From Cercospora beticola (Eukaryota > Ascomycota > Dothideomycetes > Mycosphaerellales > Mycosphaerellaceae): a DNA stretch of 64,000 nt. Below, piece after piece: positions 1 to 64,000 of this stretch (position 1 is its first letter; the number at the start of each line of letters is the position of its first letter). The stretch spans positions 3,658,001 to 3,722,000 of the forward strand of contig NC_088937.1 in assembly GCF_033473495.1 (NCBI RefSeq), read 5' to 3'. The position numbers and the translations under genes are program-made. Below the pieces are notes generated by a model. That model did no database searches, had not been told where the DNA came from, and was given only the letters and a program-made list of their open reading frames with translations.

Positions 1-477
1 GCAGCAGGACAATGTCAATGCCAATGGCCGAGGACCAGACGATGCCAGCAGGTGAATGCAACAAAAATAAAAGCACTTTCTGAGTGTTCACTCAAGCCTC
101 TAATGAAATCGGGGGACCATATCCAGAAGCTCAGGAATACTGGATTCATCAGCACATCATTCGGCACGTCCATGACATGAGGTCAGAATATACTCTGCCA
201 AGATGCGGCTACAACTCCGCGTGGCATGAGCGAGCGACGCTGAGTCAGCTGAGGAGTTGCGAGGCATTCGCGACCGAACCGAGCTCTCTCGCCTCAACAA
301 CGCACAACATACTCAACAATTGAACACCATCGGGCCTTTTCTACAGCATTTTCCATCAACAGCATCAAAAGCTGGACGTTATCACATCGACATTATGTGA
401 GTCGCTGCGTGAGCGAGCAGCAACAGACTGCTTGGCAGAACCAACCACACGAAACCGTGCCCGAGACCGAGAACAGC
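1..477. other. 5' flank without a supported gene
   Basis: Upstream region of the membrane-protein gene that starts at 478. A 79-codon open frame at 84-323 has no recognisable composition or motif and is not called. No tRNA, repeat or clear TATA box was seen. Confidence 0.4.
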
Positions 478-1260
478 ATGAACGGCATTACTCCGGCCAT
501 CGTGGGCTGTCTATTCCTGGCAGTTGCAGCCTTCCTCTTCATACCAGCATTACTGGCATCTCCCATCGTCTTTCTGCGCAATCCGAAGCTATCACTCTGC
601 ATCTGGGGAGCATGGCTCTACATTATCATTGAAGGACTCCACTACCTTCTGGATGCCGTTTGGCTGTTGTTCGTCCGTCCACGGCCCAGGATTGTGTTTC
701 ATGAGCAGTCACCACCAAGAGTACAGCCAAGAAGATTCGCTGAAACTGCCCCACAAAGTCATACTCCCCCGCTACCGACTGTGTATGAATTTGAGCCAGA
801 AATACCAGAGAGCTGCACGAGGACTGATGTGACTCCTCCAAATAGACTCTCTCGAGCGAACAGCGGCAAATTCACATTTCCAGCGCAAGACACTAGCTCT
901 CCAACGTCACGTAAAGCTTCAAGCACACTGAGCTTGGAGGAAATACTGCAAATGAAGAATACAGTACGGAACAATGGCGAAGTTGACATTTTCGACTACG
1001 ACTTGGACCTGGAAGGGCCCAGTCGATTGTCAAGCAGACGGTCAAGCAGAGCTGCATCTACTGTAGACCTCAGGTCATCTGAAACTTCCCTGGAGTCAGG
1101 AGCCGCGACACCAAGATTGTCTAGGAGCAGGACTGGATCTTTTACGCACATCTCGAACTTACCATCCCGCAACACGAGCACTAGTAGCCTGTCCGCTGTA
1201 CCAGAAAGTTTGAAGAGGCACAAAAGAGCTCGGACTGATGGGTCGTTGAACGGATCTTGA
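478..1260 (+). CDS. Hypothetical membrane protein with disordered Ser-rich tail
   Basis: A 260-residue protein of unknown function. The frame is open from 397, but the ATG at 478 is preferred because a hydrophobic N-terminus follows at once. There are two hydrophobic segments, at about residues 5-32 and 40-63, with a short basic loop between them; they would place the protein in a membrane. The rest (about 70-260) is Ser/Thr/Arg-rich and looks disordered, with short RRSSR/SRSR runs that are plausible phosphorylation sites. No catalytic motif is visible. No intron is needed. I do not recognise the family; the gene call rests on the open frame and the clear two-part composition. Confidence 0.6.
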   Translation: MNGITPAIVGCLFLAVAAFLFIPALLASPIVFLRNPKLSLCIWGAWLYIIIEGLHYLLDAVWLLFVRPRPRIVFHEQSPPRVQPRRFAETAPQSHTPPLPTVYEFEPEIPESCTRTDVTPPNRLSRANSGKFTFPAQDTSSPTSRKASSTLSLEEILQMKNTVRNNGEVDIFDYDLDLEGPSRLSSRRSSRAASTVDLRSSETSLESGAATPRLSRSRTGSFTHISNLPSRNTSTSSLSAVPESLKRHKRARTDGSLNGS

Positions 1261-1454
1261 CATGAGCAGGAATAAGAGCAATTGTCAAGCATGCATTCGA
1301 GATCATGGGCCACATTTGGCGAGGCGTTCTGGAGGACCTGCGAAGCTCATTTCCGAGCTTCAAAAATCGTACCAGCAGCATTGGTGAGGTCCCACCAGGT
1401 GAACTGGGGTATCAGCGAGCACGTGGAATTGATCAAAGGAATTTCTTTATTGTA

Positions 1455-1860
1455 CAGTAGCTAATGAAAAGACCAGTAGGTAGCCCCGTACTCAGTGCAC
1501 AACTTGAGCGCCCTTTGTCTCCTCCCAAAGCAGACACACGCTCGTATTCAAATTTCAAGAACCATCGCTCCTCTCCCATGTTGACCAGCCGGCCAGCTCT
1601 TCTGTCTAGCTTTTTGGTACTGGACCCTGCCCAAATTCCCTCAAATCGTGTTTTGCACAACAGCTAATGCAACTTTCAGTGCGTAGACCCATGCAAAGTG
1701 CGAACTATGAGTGTCCTTTGTCTTGTCCCAAAGCAGACGAACGCTCGTGTGCAAAATCTCAAGAACCATTCTCTCCCTTCCCCAAGTTGTTCAGCCGGTC
1801 GATTATTTCCTTCAGCCTCTTGGTACTGTGGTCTGGCCCAACTTCCCTTCCTTGATCCAT
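1455..1860. repeat. Two-copy tandem direct repeat, 203-bp unit
   Basis: Two adjacent diverged copies, about 1455-1657 and 1658-1860. Matching blocks are offset by a constant 203 bp: an agctaatg start (ATGs at 1464 and 1667), cctttgtct, cccaaagcagac, caagaaccat and ttggtactg. Each copy carries a small open frame starting at its ATG (67 and 62 codons) with related N-terminal peptides. The repeat lies just 3' of the convergent gene ending at 1904. It may be a duplicated 3' UTR or a duplicated short ORF; nothing identifies a product. Confidence 0.6.
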
Positions 1861-1903
1861 TGGTATGCCTCTTCTTTGTTCTCCGTAGCAGTCTCCGCTG
1901 CAC

Positions 1904-3061
1904 TCAAAGACCCATCCGAGTGGCGATCGATTCCATCTCTCCTTCCTGGCCATCTTCTCCGCAAATGCCGAATATTTCCACATCCAACTGAGCTGGCCTC
2001 CCCAGGATGTCGGCAGGAGCCACAGCCAAGTCAGCGTGCATGTCTAGACTCTCTTGATCGCTCGGCATGCTTTCCACCTCGCCTTGCTCATCCAGCAGAG
2101 CGTCGCCCAACCACAAGAAGCTGAAGGCGTCTTCATTGTCGTCCGCTCCTGTCGGCTTCACCTTGGGTGTCTCTGGCTTCGGCGTTCGCTTGATGGCTCC
2201 ACGACTCTCGTCCTTATAGAAGTCTGGAAGGACCGCGATCACACGTCCATCCTCGCTCAAACGGTAACGCGACCTCAGTCTCCGCTGAACTGGCAAGCCT
2301 GTCCGCAATTCCCCATTCTCATCACGGAGATGCTCTCGACGGCTCATGTGGGCTTGGAGTGAACGCAATTCTTCTGGCGGCTCGTCGTGAGGCACCGTGA
2401 TAACCACCGCTGGTGTGTGGTGGTATCTGTTTGGGTGTTCGAGGATCCACATGCGGCTCGCTTCTTCTTCAGACCCGCTATTCTCGTGCAGAAGGCGTCT
2501 GTGTGGGATGGCGATGTTGGCGAAGTCTTCGGCAGCGCGGCGGAGATTGAGGAAACCGGGGCGTGGACGAATTGTGCGCGGTTCTTCTGCATTCGTTGGT
2601 TCCGTGACTCCGTTGCTGTCGGCTTCCAACGCAGTTGTCGTTGTCGTAGTCGCTGGCATGGTCAGGGATGGCGGCATGGAAGCATCGAGCGTGGGACTAC
2701 CGGACTCGAGGGCAGGGCGTGCCATGTTGCATCTCTTGGGTCCGGCGAACCAGGATGTTGGACGTGGTGCGGAAGCGCGTGTCCATGGGCGTGGGCTCGA
2801 CGATGTGGGCGGCGTTGGCGACGACGGCGTAGGGTGCGATGATGTGGTATCCTCCTCCTCCAACTCCATGCCGACAGCCTCCTCCATCTCCACCACCGAC
2901 ACCATATCAAGACCTCCTTTATCCCCTTGCTCCTTCTTGTCGCCGCGAAAGCAGCATGTTATCACCAAGTATACCCCGCTGATCCCCGTCCAGACTACGC
3001 GACCGCAAGCGGTCATATCCATTGTGTTCTTCCTAGCTCCTGCACGACTTCTCGGCGACAT
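1904..3061 (-). CDS. Hypothetical protein with one N-terminal transmembrane segment
   Basis: A 385-residue intronless frame. One hydrophobic stretch at about residues 22-38 could anchor it in a membrane. A low-complexity Pro/Ser/Thr region follows (about 70-150), and then a more ordered, mixed-charge region containing an HHTPAVVITVP segment and an Arg-rich part around 260-285. The C-terminus is acidic. The start at 3061 is the first ATG; a second in-frame ATG lies 13 codons later. I recognise no family and see no catalytic motif. Its 3' end faces the gene at 478-1260, with the 203-bp repeat between them. Confidence 0.5.
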   Translation of the reverse strand: MSPRSRAGARKNTMDMTACGRVVWTGISGVYLVITCCFRGDKKEQGDKGGLDMVSVVEMEEAVGMELEEEDTTSSHPTPSSPTPPTSSSPRPWTRASAPRPTSWFAGPKRCNMARPALESGSPTLDASMPPSLTMPATTTTTTALEADSNGVTEPTNAEEPRTIRPRPGFLNLRRAAEDFANIAIPHRRLLHENSGSEEEASRMWILEHPNRYHHTPAVVITVPHDEPPEELRSLQAHMSRREHLRDENGELRTGLPVQRRLRSRYRLSEDGRVIAVLPDFYKDESRGAIKRTPKPETPKVKPTGADDNEDAFSFLWLGDALLDEQGEVESMPSDQESLDMHADLAVAPADILGRPAQLDVEIFGICGEDGQEGEMESIATRMGL

Positions 3062-4282
3062 GGTTGGGAATTGGCGGTGTTTCGATCGGCGGTTTGTGTA
3101 GGGTGGCAGGTTTGCAGTGCGATTGGTGGCGGTGATGCTTGCAAGGCGAATTGCGGTGGTGATGCTTTGTAAAGGTAATGGGGAAGGCGGTTGTTACGGT
3201 GAGTGCTGAGGAGAAAGATGTATGGGAAGAGAGGGCGGACGTCGCACAATGGGGTTGTTGTGCAGACTTGGCGGCTTTGCGACGCGTTAATTACGTTTAG
3301 CGCGCTGACCAAGTGAAGTTCTCGTCGAGGAGGAGGGCCTGATCGGGCAGCACCACGTGGACAGCGCGATGCGGAACGAGGACGAAGACCGGGTCCTGGA
3401 GCTGGGAGGTAGAGCGTGCACGCCCTGCCATGGGAGCAGTATTCACGACGGCGCTGGATCGAACGCACGAATTCCCACCATGGAACTACGAGAATCAGCC
3501 GGTAATACTAAAACCTCTCTGGATCGTCAACATACTTTGCAACAGATTGGTCCGTTATACTTGCAGAACAGGGCTAATATTTAAATGTATCGGCTTGATG
3601 GTGTACGCGAGGCCGTGAAGCCAGAAAATGCCACCGCATTGAATGCTGCACGAAAGGCGATCTGGCGTTGGAAAACTTGGAGTCCAGGAACAGTCGACTG
3701 GACCAAGGTATCATCGTACTACAAATCTTCAAGCGTTTGCTGTTAAGCTGACTACTGGCACAAAATCTACACAAACGCGTAGCAGGTTGGCAGTAAGCAC
3801 TGTCTATTTGCTCATACTGTCATGTAGCAAGAGATCGCCGCTGACGAGATAGCAGACGAGGAGAGTTCCGAATGTTTGACAAGCAGTCTGGGCCAAGGGG
3901 ACGATTGGACATCGTGTAGATATTCTGCCCCAACGATGAAGGCAAAATATCTCATTCGAGCTCAGTGGTTGAGTCAGATGGCGTGCTGATTGTCTGGACA
4001 TCCTCCCCAAGGCTTTTGCCCATGGCTTGTCAAACACTCCTGGCTGTCATATATCTTGTGAGTTCTCCTGTATCGGAACACGACAACCCTGAGCTCTCAT
4101 CGTTGCAAAGAGCCCACGAACAAGAGCCTCGTTCTTGCCACTGCTGCCCTCATCAAGGCCTCTATTACCGCTCATCAGCGTTCTCCAGATACCCCGACCA
4201 CGCTGCGGAAGAGAAGGACGACCACAGGTGAGCCTCCAGCTTTACCACCCGGACTTGCGCGGTTACTGACACGAGGTAGATC
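3062..4282. other. Intergenic, no firm gene
   Basis: Short open frames only. The segment from about 4095 to 4231 has coding-like composition and ends at a good donor (gtgagc at 4232), so it could be an upstream exon of the gene called from 4283. I could not find one consistent reading phase that joins them. Confidence 0.3.
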
Positions 4283-5043
4283 ATGCCCGACCAGGACACT
4301 TGGTGGTGGGGAAGACAACATTCATCTCAACCCTTTGCAGACAAAACCAGACCTGCCGAGGAACAGAACTCATCGTCTGTTGTCATCGTCGCGAGACCCC
4401 TTCTAGTGGAAGATGAAGACCCACCGATGGTTGGTATGTGCTGCGCTGCCGTTCAGCACGCGTGTTCTTTGCCAAGTCCTTTCACCGTAATGGGCAGAAC
4501 GGTTGCTGATATTTTGCAGGACCTTTGCCACCGGGTAAGGCTCAACAGGCTGCTCCCTTAGTGGAACCGCCCGCGAGCTCTCAATCGACCCGAAGTATTG
4601 TGAGGCGGAAAGATATCGACTGGGACGGCGTGCTTACTGAAGGCGATGTGATACAGGCTGAGCTGGAAGAGGTCTCTTCCACCAGAAATGAGAACGGTAC
4701 TGGTCAATCCCTAAACATCGCAAACGTCGCAAGGGCCACTGAGGATCGCGCTCAGAGCTTCGTGGACGAACACGATCGCGTGGACCCAGGGTCGATCGAG
4801 GCATTGCATCAGATCATGGCTAACCGTGGCACATTTCTCGAGGAGACGCGCTTGATTCCATACATCAAGTTGGACTACAATTTCTCTCGAGATGAGGTTC
4901 ATGACTGGCTGGGAGAGAGCACTTGGGATCAGTCTAAGCTGTTCCGGCTGCAATATTGGCTGACCAGCAGGCGTATCCCGGTGGACGCTGCGGTTTTACG
5001 ACTCTTGCAGGATGTATGCTATGGGAGACTCCAGCGTGGCTAG
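4283..5043 (+). CDS. Hypothetical protein, two exons
   Basis: Exons 4283-4433 and 4520-5043 are joined across an 86-bp intron (donor gtatgt, acceptor ttttgcag). The reading phase fits (phase 1, giving Gly-Pro-Leu-Pro-Pro at the junction), which yields 224 residues. The N-terminal half is Pro/Gln/acid-rich and probably disordered. The C-terminal part (about residues 130-224) looks globular, with Trp, Leu and Tyr residues spread along helical stretches. I recognise no domain. The start is uncertain because a coding-like stretch lies upstream at about 4095-4231. Confidence 0.4.
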
Positions 5044-6748
5044 GATGATGGCTTCACAAAAAGATATCAGCAGCAGTGCAAATGATCTGGTCACCGGCGA
5101 ACGATCAGGCTGGGGCGGACCTGGAGACGGTAGGCATGCGGCGGCGCGGAGGTCACGAATCTATCTCCTTGTGACTGGGCCATTCTACCTGGATGCTGTG
5201 TGCCAGTCAGCTACATGCCATTGCAGCGAATGCGTCATATCCCCATTTCTCTTGATCGCTGATGTGCCAGTAGTAGAGCCGGAAAGATGATATCAGGGCA
5301 TAGCATCAGCCTTACCGGGACGAGGACAATTTGCGTATGGTCATGGAACCTTTCACGTATGAGAACGTAAACACTGACCTCAAGTAGGAGATCTGACAGT
5401 ACTGCTGAGCAGATATATGTATATTCGTCTGCACAACTGTACTTGGCTGGCTCGGAGATTCGGCGGTCATGAATGACGCCAATTCTATTGATGGAAACGA
5501 TCCCCGATGACCAATACTCACAGAACTTGTTGCTCTTGATAGAGCTCAGAGGCCGCGGGCTCGTATTGGCAGAGCAGTCCAGATATGAGGTTCCAGGTGA
5601 GCACAAGGGAACCATATTGTCTTCTACCTTTCGCTCGCAGTATCGCAGCAACTCCATCACTGCACGATGGCCTGCTCCAGACGGTCGATATACCGCAGCC
5701 TCGACGGCCAATGGTACTGCTATAGTACGTTGCCACCGATCCATCCCGGCGCAGCGGTCGATCGCGACTTTTGTGCCACCACATGGTGTCCCTGGAGGCG
5801 AAGCCATCCATGATGGTGGAGTTGGGGCAAGCTTGCTGGTCAAGGACCTCCAGGCGATCTCTGCACGTTCAACCGCCTCTTGTGGTCACTGAGGTCTCGA
5901 CAGACGGCTTGCCCTGACTGCGGTCGCCCACTTTGATCGAACGCGCGTGCTCTAGCTTTGCTGTTCCTCGCTTGCGCGGCGCCGAGTTGCAGTTGTGGCG
6001 CTAGAATTCAGAGACTATGACGACTTACGGCTATACAGCTCACTTCAAAGTGGATCTGGACAGCAGAAGGTTGTCACGACACATCCCTGCCCCTGCAATC
6101 GACCACAGCAACTGGACGCGTAGAATAAGTTGAGCCGTCCAATGGAGCCCATGCGGAGCAATTAAGCAGTAGCTTACCCCACAATATCTCACGTAGGTTG
6201 CTTGTAGAATGTGCACGGTTGCGGCGGGAGTACGCCAAACGGGCCTCGTTTGTCATAGACGATACGCCATCTGGGGAAATCCACTGCTGGTCATACGGAC
6301 GGTATATATGCGCAGACGCGTCAACTGCTCGCAGCAAGCGAAAGCTTGATCGGCTTTAGCTCGTTGGGTTGAAGAGCGCGGCGGCAGTATCAACAAACGC
6401 GGTTGGGGATGCTGCACGTGCCAGCTTTGAGCTTCACTCACGCGTGCATCGCCAACTAGGGCTTAAGCGACCGAGCTTCAACACGTTTATCGACTTCAGA
6501 ACAGCTTGACCGAACATCTCGGATCGAAAAGCTTGCACGCCGCTCTCCCAGTACCTTCCCATACAGTAAGAAGTTTTCGGGGCGCGATAGATCCCGTCGC
6601 CAACCCGTTCGCGCTTGAAGGACGAGCATCATATTGGCGCCGCCCATCCTGAGAGCAAAGCCGCTTCGCAGTACAACCAAGCTACACACGTCGAGAACAG
6701 CAACGACAAATTCATCACTCACCACACAGTGTGGTCTCCTGTGTCAGC
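5044..6748. other. Gene-poor; weak ankyrin-like minus-strand frame
   Basis: On the minus strand, 5235-5843 holds a 202-codon frame with one stretch resembling an ankyrin repeat (a GHRAVMELLRY-type helix). It is followed by a good donor (gtgagt at about 5523) and a possible acceptor (tacag, about 5440), but the joined product stops shortly afterwards. This may be a degenerate ankyrin gene or chance. Nothing else in 5850-6748 is convincing. Confidence 0.25.
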
Positions 6749-8299
6749 ATGGCCGCCAATAAACCCAATTCTCTTTCCAACAAGGAGAGCCATTTGGTAG
6801 ACCCGATGCTTTCGGAAACTGAATCTACGAGCTACGACTTCTCCTTCGGCGCCGCTGCCCCAGAGGCGGCGACATACACCAATAGTCGCCCCGTCCTCGA
6901 GCAGCCGGCTGTGCTCCCGCAGCCAGCAAGAACACTCAGCCATACGAAGCCAATATCTGACCATTCTACTTTGCCCAATGCAAGCGCCAACGCTCCCCGA
7001 AAGCGCCGACACAGCCATTTTGAGCAGGAAGGAGGTGTGATCGACGGCACTTCGCACTACAGCAGTGCCGACAAGCGTCACCGTCTCGATTAAATCGGTA
7101 GGCTGCGATCAGTATCATGAGACTGGAAGGAGCATACTGATCTCAAGTCTCAGATTATATTCTTCATCATCAATTGGAAGCCTATACGCAGGTCACTGAG
7201 TTACCCGATACCAACGTTCACACAGCACTGCCCACGTTGCCCACTGCAGGTTCACTGACCTCCACTGTGGAACAGCTCGATCACGCGAGATTCAACGAGC
7301 AATATTCCAATGCAGACAGATTATACCAAGGCATGTGGCAGCGACCAGCACCTGGCTTCGCCAACGACAACCTTCTTGGGACACCGAACACGTTACCATA
7401 CCCGCATGGCTTCTTACAAGGCTACGTTGGCAACCTTTACGCTACCACATCGTCGCGCAGTCTAGCTATAACGCATCAAGCTCCACCACCATTCCGACCT
7501 CTCGCCGCGCCTCGTGTGCCATCGTCCACGACGGCCGGGCTATCCATCGATTTGAGCCACGTCATTCCGATCACTCAGCCTCTGCCTCCAATCGACATGC
7601 CAGTTAACAGCAGCTCAGTTATATTCGTCCGCCGCTCAACACATTAGACGCCGGAAGAGATATTGACCTTCTGGCCAAACTGGTTGACCTCACCTGAGCT
7701 TGCCGTGAGGATGCAACGCAACGGCATGACAGCGAGGATGATCGTTACTGTGCATCTCAGCGCGTCTGGGCAGCTCAACAACGCAGCAATCAACAAGCGC
7801 CTGACTGACAACCTGAAGAAGCAATTCTCGCACGGTGGTCGACATTATTACGATTGTGGAGATCACTGGGACGTGCAAACTGCGAAAGATGATGGCCCAG
7901 ACGACGATATGACTGCGAATAATTGGCACACTCGCGAGGAGCATGTTCTCGCCAATGGTGTTCGCTTGGATGGCAAGGCGCCTCCAAATGGTGCTTGTTG
8001 GAATGGTGATATCTTGTCGGAGCCGACTCAAGAGTGGAAAGATATGCCACTGACTGAGTTCTTTGTGAACGTGCCACGCGGTCATTTTCCAACCGGTCAG
8101 GGCCGGGGAATGGTTACTCGATGTCTGGAAGCTGTGCATGACGATCCAGATTACGCTGTTCTGAACCTCACAACAGCTCATTGGGATTGGCTGAGAGCAC
8201 CTTAAGGAGAACGATCCGTCTGTTGTTCCTGTCCTGCCGCAAGATCCGGCAAAGAATCTGGATCAGGAGTTTGTTGAATGGTTCAAGGCTACGCATTAG
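6749..8299 (+). pseudogene. Broken first member of the tandem NLS/domain family
   Basis: Clearly related to the gene at 9195-10253. Exon 1 (6749-7097) ends in the family's bipartite basic motif (PRKRRHS, then KRHRL) and is followed by a 56-bp intron (7098-7153) in the conserved phase 1. Exon 2 contains the conserved domain (TPEEILTFW, MQRNGM, SHGG, DDDMTANNWHTREEH, FPTGQGRGM, TTAHWDW, KNLDQEF). Three lesions break it: TAA at 7091-7093, two codons before the donor; TAG at 7645-7647, inside the first domain motif; and one extra base near 8191-8197, after which the true C-terminal frame runs to the stop at 8297-8299. With all three it cannot encode the normal product. It shares with its right neighbour a short insert (LDGKAP) that the later members lack. 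Confidence 0.8.
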
Positions 8300-9194
8300 A
8301 TTTGAGCATGATATGCCTGGTTCTGAGAATACTAGTGGCTATCAAGAAAAAGACCGAACGCTCGATGGGCTGTTGGAAGAGGCTGCGTGATGAATGAAAC
8401 TGAGTGTTGGACGCTGATCGAGGGATCAACTGCATAGATATAACGCTGCATTCATGATACCTCAACCTGCGATTTCTTTCCAAAGCTCGACAATCATCGT
8501 GTCAACCACTCTTGTGCAAAGCCTGATCTCCTCATGAAATCAAATGTTCTTGCGTGCTAGTCGTCTTCCTCGAAACCAGATTTTCGATCTCGCTAGTCAC
8601 TTCCTGAATTCTGTAGTCTTTTCTCGATCCCTCACTGTTGAAGGCAAACATTGTAAGCTCTATGTAGTCCTGAACCTCGACGAATCTGACCCAAGACCTT
8701 CCCCTGACATTTTCATCGAGTTTTATTATAGCCCCGTTGTCATATCTATAGCACTTGCACCATTTTCCAGTCTTCTGAAAGCATCTGCAGCTCCTCTCGA
8801 GTCTCTCGAGTCAACGAAAATGACCAACGTGAAGAGTGAAGGCACAGGGCCCCACTGGGGTCGCCCGACGAGCAGCCACCCGTCGCGCTGACCTCATGCC
8901 CACCCTTTGGGCTTGAACAGCGGACTTTGCTTACCGGACATCGCCTTCTGCGTACTACGGAAAATCACCCCGTTACAGTCAACACTGTTGCTCCTCGTCC
9001 TCGTCACAGCCTGCGCGACCAGCGACATCCTTCGACGGCAAATCCCAACCTGTCGCCGTCACCGCTAGGGGAGCCGCGCACTCTCGATCGATCTCAAGTT
9101 GGACAACACTTTGTAAGACCTCTCCATACCACAGATCCTGCAAGCGCTGACAGTCGAACAGATCAACGCATCGTTCGCGACACTGTCCGTCGCG
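8300..9194. other. Intergenic between first two family members
   Basis: Contains catgatacctcaacctgcg at 8453-8471, related to the 3' element of other family members. The 8927-9112 frame followed by a possible 49-bp intron (9113-9161, donor gtaaga, acceptor gaacag) could extend the next gene upstream in phase. An ATG at 8820 might start a leader exon, but I found no convincing join. Confidence 0.35.
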
Positions 9195-10253
9195 ATGGAA
9201 GCAATGGACGCTATGACTATGGAGGAATTCCACGCCTGGGCTGCCGAGATGGATGAATACATCGCGAGCTTCGAAAACGGAAGTGCTTCCCATCACGGCG
9301 CTGTGGCTCCCGGCGGCGAACATGGACCAAGTGTCGCGCAGGAGTCAGAACTCATTGCTGGTCCACATGGAGGCCATTCAGTGCAGGACTCTTACGAACC
9401 GCAAGATTTCCCGCCCAACTTCGATCCCTCTTTCGGCTGGTACTTCAACACCCCGTCCAACTCGCAGCCAATTGCAAGCTCTTCAACAGCTCCGACGCCT
9501 GCGTTGCCCACCACTATGAACTCCCCCTCCGCCTATGGCGCTCCTGTTCCTGGAAATGGGTCGCCTGCAAAGTACACGAGAAGTCAGCTTGTCGTCGAAA
9601 TGCCCCAGTACGTCCGCCCTCCTCGCGGCATCACCATCACCGCAGAGGAGATTCTCACCTTCTGCCCGAGGTGGACTATCTGCCCTGAGGTCGCCCGTCG
9701 CTTCCAAAGCAACGGTATCACAATCGGCATGGCGGTGGACACGCAACTGAAGGCTATCAATCGTCTTGGCAACGTGAATGAGAAGCAGAAAGCAATCAAT
9801 CGGATGAAACAAGATTTCGCCCAGGGAGGTAGACTCTTCTTTAGCTGCCTCAAGTGGAAGAAGCAGATCGCCATCGATCACGGCCAGGACGATGATCTGA
9901 CCGCCAATGATTGGCACACTCGTGACGAGCATGCCATTGCGAACGGCATCGGTCTTGATGGTAAGGCACCCGGTCCGCAGAAGAGCCAGTGGGTGGACAT
10001 CCCGCTCTCAAGATTCTTCACCAACGTGCCTTTAGCCAACTTTCCCACTGGCTGTGGCCGTGGTACCATGACCGTTTGCCTCGAGGCAATCCACCACTAC
10101 CCAGCACACATGCAAGATAAGTTGACGACGGCAGACTGGGGCTGGATAGTCGAGTCTATCAAGCAGTCTGGCAATGGCATCGCTCTTGTGGCTGCACGAC
10201 CCGGCCAGAATCTTGATCAGGACTTCGTGGAACGTTTCAAAGCCTCGAACTAG
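9195..10253 (+). CDS. Tandem family member, short form
   Basis: A 352-residue intronless frame from the ATG at 9195. Residues 1-135 are acidic, then Pro/Ser-rich. Residues about 138-352 are the family domain: VRPPRGITITAEEI, RFQSNGI, FAQGGR, DDDLTANDWHTRDEH, WVDIPLSRFF, FPTGCGRG, TTADWGW and NLDQDF. The consensus GQDRG motif reads GCGRG here. Unlike the longer members it has no bipartite basic motif upstream, unless unrecognised 5' exons exist (a 49-bp intron at 9113-9161 would allow an extension). It is closest to the broken copy on its left. The function is unknown; no enzyme motif or known DNA-binding fold is apparent. Confidence 0.8.
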   Translation: MEAMDAMTMEEFHAWAAEMDEYIASFENGSASHHGAVAPGGEHGPSVAQESELIAGPHGGHSVQDSYEPQDFPPNFDPSFGWYFNTPSNSQPIASSSTAPTPALPTTMNSPSAYGAPVPGNGSPAKYTRSQLVVEMPQYVRPPRGITITAEEILTFCPRWTICPEVARRFQSNGITIGMAVDTQLKAINRLGNVNEKQKAINRMKQDFAQGGRLFFSCLKWKKQIAIDHGQDDDLTANDWHTRDEHAIANGIGLDGKAPGPQKSQWVDIPLSRFFTNVPLANFPTGCGRGTMTVCLEAIHHYPAHMQDKLTTADWGWIVESIKQSGNGIALVAARPGQNLDQDFVERFKASN

Positions 10254-11573
10254 GACTGCGCGTTTGCATGCGTTCGTTGAGGATGGCTCTGCGGATCAGC
10301 AAGGACTGAGCTGCGAGAGACCTACGAAAGGTGTACTGATGAGCGCTCCATATGACGAGGAGGATTTGACCAGCGGAAGGCTCTGAGGAGGGTTGTTTTC
10401 TCAACTTCAGCACGTGCGCTGCGGCCTATGAGGGTCTTTACCGTATTTTGCATGAGCATGGCGTTTTTGATTATTATGGCATTACAGCGAAGATACCCAA
10501 AGGCGCGTGTTTTCAGTAGCAGATGGCGTTTCAACGCAAAGCTTTCAGTTACATCAAAGTTTTCCCTGCCACCATCTTAACATTCTAGACTCTAGATCCG
10601 GCTATGGTCTCTTCATGTCATCCATTGTTCCCATCGTAAGTCCACGCCCAATCCGGCTTGTATCCTTTGACCAGCTCGCGTGCCGTGGACTGGCTGCCTG
10701 TCTTTGTTCGTTGCTTGATTTCCCAGATTGTGAGCTTGCAAAACCATGAAGGCAACTGATGTAGATATTCTTCAGCACATGTAGTAGCGCCTGAATGCTC
10801 CATGCCTTATCAACGACACTCCCATTTTTCCTCAGATATATGCACATTGTCTGATCTATAGACGATTTCCCCGGAATGCGGGCCCAATGTCCTCCGCCTG
10901 GCGACAATGTCGCTTCTGATAGCCGCATCTCCTTGCTTTTGCGGCCCTGCGCCCGATGCTGGCCATAATATTCATGCCGGCTTCTAAGTTGTATGCCCGC
11001 TCGTTTTCTCGCCAGGGAATGGCCAATGATACGAATTCTTACATGACCCGCCCCGGCACGAGAATGAACAATGCCGACATGAAGGAGCGGAACGAATTGT
11101 GTACAAGCCAGAAAGGTATTAGATCTCTTGCTTGCCACTTTCCTCAAAAGTCGCTGCAGCATTCATTCCAAAGGCATGACTTTCAGGTGCATTGAAAGGG
11201 GCTCCAAGATTTTCATGAGCCGCCTTTGCGAGAGATGAGCAGGGTACATACAATGCTGAGGAGTCAACTGCAGCACACGCTTAGATCTGACAATCGAGCA
11301 CGGCGCAATGCCGGAGATGCTGGCGATGGAGAAGGTAGGGCGGCCGCAACAGTGCACGGCCCTCCCGCCGAAACGCTAAGCTCCGTGCATGCCCTCCGAC
11401 TTTCCAGCCAGACACGCACACGGCTGTCAGCAACCATTGCACCTACATTGACGCGCACAGGTGGCCGCTAAAGACAGTGTACTACGAGTGAGAGGCCGAC
11501 AATTCCCGCCGCGTTCCTCAACGGCACCCAAAATCACCGCCAGAACACAAGTTCACGCAACACGGCGCCGAAA
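10254..11573. other. Intergenic, no supported gene
   Basis: The 3' flank of the short family member has a gcatgagcatggcgttttt stretch near 10450, loosely like the family 3' element. A 186-codon minus-strand frame at 10602-11162 has unordered composition and is not called. The last 100 bp before 11574 are the leader of the next member. Confidence 0.35.
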
Positions 11574-13417
11574 ATGTTGCCAAACAGGTCAGACGAGATC
11601 CATACAACAATGAAGCACATACATTTGTTAACATCCCGCAGTACCGCACCGAGCGCACCTGAAGCTCGTCGTGCTCCAGAGCTTGCTCTCCCCTCGGCCT
11701 ACTTTGTGGCTGGTCTCGATTTTGATGACGAGTGGTCGGTCTACCACGACGCGGCGCCAATGGCGGACATGGAGGAACTAGATCACTACCACGACGCTCA
11801 GAGCCCGCCTCTTGGGACATGGAATGGTCAACAAGAGGCGACCGATGCACTCGCGCCACTTAGCGAGGTCCCGCTCGCCGCCAGTCATCCGCCTCCAGAC
11901 TTGTCCCCCCAAACCTCTCCCTCTCCTTTCCCGATTGATCCTGTCCTTCTCGAAGAGGACGCTTCTCCGTTTACCTTTCCACTCTCGGCATCTCCTATGC
12001 CCGCCAACTCCGCTATTGCCTCACCTGCGCGACCAAAGAAGCGCAACGTCGAACCTCTCGACGAGGAAGAGGAACAAAACGAGACGTCACCAGCCACCTT
12101 TGGTCCCTCTCCTAAGCGGCCATGCCTGCAAGGTAAGTAAACATCAAGCTGACTCCTCAATCAGCGCGTGCTAACACTCTTCTAGCAGCTGTTGGTCAGC
12201 AGCATGGTGAACCAGAATATGCTGGAGGCCACAATGGCCCAATCGAAGTGACCCAGCCTCTTCACCCAGTCGATGCTGATACTCAACATGATGAGCCTCT
12301 GAGCAACGCCGAAATGCGAGTCCACAGTGCCAACGAGGCTCCCGTCGACCAGCACCACGATGAACAAGTTCAGCCTACACTCCAGAGCTGCAGCCCTCAA
12401 GCAGCGGCTGAATCTTCTTCACGGGACGTGGCAGAACCCGACACCTCTGAGCAGCAAGAAGAGTCGCAGGCACCCCATCTGTCCACATCGAACGAGTCAC
12501 AGCAGTCTGATGCCCAAATCGATCCCGGTAATGCAGGACCGCCGCTTAGTGCATCTGCCGTGATCACAACTCAGCAAGCATTGCTCCCTACTCCAGTAGG
12601 TGTGCAAAGCGGCGTGTCGACACTTCAAGACCTGGATCCACGCCTGATTCCTACGAACGATTCTCAGCAGGCAAGCGTGATCACTCAGCAAGCCACTGGC
12701 AACTCTTCCAAACCGAAAGGCAAGTCTAAGCAGCCCTCCGTAGGCTCGTCTACCAAGCCTGCGCTCAAATCAAAGCGACGCATCAAGACTTCTGAGGTGC
12801 CTCCCAATGCGAGACCGCCAATGGGAGTGGATATCACGCTCAAGGAGATCTGTGTGTTCGCTCCAACGTGGATCATTCACCCGGCTGTGGCCACGAGGCT
12901 CCAGCGCAATGGGGTGAAGATTGCTGAGGTAGCAGCTGCTCAAGTGGAAGCCATTGGCCGCGCCGGAGAGCCTGCACTTCTGAAGACGGTCAAGAATCGT
13001 CTGAAAAAGGAGTACAATCAAGGTGGGAAGCTCTACACGGGCAGCACTCACTGGAGCATCGACCAGGCTGTGGCTCTCGGCGCTGATAACGATCTGACTG
13101 CAGATCAGTGGAAGTTCCGCGACTTCTACAAGCATCGCAACAAGGAAACCACGAAGGCGCCGACTGAGGAGTGGGAGGACATTCCGCTGACAACCTTCTA
13201 CGAGAACATCCCTGAAGGCAAGTGGCCTACGGGTCAAGATCGTGGAATCCTTACGCGCATGCTTGAGCAGGTGAAAGAGGATGGGCTCACAGATCTCACG
13301 ACCGCACACTGGAACTTGGTCGCCGCCATGCTCGAGAACGAACCACTCCTTCAGTCCAAGATTGCTGGGAAGAATCTCGACGAGGAGGCGGTTCAGGCGT
13401 TTCGCACGAAGAAGTAG
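11574..13417 (+). CDS. Tandem family member, long form with NLS
   Basis: Three exons: 11574-11587 (14 nt), 11642-12132 and 12186-13417, giving 578 residues. Intron 1 (54 bp) is phase 2 and intron 2 (53 bp, branch gctaac) is phase 1, the same positions and phases as in the next two members. Intron 1 is a multiple of three with no stop, so its retention would add 18 residues. Exon 2 ends with a bipartite basic motif split by an acidic run (PKKR, then PKRP, about residues 134-168). The middle part (170-375) is Gln/Ser/Thr-rich. The family domain spans about 376-578: RPPMGVDIT, RLQRNGV, YNQGGK, DNDLTADQWKFRD, WEDIPLTTFY, WPTGQDRG, TTAHWN, KNLDEEA. There is no signal peptide. A nuclear role is inferred from the basic motif; the molecular function is unknown. 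Confidence 0.85.
12181..12190 (+). other. Tandem NAGNAG splice acceptor
   Basis: The second intron of the family member at 11574-13417 ends in tagcag, so splicing can use 12185 or 12188. Both keep the frame and differ by one residue (an extra Ala). Confidence 0.55.
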
Positions 13418-14076
13418 TGATTGACGTTGGAGGAGGCAACATTGTGTCTCAATGCTGCGCGGTCTTGATCAAGCATTTACTGGTAATGGCATGACACGGG
13501 CGAACGCGTTTGGTTTCTGCGAAGCTGGGCTGGTACGCGAGTTCTTAGTGGAGTTTGTTGATTTTGCTTCTTTTTATGATACCCATGAGCGTTTCGGACA
13601 TAGATGACGCATCAATCGGATGCATAGAGGCTGCTACAGACGATGATGCAGTCTACGTTACTAGACAGAAGACTCAATGACGCTGGTCATCTTCAACTCA
13701 TATTGCCTTCTTCTCTAGAAAGAGCGGTGATAGGTCTATCGAAGACGACCAATGCCTTAAATCCAATGCTACGGTACCAGTGTCGCCTGTTACCATACTT
13801 CGCCTTGCAATCGTGACCATTCTTTGCACCTCATTGTCAGTTCCGAATGCGGCTTTTGTTCTTTGTTACCCGAGCTTGTAGCCAAACTCCTTCCTATCCA
13901 TGTTCTTGCTCAAACCGTTGAACTAAATTGCATATTTGTTATAGCAGCACGGCAAACTCATCAAGTTCTCCTTCTGTACATATTGCGGTGTCCAGATCTC
14001 CGTTTCGCTCGCCGAACTAGTCCTCCCAATTATATGCCTGTTATCCTATCTATATAACAGCTCTTTGCAATAAAAT
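13418..14076. other. Intergenic with family 3' element
   Basis: Carries the shared 3' element tatgatacccatgagcgttt at 13575-13594, about 160 bp after the stop. Nothing else was recognised up to the gene fragment that begins near 14077. Confidence 0.45.
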
Positions 14077-14272
14077 CCGCGGTGTGACAACCTGAGTGTT
14101 CGAGTTTGTGGAAGCCAACCAGTTGACGGACACGACCACCGCTGACTGGAATATGCTCTTTGCCAGGCTGCCAAGCGAGTCCGCAATTCAGGCCGTGGAC
14201 CCAACTCAGAACTTGGATGAAGAAACAATGATAGCGTTTGAGGCCCTTTCACAACGAGCTCCACCATGGTAG
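14077..14272 (+). pseudogene. Decayed 3' fragment of a further family member
   Basis: The frame reads RGVTT, a stop, then VFEFVEANQLT, DTTTADWN, LPSES and QNLDEE, ending at TAG 14270-14272. This matches the last 65 or so residues of the family domain, especially the gene at 14703-16649 (RGVMTRVFEY, GLTDKTTAHWD, LPSEP, LNLDQEA). The stop stands where the relatives have Arg, consistent with CGA to TGA. All upstream coding sequence is missing. The 3' flank (14285-14335, ctggccataactctgatac then gcgtcagaggctt) resembles the flank downstream of 16649, so this is a tandem-duplication remnant, not a chance match. Confidence 0.8.
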
Positions 14273-14702
14273 ATAAAATCAGGTATTTTCTGGCCATAAC
14301 TCTGATACAGTGTCAATGTCTGCGTCAGAGGCTTTAACCTTGCTCCGCGATTGCCATGGCCGACTTTTACGCGTGCAGAGGAGAATGCACAGGGCATTGC
14401 AATGACGTTCAGAAGACTGCGGGCGGCTCAGGCGGCGGGAGCCTGCGTGATGTTGGAAGTGTTGTTCGAGGCAGACGGGGTCCAAATTCGGCTTCGGCCC
14501 CCAGCCCCCAAGATTTCCGCCAGCTGCTCTCCACCGCGACCTTTCTCGTAGACACACGAACTTTAACCACCGCGCTGATCACAGCGATCAAGCTCGCCAA
14601 TTTCAACCGCCGTATCTGCACCCGAATAAGGAGTCGCGTACTGCGAGACAGCTCTGGCGCACTTCGTCGGCAAAATCGTACATGAAGGCCACTGAGTGCG
14701 AC
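14273..14702. other. Intergenic / leader of next family member
   Basis: The first 60 bp resemble the 3' flank of the 14703-16649 gene. An in-frame ATG at 14682 could add seven residues to that gene. Open frames at 14351-14685 show no family resemblance. Confidence 0.35.
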
Positions 14703-16649
14703 ATGGCGCCAAACATGTCGCCCAAGAGGTGATTACTGGCCAGTGGTGACCGCGAAGCATTCATACACTTACAGTCTTGCCACAGCACGCCGTCATGTGC
14801 GCCTACCTCGCCAGAGGCTCAAAACATAGAGAGCGCGTTCGCCGACTACAACGTCGCTCCAGCCCCGTACTACAGCCTTGGAGCTGTCGCCGTAACCAAG
14901 ACACCATCAGAGGCTGCGTGTAACAGTCCAATGTCGTCCAATGTGGACTCGCTGCTGCAGGATGTGCACGCCATCTCGTCGCCGCCGAATGTACCACATG
15001 CTGAAGCCGTATTCACTCGTGGCGCATCTCCGCAGCATCACCTCAATTCGCCACCCGCGCAGTCCAATGCCTCCACCACCTCCAAGGCGAATCCGAGGAA
15101 GCGTGGTGCCGTGGAAGAGGATGATGGCAGCAACGATCTGCAGTCTGCTACTGGTGCAATTTCTCCCAAGCGCCAACGCCTGGCAGGTACGTGAAAACCC
15201 GTCAGACTGCTTTTCTCTTCAGCTTTTACTGACACCAATGATGTAGACTCAATTCGACAAGGGGGTTTCTTTGACATCAGTGGGATCGAGATGTACTCAG
15301 GGCACGTCTTCCTTTCGTCTAGTCCTGCACACGGTGATACGCAACACGATTGGGAATACGACGACGTCAACATCACGCCTGAAGAACTGGGCTTCACGGC
15401 TGCTACTGGCTTTCACCAAGGATCTGTCTCAGCGCCAGTGAGCTACGATGACACTGCAGCATATCCTCTGGCTCAATCGCTCAGCGATGGCTTGTTCGGC
15501 TCCACTGCTGGGCAAACGGGTCCGCCTTTCGACTCGTCTGCACCGTTTGAGTTGGGCACGATTGCAGCTTGGGACAACTCTGTCGACACCGAGCGTCAGA
15601 TCGATGCTGCTCTCATCGATGATCAATCACCCGAGTCATCACAACCACCCAGTACCCTCAATCAGAGCTCCACGCCTAAGCAAACAGGTCAGTCATCGCA
15701 TTTGGCTACACACTACGAGCTAGGACCAGTTGGACCAGGAGATCATTCTGCGTTTTCAGGACAGCAGATTGATCTTGCTGAGCAGCAGGTGCCTGTCGTT
15801 AGCTCAGTCGCCGCGGTGAGCAACTTGACCCAGCCAAACACGACGCTTCACGCAGGCTCGTCCCATGCAAGCTCGTCTCAAGTAGGCCATCAATCGCAGG
15901 CGAGCGTCACCACTCAAGCTTCCAGTCAAGCTGGCTCCAATCTCAGCAGCACAGGCGCGCAGACTGCCACCGGAGCAACCACCCAGGCTGCACCTCGTCG
16001 CAGCAGACGCGTGAAGACAACCGACGTGCCATTCAACGCGAGGCCTCCAATGGGTCACACTATCACCGCGAAGGAGATTGCGTGTTTTGCAACGAAGTGG
16101 CTTACGCTGCCGGGTCCTGTGATGCGTTTTCAGCGCAACGGGATCAAGAGTGTCATGCCAGCTACCATGCACCTGGAGGCCATCAATCAGAGTGCAAACC
16201 AGGCACTGCTGAAGACCCATAAAAACCGGGTCAAGCAAGAATTTACCCAGGGAGGCCGTCTTGCTACGAATCGCAGCAGCTGGGACGTGGACAGCGCGGT
16301 GGCACTTGGACCCGACAACGACCTCACTGCAAACCAGTGGCGTTTCAGAGATTTCCACAAGCACCACAATGACCCACAAAATGCCAAGCAGCCAAAAGAT
16401 GCCTGGGTTGACATTCCATTAACCACCTTCTACGCGCACATCCCACGTGCCAACTGGCCAACGGGTCAAGACCGCGGCGTGATGACTCGCGTCTTCGAGT
16501 ATGTGGTCGCCAATGGCTTGACGGACAAGACGACTGCTCACTGGGACGAGCTTATTGCCAACCTACCGAGCGAGCCTCTGCTTAAGGCGCAAGACGACAC
16601 CCTGAACCTGGACCAGGAAGCGGCAGAAGCGTCCAGAACTCGTACATGA
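14703..16649 (+). CDS. Tandem family member, long form with NLS
   Basis: Exons 14703-14728, 14786-15186 and 15247-16649 give 609 residues. The tiny first exon (MAPNMSPK plus part of Ser) parallels MLPN-Ser in the preceding long member and joins in phase 2. Intron 2 (60 bp) is phase 1. Exon 2 ends in a bipartite basic motif (PRKRGAVEEDD, then PKRQRLAG, residues about 110-142). Residues 160-400 are Ser/Gln/Thr-rich and probably disordered. The domain spans about 405-609: RPPMGHTIT, RFQRNGI, FTQGGR, DNDLTANQWRFRD, WVDIPLTTFY, WPTGQDRG, TTAHWD, LNLDQEA. The start could be 14682. The function is unknown; a nuclear location is inferred. Confidence 0.85.
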
Positions 16650-18248
16650 TTTGCTGCATCGTGGTTTGTGATAAGACGTTGCTTTGGCCTGGCCATGGCT
16701 CTGACACATTGCGATTGACTGCGTCAAGAGCTTCCATCTGCACAAATATCTGAGTACGCAACGCTCAGAATGGAGATGCGAGGTATCGGTCGATTACGAA
16801 GGGGTTTAATATCTTGTTATTTACGCATTGAGCTTTTACATCACTTCAAGACACCTCAGACCTTGGTGGCCTCCAGCCTCGGCACATCAGCAGGCTCATC
16901 GCTCGTTGGGAGGCGGACATGGACCTGCTACCAGATCAGCATCTGCTCTGGTCAAAAATCGACAGCATGATTCTGAAAAGGCAGGCAATAACTGGACTGT
17001 GGCGGCTTTCGACGCAACTGGATGTGTTTCATTTCTGCAATGCCGACAGTAGCGGTGCTGAGCATATTACCCAGAAGACGTAAAGGTATGGGCTCAATGA
17101 ATTCGAGCGAATGGTGTGCATGAGCGCGGGTTGATTTTGCGAGCGTTCCTGACTTCACGATACCCATTGAGCGTTTTATGTACGGTTTTAGTTTCATCGC
17201 TTCTTCTCAAAATGCTGTAGACTAGGCATTCTAGCAACAGGCTGATTGAACAACCAGAGTTGCTGAAAATTCCTCTTTGAGCTTGCACCGCGAATTTCTT
17301 GAAAGTCATCTTCGAAAGAGGCAAAAGTAACAGCCTGGGCATCACCATAGCCTCTCATTGCTATGCGTTTGCTACCACGCTGCTCAACGATGCCCCAGGG
17401 CGATTGTTGCAAGAACAATAGTGTTCTTCCATATGATTTGCTTTCCAGTCATATCTGTCCTTGCCTTGATGCAGATTCCCAATGCGTCCATACTTCTTTG
17501 TCATGCTGGTCTGTAGGTCAACCACTCTGTGACCTTTTTCGTTGCTCCCTTCGCCAAAGCAAACCACGGACCTGCCAAAAAAGCACGACAAGCCCAAGCA
17601 GATTTCCCTCTACATCCATCATTCGGCTCAAATCATCGCGCCTCGCCCGTAGCACCTCTTCCTGTCCACTATATGCCCCTTTTCCATACTATAGATGAAT
17701 CCCTCCCAGCACAGCTACGCCGGTGCAACGTCTCCCCTCAGCGCACTACCGAGACGATCATCCGTGATTTTGCTGATATATTTTGAATCCATGCCCACCA
17801 TCATGTTCTGCATCAGCCAGCGCTCTGCATGCATCTCGAGAAAGAGCTTCACTGCCGCCCATTGAGCCAGGGGTAACGAAACCACCCAAGTCCTGAACAA
17901 GATGCCGCCCACCATTGCGACCGATGAAGTCGAATTGGGTGAATGATGTGCAGGCGATGAGCAGCTCTTGGCTCGCACTCTCATATTTGACTCGACGTGA
18001 AAATGGAAGATCTGGTGTTGCGTGGCGCAGCCCGTGCAGAGGTCGCGATGGCTGGCGGACCCACTCCTGTCGAGACGCGTCTGTTCTGCCCGCCCTCTCC
18101 ACCAGAACTTGAACTGCGACCATAACATTGCTTACACGGCAGACCGACTCTGTCAGCGCCTGTAGGTCTTACCGCAATCGTTTTCAAGCAGCCGCCCAGG
18201 CGAGCATCTCCAGCACCCCTTCGCAACGTGCTTTCCCAAGATTTCACC
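16650..18248. other. Long intergenic with family 3' element
   Basis: The element cgatacccattgagcgtttt lies at about 17158-17177, some 510 bp after the stop. No gene was recognised in either strand; the longest frames (137 codons, minus, 17715-18128) have no ordered composition. Confidence 0.4.
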
Positions 18249-20103
18249 ATGTCGAAACTCGGCGGCACCGCTGCCCCCGTCCCTCCAACCTCGCGGTCAG
18301 TATCATCTCACAGCCTTGAATAAGCGACCTGCTTGTGCTGACGTCTTAAAGTGTGACCGCTGCGCCTCCCGTTTCACCCCCATCACCTCGCCCGGCATCG
18401 CCGCCGACGGAACTTGGTGTCAACAATTTCACTGAGAACCTGTCGGCATACACCACCACGCTTGAAAGCTACCCGGCCACGATGGAAGCGCCATCAGTAA
18501 GCTCCTGGATGGAGAGGCCTGCGCCGAGCCAGACCAACAGCGGAGCTGAAGCGCCAAGTCATCAAGCTTATGCACCAGAAGACGCTGCGTCTGCTCAGCT
18601 TCTGCTTGATGCGATTGCCCCGCCTTCTCGTGCTTCTGTCGCGCCGTGTTCAAGCAAAGGCAAGCGCAAGGCAGTTGTCCAGGATGACGAAGAAGAATTT
18701 CTTGATCCGGCCCTGAGAAAATCAGGCAAGCGAGCTCGTCTTGATGGTGAGGATCGCCTTCCACTGAAATTCCCAGATATGATGCTAACGCCTCCACTCA
18801 AGCTCCCTCTCGCCAGCGCGAAGCGTTTCCTCCATTCGATGACGTCGAAGGAGACGAATTTGTTGTCTCCAGCGCCTGGTCCTCGAAAGACTTGAAAGAC
18901 TGGCCACCTGCCCACGCTTGGCCACTTTCCATTGCTTTTCCAGACTATCAGTACAACACACAGATTCCCCGTGATGAGTCTGTCACCAAATCCGGATTCG
19001 TGAACGTCAACACCAATCTGAAGCACGTCTTTCAGGGTTCAGACTACAAGATCTTCGAGCCTGTCCCTCAAGCGTTCGAACATGCTCACGCGACATACAA
19101 CACGGGTTATCACCACACAGTGGAGGCGCCCGGCAGCACTGCTGGCAGTGAGATGGCGCTGCAACATCCAGGAGACCAGTCTGCCACCACTTACGGTTTT
19201 GCTGGTCCTTTCACTGCACCTGATCCGCAGTATACGCCAGACTTCAACAACGGAGATGCTCAGACAGGTGTAAGCCGTTTGCAGCATCAGGCCACTGGAT
19301 ACCCAACCTTTCTCCAGTGGCAGCCACCGATGACGGCGAGCACCCAGGCTACCGTCAACCAACAGCTGAATGCTCCCGGCAGTCGGAAGAAAGCTCGGAA
19401 GGCTCCAAACACTGCAACTGGCCGCGTCTCAAAAGCCCGAATGAACACAACTCGCCTCAACGAGGATGCGCGCCCGCCCATGGGGGTTGATATAACGGCC
19501 AAGGAGATTGCTGTCTTCAACCAGAAGTGGATGGTGTCACCGGACTTGGCTAGGCGGTTTCAGCGAAACGGCATCACTGGGCCCATGATGAGCACGGCTC
19601 ATTTGGAAGCCATTGGCCGAGCCAACGACGCGAAGGACCAAACGACGCTCAAGAATAAGATAAAGAAGGAATACTCACAAGGTGGCATGTATGCGCTGAA
19701 GTGCAAGAAGTGGAAAGTCTCAAAGGCAACTGACCTTGGTCCTGAGAACGTTCTCACTGCGAATGGGTGGAAGTTCCGTGACTATTACCGTCACCGAAAC
19801 GGAGACACGAAGGACGCACCCAAGCAAGGCTGGAATGATTATCCACTCAGCTTGTTCTACTCGCACATTCCGACCGACAAGTGGCCGACTGGCCAGGATC
19901 GTGGGATCATGACGCGAGTGTTCGAATTCTGCAAGAAACACGGGCGTACAGAAGCCACGACGGCTGACTGGAACGCCATCATCGAAGAGATGCCAGCTGA
20001 GCCGAAGGTTGTGCCACTCAATCGTTCGAAGAACCTTGATCAAGAGGCGGCAGAGGCTTTTTCCAGCCGCAAACAGACAGCAAGCTCACAAGACGATTCT
20101 TGA
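18249..20103 (+). CDS. Tandem family member, long form with NLS
   Basis: Exons 18249-18295, 18352-18746 and 18803-20103 give 580 residues. Intron 1 (56 bp, donor gtcagt) is phase 2 and intron 2 (56 bp, branch gctaac, acceptor ctcaag) is phase 1, as in the two preceding long members. Exon 2 ends in the bipartite basic motif (KGKRKAVVQDDEEE, then GKRARLDG, residues about 118-147). A second basic cluster (SRKKARKA) precedes the domain. The domain covers about 370-575: RPPMGVDIT, RFQRNGI, YSQGGM, ENVLTANGWKFRD, WNDYPLSLFY, WPTGQDRG, TTADWN, KNLDQEAAEAF. The Asp of the DLTA motif is Val here. There is no signal peptide and no known catalytic motif. Confidence 0.85.
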
Positions 20104-21512
20104 TCGCCTCTGGCCTGCAATCACTGCTTGCGCCGAGCGTGACAACCGAAAATTCGACTTCTTCACTCTCGTTGCATTTCGACACTCCACGATCAACTGA
20201 TGGCACAACGACCATAAGACCTATGCAGCCGCAGTCCGGCCACCCGAGCTCATCGCCTTGCTACCCAACAGGCCTGACCGTAGCCCAAGCGCAATGCTCA
20301 ACGTTTGGAAGCATTGACGCTCACTGGATGGCCGTCTGGGTCTGGCAGGGTTCCAAACGCACACGAACAGTTTTCTTCGTCTCTTTGATCTCTGCAGCAG
20401 CAACAACATCTGCGCTATGCACTGTACCCAGCTGTTTCGACCTTGCATGGTCGTTCAACCGGAGACTGGGGCGCTTTGGGAGGATTTTACGATGTTTTCT
20501 TGCTTTTATGATACCCTTTGAGCGTTTTCAGCATCAAAAGCGTTGCTATCATTCGCAATGACTTCAAAATAGGTCTCGTAGCAAAGCTACCAGTATGTTA
20601 ATCATCGAACGAACTGAGATTCTCGAAGCTGCCACTCTCTTCTTGCGCTATCGCCCGATGCTCGTGTCCATGCTATCAGTTGTTTGTCCATGACTCGTCC
20701 TGAAGATATTTGTCTGCTTGTTTTTCTCAATGAACAAAGCTTTGCCTAGTACAGATCCATCGGCTTCTACAAGCTTCAATTGGCAAATTGTCTGTGTTCG
20801 TCCTTTAACAAGTCTATAGGAATCAACGAACAAGCACAAACGTAGAGCAACTCATTTCCTTCAAGCCAAGCTGGCAAACACGTCTGGAGCTCTGAGACCA
20901 TATATCAATGGCATGCGTCGCTCTGTCTCAGCTCTCCATTCAATCTCATCAACACAGCAACTGTGCTGTCTCACATCCTTTCTCTTTCATAAGCATGGCC
21001 ATATACACTTTCGATACTAGCGATACTACTTCCTTTCCCTCTCCAATATCCACCGCAGAGACTCCTACACAGCCTCCCTCTGCTGCGGCCCGGCCCCGGC
21101 ATCACAAGCAAATTCGTCATGAGCTCTCCATGTGATTCGGTAAGTCCGAAACCTTCTTGGGTGAATGTAAAAGCCTTGGCATTCATCCCTTACCCGCACA
21201 CGGACCATAAAAGCCCACCAAATCTTTCCCTGCTGCTCTTCTTCTTCTTCCCACACACACACATCCACGCACACTTGGCCAGATCAGAACACTTCCTCGA
21301 TCGACAACACTTCCTTCGACACACTCGTCTGCCAACCAAGCTCTAACACTGTCGCGTGCTAGCCTTCTGCTTCAGCCGGCACAAATACTCCCGCTTCACA
21401 AACATGTAAGTACCTTCTCGAGTTCGTTCATCAACACTCGACCTCGACCTAACACTCGACCTCGACAGATACATCAGCACACCCTCCTTTTCCCTCTCGT
21501 TCATTCGCAAGA
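20104..21512. other. Intergenic with family 3' element and pyrimidine-rich leader
   Basis: The element tatgataccctttgagcgtt lies at 20507-20526. From 21200 the sequence becomes pyrimidine-rich (cttcttcttc, acacacacac), then has a strong donor gtaagt at 21405 and an acceptor cgcaag just before the ATG at 21513, a probable 5' UTR intron of the next gene. A 19-bp direct duplication (ctcgacctcgac core) sits at about 21435-21470. Confidence 0.45.
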
Positions 21513-22202
21513 ATGAACCCAACAGACAGCGGCGTGCCAAAAGGCGCTTCCCTGCCACCGGCCGGTATTCCGGTCGGTATTCTCGAGTTACTCTGCTTTT
21601 ACCCCAATCACTTCCAAGTGATTGAGTTGGCGCAGCGAGCGTCTCGAGAGGGTTGGTCGCCACCAATGATGGCGAGAGTGCAGCTTTGGTCAAGAGATGG
21701 CAACTTTTCGGCCATCCATGGCCGTCGCAACGACACGCTGCGGCAGCAATTTTCAGCGGCGTTCAGTGCTCAAGGGTAAGTTATTCTATTGTCGTACTGC
21801 GAGATGTTCAAGGCTAATCGTATCCCTTACAGCACCACCATGACGGCCTACAAGGCCTCTGCAGCTGGCCGACCGTTCGATCAAACCGACGGTCCAACAT
21901 TCACCCAGCTGTACGAAGTCAGCAACGTCACGCTGGGTAGCCATGCCTCCGGCCCACCGTCCCTGCACCAGCTTACAAATGGTGTTGTCAACTTTCCGGC
22001 CGGCCAGGACGCTGGGGTGCTGACGCAGGCACTACAATGGGCACAAGCACGGGGCAACGCGGTGCTCTCGACGATGACCACCGACGACCTACCGACGATC
22101 ATCGCAGCACAGGGCTTCACCAACCCTGCTGACGCCTCAACACCCGATTGGGACAAGAGGGCTCTTGCTCGGGCTCTTTTGAACGTCCCTCCGCCGCAGT
22201 GA
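21513..22202 (+). CDS. Short divergent member of the tandem family
   Basis: Exons 21513-21775 and 21833-22202 give 210 residues. The 57-bp intron (gtaagt, branch gctaat, acceptor ttacag) joins in phase 2. The protein consists almost only of the family domain, in divergent form: PPAGIPVGILELLCFYPN matches RPPxGxxITxxEIxxF; LRQQFSAAFSAQG matches the KxxxxQGG segment; NFPAGQDAGVLTQAL matches WPTGQDRGxxTR; and TMTTDDLPTIIA matches TTADWNxII. It lacks the basic NLS motif and the disordered N-terminal region. It is either a truncated diverged copy or close to an ancestral single-domain form. The splice signals are canonical and no lesion is seen. Confidence 0.75.
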
Positions 22203-22469
22203 TGATGGTCGTTGGTGGTACTCGAAGGGGTGAATGCGGGGGCCGGTGGTATTTGGATATGAGAGATGGTCGGTGGCAGAGGCTTTAAAGTGCATCGTTC
22301 TTCGCAATTAAGGCTTCAATTCAACCATTAAACATAATCAATGCTCTTTCAATTCTCGCTTGCTGTCACTTCTTGCCTATTCTCAATGCTCTTCTCAAGT
22401 GTTTTCTATCGTTGTCTACTCCCGCTTGTCTACCCACACGTGATACCTCATCGTCCATTGCCAAAATTC

Positions 22470-24900
22470 CATTTTCTACAGTTTTTTGCCAAGAAGAACT
22501 GCAAGCATAGCCGCTGAGTCTCAGCCTTTCTAGAAGAGCCTGCCTTCCGACGCTCCTTTATTTGCAGATCCACGGCGATGCTGGATCAAGATGTTCCTAG
22601 AGAGAAGGTTTTCAAGTATTGGACATAGTGATTCTCCAAATAATTTTTGCCATATTCCAACGGTTTCTGCTAGTCTTTCTGGAAGCACTCCTTGTTGTAA
22701 GCTCCTGGATATATAAACTGACAGCGATGAGGACTAAAGAGGTCGTTGGAGACAACATATCTGGGCGTTGGACATAGTAATTTTGGACTGAAATTTCGCA
22801 GTTCTCCAACGATTCTTGCTGGTGTTTCCAGAAGCATTCCTCGTTGTGTGCTTATGGATCTCCAGATCCTCAGCGATGGGAATCAGATTTATCAATGAAG
22901 AGAAGATGTCTAAGCGTTGGACATAGCGATTTCCGAATTAATAGTGCCGGTTTTTATAATCACCGTTCATCCTTCTCCGTAGGGACTCTTCGTTGTACGG
23001 TCTCGGATCTCCAGATACGAAGCGATAGGGACTAGAGTTGCTGCGGGAGTGAGGATTTGCAAGGGTTGAACATAGCCATTTTCGAATGGATTTTGCCGGC
23101 TTGAAACGATTTTCGCCGGCCTCTCTAGATTGATCAAGCATTATACGCCCCTGGATCTGGACAATCCCGGCGATCCGGACTATAGCGGGATCCGGAAAGC
23201 GGATATCTAAGCAGTAGACATAGCGATCTCTGACCAAATCTCGCCGTTTCCGAAATATTTTCCACGGTCTCTCTGGAAGGACTCTTTGTTGCAAGCTCCT
23301 AAATCTGCAGATGCGCGGCGAAATAGACTAAAAGTATAGACGGAGGAAATTGTTCTAAGTAGTTGACATAACGGAATTCGAATTCATCTTGCTATTTTAG
23401 AGTGGACTTCGGTGGTCTCTCTAGGAGAATTGACTGGTGTAAGCTGCTAGATCTGCATATACAAGGCAGTGCGAAGCAAAGGATTGGTGGAGATTAAGGG
23501 TTCCTAAGCGTTTGACATAGCGATTTTCGAATGGATTTCGTCGTTTTCGAACCATTTTTACTGGCGTCTCTAGCAAAACCTGCTGTTCCATGCTCCAAGA
23601 TATATAGATGCAAGCCGATCTGAACTAGAGACGCAATTAGAGTTAAGAGATTCTTGAGCGTTGAACATGGCAATCCTGAATGAATTTTGCCGGTTTCGAA
23701 CGCTTTAACCTGATCTCTCTGACGTTTCCTTGCCGTTGCATGCTCCGAAATATCAGAACCTAAAGCGATACGTACTCAGAGTGTGACTGGAGACAGGATG
23801 TCGACCGTTAGACATAGGAATTTTCGAATAAATACCGCTAGTTTCCATCGACTCTCACCAGGAGCTCTGAAGCAATTTCGTTGTTGCACGTTCCTAATAT
23901 TCCAAATATGTAGCGATGCAGATCAAACATCTGTCCAGAGAAACCGTCATCGAGCGTTGGACATAGCGGTTTTCTAATGAATTTTGCTGTCTTCGAACGA
24001 TCAAAACTGGTCTCTCTATTAAAGCATGTCGTTCAATGCTCGCAACGCTTCAAACTTGTTGCGATCGGACCGAACGTGCATTCGGGGCACGACGCTTCGA
24101 GCGTCAGACTTAGTATTTCTCAAGCAATGTTGAGCGAAAATTTCTGGCCCCTCTAGAGGCATACCTTGTTGAATGCTCATCTATGTACAGATGCGTAGCG
24201 ATGCTGAGCCACAGTTCCCTTAGAGAAAGCTTTCTGGGAGTTGGGCATGGTCGTTTCGAACTGGAAATGATCTACTACTGTAGCTATTATTACGCAGAAC
24301 AGCTCCTACCAATTGTACGAACACGAAGACCCAAAACAAAGCAGTGGTCGTAAGCGAACATGAAGCAATAAGCCAGCCTGTTCGGCAAATCGTAATAACA
24401 GAGAGGGTACGGTTCATGAGAATCATGGATCGGCGTGTTCCATCTCTGCTCGTCGATCGCTTATGTTTTCAGAACCAGGCAGCGCTTGTGAGCAAGCAGA
24501 AAGTCACATGCAAGCCTGCTTAGCGTGTTGGGCATAGCAGAAAGTGCAAGCGTTCTGGCCATATATGATCGGCAGTGTTTGAAACAGACTTGTCTTTGTT
24601 CGTCAGCCTTCTGTGTTCTCAAATCAATGCAGCGCTTGCAAGGAAACATATAGCAACGAGCCAACCTGCTCAGCGATATGGGGGCAACAGAAAGCGTAGG
24701 ACACCTGGCAATGAAAACTCGGCAGTATCCACAAGTGTACAGTCTCTGCTCGTCCATCTCTTATGCTCTCAACACAAGACAGCGCTTGCAAGCGACTAGG
24801 AAGCGGCATGCCAGCCTGCTCAAAGACCCAGGAATATCAGAAAGCCTGCAGCTCCTAAGATCGAAGATCGAGACGCAGTGAATTGAATCGACGGCCAGAC
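22470..24900. repeat. Degenerate satellite array, ~148-bp unit, ~16 copies
   Basis: A landmark gttggacatag-type block recurs at 22622, 22770, 22920, 23069, 23217, 23365, 23514, 23664, 23811, 23960, 24107 and 24244, and in altered form near 24385, 24531, 24681 and 24829. Most spacings are 147-150 bp. Other blocks repeat in register: tttcgaatgaatttt, gccggtttcgaacg, ggtctctctag, ttgttg and ctcctggatct. From about 24290 a second subfamily appears with its own blocks (cagcgcttgcaag at 24480, 24630 and 24780; cagcctgctcag; cagaaag) in the same 150-bp register. Units are perhaps 50-65% identical (estimated by eye). The unit is not a multiple of three and has stops in all frames, so it is not coding. 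Confidence 0.85.
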
Positions 24901-25941
24901 GATAAGTGATCGTCGGTACCGAATGTCATTTCGAATGAATGACTCATGCCTCCGACGTTTTAGGCCGTACAATGCCGTTCGAGATCCATTTCCTGGGTCG
25001 ACTAAGCTATAACATTTGTCAGAGCATAGCGCATCAGTCATCGATGCTCTAATCCTCTGTTCCTCATTTTCTACGTGGCCTTCTCTATTGTTTTTCGAAC
25101 CATACCATCAAAACTGTGTTCAGATTCAGAAGCAGGCCTCCCATTGTAGCTTATGATAGGACAATATCGTGAATCAAGAAGCATTTTGACTCTCAGGTGC
25201 CGCGCGATTGTCTTGTGAAAATGTGGCTGGCGAGAAGGAGAACTTCAACATATGATCGCTCTCCTGGCCCAAAAGTATGGTCCCTTCTAGGCTGAAGATA
25301 AGCTATTAGTCCTCCAAGCAAGACCTCTGCTATCTACTGCATTGCTACTTCCTGCATTCGATTTCAATGCATGCCTATAAGTATTACTTTTGCTTTCCTT
25401 GTTGACCGTAAATTAGTAGGAGCTACTAGAATGTGAGCCCCACGCTACAAAAAGTAGTGTTCACTCGTTCTTCTGTGAGTGTGCGAAATATTAGTTCGCC
25501 GCTAGAAATGATCTGCAGTTCCATACATATGAGAAGCCTGCGAGGCACCAGATACACAGCCTTCTCAAATGGCTGCTGGTAAACATGTAGAAGGAGGTTG
25601 ATATGAAGCAGAGATTGAGCACAAAGATCAATCGTAACGACCAGCAAGATTAGCCTCTACACCTGAATCCTTCGAAATGCCACTGCGCGACCAACCGCTT
25701 ACATGCTGCCCTCTCTTGGACAATCCATCCTGCTCCATCTTGAGATATCAGTCTGCAGTGACTTACTCACTTCATCAATACACCATTGGGTCCATCAAGA
25801 CTCCAAGACTAGTCTGTGCCCTAGATGAGCTTCCACGTCAAGTAGTGTAAGGCGACCCCCAATTTCCGTTGCACTCACCGTGATTCTACGTGCCCTGTCC
25901 GTTCCAAACTTTGCATAAGGATTATTCCATCTTCGTCCGAC
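24901..25941. other. Gene-poor, AT-richer spacer
   Basis: No gene, RNA gene or clear repeat recognised. Only short open frames (75 codons or fewer). Confidence 0.4.
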
Positions 25942-26127
25942 ATCTACGTTGTGTAGATTCGCAAACCTGGCAACATCCCACTACTTTACATTGGCTCCGG
26001 CACTGGCATCGACAGAGATGGCGTAAAGAGCCGGATCTCCTCCGAAAGTGGCAAGACATTGTCTACCACTACCAGGACGACAAGGAATCATCCAAGACTC
26101 GCTGCGCTTCGCACGAATAGTATGTAA
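25942..26127 (+). pseudogene. GIY-YIG-like nuclease relic
   Basis: The frame reads IYVV, a stop at 25954-25956, then IRKPGN, PLLYIGSGTG and DGVKSRI, ending at TAA 26125-26127. The IYV...LLYIGSGT...GV..R arrangement resembles the start of a GIY-YIG domain as found in many short fungal proteins that often occur near repeats. The domain's later helical part and catalytic Glu are not recognisable downstream. It is therefore a fragment with an internal stop, possibly a remnant of a mobile-element-associated gene. The match is short and made by eye. Confidence 0.45.
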
Positions 26128-28146
26128 TTGAACTGGACCAAGTTTCGGCCGTCACATCCGTATATATATCTCCGTGATGGGACGTTCACCGATCTCATCA
26201 CTCGTCTTGGATGGGCTCTGCCAGAAAAACAAGCAATGGCTATTGTTCTCCTCGAGAAGAAGTTTCTCTGTCATCGAGAGAGTCATCCTTGCTTATACAA
26301 GTGCAATATTCTGCTCCGTAAGAAGGATGACATTGCCAGCTTGGTGGGCGTCTCTCGCTAGATGCTTGATTGCGACTGCAACTGCTCTCATCAAACGATT
26401 CTGAAGCTTAGTTTCACGAACGTTGGGTAACACCAAAGTGCAAATGTCATTCTCGATCATCAACTGAATGCCCACGTACATAACGATTAGCTCCATTGTT
26501 GCTCCACGCATCATGTGAGATCCAGACTGTCTCTGCTGTGAGATGATTGAGCTTGCAAGCTGGCTGAATCCGCAGATAGATTTGCCATGTCACAGCTAGT
26601 GACAAATCAACAAGTCTGCGTTATCGAAAGCACAATACCATGCTCCACATTGAGCATTAATGCTGAGGCAATTGCACAAGATCAATGGCATCGAAGACGA
26701 TTGACGAAGATGCAAGAGGCGGAGGCTCTGTGTTTTTCCCTCAACGAGCTCAACATAGTCTCTCGTGAGAAATCGTCTTCCTTCTCGGCCATCCATTTAC
26801 ATCTCTGCGACGCTCTTCGGTCTATGTGAATCTTGCATGCTAACTGATCATCTCGTTAGTCTACTGACGATAGCGTCAGCTGGAAGGATCAAACATGCTT
26901 TCAAGTCCGCAACATTAAACAAACCACCGTATGTGCACATTCACTGCTCAGGCATCTTCAGCCTCATCCACCTATCAGCAAGCCATTGTACATTGAACAC
27001 CTCCCAGCAATCCCGCGCCATGAAGCACGAAAGCTTGCCTTCTAATAACCCTTTATCACTCAAACTCCCTAGGCATCAGCAACTCAACAACGAAACTCAC
27101 CACTCTCCCCTCAACATTCGTTGCCTGCCGAAGGATCTGAGGACCAGTACGTCCAGCAGCGATCAAGACCCCATCATGCAAGTCCTGGTCTCAAACATGC
27201 TTTCCCTCGTCCTGTCCGATTCTGCTCCAACATCCCCATCCCATGGTGTCAAGTCCTCAAAACTGCTGAACAACAACTCTAGCTTGTTACTAGAATAGAT
27301 AAGCCAATCTCGTCCTTGTGATCCCCTCATCCTATATCGAATATTCTGGGATTTTTGCTTCGTGGCGGGTTCCTATATCAAAGCCATTGAAAAGCAATTC
27401 GGTGTTCTGCTTGATCCTCTGATTCGATTCGAAGCGAGACAGTATCAGCCTCGATAATCAAACCTTTATGATGATGATAAGATCCGAGGCTCAGAGTTAC
27501 TACTCTCCTTCGATACCATTAATTTCATCACTTCCAGACCAGTCAACGCTGATTGACCGGCTTTGACCTTGATTGACGTGCCATTAGTGAGATTAGAGAA
27601 TGAAGTGAGAATGTCAGTCCAAGAAAGATGGAGAAGCATGTCAAGAGCAGAAAAGGTTTCTCAAATTTGATCGGGGGATATCTGGTCATTTCATTCACAA
27701 TCATCATAGTCCAGCCCAGCCCAGTCCATCCGTCGCCAAGGTATGCACAAGAAGAAGGGAAACAAGAAAGTCGATCTATAAAGGCACTCATCAGGCGCGT
27801 ACGCCATATGCCAACTCCTACGACGCCTCCAAAGCACCGCTCCATCCAGACCATGGTGTACTGGCCAAAGGAGAGTTCAAGAAAGACAAGAAAACAAGAA
27901 AAGCAGGTGCAAAGCTTCCATCCACAATGCTGACGCTCGCAAGCTTCATCAACAAAATGCCGCCATACTAACACCACATTTCAAGTGAAAATGCGCGCAG
28001 AGCTGGGTATCATCCATCCATGTCGTAGCAACATTCCCGAACAATGCTTCCTAGTACAAGGAAATAGCAGAGAGAGGCAGGTCGTGAGGCGAGATAAGAT
28101 ATGCATCCAAACTCCCGAAAAGGAAACATCGTTGCACCCATCACGG
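26128..28146. other. Gene-poor spacer and Whi5-like 3' flank
   Basis: The 27020-27298 stretch (93 codons from ATG 27020, Ser/Leu/Asn-rich) could be a small ORF but has no support. The frames at 27543-27977 overlap the probable 3' UTR of the minus-strand gene ending at 28147. No repeats resembling the upstream satellite were seen. Confidence 0.35.
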
Positions 28147-29700
28147 TCATTGGTCTGCAAGCTGCTCAATCAGTCGCGTACGACTTTCCTGCAAGGCATG
28201 AGAGGAGGTAGGGTCAAGACCGCTGCTCGATGATGTGCTGGCACTCTCACTTCGCACGAATGTAGCGTGTCGGGGTGTGAGATCGGGCTGCCTGGCGGGC
28301 GACATTTGACTCTGACTCGAATTGGTCGTCGCGGTACCAGTCCGAGGGATGTGCGGTCCGACAGAAGTATGAGGCGAGCCGAGCTGGAACAGCGCTTGCA
28401 GTGCTTCTCGCTCGGCCTCGGCAGTCTGTGTCTGGGTACGAATTGTTGGAGGCCGCTGAGGGGACGTCGCACTGATGGGCGTCCGCGGAGGAGACATGGC
28501 ATTGCTCACGTGCTGTGGGAGTGGCTGCAGAATAGGCCCCGAGTACGCGCCGCCCCTCTGGCTCGAGGTCGGTCGAATGTCGGGCGCAGGCTGCAATCGC
28601 GGCGTCGTACTTTGCGACGCAAAGTGCTGCTGATGTTGCTGCAGCTGCGATTGCAGCTGAGCCTGATACTGTGAGTAGTTCCCAGACGTGCGCTTGGAAG
28701 GAGGAGCCTCGGTCATGTCCAGCATGGTGCGGCCATACTGGTCGTACATGGAAAGTCTCGACGCGCCATTGCTCAGACCGCTCGTGCCCGGGCGTTGCTG
28801 ATCGATTTGGGACACGCTCGTCCGACTGCGGTGTCGCTGTGCTGCGAGTTGCTCCACTTCGGCAAGCGACTTATGCTCCCACCCGTTCTGCACCTTTGCC
28901 ATGGCGTATCCGAGGCGTGCTTTGAGAGTCGCGGCGATTTCGCCGGCTTTGCTGCCAGAAGACGAGACAGACTCCCGTCGCGATCCGCGTTCCGGGAATT
29001 GCACGCGATATGGTGAGGTGTGGATGCTGGACGCGTTCTTCACATGACCACTCGCAGTTCTCTTAGCGCCATTCGTCGCGACGGGCGATGTGATGCTCAT
29101 GGGACTGTACAACGCGTGCTCGGCCGTGTGCGTCGGGCTGTGCCGTGCATTTTCGGGAGTCTTATTCCTCGGTCTGTAAATATCTTGTGTTGTAGTCTGC
29201 GTCGCATCGTGTGAGGCGGGAGTGACATTGGTGAGGATGTGCTTGAGTCCGAGCGAGGAAGAGGGCGACGTCAGATCGGTCTGCGTGGACAGGTTGCTCT
29301 CGCTGCCTTGGAGGTGAGGTACGCTACTGCCGTAGCTGCTCTGCACGCTGACCATGGATTCTTGACTGGCAGGAGCGGACAGTGTCGGGTGGTGGTGGTG
29401 GTGGTGCTGGTTGTGGTGGTGTTGTGAGTGCTCGGGTTGCGTGTGCACTGTACGCGTCGCTTTCTGCGCGCGGGGCGACGGCGATTGCGACTGCGGAAGG
29501 TGCGTGGACGGCGAGACGGCCGCGAGCGGAGGGTGAGGGAAGTTGGCGGTCATGGTTTCCATGCTGGGCGAGCGATCCTGTTCCTGTGGCAGGAACGACG
29601 TGTATACAGAAGGAGCAGTGGTCGTGGTTTGTCTGAGTCCGCAGTCGGTATGGTTGAGGCTCTGGGCGCAGGCGCTATGTTGGCCTCGTGAACTCGACAA
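28147..29700 (-). CDS. Whi5-like G1/S transcription repressor family protein
   Basis: A 517-residue intronless frame. Most of it is low-complexity Ser/Thr/Gln/Pro with many SP/TP sites, plus a His run (about 95-105). One conserved island at about residues 255-285 (LKARLGYAMAKVQNGW, then SLAEVE) matches the GTB motif of the Whi5/Nrm1 family, which binds SBF/MBF-type complexes and represses G1/S genes; the SP/TP sites fit CDK control. Everything outside that island is poorly conserved in the family, so the call rests on the motif and the overall character. The start is the first ATG; an in-frame ATG before METMTA is an alternative. It is divergent from the kinase at 30446. Confidence 0.6.
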   Translation of the reverse strand: MSSSRGQHSACAQSLNHTDCGLRQTTTTAPSVYTSFLPQEQDRSPSMETMTANFPHPPLAAVSPSTHLPQSQSPSPRAQKATRTVHTQPEHSQHHHNQHHHHHHPTLSAPASQESMVSVQSSYGSSVPHLQGSESNLSTQTDLTSPSSSLGLKHILTNVTPASHDATQTTTQDIYRPRNKTPENARHSPTHTAEHALYSPMSITSPVATNGAKRTASGHVKNASSIHTSPYRVQFPERGSRRESVSSSGSKAGEIAATLKARLGYAMAKVQNGWEHKSLAEVEQLAAQRHRSRTSVSQIDQQRPGTSGLSNGASRLSMYDQYGRTMLDMTEAPPSKRTSGNYSQYQAQLQSQLQQHQQHFASQSTTPRLQPAPDIRPTSSQRGGAYSGPILQPLPQHVSNAMSPPRTPISATSPQRPPTIRTQTQTAEAEREALQALFQLGSPHTSVGPHIPRTGTATTNSSQSQMSPARQPDLTPRHATFVRSESASTSSSSGLDPTSSHALQESRTRLIEQLADQ

Positions 29701-30445
29701 GGTTGTTGACGTAGATTAGCCCGAGACGCGCTTGGTCGCGACCGCTCTGTCTCGCCCTCGACACGCGTGGGGATTTTGCTCCGACGCGAACTGTTGCAGA
29801 TGGTGAGGTGAGATCAGTGCTGCGATGCTGCCTGTCTGTGAGTTTTTGTCGCGTGCGCCGTCGGATGGGTGAAAATCAGCACTCGTGCGCAAGTCGCCAT
29901 CCCCGCTCGTGTGTGCTTTTGGTCGCGTCGCCTCGTGATCTGCCTCATCATCAAGCGAGCTCGCGACAAAAGAAAAGGTGTGCTCGAGCGACCGATCCAC
30001 TTCGATCTCACGCATACAGTAACTAGCCTCTTCCTCTCCTGATAAGCCCGTCTGTCATTCTCGACTGTCATCCCGGCGTGTTCTGCAAAAGGCGAGTGCC
30101 AATGCCGATGTTCGTCGCTCCTCGCTGCAGGGACAGGCGGCGATGGCGGCTTCGAGAACTCGTCTAGAATAAGTCCCACGCCGGCTGCTGCATCGTCCAG
30201 AGCCATTGTTTTCGTCGTGCAAAACGGGCAAGAGTGCTCGTGCTCATGCCGGGAAAGTCGTCCATGTTCATGCACGCGAAAGGGTCAACTCGGTGCTTTC
30301 GCTGAAGTCATCGTTGCCATTCCGTTGTCGCACAGTGCCACTTCAGCCTCTACGCTGCACCTCACGCTTCACCGACTGTCGTGCCGGCAGACAAATACAT
30401 GTACCTCCCATGCTCCCACGATAACAGCCCAACACGTCCCTTGCT
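29701..30445. promoter_or_regulatory. Divergent promoter region
   Basis: A 745-bp region between the start codons of the minus-strand Whi5-like gene and the plus-strand mitochondrial kinase. A 153-codon minus frame (29814-30275) in it is probably not a separate gene. No TATA box or known operator is obvious. Confidence 0.4.
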
Positions 30446-31876
30446 ATGCTCTGCCGCAGAGCCATAGCAAGGCAGCATGGCTTCAACAACCCCCGCCGAA
30501 TCCGAGGCACGCGACACCTGCAGACCAAGACGGTGACGGATGATGATATCGCCCGTCTGGCTGCTACACCCCTCCACCCTCTCACCCTCGCCGATCTGTG
30601 CAAGAATGGCCGTCCTCCGCTGTCGAAAGAGGCTCTGCTCAATAATGCCAACTTCACCCTCTCCATCCTGCCTTCGCGCCTGGCACATCGCATCCAGAGC
30701 TTGCGATCTCTGCCCTACATTGTCGTAGCCAATCCCAATGTCAGCAAAATTCACAACAACTATGTCCACTCACTGTCGACGCTGCTGCCATACGCGGAGA
30801 GGAGGATTGAGTGCTTGGAAGAGGAGGTCACCTTTACAGAAGTCATGGCCAATTTGGTCCAGACGCACAGCAACACCATAGCTATCCTCGCTCGTGGCTT
30901 CCTCGAGGCGAGGAAATACATCAACAAAGACGACATCACCCGCTTCCTCGACGAACACCTCCGAGCTCGAATCGGCACCCGTCTCATAGCAGAGCAGCAT
31001 ATCGCCCTCCACTTCAGCTCCCAACCCCACGCCGAGCTCTCCGACAACCCACACCCGCAGGACCAGCAAGAGTCGACATATATTGGCGTGATAGATACAG
31101 CATTGAAACCAGCAGACATCATCGTGGGCTGCGAACACATGGTGGGCGAGATCTGCGAGCTCAAATACGGCGTTCGTCCCACGATCAACATTATCGGCGA
31201 CCCAGAAACCACAATCGCACACATCCCTATGCATTTGGAGTACATCCTCACCGAACTCCTGAAAAACAGCTTCCGTGCAACAATCGAAGCAGGCATGGAA
31301 AAGGAGCCCATAGAGGTCACGATTGCTCCCGCTCCTGCTGCCGAGACACAGACGGAGCAGATGAAGTCGAAGACAAAGCACGACGCGGATGCTCACACAG
31401 GAGAAAAGCCAGGGATCAGCAACTACGACCAAGGAAATGTCGATTACGCTTCCGAATCCAATAAACCAGATCTCGCAATGTCAGAGAACATCAGACCTCT
31501 GGATCAAGCTACTCCCGGCGTGACAATCCGAATCCGAGATCGAGGTGGTGGTATTTCTCCAGAGAACCTGGACAAATTATGGGAATATGGTTTTACGACG
31601 TTCAACGAGGATGAGATGATGGATAAGATTAGTGTTGGTGGAGGCAGTTCGGGACTGGATACGATTAGTGGAGGGCCTGCTGGAGGGTCAAGCTTGGCGG
31701 GGTTGGGGTATGGCTTACCACTGGGCAGGGCTTATGCTGAGTATTTTGGTGGTGGAATTGCGGTGCAGAGTTTGTGGGGTTGGGGAACGGATGTTTATTT
31801 GAGTCTGAGAGGGGTGGGGAGGTTGGATGGGAAGGGGAGAAAGCTGGGAAATGGGGCATGGGATGGAAGGTGGTGA
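30446..31876 (+). CDS. Mitochondrial 2-oxoacid dehydrogenase kinase (PDK/BCKDK family)
   Basis: A 476-residue intronless protein that phosphorylates and inactivates the E1 subunit of pyruvate or branched-chain 2-oxoacid dehydrogenase in the matrix. The N-terminus (MLCRRAIARQHGF...) is Arg-rich without acids, as in a mitochondrial presequence. The helical kinase N-domain covers about 40-220. The GHKL ATP-binding domain follows: N-box HLEYILTELLKNSFRA (about 263-278), G1 box DRGGGI (about 366) and G2 box GLGYGLPLGRAYAEYFGG (about 419-436). A charged insert (about 290-350) between N and G1 boxes is longer than in animal enzymes. Fungi carry two or three paralogues, so I leave the symbol open. 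Confidence 0.9.
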   Translation: MLCRRAIARQHGFNNPRRIRGTRHLQTKTVTDDDIARLAATPLHPLTLADLCKNGRPPLSKEALLNNANFTLSILPSRLAHRIQSLRSLPYIVVANPNVSKIHNNYVHSLSTLLPYAERRIECLEEEVTFTEVMANLVQTHSNTIAILARGFLEARKYINKDDITRFLDEHLRARIGTRLIAEQHIALHFSSQPHAELSDNPHPQDQQESTYIGVIDTALKPADIIVGCEHMVGEICELKYGVRPTINIIGDPETTIAHIPMHLEYILTELLKNSFRATIEAGMEKEPIEVTIAPAPAAETQTEQMKSKTKHDADAHTGEKPGISNYDQGNVDYASESNKPDLAMSENIRPLDQATPGVTIRIRDRGGGISPENLDKLWEYGFTTFNEDEMMDKISVGGGSSGLDTISGGPAGGSSLAGLGYGLPLGRAYAEYFGGGIAVQSLWGWGTDVYLSLRGVGRLDGKGRKLGNGAWDGRW

Positions 31877-32803
31877 CGAGGAAGAGTCGGGCGAGTAGAG
31901 CGAAATCATAGGAGAAAATAGGTCTCCAGCATTGACGACTTCGTCTTTTCCGGTCACAGCCCCATGATCCTCTGCCTGCTTTGGAGCCACGTTTTTCGCG
32001 TGTACGCAAAACGGCGTCGTTAGCTTTCACGGGTATCCGAACCCGACCTCACCTCATACCATCTTCAAAGTCACGAGCAGACAGGTGATCCTCAAGCATC
32101 GCGCATGCCCTATCCGCATCCTGAAGCATGCCAGCTGAACTTCACGATTTCGCGTCTGTGTGGCAGCGTGCAAGATGTGCGGAAATGTCTCAGCTCCGCC
32201 GAAAATTGCCACGAGGGCTAGATCAGCCACGCAGCCACGACGCAGATCGACGACAAAGCGAGTGCAAGTTGGTACGACAGGTCAAGCGAAGATCGTACCT
32301 GCGCACAGTGCGGAAGAACAATTCCCCACCTGGGGATCTGTTTTCGTGAAGCATACTTGCGCGGACTTGACTACTCACGCAAGAGGCATTTGCATCGCCA
32401 CTGATTCATCCCACAATTCCTTCGACCTTCAAACAAAGATTGTAGCTTTGCCCTATAGCACTAAAGGACATTCTCGCCTCTGAGACCCAGGAAAGAGACC
32501 CTTCGGCTTAATATGAGCTTCGGAGGCATCATGGTGGAGCGAACGGCACACCGTTCCTGCCAATCGGCACAATAAGACCTGTGCCCAGCAAAAGAAGAGC
32601 TCTTTTCGGAGCTTTGAATGTGGATATGGTGTGACCTGCAGTATAGCCAAGAACACTAGTGCAATCCTTCAGGATTCCGTACAACGTTGGGTTACACGAA
32701 GGACAAAGAGGTCGTGGACACTCGAACGGCACAGTGGACATCAGAGGCGACATCCGAGTTCTCAAGATCATTCGTAGGCAAGAGCTGAAGGTGGAAGAAG
32801 AGA
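31877..32803. other. Intergenic, no supported gene
   Basis: Only short frames without ordered composition. A tatccgaacccgacc stretch near 32033 is not part of a foldable tRNA. Confidence 0.4.
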
Positions 32804-32810
32804 GTATAAA
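32804..32810 (+). promoter_or_regulatory. TATA box of GH114 gene
   Basis: gtataaa, with TATAAA at 32805-32810, 74 bp before the ATG at 32884. A plausible core promoter by position. Confidence 0.5.
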
Positions 32811-32883
32811 GACTCATTGAACTTCTCCGACGTGGTCCTCATCAGCAATTGCACGAACCAACCCAACACGACCAACTTCAACA

Positions 32884-33714
32884 ATGCACACCCTCTCCCT
32901 CCTCCTCCCCCTCCTCCTCTCCACCCCAACCCACGCCTGGTGGAAACCCACCCCAACGCCAACCTGGCAAATCATCCTCTCCTCCACCCTCCGCACCTCC
33001 CCTCCCCCCTCTTCTTCAAACTACTCCATCATCGACTCCGACCTCTTCGACAACCCCCCCTCAACCTGGTCCCTCTACAAACGCAACTCCATAAGAACAA
33101 TCTGCTACTTCAGCACCCAATTCGAAGACTGGCGTCCCGACGCCTCGAATTTTACTTCCCAACCCCAAAACCTCGGCTCCAGTCTCGATGGCTGGCCCGG
33201 TGAACGATGGGTCAACACGAAAGCTACGGGTATAAGAAATATTATGAAATCTCGGATCGCAGAAGCGAAAAAGAGGGGTTGTGATGCGATTGATCCGGAT
33301 AATATTGATGCTTATTTACATTCTGGTGGAGGATTTGGACTTACGCAGGCTGATGCGGTGGATTATGTTAAATTTTTGGCAGCGGAGGCTCATGCGCAAG
33401 ACCTCGCAATCGGTCTGAAAAACGGGGACGACATCGTTTCTCAACTTGTCGATTACGTCGATTTCGCTGTTGTGGAGGAGTGTCAGGGGAATTCGGATCT
33501 CACTGCTGGAGACAGTTATTATGATGAGTGTGGGAAGTATCAGCCTTTTATCCAGAAGGGGAAAGCGGTGTTTAGTATTGAGTATGTGGAGGGAACGCCG
33601 AGTTTGGCGGTTCAGAGAGGGATTTGTAGGAATGTGGTTGCGAAGGGGTTTAGTGTGTTGATTAAGAGGTATGATTTGGGGGAGTGGGTTGTGGATTGTT
33701 CGAAGGTTAAGTAG
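32884..33714 (+). CDS. Secreted GH114 endo-alpha-1,4-polygalactosaminidase-like glycosidase
   Basis: 276 residues. A hydrophobic signal peptide occupies about residues 1-18. The rest is a GH114-type TIM barrel: WQIILS near the start, DSDLFD, TICYFSTQFEDWRPDA (about 75-93), GWPGERW, then CDAIDPDNIDAY (about 134-145), the conserved acidic strand, followed by IGLKN and FAVVEECQ (about 193-200). The family cleaves galactosaminogalactan-type polymers, so the enzyme probably acts on fungal extracellular polysaccharide or the cell wall. Length is normal and no intron is needed. Base composition flips from C-rich to G-rich near 33200 (see findings). Confidence 0.85.
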   Translation: MHTLSLLLPLLLSTPTHAWWKPTPTPTWQIILSSTLRTSPPPSSSNYSIIDSDLFDNPPSTWSLYKRNSIRTICYFSTQFEDWRPDASNFTSQPQNLGSSLDGWPGERWVNTKATGIRNIMKSRIAEAKKRGCDAIDPDNIDAYLHSGGGFGLTQADAVDYVKFLAAEAHAQDLAIGLKNGDDIVSQLVDYVDFAVVEECQGNSDLTAGDSYYDECGKYQPFIQKGKAVFSIEYVEGTPSLAVQRGICRNVVAKGFSVLIKRYDLGEWVVDCSKVK

Positions 33715-34236
33715 GATCGTGTGGAGATAGGAGGTGTGCGAGATGTGGAATTGTGTGATTTGTTGTTTTTGAGAAGGGAAGAGATGCTGTTTTACAGGTA
33801 CAGAAAAGACTTCTATCGACATAAGATCTTTTGCTCAATCAGTTTTTCGTTGAATTAAGCTGTGCCATCCCGCAACGGCCTTGGGTTTTATAGAGAGATG
33901 CAAACTTGGTGGCCGGTGATATGTCACAACGGCGCGCCACGACGCTGGAGCACAGTTTCTCATCGGTATACAGCGCCATGATCCAGTCGATTCACAATAG
34001 GTGCTGAAAGCACTGGATATTTTGCCGGGGGCTCGCCGAAACTATGTTTGCCCGCATTAAGCGAACAGGGAGCATAGTCGTGCCAGTCATGAAATGTCCT
34101 CCCATTGACTACGCAGCTTCCGGATGAACTCACTTCCCGCGAAAACAACTTTTCCCAGTCAAGCATGATCTTCTTTCGGAGCGAGCCCGGATGCCCTCAG
34201 CTTGACATTACGGATCCCAGCGTGGATAGCTCGCAT
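33715..34236. other. Intergenic
   Basis: 3' flanks of the GH114 gene and of the minus-strand frame at 34237. Nothing recognised. Confidence 0.4.
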
Positions 34237-34814
34237 TCAGTCCGTAAGCGCTGTTCCCCAATCTGCACACGAAGGCTGCCAAAAACCTCGATCCCATGGT
34301 CGAGAAAGGGCCAGGCAAGGGCGACCAGGCATGAATAATAAAGAAGTACAACCCCAACGACCTATATAACGCCCAGAAGTTCCACGCAAAAGTTCGTACA
34401 TCTCTGCACGAGCGTGCATTCGAGCTCGTTGTTCGCTGACCTTAATGAATTGAGACCAGTTGTGGATAAGCTCGAGGATATTTCGCCAGTCTTCGCGTTC
34501 CTTTGGACCGGGCTCCGGTGTGGTCGGGCGTATATGTATGACGGGTTTGACCAAAGGCCAGAGAAAGTCTCGCCTTGATCGTCGAATAAAAGACTTGATT
34601 ACGGATCTTCTTTGAGGACCACGCGTATAGTATGCGTTTCCAGCCAGCTGGAGTGCTTGAGAGCTCATTCTGCTTTCTGCTCGCATCCATGAGAGCAGTG
34701 TAGCCTGCGAAGAAGGTGCCGTCATCCTAGGATTGTTTTTCAATACGAAGATTCGTTGATTTGCAATGTCCATATTGGCACGTAAGGCATGCTCGGTTTG
34801 CGATAACAAGAAAT
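34237..34814 (-). CDS. Hypothetical protein, probable 3' exon
   Basis: A frame of about 190 codons with ordered-looking, Arg/Trp/Leu-rich composition (ANQRIFVL, LLSWMRAES, RRDFLWPLVKPV, REDWRNILELI). The frame continues upstream of its first ATG to an acceptor-like site (ttttcag ending at 34815), so this is probably the last exon of a spliced gene whose earlier exons lie in 34.8-35.6 kb and are not resolved. I do not recognise the family. It could also be a decayed gene. Confidence 0.35.
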
Positions 34815-35819
34815 CTGAAAACGTTCGCAGGCGAGGTGCCGGTGAGCTGGCCTTGATTGCCGTAGTGACTGCAATCTCACACGAGCAACCTGACGGATGG
34901 CTTGGAGTTCATCGATTACACGAATTCGGAGGTGGACGGATCAGATCCGCGGGAGCGCCATGAAGGTTGGTATGGCATCGACGGTGACTGGCGTCCATAA
35001 TAAGAGAAATATGATGCAGCGAGTAGTGACTCGAGCATACCAATGTGGAAGCTGGGGCCAAAGGCATTGCAGAAAAGACGACAACCGCATAAAATCATGG
35101 GCTTGGTGTATCGCCACTGGAGATCACCGCTTTGCGGGTTTCTTCATGCGTATGAGCGCAGAAATTTCTTCTTCGGTCTTCATTGGACTAGGGGAGACTG
35201 CACAGAGACTGCACAGGCCGTCGAGTGTATTGGCGATGAGTGCTTCCTCGGTATTCGTGACTACTCAGGCGTCGAGCTTAGTCTTACCAACAAGACTTTC
35301 AGCAGCGATAACGGAGGTCTTTGGGAAGGATAAGGAGCGTCAGCGCTAGGCCATTGTCCTCCTCAAGGCTCGAGGAAAATTTGAGACGATGCAAGGCCGA
35401 CTCGTGAGGCACTTCCTTTGGGCTTTGGCCCGTAAAAGAGCCCGTGGTGCGAAAACAGGAAAGAGAAGAGCGAAGATGCCCATGTGCCTAGTCAGTGTTA
35501 CGTTTCCGCTTACGCCAGTCGAAGTAGAGAATCGAAACCTTCTTATACTTGTCTCCATTGCAACCTGGTTCCACTGCTTACAAACGCTACAGATCGATGG
35601 AGAGTGAGGTCTAATTTGCATCCTGTAGTGTGTTCTTGACGTGCTTCAAGAGGCCAAATCGGGCTTGGGCACGCTGTGCTCAGAGTGCAACGCTAATAAG
35701 CGCCTAATTACTCGAACTTTACATGAAGATCTGCTACCATACCTGCAACAGGTCGTCGCAGCCTTCCAGTACATCAATTGCCGTACAATAATGATGACAA
35801 TCGATCTGGACCCCAGCGT
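34815..35819. other. Unresolved region, no firm gene
   Basis: May contain 5' exons of the minus-strand gene ending at 34237. Short frames on both strands, none convincing. Confidence 0.3.
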
Positions 35820-36286
35820 CTAGCAGATGCGTTGTGGGCCGCTGCCCTCTTGAGCGTCGTAATAGACATAGCAGTCGTATTTCTGAGCGAACTCCGGCGA
35901 GCAAAGCCAGTATTCCCCGGTCGATGAGTACGGATCCATGGAATCATAGCTGAAAAGGGAGTCAGTATCGCGGAAAAGCGCCCTCTGCGGACAGGAAAAG
36001 CTTACAAGTAGGTGCTTGCGGAAAAGAAAGACTCGAATCCACGATCTACGCCGTTTACATGGGCAGTGGCGTCGGCCTCGAATTGCTAGATCAAAGAGGA
36101 AAATCAGGACCAATCGTGGTACGCCTTAGGGGCTTTACTTACGCTGCCGCATGAAGCACCACAGTTTGCTTGAGTAAGTCCAGGCTGACGACCACTGTTG
36201 ACGACCCCATGTCTGACTTGGACAGTGCAAGCCTGTGCTGCAGAGAGCATGCCAGCGATGGCAACGAGGGAGATGTAGGTCTTCAT
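35820..36286 (-). CDS. Small secreted cysteine-containing protein
   Basis: Three exons on the minus strand: 36143-36286, 36006-36085 and 35820-35949, with 57- and 56-bp introns (gtaagt...ctag; gtaagc...ttcag). Phases fit (0, then 2), giving 117 residues. Signal peptide about 1-19 (cleavage after AQA). The mature chain has six cysteines (Cys20, 42 and 46, then three in the C-terminal third: WLC, YDC, RIC), enough for three disulfides. It is aromatic-rich near the C-terminus (YWLC, YDCYVYYD). No known fold is recognised. Size, secretion and even cysteine count resemble candidate effectors or antimicrobial-type secreted proteins; this is inference. Start from the ATG at 36286; an upstream in-frame ATG at 36343 would mask the signal peptide. 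Confidence 0.75.
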
Positions 36287-36403
36287 CTTGAGATGGAAGT
36301 TTGTTGTGTTGCTTGATTGGAGTGTGAGTGGTGAAAGCTGCAAATGAAGGACAGGCGGTGGGAAGATGTGATGGCGAGCATTGTTCTACGTGGGAGATTG
36401 GCG

Positions 36404-36411
36404 ATTATATA
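36404..36411 (-). promoter_or_regulatory. TATA box of small secreted protein gene
   Basis: Reads tatataat on the minus strand, about 118 bp before the start at 36286. Confidence 0.45.
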
Positions 36412-38133
36412 GATTGCTCATCGTCAGCTGCCAAGAGGTCCAGTATGGATCCTTCCAAAGAAACGAGTGGTACCGCTGCATGCGACTACCATTCTCTCAT
36501 TATTCAGCCGTTCCTTTAATCGGTTCTGCAATTTTTGGGGACTGCTAGCAACATGGAATAAGTCAACAATCTGAGCAACCATGGAACTACTTGACCAATA
36601 AGTGTTCATGCACTCATCAACCGCAATTAGTTGAGTGGATGAGGGCACGAGAATGGACTCTTCTCTGGGCCACGATCGTGTCCAGCGTTCATGTGCGGTC
36701 ATGAACCAGAGTCGAGAGATCTCAATGTTACCCGAATAGGAATGCGCAGATGTGACCCAAGCATGCGCATAAACCGCTTCTGGTATCCATACTGTCGATC
36801 AAAATCCGACTCTGGGAATTCTAGGTACTGGATGGTTGAGGATGCAAAGAGTAGACTTCTTGCGGGCGCTAGCCTCGATACATAGCATACAGACGTTGGT
36901 TGGGCAACTTCATGGGAGCTACCTCGCTCCCTCGCTGGCATACGCTATGTGACTCTGCCTTGCGGTTCTCATACCTGTCAAATGGCTTTCGGCGGCTTCA
37001 AGCGAAGCAAGAATGCGTGGTCCAACTCACGCTGCTCTTCAAAACATTTCAATGCTGTGGAAGGACCTCATCAAAGCTTCAGAGCCGACGCTGCTCAAGA
37101 TACGCTAGCAAGACCAAGTTTGCAATCAAAACACGCCATACTGGGCCATGTCCTCGAAGCATTCCGGAACCCATACAGAAGCCAAAGGTATTGCAAGTGA
37201 TTCGTCTCCCGCAATGCTTGCGACCAGGACTCCAAGTTCAGGTTACAATCGTAGCTGCATTTCTCCACCTCCCGAAGGTTTCCCTCGCCGTCTCATGCAG
37301 TCCAGTCAAACCCAGCTTACCGTATTGCCTCGCCGTCGACCAGATCTTCGTCCGGAAGACCGCTGACTGCTGTAGCGGTCTGTCAGTACGCAAGAGTAGC
37401 GAAGTCCCGGAGCTCGCATGTTGGGGTAGCCCACGCATAGCCCTCCGCTTGCAGCCACTCGCATGACCAATGGCTCGGACGAAAATCGAGCTCAGCTTCC
37501 TGGATGATAAGCATGTGGCGTTCGGAAGTGAGGCTCGAGCTGCCGGACATTTTCTGCTCTGATGTAGGCAATTTTATGCCGCCCAGAGCTCTTCATCTGA
37601 TTCCAAATCAGCTGTGTATGTCCAGAAGCCTTTTCCGCCCGAGCATCGGCGTTTGTGCAGACTATGAGTAAGTAACGTGCCCAGGCGGAATCGTCAGGGC
37701 TCGAGCCGACAGTTGTGCAATACGACGCTAATTATAGCAGCCAGTTCAGCATGGCTGAGAAGGAGTCTCTGCATGCCGCCAGAAAGCGCACGAGAGTTGC
37801 CACGAGGTGAGGTTGCGAGACCACAGCTTTCGGTGAGGAGCAATGTTGTCGACTTCCGGAAGAGACGATGAGTGCAACGTCGCCTGGCCGATTCGTATCA
37901 TGTCGGAGAGCAGACTTGAAATGCAGAGAGTCTTCTCGCATCCCGCTCCCCTCGCAGATGGAGCTGAAGCTGAAGCTGCACATGTTGCAAAACAGCAAGA
38001 ACAGGATCCGAGGTGGTGCAGCTCGTCTCGCATTCGGCTCCACAACAGCAATCCTTCGCCAAGACGACAGCAACCTCCAAAACGAGACCGCCTCGCCCTC
38101 TTTCCTGCCAACAAACCACCAACAACCACAAAA
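36412..38133. other. Long intergenic, weak frames only
   Basis: Plus-strand frames at 36900-37466 have mixed composition and no recognisable domain. From about 37840 the region is the leader of the GST gene; the frame is open upstream of its ATG. Confidence 0.3.
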
Positions 38134-38952
38134 ATGTCTTCCGAAGAACCCCTCATCACATTCTACGACATCGCCTCCGCTCCACCCTCCCGCACCTTCG
38201 CCGCAAACCCGTGGAAAATCCGCTTGGCCCTCAACTACAAAGGCGTCCCCTACAAAACCCAATGGGTTCAAATGCCCGACATTGCCTCCGTGCGTGAGAA
38301 GCTCGGCGTACCAGCCAATCGCACCAACGCCGACGGCACTCCCTACCACACCTTGCCAGTAATCGAAGACAAATCCACCGGCAAACTCATCGGCGACACA
38401 TTCGAAATCGCACAATATCTGGACATCACCTACCCCTCCAGAGAAGGCAAGAACCTCTTTCGTCCAGACACCATCGGCCTCGTGGCAGCTCACAACGCCC
38501 ACATCGATGGAATCTTCACCAAATACGCCATTCTTTGCAGCAAAATGCCCTTCGACCCCAGCGTAGCCGAAAAAGTAGGCGCAATGTTCGCCGAGCGCGC
38601 AGCGAAAATGGGGAAAGACATGTCCATCACCTCCGAGCAACGCGAAGCCATGATCGTTTCCTTCGAAGCAGCATTGGGTGAGCTCTCAAAAGCGTATCGT
38701 CACGAAGGCGGTACGACGGATTATTTTTGGCTTCCGAAGGGTACCAATGCGGCCCAGAAACAGAGGGGCAGAACTGCCAAGCCGTTCCTCGATGGCCAGG
38801 ATCCTGTGTATGCGGACTTCATTATTGGTGCCTGGCTGAAGATGTTCGAGGCGAGTATGCCGGAGGAAGACTGGGCGCACGTGAGGACGTGGCATGGCGG
38901 ATTGTGGGCCAGAGTTGTTGATGAGCTGAAGCCTTGGGCGGAGATGAAGTGA
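38134..38952 (+). CDS. Glutathione S-transferase-like protein
   Basis: 272 residues from the ATG at 38134 (MSSEEPLITFYD). The frame is open upstream, but this ATG begins the thioredoxin-like N-domain. N-domain about 8-100: beta strand LITFYDIAS, KIRLALNYKGVPYKTQWV, the cis-Pro strand TLPVIED (about 70-76), and GDTFEIAQYLD (about 87-97), where Asp/Thr stand in the usual glutathione-contacting Glu/Asp-Ser position. The C-domain is all-helical with the conserved DPVYADFIIGAWL Asp motif (about 222-234). It resembles the fungal Ure2-related or etherase-type GSTs that detoxify or cleave aromatic substrates. The exact subclass and substrate are unknown. Confidence 0.8.
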   Translation: MSSEEPLITFYDIASAPPSRTFAANPWKIRLALNYKGVPYKTQWVQMPDIASVREKLGVPANRTNADGTPYHTLPVIEDKSTGKLIGDTFEIAQYLDITYPSREGKNLFRPDTIGLVAAHNAHIDGIFTKYAILCSKMPFDPSVAEKVGAMFAERAAKMGKDMSITSEQREAMIVSFEAALGELSKAYRHEGGTTDYFWLPKGTNAAQKQRGRTAKPFLDGQDPVYADFIIGAWLKMFEASMPEEDWAHVRTWHGGLWARVVDELKPWAEMK

Positions 38953-39273
38953 TGCAGGCAGCCAGTGGCCATGAGTTTACGACAGGCATGAAGGGAACAG
39001 GCTCCGATGGAAAAGTTATGATCGGCATGAATTTGAGCTTCTCTATGAGACACGTTTTGAAAAAGGTGGTTTCTTACGCTAGTCAGCCAAGTCATGGCAT
39101 GGAAACTTGGCTTGTCAGCAGAAGTTGTAGCAAAGCTTTTGAACGACTTATCGTGAATTCTGTGTAACTTCGGTTTGCTGGTCCGATTCTTGTCCCGCTC
39201 CACGATTCATGTGGGAGGTCTGCGTACCTCTATTGTCCCACATCCCATTGCACACACTCCACCTTATTTCAAA
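38953..39273. other. 3' flank between convergent genes
   Basis: Convergent 3' ends of the GST and acetyl-CoA hydrolase genes; nothing else seen. Confidence 0.4.
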
Positions 39274-40907
39274 CTAATCCTTCCATTTCGGCAGCTTCAT
39301 CGTCCCATGCTCATTCAAATGCTTATGCATATCAAAAGCGTTCCACAACAAGTGCGGCTCATGTCCCCAGCCCTTTTTCAAGCATTCAAATTCCGCCTTG
39401 TCGAAGTAGTCCTTGAGAATCGGGTAGTAATCAGGGTGTGCACACTTCTTGATGATCTCCCTAGCTCTTTCTTTGGGTGACATGCCTCGGACATCTGCAA
39501 AACCTTGCTCTGTTACAATCACGTCGAGGTCGTGCTCGGTCTGGTCAACGTGCGTGCACATCGGTACAATGCAGCTGACGCCTGTGGGATCGGTCTTCGA
39601 AGGTCGCGTGGAAGGAGTGTGCATGATGGAGTATTTTGATGATCGAAGGAAATCGGCGCTGCCACCCAGTCCGTTCAGCATACGGGAGCCCATGACACAA
39701 GTGGAATTCGCGTGAGCGTAAATGTCCACCTCCACAGGGGTGTTCATGCCAATGACACCCAGTCTGCGGATAATCTCAGGCGAGTTCGACACTTGCTGGC
39801 TTCGCAACAGAAGCTTGGGTGCATAGTCCTGGTATCGCTCGTAGAAGCGGTGGAAGCCGTCTGGGGAAAATCGAATCGAGGTCGCAGTCGCAAAGTCCAG
39901 GTTTCCGGAATCGAAGAGGTCTAAGAACGAATCCTGAAGCACTTCCGTCCAGACTTTCAGGTTCTTGAAATCCGCTCCTCCACTTGCCAGCCCACCCACT
40001 ACCGCATTTGCGATGTTGCCGATTCCGGACTGGATGGGCAACAGATTCTGCGGAAGTCGTCCATGATTGACCTCATGCTTGAGGAATTCGATCAAATGGT
40101 GTGCGATAGCTTTTGAATTGTCGTCCTCTGGAGCATTGGGTTGCGTCTGATCCGCATAATCCGACTCCACGATAGCCACAACGCGCTCAGGATCAACGGG
40201 AATGTGCGGGGTGCCGATACGATCTTCCGGAGACATGACCAGGTACGGCTTCCTCCTCGGCGGCAAATCTGTCATGGTAATGTCGTGGAGGCCTTCAAGA
40301 TTTGGCGATGCCGTATTGACCTCAATGACAATCTTATCGGCCATTTGTATGATCTCAGGAGAGGCACCCACTGAAGCTCCAGGAATAATGCCGCCATCTT
40401 CTGTGATTGCCGAAGCTTCCACGATGGCCACGTCCAACCTGTTGTTCTCCTTGTGCTTTGTGTAATAGCCATACATCAGGTCCACCGGAAACATGGACAA
40501 GTGCTTGTCGAAGAAGTTGATGTTGCCATTGTTGATGCCTTTTGCGATCTCTTTACCCACCTGATGCGGAGCTCTCCGCTCAATCATATTGTTGCGAGCC
40601 CATCTGTTCTCCGTCTCTGCTCCACTGGAAGCTCCAACGAAGAGGTTGTATTTGAGCTTGCCCTGCAATTTGTTCTTCTCGACATGCTCGGCCAATGCAG
40701 TCGGGACCTTTTTGGGATAGCCCACACCCGTGAAGCCAGACCATATGGGGCGGGAGTCAGCACAGCAGGTGATGTCCGAGGAAAGGTAGAAACAAACCCT
40801 ATGTAAGAATTGTGCGGGAACAGGTCAATTAGATCCTCAGCTTTGGCGAGCTTGCTCAGATAAGACGGTCTTCGGACTCTGCTCTTGAGCAACGCGGAAG
40901 CTGCCAT
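39274..40907 (-). CDS. ACH1: Acetyl-CoA hydrolase / CoA-transferase (Ach1-like)
   Basis: Exons 40798-40907 and 39274-40744 give 526 residues, the usual length for Ach1, a mitochondrial enzyme that moves CoA between succinyl-CoA and acetate and thereby supports acetate and propionate metabolism. Exon 1 encodes the conserved start ([16 protein letters not shown], then NSYIG); exon 2 continues [14 protein letters not shown], with [13 protein letters not shown], the Glu-containing [10 protein letters not shown] strand, [19 protein letters not shown] and [23 protein letters not shown]. The two parts are out of frame and separated by a 53-bp intron with a good donor (gtttgt) and a gctgac branch site. 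However, the expected acceptor position reads AT instead of AG, and no AG occurs in the intron. This is either a non-canonical splice, a damaging mutation or a sequence error. Confidence 0.85.
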
Positions 40908-41733
40908 TGCGGGCGAGCAGACTGAATGGGTGTGTTGCTTTGAAGTGAAAGTAGGCGAAGGAGAGGAAGAAAGAAGCTCACTTACCAGTTTCCAACAGAC
41001 GTATGATGTCTGTGGCAGCTTCGTACCGTGTCGCATGAGGTCCACAATGCTCAAGAGCAGCCAGCCGGGTAATTTGCGGTCGATGCTGCTCTGCGGGATT
41101 GTGCGGATACGGCATGCCGGCAGTGAGAGAAATGGCGAGATGGTGATGTCAGTCGCACGGACGAAGAGAGCATTATCTCGGCTATGTCCAGTACGCAGCG
41201 ATTGCTCCGTTCGGCCGTCATGCTGTGCTACAGTGCTAGCAGGAAAGTCGTGTCTTCTGGATGTGGTGGAAGGAAAGAAAGACGCGAGAAGAGGCGCGTC
41301 GCAAGGACACCGCTCCCTGCAGTGCCAAGAAAGTGTAAATTATGTACAAGACCTTTTCAACACACCCTCGATACTCCAGATGCATACGAAAGTACGGCAC
41401 ACGAGAAGCTTATCCGAGCATTGGAGTATGGACGGGACTTTGGTGCTTGATCCCCGGGCTTGATTCGTACACAGAGCACCATCAGCCCTTTGGCCATCTG
41501 GACAAATGTCCGTTGATACGCTGGAAGCGAATCGTGGCCTGGACGAGCTGTTCTCATCACCATTCTATGCTCTATCCTGCTTACTTGAGCAGGTGATGCG
41601 GCATGAATCTCCCATGAGGCCGCCGTTGATCGAGACAAGCCCGGATGCCACGTGCGGCAGGAACAATGCTCTGAGGACAAACTACTCAGCGACTCCAACA
41701 TGTCACGAACTAATCTGACAGGGCTGAAGCCAT
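40908..41733. other. Intergenic, no supported gene
   Basis: Promoter side of the Ach1-like gene and 3' side of the metallo-beta-lactamase gene. A 192-codon plus frame (40885-41463) overlaps the Ach1 start antisense and has no ordered composition. Confidence 0.35.
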
Positions 41734-42564
41734 TTACAAGATAGCAACGGGCCTCCCAGGATCCAGCCACTTCACCTTATCCGCAATACCCTCGTCCTCA
41801 AAAGCCTTCTTCAGCTTATACCCATCCTCAGTAAAATGATCCCAAGCCTCATAATGCATCGGAATCAGACAATCCGCCTTGAGATCACGAAACAACCTGG
41901 CCGCAGACTTCCCATCCATCGTGATCTGGTACGTCCCCGACTCCGGATCCTCAATATCATGCAACACCTGCGCATCGCCAAGGTTCATGATGGCAGCGCA
42001 AACATGGTACTGCTCAGCGATGCGTTTCAGCTCGGGAATATACACCGTATCGCCACTGAAGTAGATCGCATTCGGGAGACCAGAAGCACTGAAACCAAAG
42101 GAGTTACCGCAGTCCTCGTACCCCTCGACGCCTGTGATGAGGAAACCAGTGCATTCGTCGCCATCTTTGTGCTTGGCCGGCGTGGCAATGATCTGGAAAA
42201 GTTTCCCTGCGATGCGCACTCGTTTTAACGTCTGCCAGGGTTCGAACCCGTGCACAGTAGGGCGAGGTGAGAGCTTCTTCGCGCCGTCTATGGTGGTGAA
42301 CACCAGCCGGCCGTCTAGGAGCTGACGGCCGAGGTCGTCAAGGTTATCCGGATGGTCCTCATGACTCAGGAGAACAGCATCAATGACGGGAAGCTGGTCG
42401 AGGCACAATGCGGGGTTTTGATGTACAACGAGAGCGAAGTCGTCCGTTATTGGGAAACGCGTGCCTGCTGGTGAAAAGAAAGGGTCGGTGATCAGCTTCA
42501 CTCCATTGATTTCGAGGATTGCAGTCGCTGTGCCGATATGGGTAACACTCAGTTTGGGTGCCAT
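41734..42564 (-). CDS. Metallo-beta-lactamase-fold hydrolase (UlaG-like)
   Basis: 276 residues, intronless. Fold motifs are visible in order: THIGTATAILEI (about 8-19), KLITDPFFSP, VLLSHEDHPDNLDDLG (about 64-79, the HxxxxDH-type metal site in the H-E-D-H variant typical of UlaG-like proteins), IIATPAKH (second site), IYFSGDTVY (about 167-175, metal-bridging Asp) and LIPMHYEAWDHF (about 237-248, last His). It probably hydrolyses an ester, lactone or phosphodiester in the cytosol; the substrate cannot be told. No signal peptide. Confidence 0.85.
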   Translation of the reverse strand: MAPKLSVTHIGTATAILEINGVKLITDPFFSPAGTRFPITDDFALVVHQNPALCLDQLPVIDAVLLSHEDHPDNLDDLGRQLLDGRLVFTTIDGAKKLSPRPTVHGFEPWQTLKRVRIAGKLFQIIATPAKHKDGDECTGFLITGVEGYEDCGNSFGFSASGLPNAIYFSGDTVYIPELKRIAEQYHVCAAIMNLGDAQVLHDIEDPESGTYQITMDGKSAARLFRDLKADCLIPMHYEAWDHFTEDGYKLKKAFEDEGIADKVKWLDPGRPVAIL

Positions 42565-43159
42565 GGTCGATGGGTGCGATCGGAAAGGCCTTGCAGTTCA
42601 ACATGCAGCGAACGGCTTGCGGGTACGAATATTGCCTGATCTCGAAGGAAGCCACGATCCGGGACGGGACAGCCTTTCTCGTTTCCTCAATTTTCCCCTA
42701 CCGTCCTCGATTCCGAGGCCGCGTATGAATACATTTGATACAAGGAATTCCATCGACGTACTAGGAAGAGTGACCCATGTGTGCGGCAACGGCATCGTTT
42801 CGGGGAAGCTGGTGGCATAAACTCCAGTGCTGAAAAGGCCGCAGTGAGATGCGGACTAGTAGATTCTTCTCAGCAGAAGAACGGGGTCTTCGGGGTCATC
42901 GGGGTCTCTGAACTTTGCTGATCAAAGCAAGACCCACGCCCTGGCCGTAATTGGTCCATTCTCTCCAGCTTCGCACGACTACACTTTGCCCGGATGGCAG
43001 TGCCAACTTCTCCAGGATGTCTCAAAGAGGTGCTGCGGGGGGACTCGAAACTTTGAAGTAGTTGCCTTCTAAAGGATCTCTCCGCCCGGCCCAGCTCCGA
43101 CAATCCACTTGTGATGCCAATGAGCATTTTTCTGCATCCCTACTGAGCACATTTCAGCC
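42565..43159. promoter_or_regulatory. Divergent promoter region
   Basis: 595 bp between the divergent metallo-beta-lactamase and TPR genes. No TATA box or other site identified. Confidence 0.35.
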
Positions 43160-44977
43160 ATGGCGTAAGTTGCACATCTTCACATCGGCAGGAGACACGA
43201 CGAAACTCATTGGGTGATAGACGAGCAAGTTTCGAAACTCCGGAACCCTACTTCGATATCGGCAGCTATCAGTGGCTCGTGACCTCTGAATCGAAACACG
43301 CACAGTTATGGGCCAATCGAGGGTTCATCTGGGCATGCTCCTTCAATCATGAAGAAGCACTGAGATGCTTCGAGCGAGCAGCCGAAGCGGATCCTTCGTG
43401 CGCCATGGCGTACTGGGGCATTGCATATTCGATCGGACCAAACTACAACAAGGTTGGGAAGAAATGCTCTCTCACTCAAAGCATCGCCGTTAAGAGAGAA
43501 ATGCTGATACCTGCAGGCCTGGAGCCTGTTCGACGAAGAAGACCGCCTCTTATCCACAAGGAAAGCCAAGGAGGCGATGGCTCGTGCATTGCAGTTGGCC
43601 GGAAATGCCACATTTGCAGAGCAGGGACTGATACTTGCCCTCACTGCTCGGTTCCCGCCCACTGATGAGACTCTGGACGACTTTGCATGCTTCGATCGTG
43701 CGTACGCCGATGCCATGCGGCCCATCTACCAGGGCTGCCCCGACGATGTGGACGTCGCCGCTTTGTTCGCGGAAGCACTGATGTGCATGACTCCTCGTGG
43801 CCTATGGAATCTGGACACTGGCGAGCCTACAGGTGATCATGTGTTGGAAGCGCGCCGGGTCATCGAAGGGGCATTCGACTCCGTCAAAGGCATCAACCAT
43901 CCCGCTCATTGTCATCTTTACATTCATCTGCTGGAGATGTCGCCCTTTCCGGAGCTGGCACTGCCTGCGGCCAATCGGCTTCGCGGCATGATCCCTGAGG
44001 CCTCTCATATGCTGCACATGCCAACGCATATTGACGCCGCAATTGGGGACTATCGTCGGGCCATAGACTCAAATGAGCAAGCCATAATGGCTGATGACAA
44101 GTATTTTGCCATGACGAATGGCCCAATTTTCTACCAAGTCTACCGCGTTCACTACGTCTCGGCAAAGCTCTACTCCGCCATGATGAGCGGTCGGCTTCAG
44201 GACTCTCTTGCAGCGGCGAACAAATTGGAACAAATCATTACGCGTGAACTCTTGACAACGACGAAGCTGAACATGGCGAACTGGGTCGAAGCACAACTTG
44301 GTAGCAGAGCTCACGTGCTGATTCGATTTGGGCGCTGGGAAGACATTCTTCGCTTGGAGCTTCCTACAGTCCCGTATCTGTACAGTGCGACGACTGCAGT
44401 AATCCACTACGCAAAAGGCATTGCATTCAGCGCACTGAGCCGCATCGAGGAAGCAGAAGAATCACAGCGAAAGTTCGAAGTCGCTCGATCTATGGTCCCA
44501 GCAGGTCGCCTAAATAGCCCTCCAGTCCGGCAGAATGATATCCTTGGAGTCGCCTCTGCAATGCTTGCGGGCGAGCTCGAGTACCGCAAAGGAAACTTCG
44601 ATGCGGCATTTGCAACTTTGCGGGAAGCTGCTCGGCGGGAAGACAACCTGGCATACTCCGACCCACCGCCCTGGATGCAGCCAGTACGGCATGCGCTAGG
44701 CGGCCTTCTTCTCGAACAGGGCCGCATTGAAGAAGCCGAACGGGCATACCGGGAGGACCTTGGACTCGCCGAGGGTTTTCCTCGCCGCAAGGCGAAGCTG
44801 AACAATGTTTGGGGTTTGCATGGACTACACGAAACGTTGATACGAGCGGGCAAAGTTGAAGAGGCGGTCTTGATGGAACCTGAGCTGAACTTGGCCTTGG
44901 ATTTTGCCGATGTTGATGTTAATGTTTCGTGTTATTGTCGCCTGACATCAGCTGCTGGCCGCGGCTGTTGTGCATGA
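43160..44977 (+). CDS. TPR-repeat protein
   Basis: Three exons: 43160-43164 (5 nt), 43221-43452 and 43517-44977, giving 565 residues. The first exon holds only ATG plus two bases before a perfect gtaagt donor; joined in phase 2 it gives MARASFETPEPYFDIGSYQW, which continues well into exon 2. Intron 2 (64 bp, gttggg to ctgcag) is phase 0. TPR-type helices are clear early on (LWANRGFIWACSFNHEEALRCFERAAEADPSCAMAYWGIAY, about 30-70) and late (about 400-530: LEYRKGNFDAAFATLREA, LLEQGRIEEAERAYREDLGL). A His-rich central stretch (HCHLYIHLLEM, SHMLHMPTHID) is typical of this fungal/bacterial TPR family. Role unknown; probably a cytosolic scaffold. Confidence 0.8.
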
Positions 44978-45465
44978 AGAAGTGTGTGATGGTTCGCACT
45001 GCTTCGTACTGCGACTCGCGGTGTGATGTCGATGACTAGGATATGGGGAGCTGGGAAAAGTATTGTTTGTTAGTCATGCGCGCCAGGGTATAGCCTACTT
45101 TTCCTCTTGCCTGATGCAGAGTATTCTGCCCCACTTGAGTATGCATGATTTGGTGAGGTTTCCTCGCCTGTGAGCCCATGGGCAAAGGCAAGTAGGTTCC
45201 GCGTGGATCTCGTGAGTTAAGATCTACCGTGTTCTGTACAGCTGGCCGGACTTCTGAAATCCCCACTGATGGTGCCATTCTTTGTTGCTTAGTGTCTCAG
45301 GTTTCCGAATCAGGTCGGGGTTCGGGGACTGAGAGTTTGCAGTAAGGGTACGCACCTTCCATATATGTGAGCAGACAATGGCTGCGAAAAGGGCGCGCCG
45401 TCTCAGTCTTCCTCGTTGTCTCTGTCACTCCAGCAAGCCATACCTTTGCCAGCAGCTCAACAATC
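44978..45465. other. Intergenic
   Basis: Contains the leader of the isochorismatase gene; its frame is open from 45367 but has no ATG there. Nothing else recognised. Confidence 0.35.
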
Positions 45466-46095
45466 ATGGCGGTGTCATTTCGTCAGATGCTCGGGGTCAC
45501 ACCATCTACAGCATCGCCCCACGACAGCACACTCGTCATCATCGATGCGCAGAACGAATACGCGGAAGGTCAGCTCCAAGTGACTAACGTGCGTGAGAGT
45601 CGCAGGGTCATCGCCTCGCTGCTGGAAAAGTATCGTGGCGGCGGGGGCAGAGTCGTGCACGTCGTACACAAGGTGCCTGCCGGGGCCCCCATCTTCACGC
45701 CCGACACGAAGCTCGCGGAGGAGTTCGAGGAGCTTCAGGCGAAGTCTGGGGAGAAGGTGATTCAAAAGCAGCACCCGAGCGCGTTTGCAGACACGGGACT
45801 GCACGAGTACCTCGGCGGCAACGGAGAGGCCAAGCTCGTGTTGACGGGATACATGGTGGGTGTCCGCCATCCAGACGCTCGCGCCTCAGGAGCTGACGTT
45901 CGATGACAGGCACACGTCTGCGTGTCGACAACCGCCCGCGATGCAGCACGCTTGGGCTACGAGGTGCTGGTGGCGGAAGATGGCTGTGGTGACCGCGACA
46001 TCCCGGGGGCGTCGGGGGCTGAAGTGACGAAGAATGTCATGGTCGAACTGGGCGATGCGTTTGCAACGATTGTGCAGAGCAGCGACATATCGTAG
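45466..46095 (+). CDS. Isochorismatase-like cysteine hydrolase
   Basis: Exons 45466-45855 and 45910-46095 (54-bp intron, gtgggt to gacag, phase 0) give 191 residues. Motifs of the isochorismatase/nicotinamidase fold: [15 protein letters not shown] (catalytic Asp, about 20-34), VVHVVHK (strand), [17 protein letters not shown] (catalytic Lys, about 95-111), and LVLTGYM joined by splicing to [17 protein letters not shown], which supplies the cis-peptide and nucleophilic Cys (about 124-147). The intron splits the active-site motif, and joining it restores the family pattern exactly, which supports the model. It hydrolyses an amide or vinyl-ether type small molecule; substrate unknown. Followed on the same strand by a Zn2Cys6 regulator and a DJ-1 protein. 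Confidence 0.85.
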
Positions 46096-46311
46096 GCGTG
46101 CCTTTCTTGGATCGCAGTCTGGTCGAGTATGTAGAAACGACCAAACGCTATCCAGGGGCGGCGTCTTGCTGCTTCAGAGTTTCACGTCTGCGTCAGTGCA
46201 TCGGGCTTGGCGGGCGGACTCCCAACGTCTCGCCGTTGTGCTCCGCCACCCACCTGCAGCAGCACGAAGCGAGGCGGCGGTGTTGGACCACGTGGTGCAG
46301 CCGTAGCGCTC

Positions 46312-48025
46312 ATGTCTGAAGAGGATTCACTCGGGACTCCGCCGCGACGGCGGCCGCAAATATCGCTCGCGTGCTTCACGTGTCGCCGCAGCCATCTCAA
46401 GTGCGACGGCGTGACGCCCGTGTGCACGCGGTGCGCCGCCACCGCGCGACGCTGCGTCTATCTGCCCTCCCGCCGTGGCCTGGCGCGGCGCAGGCCTCCG
46501 CCGCCCTCGGGCCCGCCGAGCCCCCTCAAAGACGCCCACGACGATGCCGCCGCTGTGGCAGCCGGTGCGCCACCCTCTCCTCCGCCACCGCCCCTTGATC
46601 TTCCGCGCTGATGTCGCCGCAGCCCAACCGGCATTTCCTGCGGCGGAGCGCACGCACTACGTCGGCCTCTACTACGCTCGTTTTCATGCCGCCCACCCGA
46701 TGCTGGTGCCTCATGCCCACTTCGACGCCCAGCAATACCCCGACTTCCTCGTCACCGCCGTGTGTCTTGTCGGCAAGCACTGCACCCCCCATCGGCCAAC
46801 CGAGGCTTCCATATCGGCCGCTTTCGCCACGGTGGCGGCTGCCAGCGATGCGGACAGCGGCCACCGGATCCAGGCCTTCATTCTGCTGGCCCTCATTTTC
46901 TTCGCCTTCAACGAAATGGCCCAGGTGAGCGATTGTCTCGAGCGTGCCGCTGTTCTGGCATGCCAGTCGAGGATTGACGCACTCGATGAATTTTCGTCAC
47001 GGGAGCACGTATCCAGTCTCAGGCGGGAAAGTCTTCTCCGCACCTGGTGGGAGCTCTACACCGTCGATGCTCTTGCTGCACTGTTGAAAGGGGTACAACC
47101 CACGTTGAAGACGCGCTGCATCGATGCCCTCCCCACGATCCCTTGCACAGAAGCGCAGTACGAAACCGGCGAGCCGGCCGCACAGTCGACGTCGTACACC
47201 GAGTTCGAACGCCGCACTTTCCGCTCAGACTCTCCTACCTTCTCCTCGCACTTCTATCGCACAGAAGCGGTGGGCATTCTTCGCACGGTGCTCCCTCTCT
47301 ACACGAGGGACAACTCCAACGCACAAGACGTGGAAGCTGCCAGCATGTCGGTAGCAAGCTGGACGTATCGGCTCTCGGAAACGTCTTACCCCTTTTCCGA
47401 ATCTCTTCTGGAATGCGATCAGCTATTGATTCAGGCACAAATGCTGGTGCAGGTGGCAAGCATCTTCCTGCATTTCCCACGCAGCAATCTGCCCAGCTCC
47501 AAGCCATCCGCCGTCGACATCACATGCCTGAGCAACGGACCGCAGGTGGTGGAGAACTCTGCTCTGCACACTGTCCAAGCCATTGCTGCTTCCAACGAGC
47601 TCTGTAGCATGGCTTCCATTCTACATCTCCGAGACAGCCACTCGCCGCTGGCCATATGCGCATTCCTCTTGGGTACAGCTGTGCAGCTCTCAGTTGCGGC
47701 GGAATGCGACAAATGCCAAGTGGACAAAATTCAACAGTGTCGCCAACGCGTCGTCCTACTGCTCGGCGCGCTGAGATCTATCGGAAAGACTTGGCCAGCT
47801 GTACAGAGTGCGGTGCATTTGCTTGGGCCCTTCGCCGACACCGTTTTCCCAGCATCTAGCAACAGGCCGCAACGTATGAACGTCTCCTCAACCAGTGAGT
47901 CACATGCTACGACTACCACTTACACGTATGGATGCGAACAGCGCCCTGCCATCGTGGCGGACTCGGCGGTGTTTCAAACCGCATTCGACAACGAGTGGTT
48001 TAACTTCTTCCAGTCAGAGACATGA
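46312..48025 (+). CDS. Zn2Cys6 fungal transcription factor
   Basis: Exons 46312-46564 and 46623-48025 (58-bp intron, donor gtgcgc, branch gctgat, acceptor ccgcag, phase 1) give 551 residues. The Zn2Cys6 cluster is near the N-terminus: CFTCRRSHLKC, then CTRCAATARRC (about residues 21-49), with spacing C-x2-C-x6-C-x6-C-x2-C-x6-C and the usual Arg/Lys between. A Pro/Arg-rich linker precedes a middle regulatory region that begins AAERTHYVGLYYARFHAAHP and has RTWWELYTVDALAAL (about 210-225), as in the fungal_trans region. GC-rich at its 5' end. It may control the neighbouring isochorismatase-like and DJ-1 genes; this is inference from position only. Confidence 0.85.
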
Positions 48026-48581
48026 GACACGTAGGAGTACTGCGTCGTCGTCATACGCTGCAATACATCCAGCCTAGCTTCGGCATGGGCAAGAACCTGA
48101 TACTGCAAAGTCCTTCAATATGGGTTATATAGCACGATCAGATTTCCAGTGTCATACTGAGAAACGCGTACAGCAGCTCCAAGAACCACGCTCGAGCCCG
48201 CCGAAGCCGCATCCGGAGGCTGCTCCGTGATTCCTATGTTACCACAGAACTGTAGTCGAGTACACAAGATGACACCGCTTCAAAGCTTAATCAACATTTG
48301 CCAGGATCCGTAGTCTGGTTTTGTATATCCCGAAGCGGCCCTAGGAGGATCGGGGTCTCGAAACCAACTGAAACACACTCGGGGAATAGTGTGCCAAGTC
48401 AGCGCGAAATCATCTTTCGAGGCCACAACAGGACTCTCCGCACTTTCCTTCAATATATTCCCCGCAGAAGGGCTGCGATCCTTTCTTCTGTACCTGACTC
48501 AAATCAGAGCGTCCGACCGAGGCATCCATCACGTTGCGCTTAAGCAATCGCCGAACGTCGAACAATTTGATCAAGACAAAC
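48026..48581. other. Intergenic / promoter of DJ-1 gene
   Basis: The frame of the next gene is open from 48534 but its ATG is at 48582. Nothing else recognised. Confidence 0.35.
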
Positions 48582-49319
48582 ATGTCATCCCCCACGCAAC
48601 TTCAGGTTCTCCTTCTCGCCTTCAAGGATATGAACATCCTCGATCTGACAGGTCCCTGCGAAGTTTTCGCCCATGCCAAAGCCAAGCTTACCGTTGGAGC
48701 GTCCTCAGAGATCACGACTAGCTTCGAAGGCATTTCTGTCCAACGAGACCGTTCTCTCGCCTCGCTACTTGACTCTCAAGACACAATGTCCGACGATACG
48801 TCCACTCTGCCACCTTTGGAGCAATACGATGTCCTCGTCATTCCAGGCAGCCTGTTTGAACGCGTTCTCGCAGCGATCGAACACGACGCCGATATCTGCA
48901 ACGTCATCGCCAAATGGGCGAATCTCGCTCGTCCTCCCGTAACAGCTTCTACTGGAAATTGGAAGAATCGGAAACCCCTCCTCACAATTTGCGGAGGCGC
49001 ATCATTCGCTGGATATCTTGGCCTGCTCGGCGGAAAGCCCTGTACAACACATTATCTGGATCTCGAAGGGCTGCAGGCGGTTTGCGTGCGAGCGGGCCAA
49101 AAGGCAGATGTAGTGAGGAAGAGGGTCGTGGATGCTGGAGAGACAAGTGCTGGCATGAGAGTTCTGACATCCGGGGGCGTGAGCTGTGGAATCGATGCGA
49201 GTCTCTGGTTGGTAGGCCAGATGGTGGGCTTGGATGAGGCAAAGAGTGCAGCGAGATTGATGGACTATAAGTGGGAGGTCGACCTCGATGGAGATATCAC
49301 GAAAGGAATGTTGGTTTGA
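48582..49319 (+). CDS. DJ-1/PfpI superfamily protein
   Basis: 245 residues from the ATG at 48582. The DJ-1/PfpI fold is visible: QVLLLAFKDMNILDLTGPCEVF (about 6-27, with the conserved Glu), YDVLVIPGS (about 85-93), and the nucleophile elbow LLTICGGASFAGYLGLLGG (about 143-161, Cys in TICGGA). TTHY follows, as in the isonitrile hydratase/AraC-type subgroup, and then VLTSGGVSCGIDASLWLVGQMVG (about 198-220). There is no DNA-binding domain, so it is the stand-alone form. Likely a small-molecule hydratase or stress-linked protein; substrate unknown. Confidence 0.85.
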   Translation: MSSPTQLQVLLLAFKDMNILDLTGPCEVFAHAKAKLTVGASSEITTSFEGISVQRDRSLASLLDSQDTMSDDTSTLPPLEQYDVLVIPGSLFERVLAAIEHDADICNVIAKWANLARPPVTASTGNWKNRKPLLTICGGASFAGYLGLLGGKPCTTHYLDLEGLQAVCVRAGQKADVVRKRVVDAGETSAGMRVLTSGGVSCGIDASLWLVGQMVGLDEAKSAARLMDYKWEVDLDGDITKGMLV

Positions 49320-49704
49320 TCGCGCAGGATGACCCTTCGATGGGTATGCAACGTAGGAACTCTTCTGGCTGATGGCTCTGCTATTGATAGCCACTTGAGG
49401 TTGTTATCGGGGTTCTAGTGCAGGATGCGACCGGGCATGCCGCCAACCTGACCAAGTTCCCCTCGCTCATATCGGAAAAGCATTGTCCAACAAAGTAGCC
49501 TATACTGGTGGCGGACTTATCACGGTCCTGATCAAGGCCCGAACTGTTTCAGTTGATGTCTGTAGTGTCGCCGATAGTCCTCCAAGTCTTGACAACTCGT
49601 CGAAATGCGCTCGAAAACAGCAACATCGGCGTTACCGCCCGAGTGACCCGCAGAGCTGTGGCCACAATGCAACGTATGCTGCAGACTTCCGACATGTCCA
49701 TCTA
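49320..49704. other. Intergenic, possible kinase remnant
   Basis: May hold the decayed C-terminal part of the kinase relic on the minus strand. No intact frame. Confidence 0.3.
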
Positions 49705-50277
49705 TCATCCCGCCTCCCAAGATCGCGCGATGCAATTTCCTCCAGGTGTAGGCGCAATGGAGGTCGTGGTAGTCCTGGCCAGGAGTAAAGTACAACAGCA
49801 AGAGCCCACCAATTGTGCGGATGCTGAGTTGATGTCCATATGATATGTATAGGCTACACGGTGAGTATGATTGACAGCTTCTACTATCTGCAAGCACCAG
49901 CGTTTCTTAAGCTCGAGAGGAAGCCTCACGCGATCTTCATTTGCTTTCTTCAGTCTATTACCCAAATCCCCATTGGACAGGTAAGGCCAGAGACATCCGC
50001 ATATGACCTTTGCACCAGCATTCAATGTCAAGGTCACGGCGGTAGTTGTAGGCGCGAGTATTCGTTGATGCCTGGGCATCTGAGCGACGACATTATTTGC
50101 GTGGTGCCACACGTTGATCATACCACGAATATTGGAGTCCGTTTTGCCGTCGCTGTAGTTGAGAAACGTCCTAGAGTCAAGCCCATTGAACACGGAGAAC
50201 CCGGCCTCGTCACCTTTTCGTCGATTTGGTTGAACATCCGCGGCCTCCAAGGTGGTTGTAACGAAGCAGATCCTCAA
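49705..50277 (-). pseudogene. Decayed serine/threonine protein kinase
   Basis: The minus-strand frame contains a recognisable kinase segment: RHQRIL, LWPYLSNGDLGNRLKK (hinge and helix D region), LPLELKKRWCLQIVEAVNHTHR (helix E), then YHMDIN where an active kinase has the catalytic H-x-D loop. The Gly-rich loop, the lysine strand and the DFG and APE motifs are not found in frame. The part after the catalytic loop becomes non-homologous. It looks like a relic of a small fungal kinase of the kind common in accessory regions. The adjacent region has no compensating exons that I could join. Confidence 0.55.
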
Positions 50278-51235
50278 ATGGCACGAACTCGGTGATGTCT
50301 TTCATCCATGGCTGAGCAGTACCTGTGGAAAATTAGTTGAAAGCATTGTAGTGTGCATGCTGTACCAACCAACCTTCACTCTCTTGACAAATTTCATGAA
50401 TGTGTCGAAACCAGGATGATGTACGATCGTCCACCTCAGATTATCTCCATCTGCACTATCCAAATCGACAATCACGTCCACAGCGTCGATGGCAGGATTT
50501 TAAATGACATGTGGCCAGACCTCACGAACCGCTGCCCAAATCGTTGCACGCATCTCGTTTCCATCGACGAAGTCAGCTTGGGTCGAATTTGCACCTGCCG
50601 ACACTCGCGGGCCAGATGCATGATAGAACTTCACTATTCGATTGGCCAGTGATGGAGGGTCTGCTGCATGGTTCTGCTCGAATCGAAAGATGACAGTCAG
50701 GCCCCATAACCTTGAGCATAAACTTCGGTCTCATTGGCGCTTCCCCATATCCATTCTGGCACAAACCTCGTCATCGCGAATCTGCTCAGGTGTCAGAAAC
50801 ATGCCTTTCTGCCTAGCTGGAACGAAGGTCGAGCTCCTAGGAGCTCTTACATCAACTTTGCACGAGTCAATTTAGTTTGTGAAGAGTCGTGCGGCAAAGA
50901 GGGCGGTGACCTGCAGTGTAGCAAGCCAAGAGCCAGCTCAACAAGCTCATGCACCAATACCATCTACCAATTAAACAGAGCCGCTCAAATTCGCTCTTCA
51001 ATACTGCACCTCGTGAGAAGGACACAGTGCAGAAAGTCCGAATTTGTGCCAATGACAACAGTGATTGTGCGTGCAGTGTGATTCCGTGCCAAACGGCATG
51101 AGCTTGGACACGAAGCCAAAACCAGCAGGAGAATGCTAAACAATTGAATATCTCTGCTCTGGGGTCCACAAACGTCGTGAAAGTTGAACAGAGATCAAAG
51201 CGAGGATGTTGAAAGGGTAATGGTCGCACTCAAAC
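50278..51235. other. Gene-poor spacer
   Basis: No supported gene. Frames of 115 codons or fewer on both strands. Confidence 0.35.
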
Positions 51236-53467
51236 CTATCCTGAGACGGAGTTCTGTTCTTTTAATTCAATCCGGCCTTCCAAGTCGGACTCAAGCTTGA
51301 ATTTTATCCCTTTGCTTACTTCGTCGATATCCTCGATGTAGACATTGTCTTTGTAAGCGGTGAGATCAGGACCATGAAAGAGGAGTGGCAGTGGAGAAGA
51401 CTTCCACGATCTGACTTCTCGTGGAAGATGTGTCGAAGCGACGATGACGCCGCAGAAGAACAGCAACGTCAAGCTTGTCACAGCTAATGGCAGGGATAGC
51501 CAGGCCCATCGGACTGCAACGCAGGTTTTGGTTATGTAAGTGTTCCCGATGGCTGGATAGGTAGTATTGTTGAACTCTTCTACACCGCGATTCATCCGTA
51601 TCTGGCTTGTGAGAGAGATGCTCATATTCCGGGAGATCGCTTGGGTACGTTCGAAGCTGTAGTTTCCATAGTTGTAGATGGTTTGGAGGAGCTGATTTCC
51701 GGTGATCTCAGTGATGAGTTTCGAAAAGGCTTTCGGGGTCCCGGTCAGATTTCCCTTGAACTGTGAGGACAGATATCGAGAGACTCCGAGCTTCAAATTT
51801 CCGTCCAATGCATAGAGGCAACCACGCTCTATGATATTGTTCTCGAATGCCCACGTGTCGGGTTCACTTGGTTTGCCAGTCAAGTTGTATGGGAGCCATC
51901 GCTGTGTCGGATTGATGCTGTAGTCCATTCGCTGAATGAAGTCCCGCTCGTCGTCATCTAGACATTTCGTATCGATGGCAGAGAGAATGTTTGCAGGGTA
52001 CACGCCAGGCCGGTCGCCAGCATCTCCGAAGGCTTCTGTCTCTTCGAGAATGTCTTCCTGGAGTACACCGCTGTCGACGCTGGCATTGTAGGTTCTGACG
52101 CAGGGATAGAGTTCGCAATTTGCTGCACCGTAGCCGTGACAACGCCATGTATTGTTTGTGGAGGCGTCGCTGCAATTTGATGTGTCCTATGTGTATACGT
52201 CTCCGAGCATTCCGACTAGAACATCGAGAGACCCGTATTGTGTTTCTTCGTCGTAAGGTCTTTCTCCCATAGTGGCAAGCTCCACATTCTGGAGAGTGAA
52301 GTTCACAGTGAGCCCAGTAGAAAGTGATGTCGTGGCGTTCCCGATGCCGCCTGGAACCCCCTTCGATTCAACAGAGACTCGGGAAGAGATATCCTTGCAT
52401 CTAGCACAGAACCCGATGGATGAGTATGTTGACTTCGAAGTGCAGTTTCCGGTCTCGCATTTTACGTCAACGTGATTGGGGCTGTACATTCCAGTATTAA
52501 TCGAGACTTGCTGTGCCAGGTCGAGCTGGAAGCTGTCGTAACGATAGGCACCAGACAAAAAGAAAGAGTTCCGCGGGATTGTGTATTGCGGAGTGGATGA
52601 ATCGGCCAGCACACTGCAGGAAACGTATTGAAGGGCCTGTTGTGTGAAAGGTCCAACCAAGAGAGTAACTGGTATGAGTAAACATCCAAGCCATTGCCAG
52701 GTGCTCGGCAGAAAGCGAAGTCTCCAGAGCAGCGTTACAGCACCAATAGGACCTTGCGCAGCTTCGTCATGCAAGGATAGATCGTGCAGTGGTCTCTCGT
52801 GTTTCCCGAACCAGCGCCATTTCAAATGCGAGAGACCTTCCGCAAGCAAGAATGTTGCTGTACCTCTGAGTACGACAGAATATACGGACAGAAGGGCGCC
52901 GATGGTGATGTTGTACGGCCAATGAGGCAGCGGATGGCCTTGGTAGGGAGCCAATGTGATGAACGATGCTGCAGTCGCCATGATTAGAAACAGAGCGGCT
53001 AAAGACGCTCTCCACCAAACAGAAAGCCAAAGAGCCTTGCGATTCCAGGTCTGGCTGGAAGTGGACGACTTCGCCATCAGCGTGGTCTTGGAGCTGTCTT
53101 CTCTATCCGTAGCGTCGTCCGCCTCAAAATGGGGCCCAATTTGGTCCTCGCCTTGCGCGGAGCGTGCGTCTGTCGCTGCATTCGCGGTAACATGTTCGTT
53201 TGCAGCTGCACTTGTTTCCTGCTGAAGCTGGTCTGGAACTGAGTGAGTATCGTCCGCGGCGTTGTCTAATTGTATGCTGGACCTGGGTTGCTCTTCCTCA
53301 AGCGGAAGGCTCTCGTCTGTCGCTGCAGTGTCTGTGAAACGTCCATGCTCAAGTGTGCTTCTTTCCTGCCCAGCGTGGCCTGGAACTCTGTGGTAGTCGT
53401 GCGTTTCCATTAGCGAAATACTCATGGTCGGGATCGAACACAAGCGGTAGAGAATCAAGGTGCGCAT
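51236..53467 (-). pseudogene. DUF3176 membrane protein with one in-frame stop
   Basis: The 53467-52190 and 52186-51236 parts are in the same frame, separated only by TAG at 52187-52189. Read across the stop the frame is about 743 codons, a normal DUF3176 length. Features in order: disordered acidic N-terminus; WWRASLAALFLIMATAASFITL (TM1, about 150-172); PYNITIGALLSVYSVVLRGTATFLLAEGLSHLKWRWF (TM2 plus signature); DEAAQGPIGAVTLL; TM3 WLGCLLIPVTLLVGPF; a large Cys- and N-glycosylation-rich extracytoplasmic region, continuing past the stop with NCSD and CELYPCVRTYNASV; a final TM near 51480; and a short tail. No splice pair removes the stop in phase. The start may be 53425. It may be a nonsense allele, a readthrough case or a sequence error. 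Confidence 0.75.
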
Positions 53468-54141
53468 GCAAGGGTATATATCCTTTCAGGCGCCATATTG
53501 ATCGCGACCTGGTACGCATGGTAGTCCAAATGGAGTAGCCCGCAGAAGGGCGAGGTAGCTCATTGGTTGTGGTCTTGTCAAGACTTCCAGAAGCCTTCCA
53601 TGGTAGGAAGGCATCAGCCTCGTTCAGCTTTCACAAAAGTCGGAAGGAAGGATTCGGTGAAGCTCGGGGAACAGCTTCCAGCTTGAAATGCCCAGAATTG
53701 GAACCAATGACAGCTCCATGCATGCACAGCCTCGCAACAGGTCGCACCTGGCTCTCACTCGGGACTTCATCTGTGGCTATGTTATGCGGACAGCCACAAA
53801 TTGAAGCTGCGCAGGAGCGCCATTTCCGGGACTGCAAGGTTCTTGTTAGTATGTACTCTGTGAAAGCAGTTGCAAAAAAGAACTTATTCGCCTGCATAGT
53901 CTCTACGCTGCATATATGCTAGATCGCAAGACCGGGGTGCCGTCCGTGGCTCTGTGTAGATGTTTCTCCTGCGCGGTATGTAGTAATGTCCTACACGTGC
54001 AGTAAGTTAACGCCGTCGTTCATTCTCAGCCCACCCGCTCTCGAAACGTGCGCAGGACTGACTAGAGATACAGGCATAGGTCGTGGTCGTGAAATGAATT
54101 GCTTGCGACCCACAACTTTCCCATCCAATCCACCTTCTATT
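53468..54141. other. Intergenic
   Basis: Promoter side of the DUF3176 gene and 3' side of the dehydrogenase. A 119-codon plus frame (53563-53922) is unsupported. Confidence 0.35.
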
Positions 54142-55026
54142 CTACCTCGCCAAAAACCCTCCATCAACATTCATATTCACCCCACTCATCCACTGCGCAT
54201 CATCACTCGCCAAAAACAAATACGCCTTCGCAATATCCTCCGGCCTGCCCAACCCCCTAAAAGGATGCAGCGGCTCAATATCCTTCAAAACCTCCGGCGC
54301 CGCAAACAACGGATCCGTCATATGACTATGCACATACCCCGGATTAACCGCATTAACATGAATTCTATACGGCGCACAATCCAACGCCGCAGCGCGTGTA
54401 AGATTCGCTACGGCGCCTTTGGTGGTGCAATAGACAGAAGCGTGAGCGCTACCGACGAGACCGTAGACAGAAGCGGCGTTGAGGATCCAGCCGCGGTCAC
54501 CGGAAGGTTGGAGGGGTTCTTGGGTGATCATTTGTTTGGAGGCGTATTTGATTCCGTAGTAGACGCCGTTGATGTTGACGGGGATCATTTTGTCGAGGAC
54601 GTCGAGGGGCATGTCCCAGATGGGTTGGGGGTTGCGGGATTCGAGGGCGAAGCCGGCGTTGTTCTGCAGCGATATGTTAGCTTTTCCTTCTTTGCTTGGG
54701 GTAGTCTGACTGAAGGTCTTGCTTACGATCATGATATCTAATCTTCCATACTCTTTGACTGCAGCTGCTACCAAAGCTTCCACTTCTTCTGGCTTCGATA
54801 CGTCGGTTTTGACAAAAATGGCACTCCCACCGTCCTGCGTGATACGCTCATGTGTAGGACCATCTGACTCTCCGTTCTGTGCGGCATCTTCACGCCATGT
54901 ACCAGGTTGCAGATCTGCGCAGACAACCTTGGCTCCTTCTTTGACGAAGAGAAATGCTGTTTGCCGACCTATGCCAGACGAGGAACCTGTGATGATGGCA
55001 ATTCGATCTTGTAATCGTCCTGGCAT
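54142..55026 (-). CDS. Short-chain dehydrogenase/reductase
   Basis: Exons 54727-55026 and 54142-54663 (63-bp intron, gtaagc to ctgcag, phase 0) give 273 residues. The intron is a multiple of three without a stop, so the unspliced frame is also open, but the inserted residues would split the NNAG motif. Classical SDR motifs: TGSSSGIGR (about 12-20, NAD(P) binding), NNAG (about 101-104), the catalytic Ser in NAASVYG, the YxxxK pair in YCTTK, and NPGYVHS. The C-terminus (MSGVNMNVDGGF) is typical. Substrate unknown. The start at 55026 (MPGRLQDR) is chosen because it directly precedes the Rossmann strand. Confidence 0.88.
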   Translation of the reverse strand: MPGRLQDRIAIITGSSSGIGRQTAFLFVKEGAKVVCADLQPGTWREDAAQNGESDGPTHERITQDGGSAIFVKTDVSKPEEVEALVAAAVKEYGRLDIMIVSKTFSQTTPSKEGKANISLQNNAGFALESRNPQPIWDMPLDVLDKMIPVNINGVYYGIKYASKQMITQEPLQPSGDRGWILNAASVYGLVGSAHASVYCTTKGAVANLTRAAALDCAPYRIHVNAVNPGYVHSHMTDPLFAAPEVLKDIEPLHPFRGLGRPEDIAKAYLFLASDDAQWMSGVNMNVDGGFLAR

Positions 55027-55873
55027 TTTGCCGCCGCTTTTGAGTTTCGACGTGGGTTCGTTCCAACTCGGTGAATCTTGCAATCAAGTCTTGCGTGTGT
55101 GGCGGCTGGGAAGAAGCAATCGAACTGCTGCAAGATGGCTTTGCCTGGGTGAGGTAATGGAGGAGGAAGAGAAAGAAGAGGTGAGGTCTACGAATGAGGA
55201 ACAACTAAGAAATATAGCTTACCACGGATCCTCTTCCGAGGCATTCTGTCCAGCTATGCTTGAACTGCTGCTCCAATTGACATTGCATCCTGACAGCCGC
55301 ATGTAGAGTCGTTAGATCGCCCGCCGATCCACAATGCGGCAGAGTGCAAGATGGCGTAGTTCTGCCCTGGCATAGTGGGAATTGTGGGAATAACGGCAAT
55401 GTTCTCGCAAGCTCGCGCGGGACGCGGGGTTCTGGATGATGGGGCTGGCTTGGTACTGCACAGCTCCGACAAGCTGCTGCGAAGTGCACCTCATGCGACG
55501 CCACATCGTACAGCGCGGGACGCGTGGGATCTGCACATGTTGCTGTGAACCAAGAGCCAAGACGCCGCATTTGCACGTGCGCTAGGAACGGCGGAGGTCT
55601 TTCTCGGAGCCGCAGATTCGTGGCCGAAATGTTCATGACCGTGTTCGTCTCGCGCTTGCCATGGCTATCGTTCGCCGTAGTCCAGGCTGATAGCTGGTAG
55701 CAAACTCGTAAAGCTCCAGCAATTCGTGTGAACATCGTCGCATCGAGCAAACCGAGTCCAACATTCTCGGTACAGTACTGGGTATCGATCGAGTGTAGTA
55801 TTGTCATGTATATCCAATGTGTCGTCTATCGTCTCATGCTTCCAACCATTACCCTCGTGCCGGCGGTCGTGTA
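55027..55873. other. Intergenic
   Basis: A 200-codon minus frame at 55205-55807 has no ordered composition and is not called. Confidence 0.35.
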
Positions 55874-56862
55874 TCATTGCTTCGTCTCTTTCACCTGTAC
55901 ATTCGGCGTCTTCTTCTCGATCACTTCTTGAAGCTCCTCTTTCTTGGCCTGGAGATCACCTTCAGGTTTGCTCTCCTTGATAGCTTGCTCGACCTGCTCG
56001 ACGGCGCGTTCTATCTCGATCTCCATTTCCGGGAGCTTGAAACCTTCTGCCAGCAACTTGCCATTCCACTTTTGCAGAAGCATGGCATCTTCTGTCCCGT
56101 TCTGTGTCTGCGCCTCGACTACTTTTGCGATCTTCTTGATCTCTTCCGTGTTGGGCTGCGGCGCGCCACGCGTTGCCTCTCGGCTCGGGGATATCAGACC
56201 AGCAGCGTACAGCTGATCCATTTGCGCAGAGGGAGCGATTTTGATGTGGTTGTGTGTGACGAGGTGCTCGAGCAACCGGCCGCCATAGAGAGCTTTGTAA
56301 TGTGACCAGGCTCTCCAGACCAGGTAGAAGAAGGGAAGATTAGGAATCCTGTCGCACGTCAGCATTGCTATCGCCGCGCAGCTAGCTCTTCAGCCACGGT
56401 GCTACATGTGTCTTACACGGGGACCAGCGCAAAGGGCGCCACGACTGGCATCAAAGCTATTGACTGCCATATCCTCTTTCTGTGAAGGACCTGTCGTTCC
56501 GTTGCCAGTCTCTTCAGAATCTCGGGCACTTTGCTGCCGTTCAGGAAGGCACCGGGGTATAGACATTCAACTTGCAGATTTCCTTGGTCGATATCTGCAA
56601 TGCGCTGCTTGGTTGCAGGCGGGATCGTTTTGAGACCCCATTCTTCAAATGGTATGCGCCTAAACAGCTTGTTGGCGTAGACGGTGGTCTGCTTTTGCCA
56701 GCCCTTTTCAGCTTTCTCCCAGTTTGCCCATGTCGTCGCTGCCTTGGTGATGATGCGCTCCTGCAACGGCGGTTTTGTTCCGGCTCCCGTTGCAGCTTCC
56801 TGGACGCGTTCGCAATAGATGAGGGTCCGTCTAGTGGATACGGGCAGCAAGAAGAGGCGCAT
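55874..56862 (-). CDS. Mitochondrial K+/H+ exchange-related protein (Mit_KHE1)
   Basis: Exons 56417-56862 and 55874-56348 (68-bp intron, gtaaga to cgacag, phase 2) give 306 residues. The start MRLFLLPVSTRRTLIYCE is the family's characteristic N-terminus. It is followed by WANWEKAEKGWQKQTTVYANKLFRRIPFEEWGLKTIP (about 45-85), a hydrophobic segment IALMPVVAPFALVPV that continues across the splice into IPNLPFFYLVWRAWSHYKALYGG (inner-membrane segments, about 133-170), and a charged coiled-coil-like tail rich in Glu/Lys (about 225-306). Family members are linked to mitochondrial potassium homeostasis. Confidence 0.85.
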
Positions 56863-57940
56863 GTCGCATGTCGCAGCTACCCAAGCGAACGGAACAACGA
56901 AGGAAGGTGCAGTCAACGACTTCCTGTACGACCTCAGCGCCACATGATGGGAGTGCTGGTGGAAGGCGAGCACAGCCACGTGAAGCAAGGAAAGGCTCAC
57001 GATATTCTAGCTCGTCGGCGATGCGGTCATGCCGCCACCGAACAAGCAACGCGCGCTCGCCAGGCACCAAAGTCTTTTCTCGGCTCAGCCTCACAGCACT
57101 CTAGACTGCTCCATCACCCTCGATGTATGCCATGTTTTGACAATGGCGTTTGCGGTGCCAACGATACCCGACAGCCAGCAGTGCTCCCACGGTGACGGTT
57201 CTCGCGGAAGCTGGTCGCGCATCCAGCTCAAATCGTCGACCAGCGGACTCCGCAGCGGAAAGATTGTGCCAGGAGTGGATCTGTTCTATCTGGATGATTC
57301 CCGGCCTTCATCATTTCGAGGACAAGATACGACTGGCCACGGTCCTTTTCTGATGCGCTCGCCGAAGCTTCTGTCGTACACTGCCTCCGCTTGGCATCGC
57401 AGTCAGTCACCTCGCGAGCTGAACGCTGCCAGCCCTGCCACGCCACATCGCCGCAAGCTGTGACTGCCACGCGACGGCCGTCATTTGCACAACCGAGACA
57501 ACCATGAGCCTCACTGCAAGAAGGCACTGGCCGGCACCCAATACGAGACATGCCCCGCCGAATCTGTATCGCTATCCACTGTTTTGCTAGCCTCTTCCGT
57601 CCTCGCATGGCCTTTGTGCAACCAAACACGCTGGGAATAGCAAAGCTTGACCGCATACCCTTGCTCCATCTGCAGGAACACGCACCCAGCACGTAGGAGT
57701 GGATCACATCTCGCCTGTCTTCACGCCACTCGCGAGCGACGGCGTGTAAGAACCAAAGGCTTATTCACCAATGCTGAACCACGATTCGGCCATGCACCTG
57801 TTGCATATTCAATAGCTTGGCCGAGCCTGTTCCTAGTGAACTCCATATACATTGCGCGCCAATGTTCGGTAAGTCCAACCACTCCTTTGCCGCTCCTGTT
57901 TGACCCTACAACTGTTGACGCACGTCGTGTGCCTTGCAAC
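56863..57940. other. Intergenic with unsupported ORFs
   Basis: A plus frame from ATG 57143 to 57463 (106 codons) has no recognisable domain, and an overlapping minus frame (57228-57707) is equally unsupported. Confidence 0.3.
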
Positions 57941-57957
57941 CTCTCTCTCTCTCTCTT
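57941..57957 (+). repeat. (CT)n pyrimidine tract in tyrosinase leader
   Basis: An uninterrupted CT dinucleotide run 66 bp before the tyrosinase ATG. Pyrimidine tracts are common in fungal promoters just upstream of transcription starts. Confidence 0.6.
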
Positions 57958-58022
57958 CAACAACCACCTTCGTTTTCCTGTTGTTCAACCTCTTCTACTG
58001 CCGATCTCTACCTCTAATAATA

Positions 58023-59201
58023 ATGCATCTCTCAACGACGGTGGTTGGACTGGCCACTGCTGCTCTTACTGCAGCCCAGGCCCCCAGCATCAATGACTTC
58101 ACAGCTGCACAGATCGCCAATGGCGAGGCTTTCAGGAACATATCGACTTATGCGGACGAGACCATGCAATCAAACATTGCCGGCAGAGCCAACGCACAAT
58201 GCACATATGACAACGCCAGTGTGCGAAGAGAATGGCGCACGCTCCCAGAAGCAACGCGCAAGAGCTTCACAGACGCTGTCACATGCCTCCAAAACCACGC
58301 TCCAACACATATGACCAACTTGGAAGGTCCGAACTATCCCGGTGTCAAGTCACGATTCGACGAATATGTCGCTACTCACATCAACTACACTCTGAACATC
58401 CACGACACCGCCGATTTCTTTGCTTGGCATCGTGCATTCACCTACTTCCTCGAGCAGGATCTCATCAACCTTTGCGGTTACGAAGGTGTCATGCCATACT
58501 GGAATTGGGCCGAAGATGCCGCGGCTCCGCAAAACTCGCCTCTATTCAATGGCGATGCATACAGCATGGGCGGTAACGGAAGATACGTCCCTGGTCGTGC
58601 AGACACTTGGCTCGCTCAGCAAGATGTTACCTACCCTCCTGGTACCGGTGGTGGCTGCGTGGAGTCAGGCCCATTCAGCAACTACACAGTCAACCTGGGA
58701 CCTATTTCTCTGCCAAATGCAGACAATGTCGACTCTTCTTTCCAATACAACCCACGCTGTCTGGAGCGTGACATCAACCCTTGGTTCTCAAACCGCTACA
58801 ACACTTACGAGAACTTGACCACTCTCATCCTGGAACAGATCTACGTCGAGAACTTCCAGTGTCTATCCCAGGGCATGTGCGGCGACAACGAATTTGGCGT
58901 GCACGGAGGCGGCCACTGGCAGATCGGAGGTTCCATGATGGACTTCTACTCTTCCCCAGCCGATCCACTGTTCTTCCTTCACCACGCCCAAGTCGACAAG
59001 GTCTGGGCCATCTGGCAAAACCTCGACATCTGGAACCGCCAATTCATCATTCGTGGCACAGGCACTCTTGGCTGCTCCGCACCAGATTGCCCGGAGATGA
59101 CTCTCGACGACATGCTTCCATTCGGCTTTGTCGCTCCGGACCAGAGATTCCGCGATCTTATGGACACCTTTGCTGGACCGTTCTGCTACCGCTACGAGTA
59201 G
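58023..59201 (+). CDS. Secreted tyrosinase-type copper oxidase
   Basis: 392 residues from the ATG at 58023. The frame is open upstream, but this ATG starts the signal peptide (about 1-19, cleavage after AQA). Copper site A: the His of ATHINYT region and IHDTADFFAWHRAF (about 118-140), followed by YWNWAEDAA. Copper site B: GVHGGGHWQIGG (about 292-303) and SPADPLFFLHHAQVDKVWAIWQ (about 310-331). All expected His ligands appear present. It oxidises phenols to quinones. Length matches the short secreted fungal tyrosinases, which lack the large C-terminal inhibitory domain. Several N-x-S/T sites. Possibly extracellular phenol or melanin chemistry. Confidence 0.92.
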   Translation: MHLSTTVVGLATAALTAAQAPSINDFTAAQIANGEAFRNISTYADETMQSNIAGRANAQCTYDNASVRREWRTLPEATRKSFTDAVTCLQNHAPTHMTNLEGPNYPGVKSRFDEYVATHINYTLNIHDTADFFAWHRAFTYFLEQDLINLCGYEGVMPYWNWAEDAAAPQNSPLFNGDAYSMGGNGRYVPGRADTWLAQQDVTYPPGTGGGCVESGPFSNYTVNLGPISLPNADNVDSSFQYNPRCLERDINPWFSNRYNTYENLTTLILEQIYVENFQCLSQGMCGDNEFGVHGGGHWQIGGSMMDFYSSPADPLFFLHHAQVDKVWAIWQNLDIWNRQFIIRGTGTLGCSAPDCPEMTLDDMLPFGFVAPDQRFRDLMDTFAGPFCYRYE

Positions 59202-59656
59202 TCAATTGACCACAGGTGGCGGCAGAATATCATCAGATGTACATACAAAATTCGATCTAGCTCAGCAGCACCCGGCTGCGGCAATCTTGTAGAAGACAGG
59301 GAGGAGGGTTCACGTGCTTGGAAAGCAATCAGATGGCAACAAGAATCTCGAACTAGGCTTGTGCGTAGTAGCACAGTGGCATTTATCGCAGAATGGCGTG
59401 GGAAAGGGCACCAAAAGACCAGATAGAGTAAATTTAATGCAGTCATGATCAGCATAGTCAGCGCCGAATTGATTCTCTGAAGAATGCTTTCATCGCAATA
59501 GACGCGGATGTAGCATACCGCAACTGCCCAAATGCGATACTGCCATGTCGTGTTTCTCGGACCGAGCCGCAACTTCGAGATCTATGACCTCAAGTCAAGT
59601 GAAGCAACCACAACCACCAACCTCCAACATCCACTCATCCATACCATGATATCGCA
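59202..59656. other. Intergenic
   Basis: Between the tyrosinase and the AFG1-type gene on the same strand; nothing recognised. Confidence 0.4.
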
Positions 59657-61015
59657 ATGACCAAACGCGCCCTCGAGGCGGCATACCAAAGCCTCATAAC
59701 TAGAAGCAGACTCCGTCCAGACCCTCACCAACAAGCCCTGATCACCCGCCTCGCGAACCTCCAAGATGAACTCCTCGCCACAAATCCCATCCCAAGAACC
59801 ATTCCTCTCATCAGACAAGACCCCAAACCTCCCTCACGAGGTCTCTACATCTACGGCTCCGTCGGAACAGGCAAAACCCGCCTCGCAGACCTCTTCGCTT
59901 CCACCCTCCCAAAAGAAATCTCCTGCCGTCGAACACATTTCCACTCCTTCATGAACGACATCCATCAACGTCTCCACATCGCCCGAAATTCCCCAACATA
60001 CACCGGCGACCCTCTCATCCCCATCGGAAAAGCCATCTACGCCGAATCTCGCGTTTTATGTTTCGATGAATTCCAATTAACAGATATTGCGGATGCGATG
60101 ATTATGCGGAGATTATTTGGTGCGATTTGGAAGGCTGGAGGTGTGATGGTTAGTACGAGTAATCGGCATCCGGAGGGTTTGTATGAGAATGGGTTGAATC
60201 GGGATGTCGTGGTGCCGTTTATTAGGGAGGTGCAGAGACGGTGTGAGGTTTGGGAGGTGGGTGGGAAAGAGGATTATAGGATGAGTGGAAGTGGGGATGG
60301 GAAGGGTGGGATGGTGGGGAGGAGGGAGACGTTTTTTGTTGATGAGAGGGCTTTTGAGAGGAGTTTGAAGGAGGTGACGGAGGGGAAGAGGTTGCAGAGA
60401 ATACAGATTCCAGTTTACGGGAGTCGGATGTTGGAGGTTGAGGGTGTAGTGGCGAGTACTGAAGAAAGCGACAAGAACGACGACAGTGCGACAATAAGAA
60501 CAACAGATGCATCAAGAAGATTTGACCTTGTTACGGGATCTTTTCATCAATTTTGCGAACGACCTCTCAGCTCAGCAGACTACCACGCTCTTTGCTCCTC
60601 AACAACAACACTCTACCTTTCCGGTCTCCGACAATTCCAATCAAACGAGAAAGACTTTGTCCGGCGCTTCATTACTCTTATCGATCTCGCTTACGAGAAA
60701 GGCACGCGAGTGATATGTTACAGCAATGCTCCTCTTGCCGAGGTGTTTGCCAACATCGTGCCTGTTGATAGTAAGCTCAAGAACAAGCTCGCCGAAGGAA
60801 TGCGAGTCAAAGCTGGAGGCGGAGCTTCGTCAAGTATGATGAGTACGTTCATTGGAGAGACGGAGTGGTCTGCGACAGGTTTGCAAGAAGCTAGTCTTGC
60901 CACTGGTGGCGCTGGGGAGACGGATGTTGGATTTGCAATGGGAAGAGCGATCAGTCGGCTGTATGAGATGGGGTCGGAAGCATATGGTGTGAGAGATCAG
61001 ACTTGTACAGGTTAG
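59657..61015 (+). CDS. AFG1-family mitochondrial ATPase
   Basis: 452 residues, intronless. AFG1/ZapE-type P-loop ATPase: PPSRGLYIYGSVGTGKTRLADLF (Walker A GSVGTGKT, about 71-78), RTHFHSFMNDIHQRLH (about 95-110), SRVLCFDEFQLTDIADAMIMRRLF (Walker B with DE, about 131-154), GGVMVSTSNRHPEGLYENGLNRDVVVPFI (sensor region, about 158-186) and a C-terminal conserved stretch SADYHALC...TLIDLAYEKGTRVICYSNAPL (about 310-370). The family helps clear damaged inner-membrane proteins. The first residues are basic but the presequence is short. Strong switch from C-rich to G-rich near 60050. Confidence 0.9.
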   Translation: MTKRALEAAYQSLITRSRLRPDPHQQALITRLANLQDELLATNPIPRTIPLIRQDPKPPSRGLYIYGSVGTGKTRLADLFASTLPKEISCRRTHFHSFMNDIHQRLHIARNSPTYTGDPLIPIGKAIYAESRVLCFDEFQLTDIADAMIMRRLFGAIWKAGGVMVSTSNRHPEGLYENGLNRDVVVPFIREVQRRCEVWEVGGKEDYRMSGSGDGKGGMVGRRETFFVDERAFERSLKEVTEGKRLQRIQIPVYGSRMLEVEGVVASTEESDKNDDSATIRTTDASRRFDLVTGSFHQFCERPLSSADYHALCSSTTTLYLSGLRQFQSNEKDFVRRFITLIDLAYEKGTRVICYSNAPLAEVFANIVPVDSKLKNKLAEGMRVKAGGGASSSMMSTFIGETEWSATGLQEASLATGGAGETDVGFAMGRAISRLYEMGSEAYGVRDQTCTG

Positions 61016-61300
61016 AAATTTCAACTGAGACGAAGTGATTTGGGTGATCTAGAAGCAAAGCAGAGCTACACTCCAAGATATAGTTAGATCTCTAGCAGAT
61101 GACATCTCCCGACGTGGCCAGCCAGCACAGCGTGTCCCATTCACTGAAATATTTCGCCACAGCTTGGCAAGTGAGTTGAAAGCACAAGCCTAGCACGAAG
61201 ATCGAACTTTTCATTCATCACATATCATGGCATTGCCTCCATCTCTCTCATACTGAGATTTTTATTCTCATTCTCCACTTGAATTCCTTCCCAGATTCTC

Positions 61301-61770
61301 TCACAAACTCCACCCCACTCTACACCTTCCCTTCCCCGAATCAATTCCCAAAGCCCCAAAAACTTCCTGACTAACATCAATCGCACCTGCATCCTGCGCA
61401 GTCATACGATCGACAACAGTCGCATGAGTTTCCGCCCCTGTAGCCAGATTCCAGATTCGAATTTTCTGTCCGCAGAGAGTATTGGCGTTGGGGTTTCCAC
61501 CGGGAGTGCTCGCGTCGAAAGTGGGAGCGTTGAGTGCTACGGCGGGGAGGATGGGTGGGATGCCGCAAGCGTCTGGAAGGAGGACGAAGGTCAGTGGAGA
61601 GATGGATGGACAAGCAAGGTGGTGGGAGGCTTACTTCCAGAGAAATCGCCTTCTTTCCATGTCATGTCGCCTTCGTGAGAAGCGCCTCTCCTGACGAGAG
61701 AAGTCGTGTGGAGTGTCGTTGGCGCTGCGGCTGCAACGCCAAGCAAGGCGAAGAGGTGAATGAGGTTCAT
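61301..61770 (-). CDS. Small secreted double-psi beta-barrel (RlpA/barwin-like) protein
   Basis: Exons 61635-61770 and 61301-61572 (62-bp intron, gtaagc to ttccag, phase 1) give 135 residues. Signal peptide about 1-16, then a possible Kex2 site (VRR, about residues 26-28). The mature part follows the fungal RlpA-like/DPBB pattern: GDMTWKEGDF, then NACGIP across the splice, VALNAPTFD, NANTLCGQKIRIWN, ETHATVVDRMTAQDAGAIDVSQEVFGALG. The family's second Cys pair member (usually CPGC after DR) is replaced by MTAQ. It is likely cell-wall associated or an expansin/cerato-platanin-like secreted protein; the activity is unknown. Confidence 0.82.
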
Positions 61771-62657
61771 TATTGCAGAGTTTGAGCGCGGGTTCTGAAC
61801 GTCGTCGTTGTGCTGCACTTTGATGAAGCTGTCTGTAAGCTGCGAATGGCAAAAAGATTTACTGTAAGTGCTACACTTTGCGTATTTGGTAAGCCCATTG
61901 TGTTGACAACTTTTTTGTCTTGCATTGCTTGGGTCGGTGGAGCCTTGTCTTTGATATGGGGTTTTGGCTTCAAGGTACCGTTCGGGAACCTCAACGCTGG
62001 GTCTGCACGACCAATAACGCCGACTTAGATTGGCAGTATTGAGGACGGCCCTTTGTGTAGAGGTGGAAGCTTTGGAATCTCCATGGCATGCACCAAGTAT
62101 TTCTTGTTAACGAAATGTTCCGAATGTCTCGTTGAGGCCTCATACCAAAATCGTGGACCAGTACTCAAGGCTGCATGTCCTCTCTGCTGTGCACGGGACG
62201 ACACAGACAGCCAGAGAGAAGCCCTTGGCTCACAGTAGTAAATGTCTGCACTGGTGAATATGTGCAAACGTCTGCAATAGTGAATGCATACCATTCACTC
62301 GAGCCCAGGTCTTGCCGACGAGCTGACATATTCATTCCTTCCAGTATCCTCAAACCTTCGTTGGTAAGGCACTTCAGTGGCCTCACTGTCCTTAGTGGCC
62401 TGACATCCGCTTGTTCCAAAGAATAAATACTACGCTGCCGCCGTGCGAAGCGTTCCCCAAAAGTCACAAGAGTTGCACTGATTTCGAGACACCTCCAACT
62501 CTCGCGACTCTCTCTCAAAACCGCAAGCAAGCCAGCCAACGAGCATACACCCACCGTCTTTAACCGTCACTGCTCAATCTCAGAAGCACTGCCGACTCTC
62601 AGAAACACGGACAGCAATAAAGCCAAAGAGTATCCCGCTCGCCCACTTTCATCAAAC
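61771..62657. other. Intergenic
   Basis: Divergent spacer between the secreted barrel protein and the small CxxC protein. Frames of 129 codons or fewer, unsupported. Confidence 0.35.
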
Positions 62658-63005
62658 ATGCCTGGCTCAGAGAAGATCAAGCGGGTTTTCCAAACCGCCT
62701 GCAAGAAGCTCGACAAGGTAGTCGGCAACACACCATCAGTCTCCACTACCTGTCCGACCTGCTACGCTCGCTACTGCTCCCAGAACTCCAAAATCGCTTT
62801 GGTGGAGGGCGCGAAGCAGATCTGCGCCGACTGCATCGAGGAGATGGAGTGCCAACTCCACGATGAGCTGAAGCGGTGTTGGAAGGAGAAAGACTGGTCG
62901 GAGTACAAGTACTACGCGAAGGTGAAGACGCCCAAGTGTAGGAGGGTTGCTCTTGAGAACTTGTATCGCGAGGTGGAGCAGGACATGTTGGGGCGCTCGG
63001 ACTAA
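62658..63005 (+). CDS. Small hypothetical protein with CxxC pairs
   Basis: 115 residues. A basic N-terminal helix is followed by CPTCYARYC (about 32-40) and CADC (about 56-59), a spacing compatible with a small zinc-binding knuckle. The Lys/Glu-rich C-terminal half looks helical. No signal peptide. The family is not recognised. The codon use is regular and strongly C/G-ending, supporting a real gene. Confidence 0.6.
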   Translation: MPGSEKIKRVFQTACKKLDKVVGNTPSVSTTCPTCYARYCSQNSKIALVEGAKQICADCIEEMECQLHDELKRCWKEKDWSEYKYYAKVKTPKCRRVALENLYREVEQDMLGRSD

Positions 63006-63450
63006 GCTTGTGGGGTGTGGGATCGATAGGAAAATGAATGGAGAGTCAAGTTAGCGTCTGCACATATAGCAGCATCAGAGTGAAATGCAAGTTTTCGGTC
63101 ATTGTTAGTGGTCTCTCACTTCCACGTGAACATATTGCCATGAATGAGGAATAGTCCTGGTTCGTTTCTGCGTGCAGAGCATTGTCTGGGGCACTTGTCC
63201 GCCACTCATCTCGATCAGTAGAAATGGCAATATTCCAGAGAGCGACGTGCTTTGCGATTTTTGGTGTCGATGTCGCGGGAGGAGGAGCAAAGCGATGAGG
63301 GCAGCTGATGCCAGGCGAGGCAGCAATTCTTGGCAGGCCGACCTCGCGTCAGTTTCGCGTCTCCAATGGCAACACAACATCGACTTCCGTTCCGCGACTG
63401 TCTCGGCTCGACAGACGGCGGCGAAGACATGGCTGGCGTGCGACGATGCG
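63006..63450. other. Intergenic / leader of last gene
   Basis: Minus-strand frames here (63105-63623) are antisense to the last gene and unsupported. Confidence 0.4.
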
Positions 63451-64000
63451 ATGGACGACGACGACTTCTTCAGCGACGATGACCTCGCCGCCATCCCCGC
63501 CGACACCCTCCGCAAGCTCGAGGAAGAGGCCGTCCTCAAAAGCACCCAGGCCACTCGAGCTACATCCGTGAACACCGCTCCGCCACCTCTGCGAAAGCAA
63601 GCACACACCGCTACGAGCCTCAATCGCCCCGGCAGTGTGAACAGGAACTTGCCATGGCGACCTCCACAGCCCTCGCGGCCCAGTCAGCCGAAAGTCCCCA
63701 GCGCCCCGCCAGCCAGCGCTCCACGGCCACCCTCATCGGATTATGGCTACGACGATGAGGATGTCATCGATCTGGATGAACCGTCCATGGTCATCCAGCC
63801 AGCATCAAGGCCTGCTCCTGTTCAACCTCAATACCAGCAGCAGCAAAAGTTCAATCAGGGCAGCAGACAACTCGACCCGGAAACAGCAGCAGCCTTTGCC
63901 GCTGCAGACCAAGAGTTGAATGCCAGCCAGACTTTTGGCAGATGGCAGCAAGCACAGCCTGTCCAAAATGCACGCGCAGGTCCTGTCATGGACTTGTCAA
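63451..64000 (+). CDS. Probable ATRIP-like DNA damage checkpoint protein, 5' part
   Basis: The frame opens at ATG 63451 and is still open at the window edge (183 codons). The N-terminus (MDDDDFFSDDDLAAIPADTL, then RKLEEEAVLKSTQ) matches the acidic, Leu-containing start of fungal ATRIP homologues (Rad26/UvsD), where it serves in RPA binding, ahead of a coiled coil that recruits the ATR kinase. Residues 45-183 are Pro/Gln/Ser-rich and disordered, with an acidic YDDEDVIDLDE patch. The coiled coil would lie beyond the window. The identification rests on a short motif only. Confidence 0.5.
   Translation, partial: MDDDDFFSDDDLAAIPADTLRKLEEEAVLKSTQATRATSVNTAPPPLRKQAHTATSLNRPGSVNRNLPWRPPQPSRPSQPKVPSAPPASAPRPPSSDYGYDDEDVIDLDEPSMVIQPASRPAPVQPQYQQQQKFNQGSRQLDPETAAAFAAADQELNASQTFGRWQQAQPVQNARAGPVMDLS

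Follow-up and report, generated by a model that had tools for sequence, protein, structure and literature searches.

Fungal genomes carry tandem arrays of lineage-restricted genes that, as a general kind, combine paralogues on the same strand, broken copies and a narrow taxonomic range. The array described here, from Cercospora beticola, is alike in all three respects. It spans positions 6749-22202 of the window (the whole stretch of 64,000 nucleotides that was analyzed, contig C3:3658001-3722000), with all copies on the plus strand. Its closest described relatives are the deposited Cercospora and Septoria proteins P0001-P0012, which belong to the same family, P0001 and P0005 being copies C and E of the array themselves. 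All of them are annotated as uncharacterized or hypothetical, none has a Pfam domain, and a literature search that included the exact gene names (supplementary files being outside its reach) returned nothing on the array. The genomic setting is ordinary, with common families in the neighboring frames (dehydrogenase kinase, GH114, GST, acetyl-CoA hydrolase, tyrosinase and others).

Copies of the array

The genome of C. beticola (36,074,111 bases on 10 contigs) was searched with the domain of copy C as query. All seven matches lie on contig C3 inside the array stretch, and no place outside it was matched by this query. They are copy C itself, copy E (55% identity, E 1e-73), copy F (48%, 5e-64) and, more weakly, copy B (39%, 7e-35), two pieces of copy A (7e-15 and 2e-14) and copy D (43% across query residues 154-209, 5e-6). 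Matches to P0003, P0012, P0008 and the domain of copy B were likewise confined to copies A to F. Copy G is too divergent to be reached with the copy C sequence, so a profile-profile comparison was needed: hhalign aligned the G alignment with the C/E/F/B alignment over 161 columns with a probability of 94.0% and an E of 1.5e-7, a value for that single comparison. This match, together with the same helix order in the structure predictions, places G in the array family. The seven same-strand copies of the preliminary description are thus confirmed, by the genome search for A to F and by the profile match for G, and so is their division into five apparently intact copies (B, C, E, F and G, whose frames stay open across the domain), one broken copy (A) and one 3' fragment (D).

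Copy A (6749..8299, plus strand) has internal stops and frame changes, and its pieces match C, B and P0008. An ATG-led piece with the basic motif discussed below (6749-7093) precedes a piece of the domain (7648-8205) and a C-terminal remnant in another frame, all on the plus strand; the nearest relative is copy B (46% identity, tree support 92/86). Copy B (9117..10253, plus strand) is an open frame of 378 aa with a provisional 5' end and its first in-frame ATG near 9196, and no orthologue of it is among the 13 proteins found in three protein searches. Copy C (11574..13417, plus strand; exons 11574-11587, 11642-12132 and 12186-13417) encodes 578 aa, with the domain at about 12779-13414, and copy E (14703..16649, plus strand; exons 14703-14728, 14786-15186 and 15247-16649) encodes 609 aa, with the domain at about 16005-16646. 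After splicing, C is identical letter for letter to P0001 (RHO25_005438, Cercospora beticola) and E to P0005 (CB0940_03640, C. beticola), which marks the window as DNA of C. beticola or of a nearly identical genome. The gene models of C and E needed correction: each has two introns, the first of which comes after a very short exon 1, and with these introns the products equal the deposited proteins.

Between C and E lies copy D (14075..14272, plus strand), a 3' fragment of a further member with one internal stop. Copy F (18482..20103, plus strand) has a candidate start ATG at 18482 and its domain at about 19435-20100; for its intron four acceptor sites fit, and 18747-18802 is the likeliest of the four frame-compatible choices. 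Its orthologue in C. kikuchii is P0006. Copy G (21513..22202, plus strand; exons 21513-21775 and 21833-22202; 210 aa) is essentially the domain alone, interrupted by an intron, and has orthologues in three Cercospora species (P0009, 92%; P0010 and P0011, 63% each).

The array is not the sole locus of the family, since a search with P0010 uncovered, on contig C1, a G-like half that covers residues 94-210 (44%, E 2.8e-24). This C-terminal half is embedded in another frame of 331 residues, the remaining part of which matches fragments on contig C9. A second match to P0010, on contig C5 (E 0.13), was taken as chance, and its frame resembles, by eye, a histone deacetylase. A G-like half inside a foreign frame speaks for a protein of mobile-element origin that was domesticated and multiplied by duplication. 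We consider such an origin very unlikely, however, as no Pfam transposon family was matched, the copies found amount to one array and one half copy, the introns have been retained, and the indices of repeat-induced point mutation (RIP) equal those of the window overall. The TpA/ApT ratio is 0.37-0.65 in copies A to G versus 0.54 in the whole window, and the second RIP index 1.20-1.40 versus 1.36. There is no sign of RIP in these values, and decay of the copies by this route was rejected.

The shared domain and catalogued families

The array copies have a domain of about 205 residues in common. The motifs initially reported for it follow one another as described in B, C, E and F, although B and F carry substitutions; the statement does not extend to G, which keeps PPxG, E, R, PxGxDxGxxT and TT and is without QRNG, QGG and DLTAxxW. 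The predictions for C and for a G-type protein are all-helical and have the same helix order. The predicted fold is helical at moderate confidence, with no clear match to a known structure. An internal repeat was rejected, as the hhalign score of the N-terminal half against the C-terminal half of the domain (9.8) was reached by 91 of 200 column-shuffled controls.

The initial finding that the domain matches nothing known is borne out at the sequence level. Pfam yielded no credible match (best E 0.19) when searched with 8 pieces, 10 alignment members and 6 proteins, and a sequence search of the PDB yielded none either (best E 0.32); NCBIfam gave a single match for the 6 proteins, at 16.3 bits versus a cut-off of 310. 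These three comparisons led us to reject a known domain by sequence. The succession of helices, a K-rich helix, W and LTAxxW-like stretches and then a TG motif resembles the Myb/SANT-like DNA-binding family PF12776, which served as a lead only. Kinship with this family (Myb_DNA-bind_3) was not supported, since its profile, searched against the organism's own genome with E up to 10, matched nothing in the array. The one genomic match lies in an unrelated frame on contig C5 and scores 21.7 bits versus a cut-off of 23.6; hmmscan of the pieces, alignment members and proteins gave no PF12776 match.

N-terminal tails and the basic motif

The N-terminal half of the long members is fast-changing, acidic and rich in Ser, Pro, Gln and Thr. 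In both C and E, P, Q, S and T make up 39% of the tail, with net charges of -32 (C) and -21 (E). Between C and its C. kikuchii counterpart, 191/211 residues (91%) are identical in the domain versus 219/311 (70%) in the tail; for E and its C. berteroae counterpart the figures are 193/212 (91%) and 278/390 (71%). A basic-acidic-basic motif is found in 10 of 10 N-termini examined, that of Septoria included, and its second basic cluster reads K[KR]x[RC]. In six proteins shuffled 2000 times each, the motif arose 0 to 2 times per 2000, a control that is flattered by the pattern having been composed with the sequences in view. It is absent from the short deposited models P0006 and P0013, and none was seen by eye in B and G. 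In C, E and F, a shared intron donor site lies immediately 3' of it. The disordered-type N-terminus and the two-cluster basic motif that the long members had been credited with are thus both supported.

In a classical bipartite nuclear import signal, the linker between the two basic clusters has 10-12 residues. The motif described here has two basic clusters, but its linker is longer (14-24 residues) and carries a charge of -2 to -7. Because these linkers exceed the classical length, we only infer a nuclear location. The length and acidity of the linker, together with a copy G that is little more than the domain and lacks the motif, would also suit proteins that stay in the fungal cell but work elsewhere than in its nucleus, perhaps as scaffolds, with a basic motif that is no import signal. 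On balance we regard this as unlikely, given that all ten long N-termini examined have the motif in common, even the one from Septoria.

The tails also bear on whether the fungus might export the proteins into the plant to act there. Protein families of plant-pathogenic fungi whose role is unknown are often tested for such action, and by its deposited name the organism is a plant pathogen. Four long members (P0001, P0005, P0008 and P0012) have no hydrophobic start, however: the highest nine-residue mean hydropathy in their first 35 residues is 0.12-1.61, by a crude check rather than a signal-peptide predictor. Values of 1.8-2.6 at the start of the G-type proteins fall inside a helix of the conserved domain. 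Export therefore seems highly improbable.

Relatives, age and selection

Three protein searches found 13 different relatives, 11 of them from five Cercospora species, one from Septoria linicola and one other (2 from C. beticola, 4 from C. kikuchii, 3 from C. berteroae, and 1 each from C. zeae-maydis, C. zeina and S. linicola). Besides RHO25_005438 and CB0940_03640, P0001-P0012 include CKM354_000023400 (G), 23500 (F), 23700 (E) and 23800 (C) of C. kikuchii, CBER1_05040 (C type), 05041 (E type) and 05042 (second F type) of C. berteroae, and CERZMDRAFT_102099, BST61_g1111 and Slin14017_G116440. The neighboring locus tags, taken by themselves, point to an array of the same order in C. kikuchii and C. 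berteroae as well. The known range is narrow, in keeping with the lineage specificity proposed in the preliminary description. The searches scored 7999 (those with most shared words), 367 and 4653 candidates, the third missed the known Septoria member, and the results of all three were used; with scored candidates limited in this way and the Septoria protein missed, the family may extend further.

Several species are present in each of these groups of the tree: C type (3 rows, 95/97), E type (3 rows, 100/99), F and its C. kikuchii partner (99/97), a second F type (100/97) and G type (4 rows, 100/100). Long branches lead to B, A and Septoria, and the pairing of the window's G with C. kikuchii has weak support (86/31). 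As the types group across species, the duplications are older than the split of these species. Of the 10 pairs formed by B, C, E, F and G, 7 have an infinite synonymous distance (dS), and the remaining 3 have values of 1.7-2.5. Saturated synonymous sites and cross-species grouping together make the array ancient, with losses. The local expansion proposed initially is not supported as a recent event: dS is saturated, and copies from other species fall with each of the types C, E, F and G.

In every one of the 10 domain pairs the third codon position is the most divergent (0.33/0.28/0.61 for C-E), and the open piece of A versus B gives 0.37, 0.29 and 0.70 over 173 codons. For the three computable pairs, dN/dS is 0.27, 0.43 and 0.58, values that are rough because of the saturation of synonymous sites. 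As far as these patterns go, the domain looks to be under purifying selection. That the copies are functionless relics, as the broken A and D might suggest, is very improbable in view of the codon-position pattern in every domain pair, the five open frames and the orthologues in other species.

Several members depart from the pattern of their type. P0003 of C. berteroae combines a C-type domain (85%) with an N-terminus that is 29% like that of C and no part of which matches elsewhere in the C. beticola genome, and the C-terminus of P0007, the E copy of C. kikuchii, is out of line with the family. Fragment D, the unlike N-terminus of P0003 and the G-like half on contig C1 lend slight support to the earlier proposal that the array is unstable by recombination. 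Fragment D, P0003, P0007, the broken copy A and tails that evolve faster than the domains would be expected of proteins that work in the nucleus not as gene regulators but in genetic conflict or the packaging of chromatin, in a birth-and-death array with fast tails. C, E, F and G have nevertheless persisted as orthologues across species, and the domains of C and E are about 91% conserved between species, so that we think this role quite unlikely.

The 3' element

Behind three of the copies lies a short element of the form GATACCC, then one or two bases, then TGAGCGTTT. The site of C, GATACCCATGAGCGTTT, is at 13578..13594 (plus strand), 161 nt past the stop codon, that of E, GATACCCATTGAGCGTTT, at 17159..17176 (plus strand) and that of F, GATACCCTTTGAGCGTTT, at 20510..20527 (plus strand). 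These are the only matches in the genome, all on the plus strand, versus 0 for a reversed-pattern control. A related pattern with one mismatch permitted found the E and F sites only; it missed the C site because it permits no gap of the kind present in C. In a scan of the window allowing up to 4 mismatches, copies A, B, D and G had no site nearby, and no RNA family reached the Rfam gathering score in the window, the element included. When the 900-base flanks were compared, C and F were 84% identical over 37 bases (E 4e-5) and E and F 95% over 19 bases (E 5e-4); beyond these stretches no credible similarity was seen, the best E for C-E being 0.28. Because silent sites within the genes are saturated, the element has probably been kept by selection. 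Through it, C, E and F could come under joint control, either post-transcriptionally or at the 3' ends of the genes.

Functional interpretation

The locus holds a gene family of considerable age, with a constrained domain and a 3' element that the genome has nowhere else. The matching copies in sister species make this a genuine and old family, as yet without a name, and no recent accident; it is a sound, modestly interesting orphan family. For its role, we tentatively favor an old, narrowly distributed fungal protein family that may act in the nucleus as regulators, a reading we place somewhat below an even chance and choose because it best accounts for the tail, for the basic motif and for the helical nature of the domain. 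The basic motif would carry the protein into the nucleus, where the helical C-terminal domain and the basic stretch preceding it would bind DNA, chromatin or a protein partner and the acidic tail would recruit other factors. Copy G would represent a form without the tail, which might serve as a partner or a modulator.

A bolder form of the nuclear regulator reading, which we find rather doubtful, is that Cercospora and its close kin possess a new all-helical nuclear domain, carried by old, diverged paralogues and the tail-less G, with C, E and F under a shared private 3' element, the whole being a self-contained regulatory set that arose within one fungal family. If true, a domain missing from the family libraries has long been kept in one plant-infecting group of fungi, the three genes with their genome-unique 3' signal offer a ready cis-element for testing, and the array lends itself to a clean test of how genes of narrow distribution acquire roles that last. 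If it is a plain orphan family, the domain can still be named and enter the family libraries. Either way, the Cercospora array differs from the fungal tandem arrays with which it shares its layout in that its copies are very old and that three of them have a private 3' element.

Splice junction and a second locus

Within 12133-12188, the second intron of copy C, a three-exon member of the array (11574-13417, plus strand), has two AG dinucleotides at its 3' end, spaced three bases apart. The first of these is the acceptor in the deposited C. beticola protein (P0001, RHO25_005438), and P0002, a deposited C. kikuchii protein of the family, is shorter by one residue at this junction.

Elsewhere in the same genome, an open frame of 331 residues occupies positions 1441-2436 (minus strand) of L024, a locus on contig C1. 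In this frame a C-terminal half that resembles copy G, the divergent last copy of the array, is fused with a segment for which contig C9 holds matching fragments. The frame could represent either a relic or a gene of chimeric origin.

Sequence 3' of the array

The array is adjoined by a frame with a Whi5-like motif at 28147-29715 (minus strand), for which the match to PF08528 is above the cut-off (E 1.6e-10). Directly 3' of copy G lies a degenerate tandem repeat (22607-24093, perhaps starting at about 22400), which comprises about ten units with a period of strictly 148-149 bases. Mean pairwise identity between units is 55%, compared with 34-38% in shuffled controls (n=5). The repeat is absent from the Tandem Repeats Finder listing, and the genome search returned no second match to it. 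Further downstream, self-similarity at 150 bases peaks locally in 24401-25000, reaching 0.45 against a mean of 0.26 (a single 600-base step). The period of the repeat 3' of copy G approximates the length of nucleosome core DNA.
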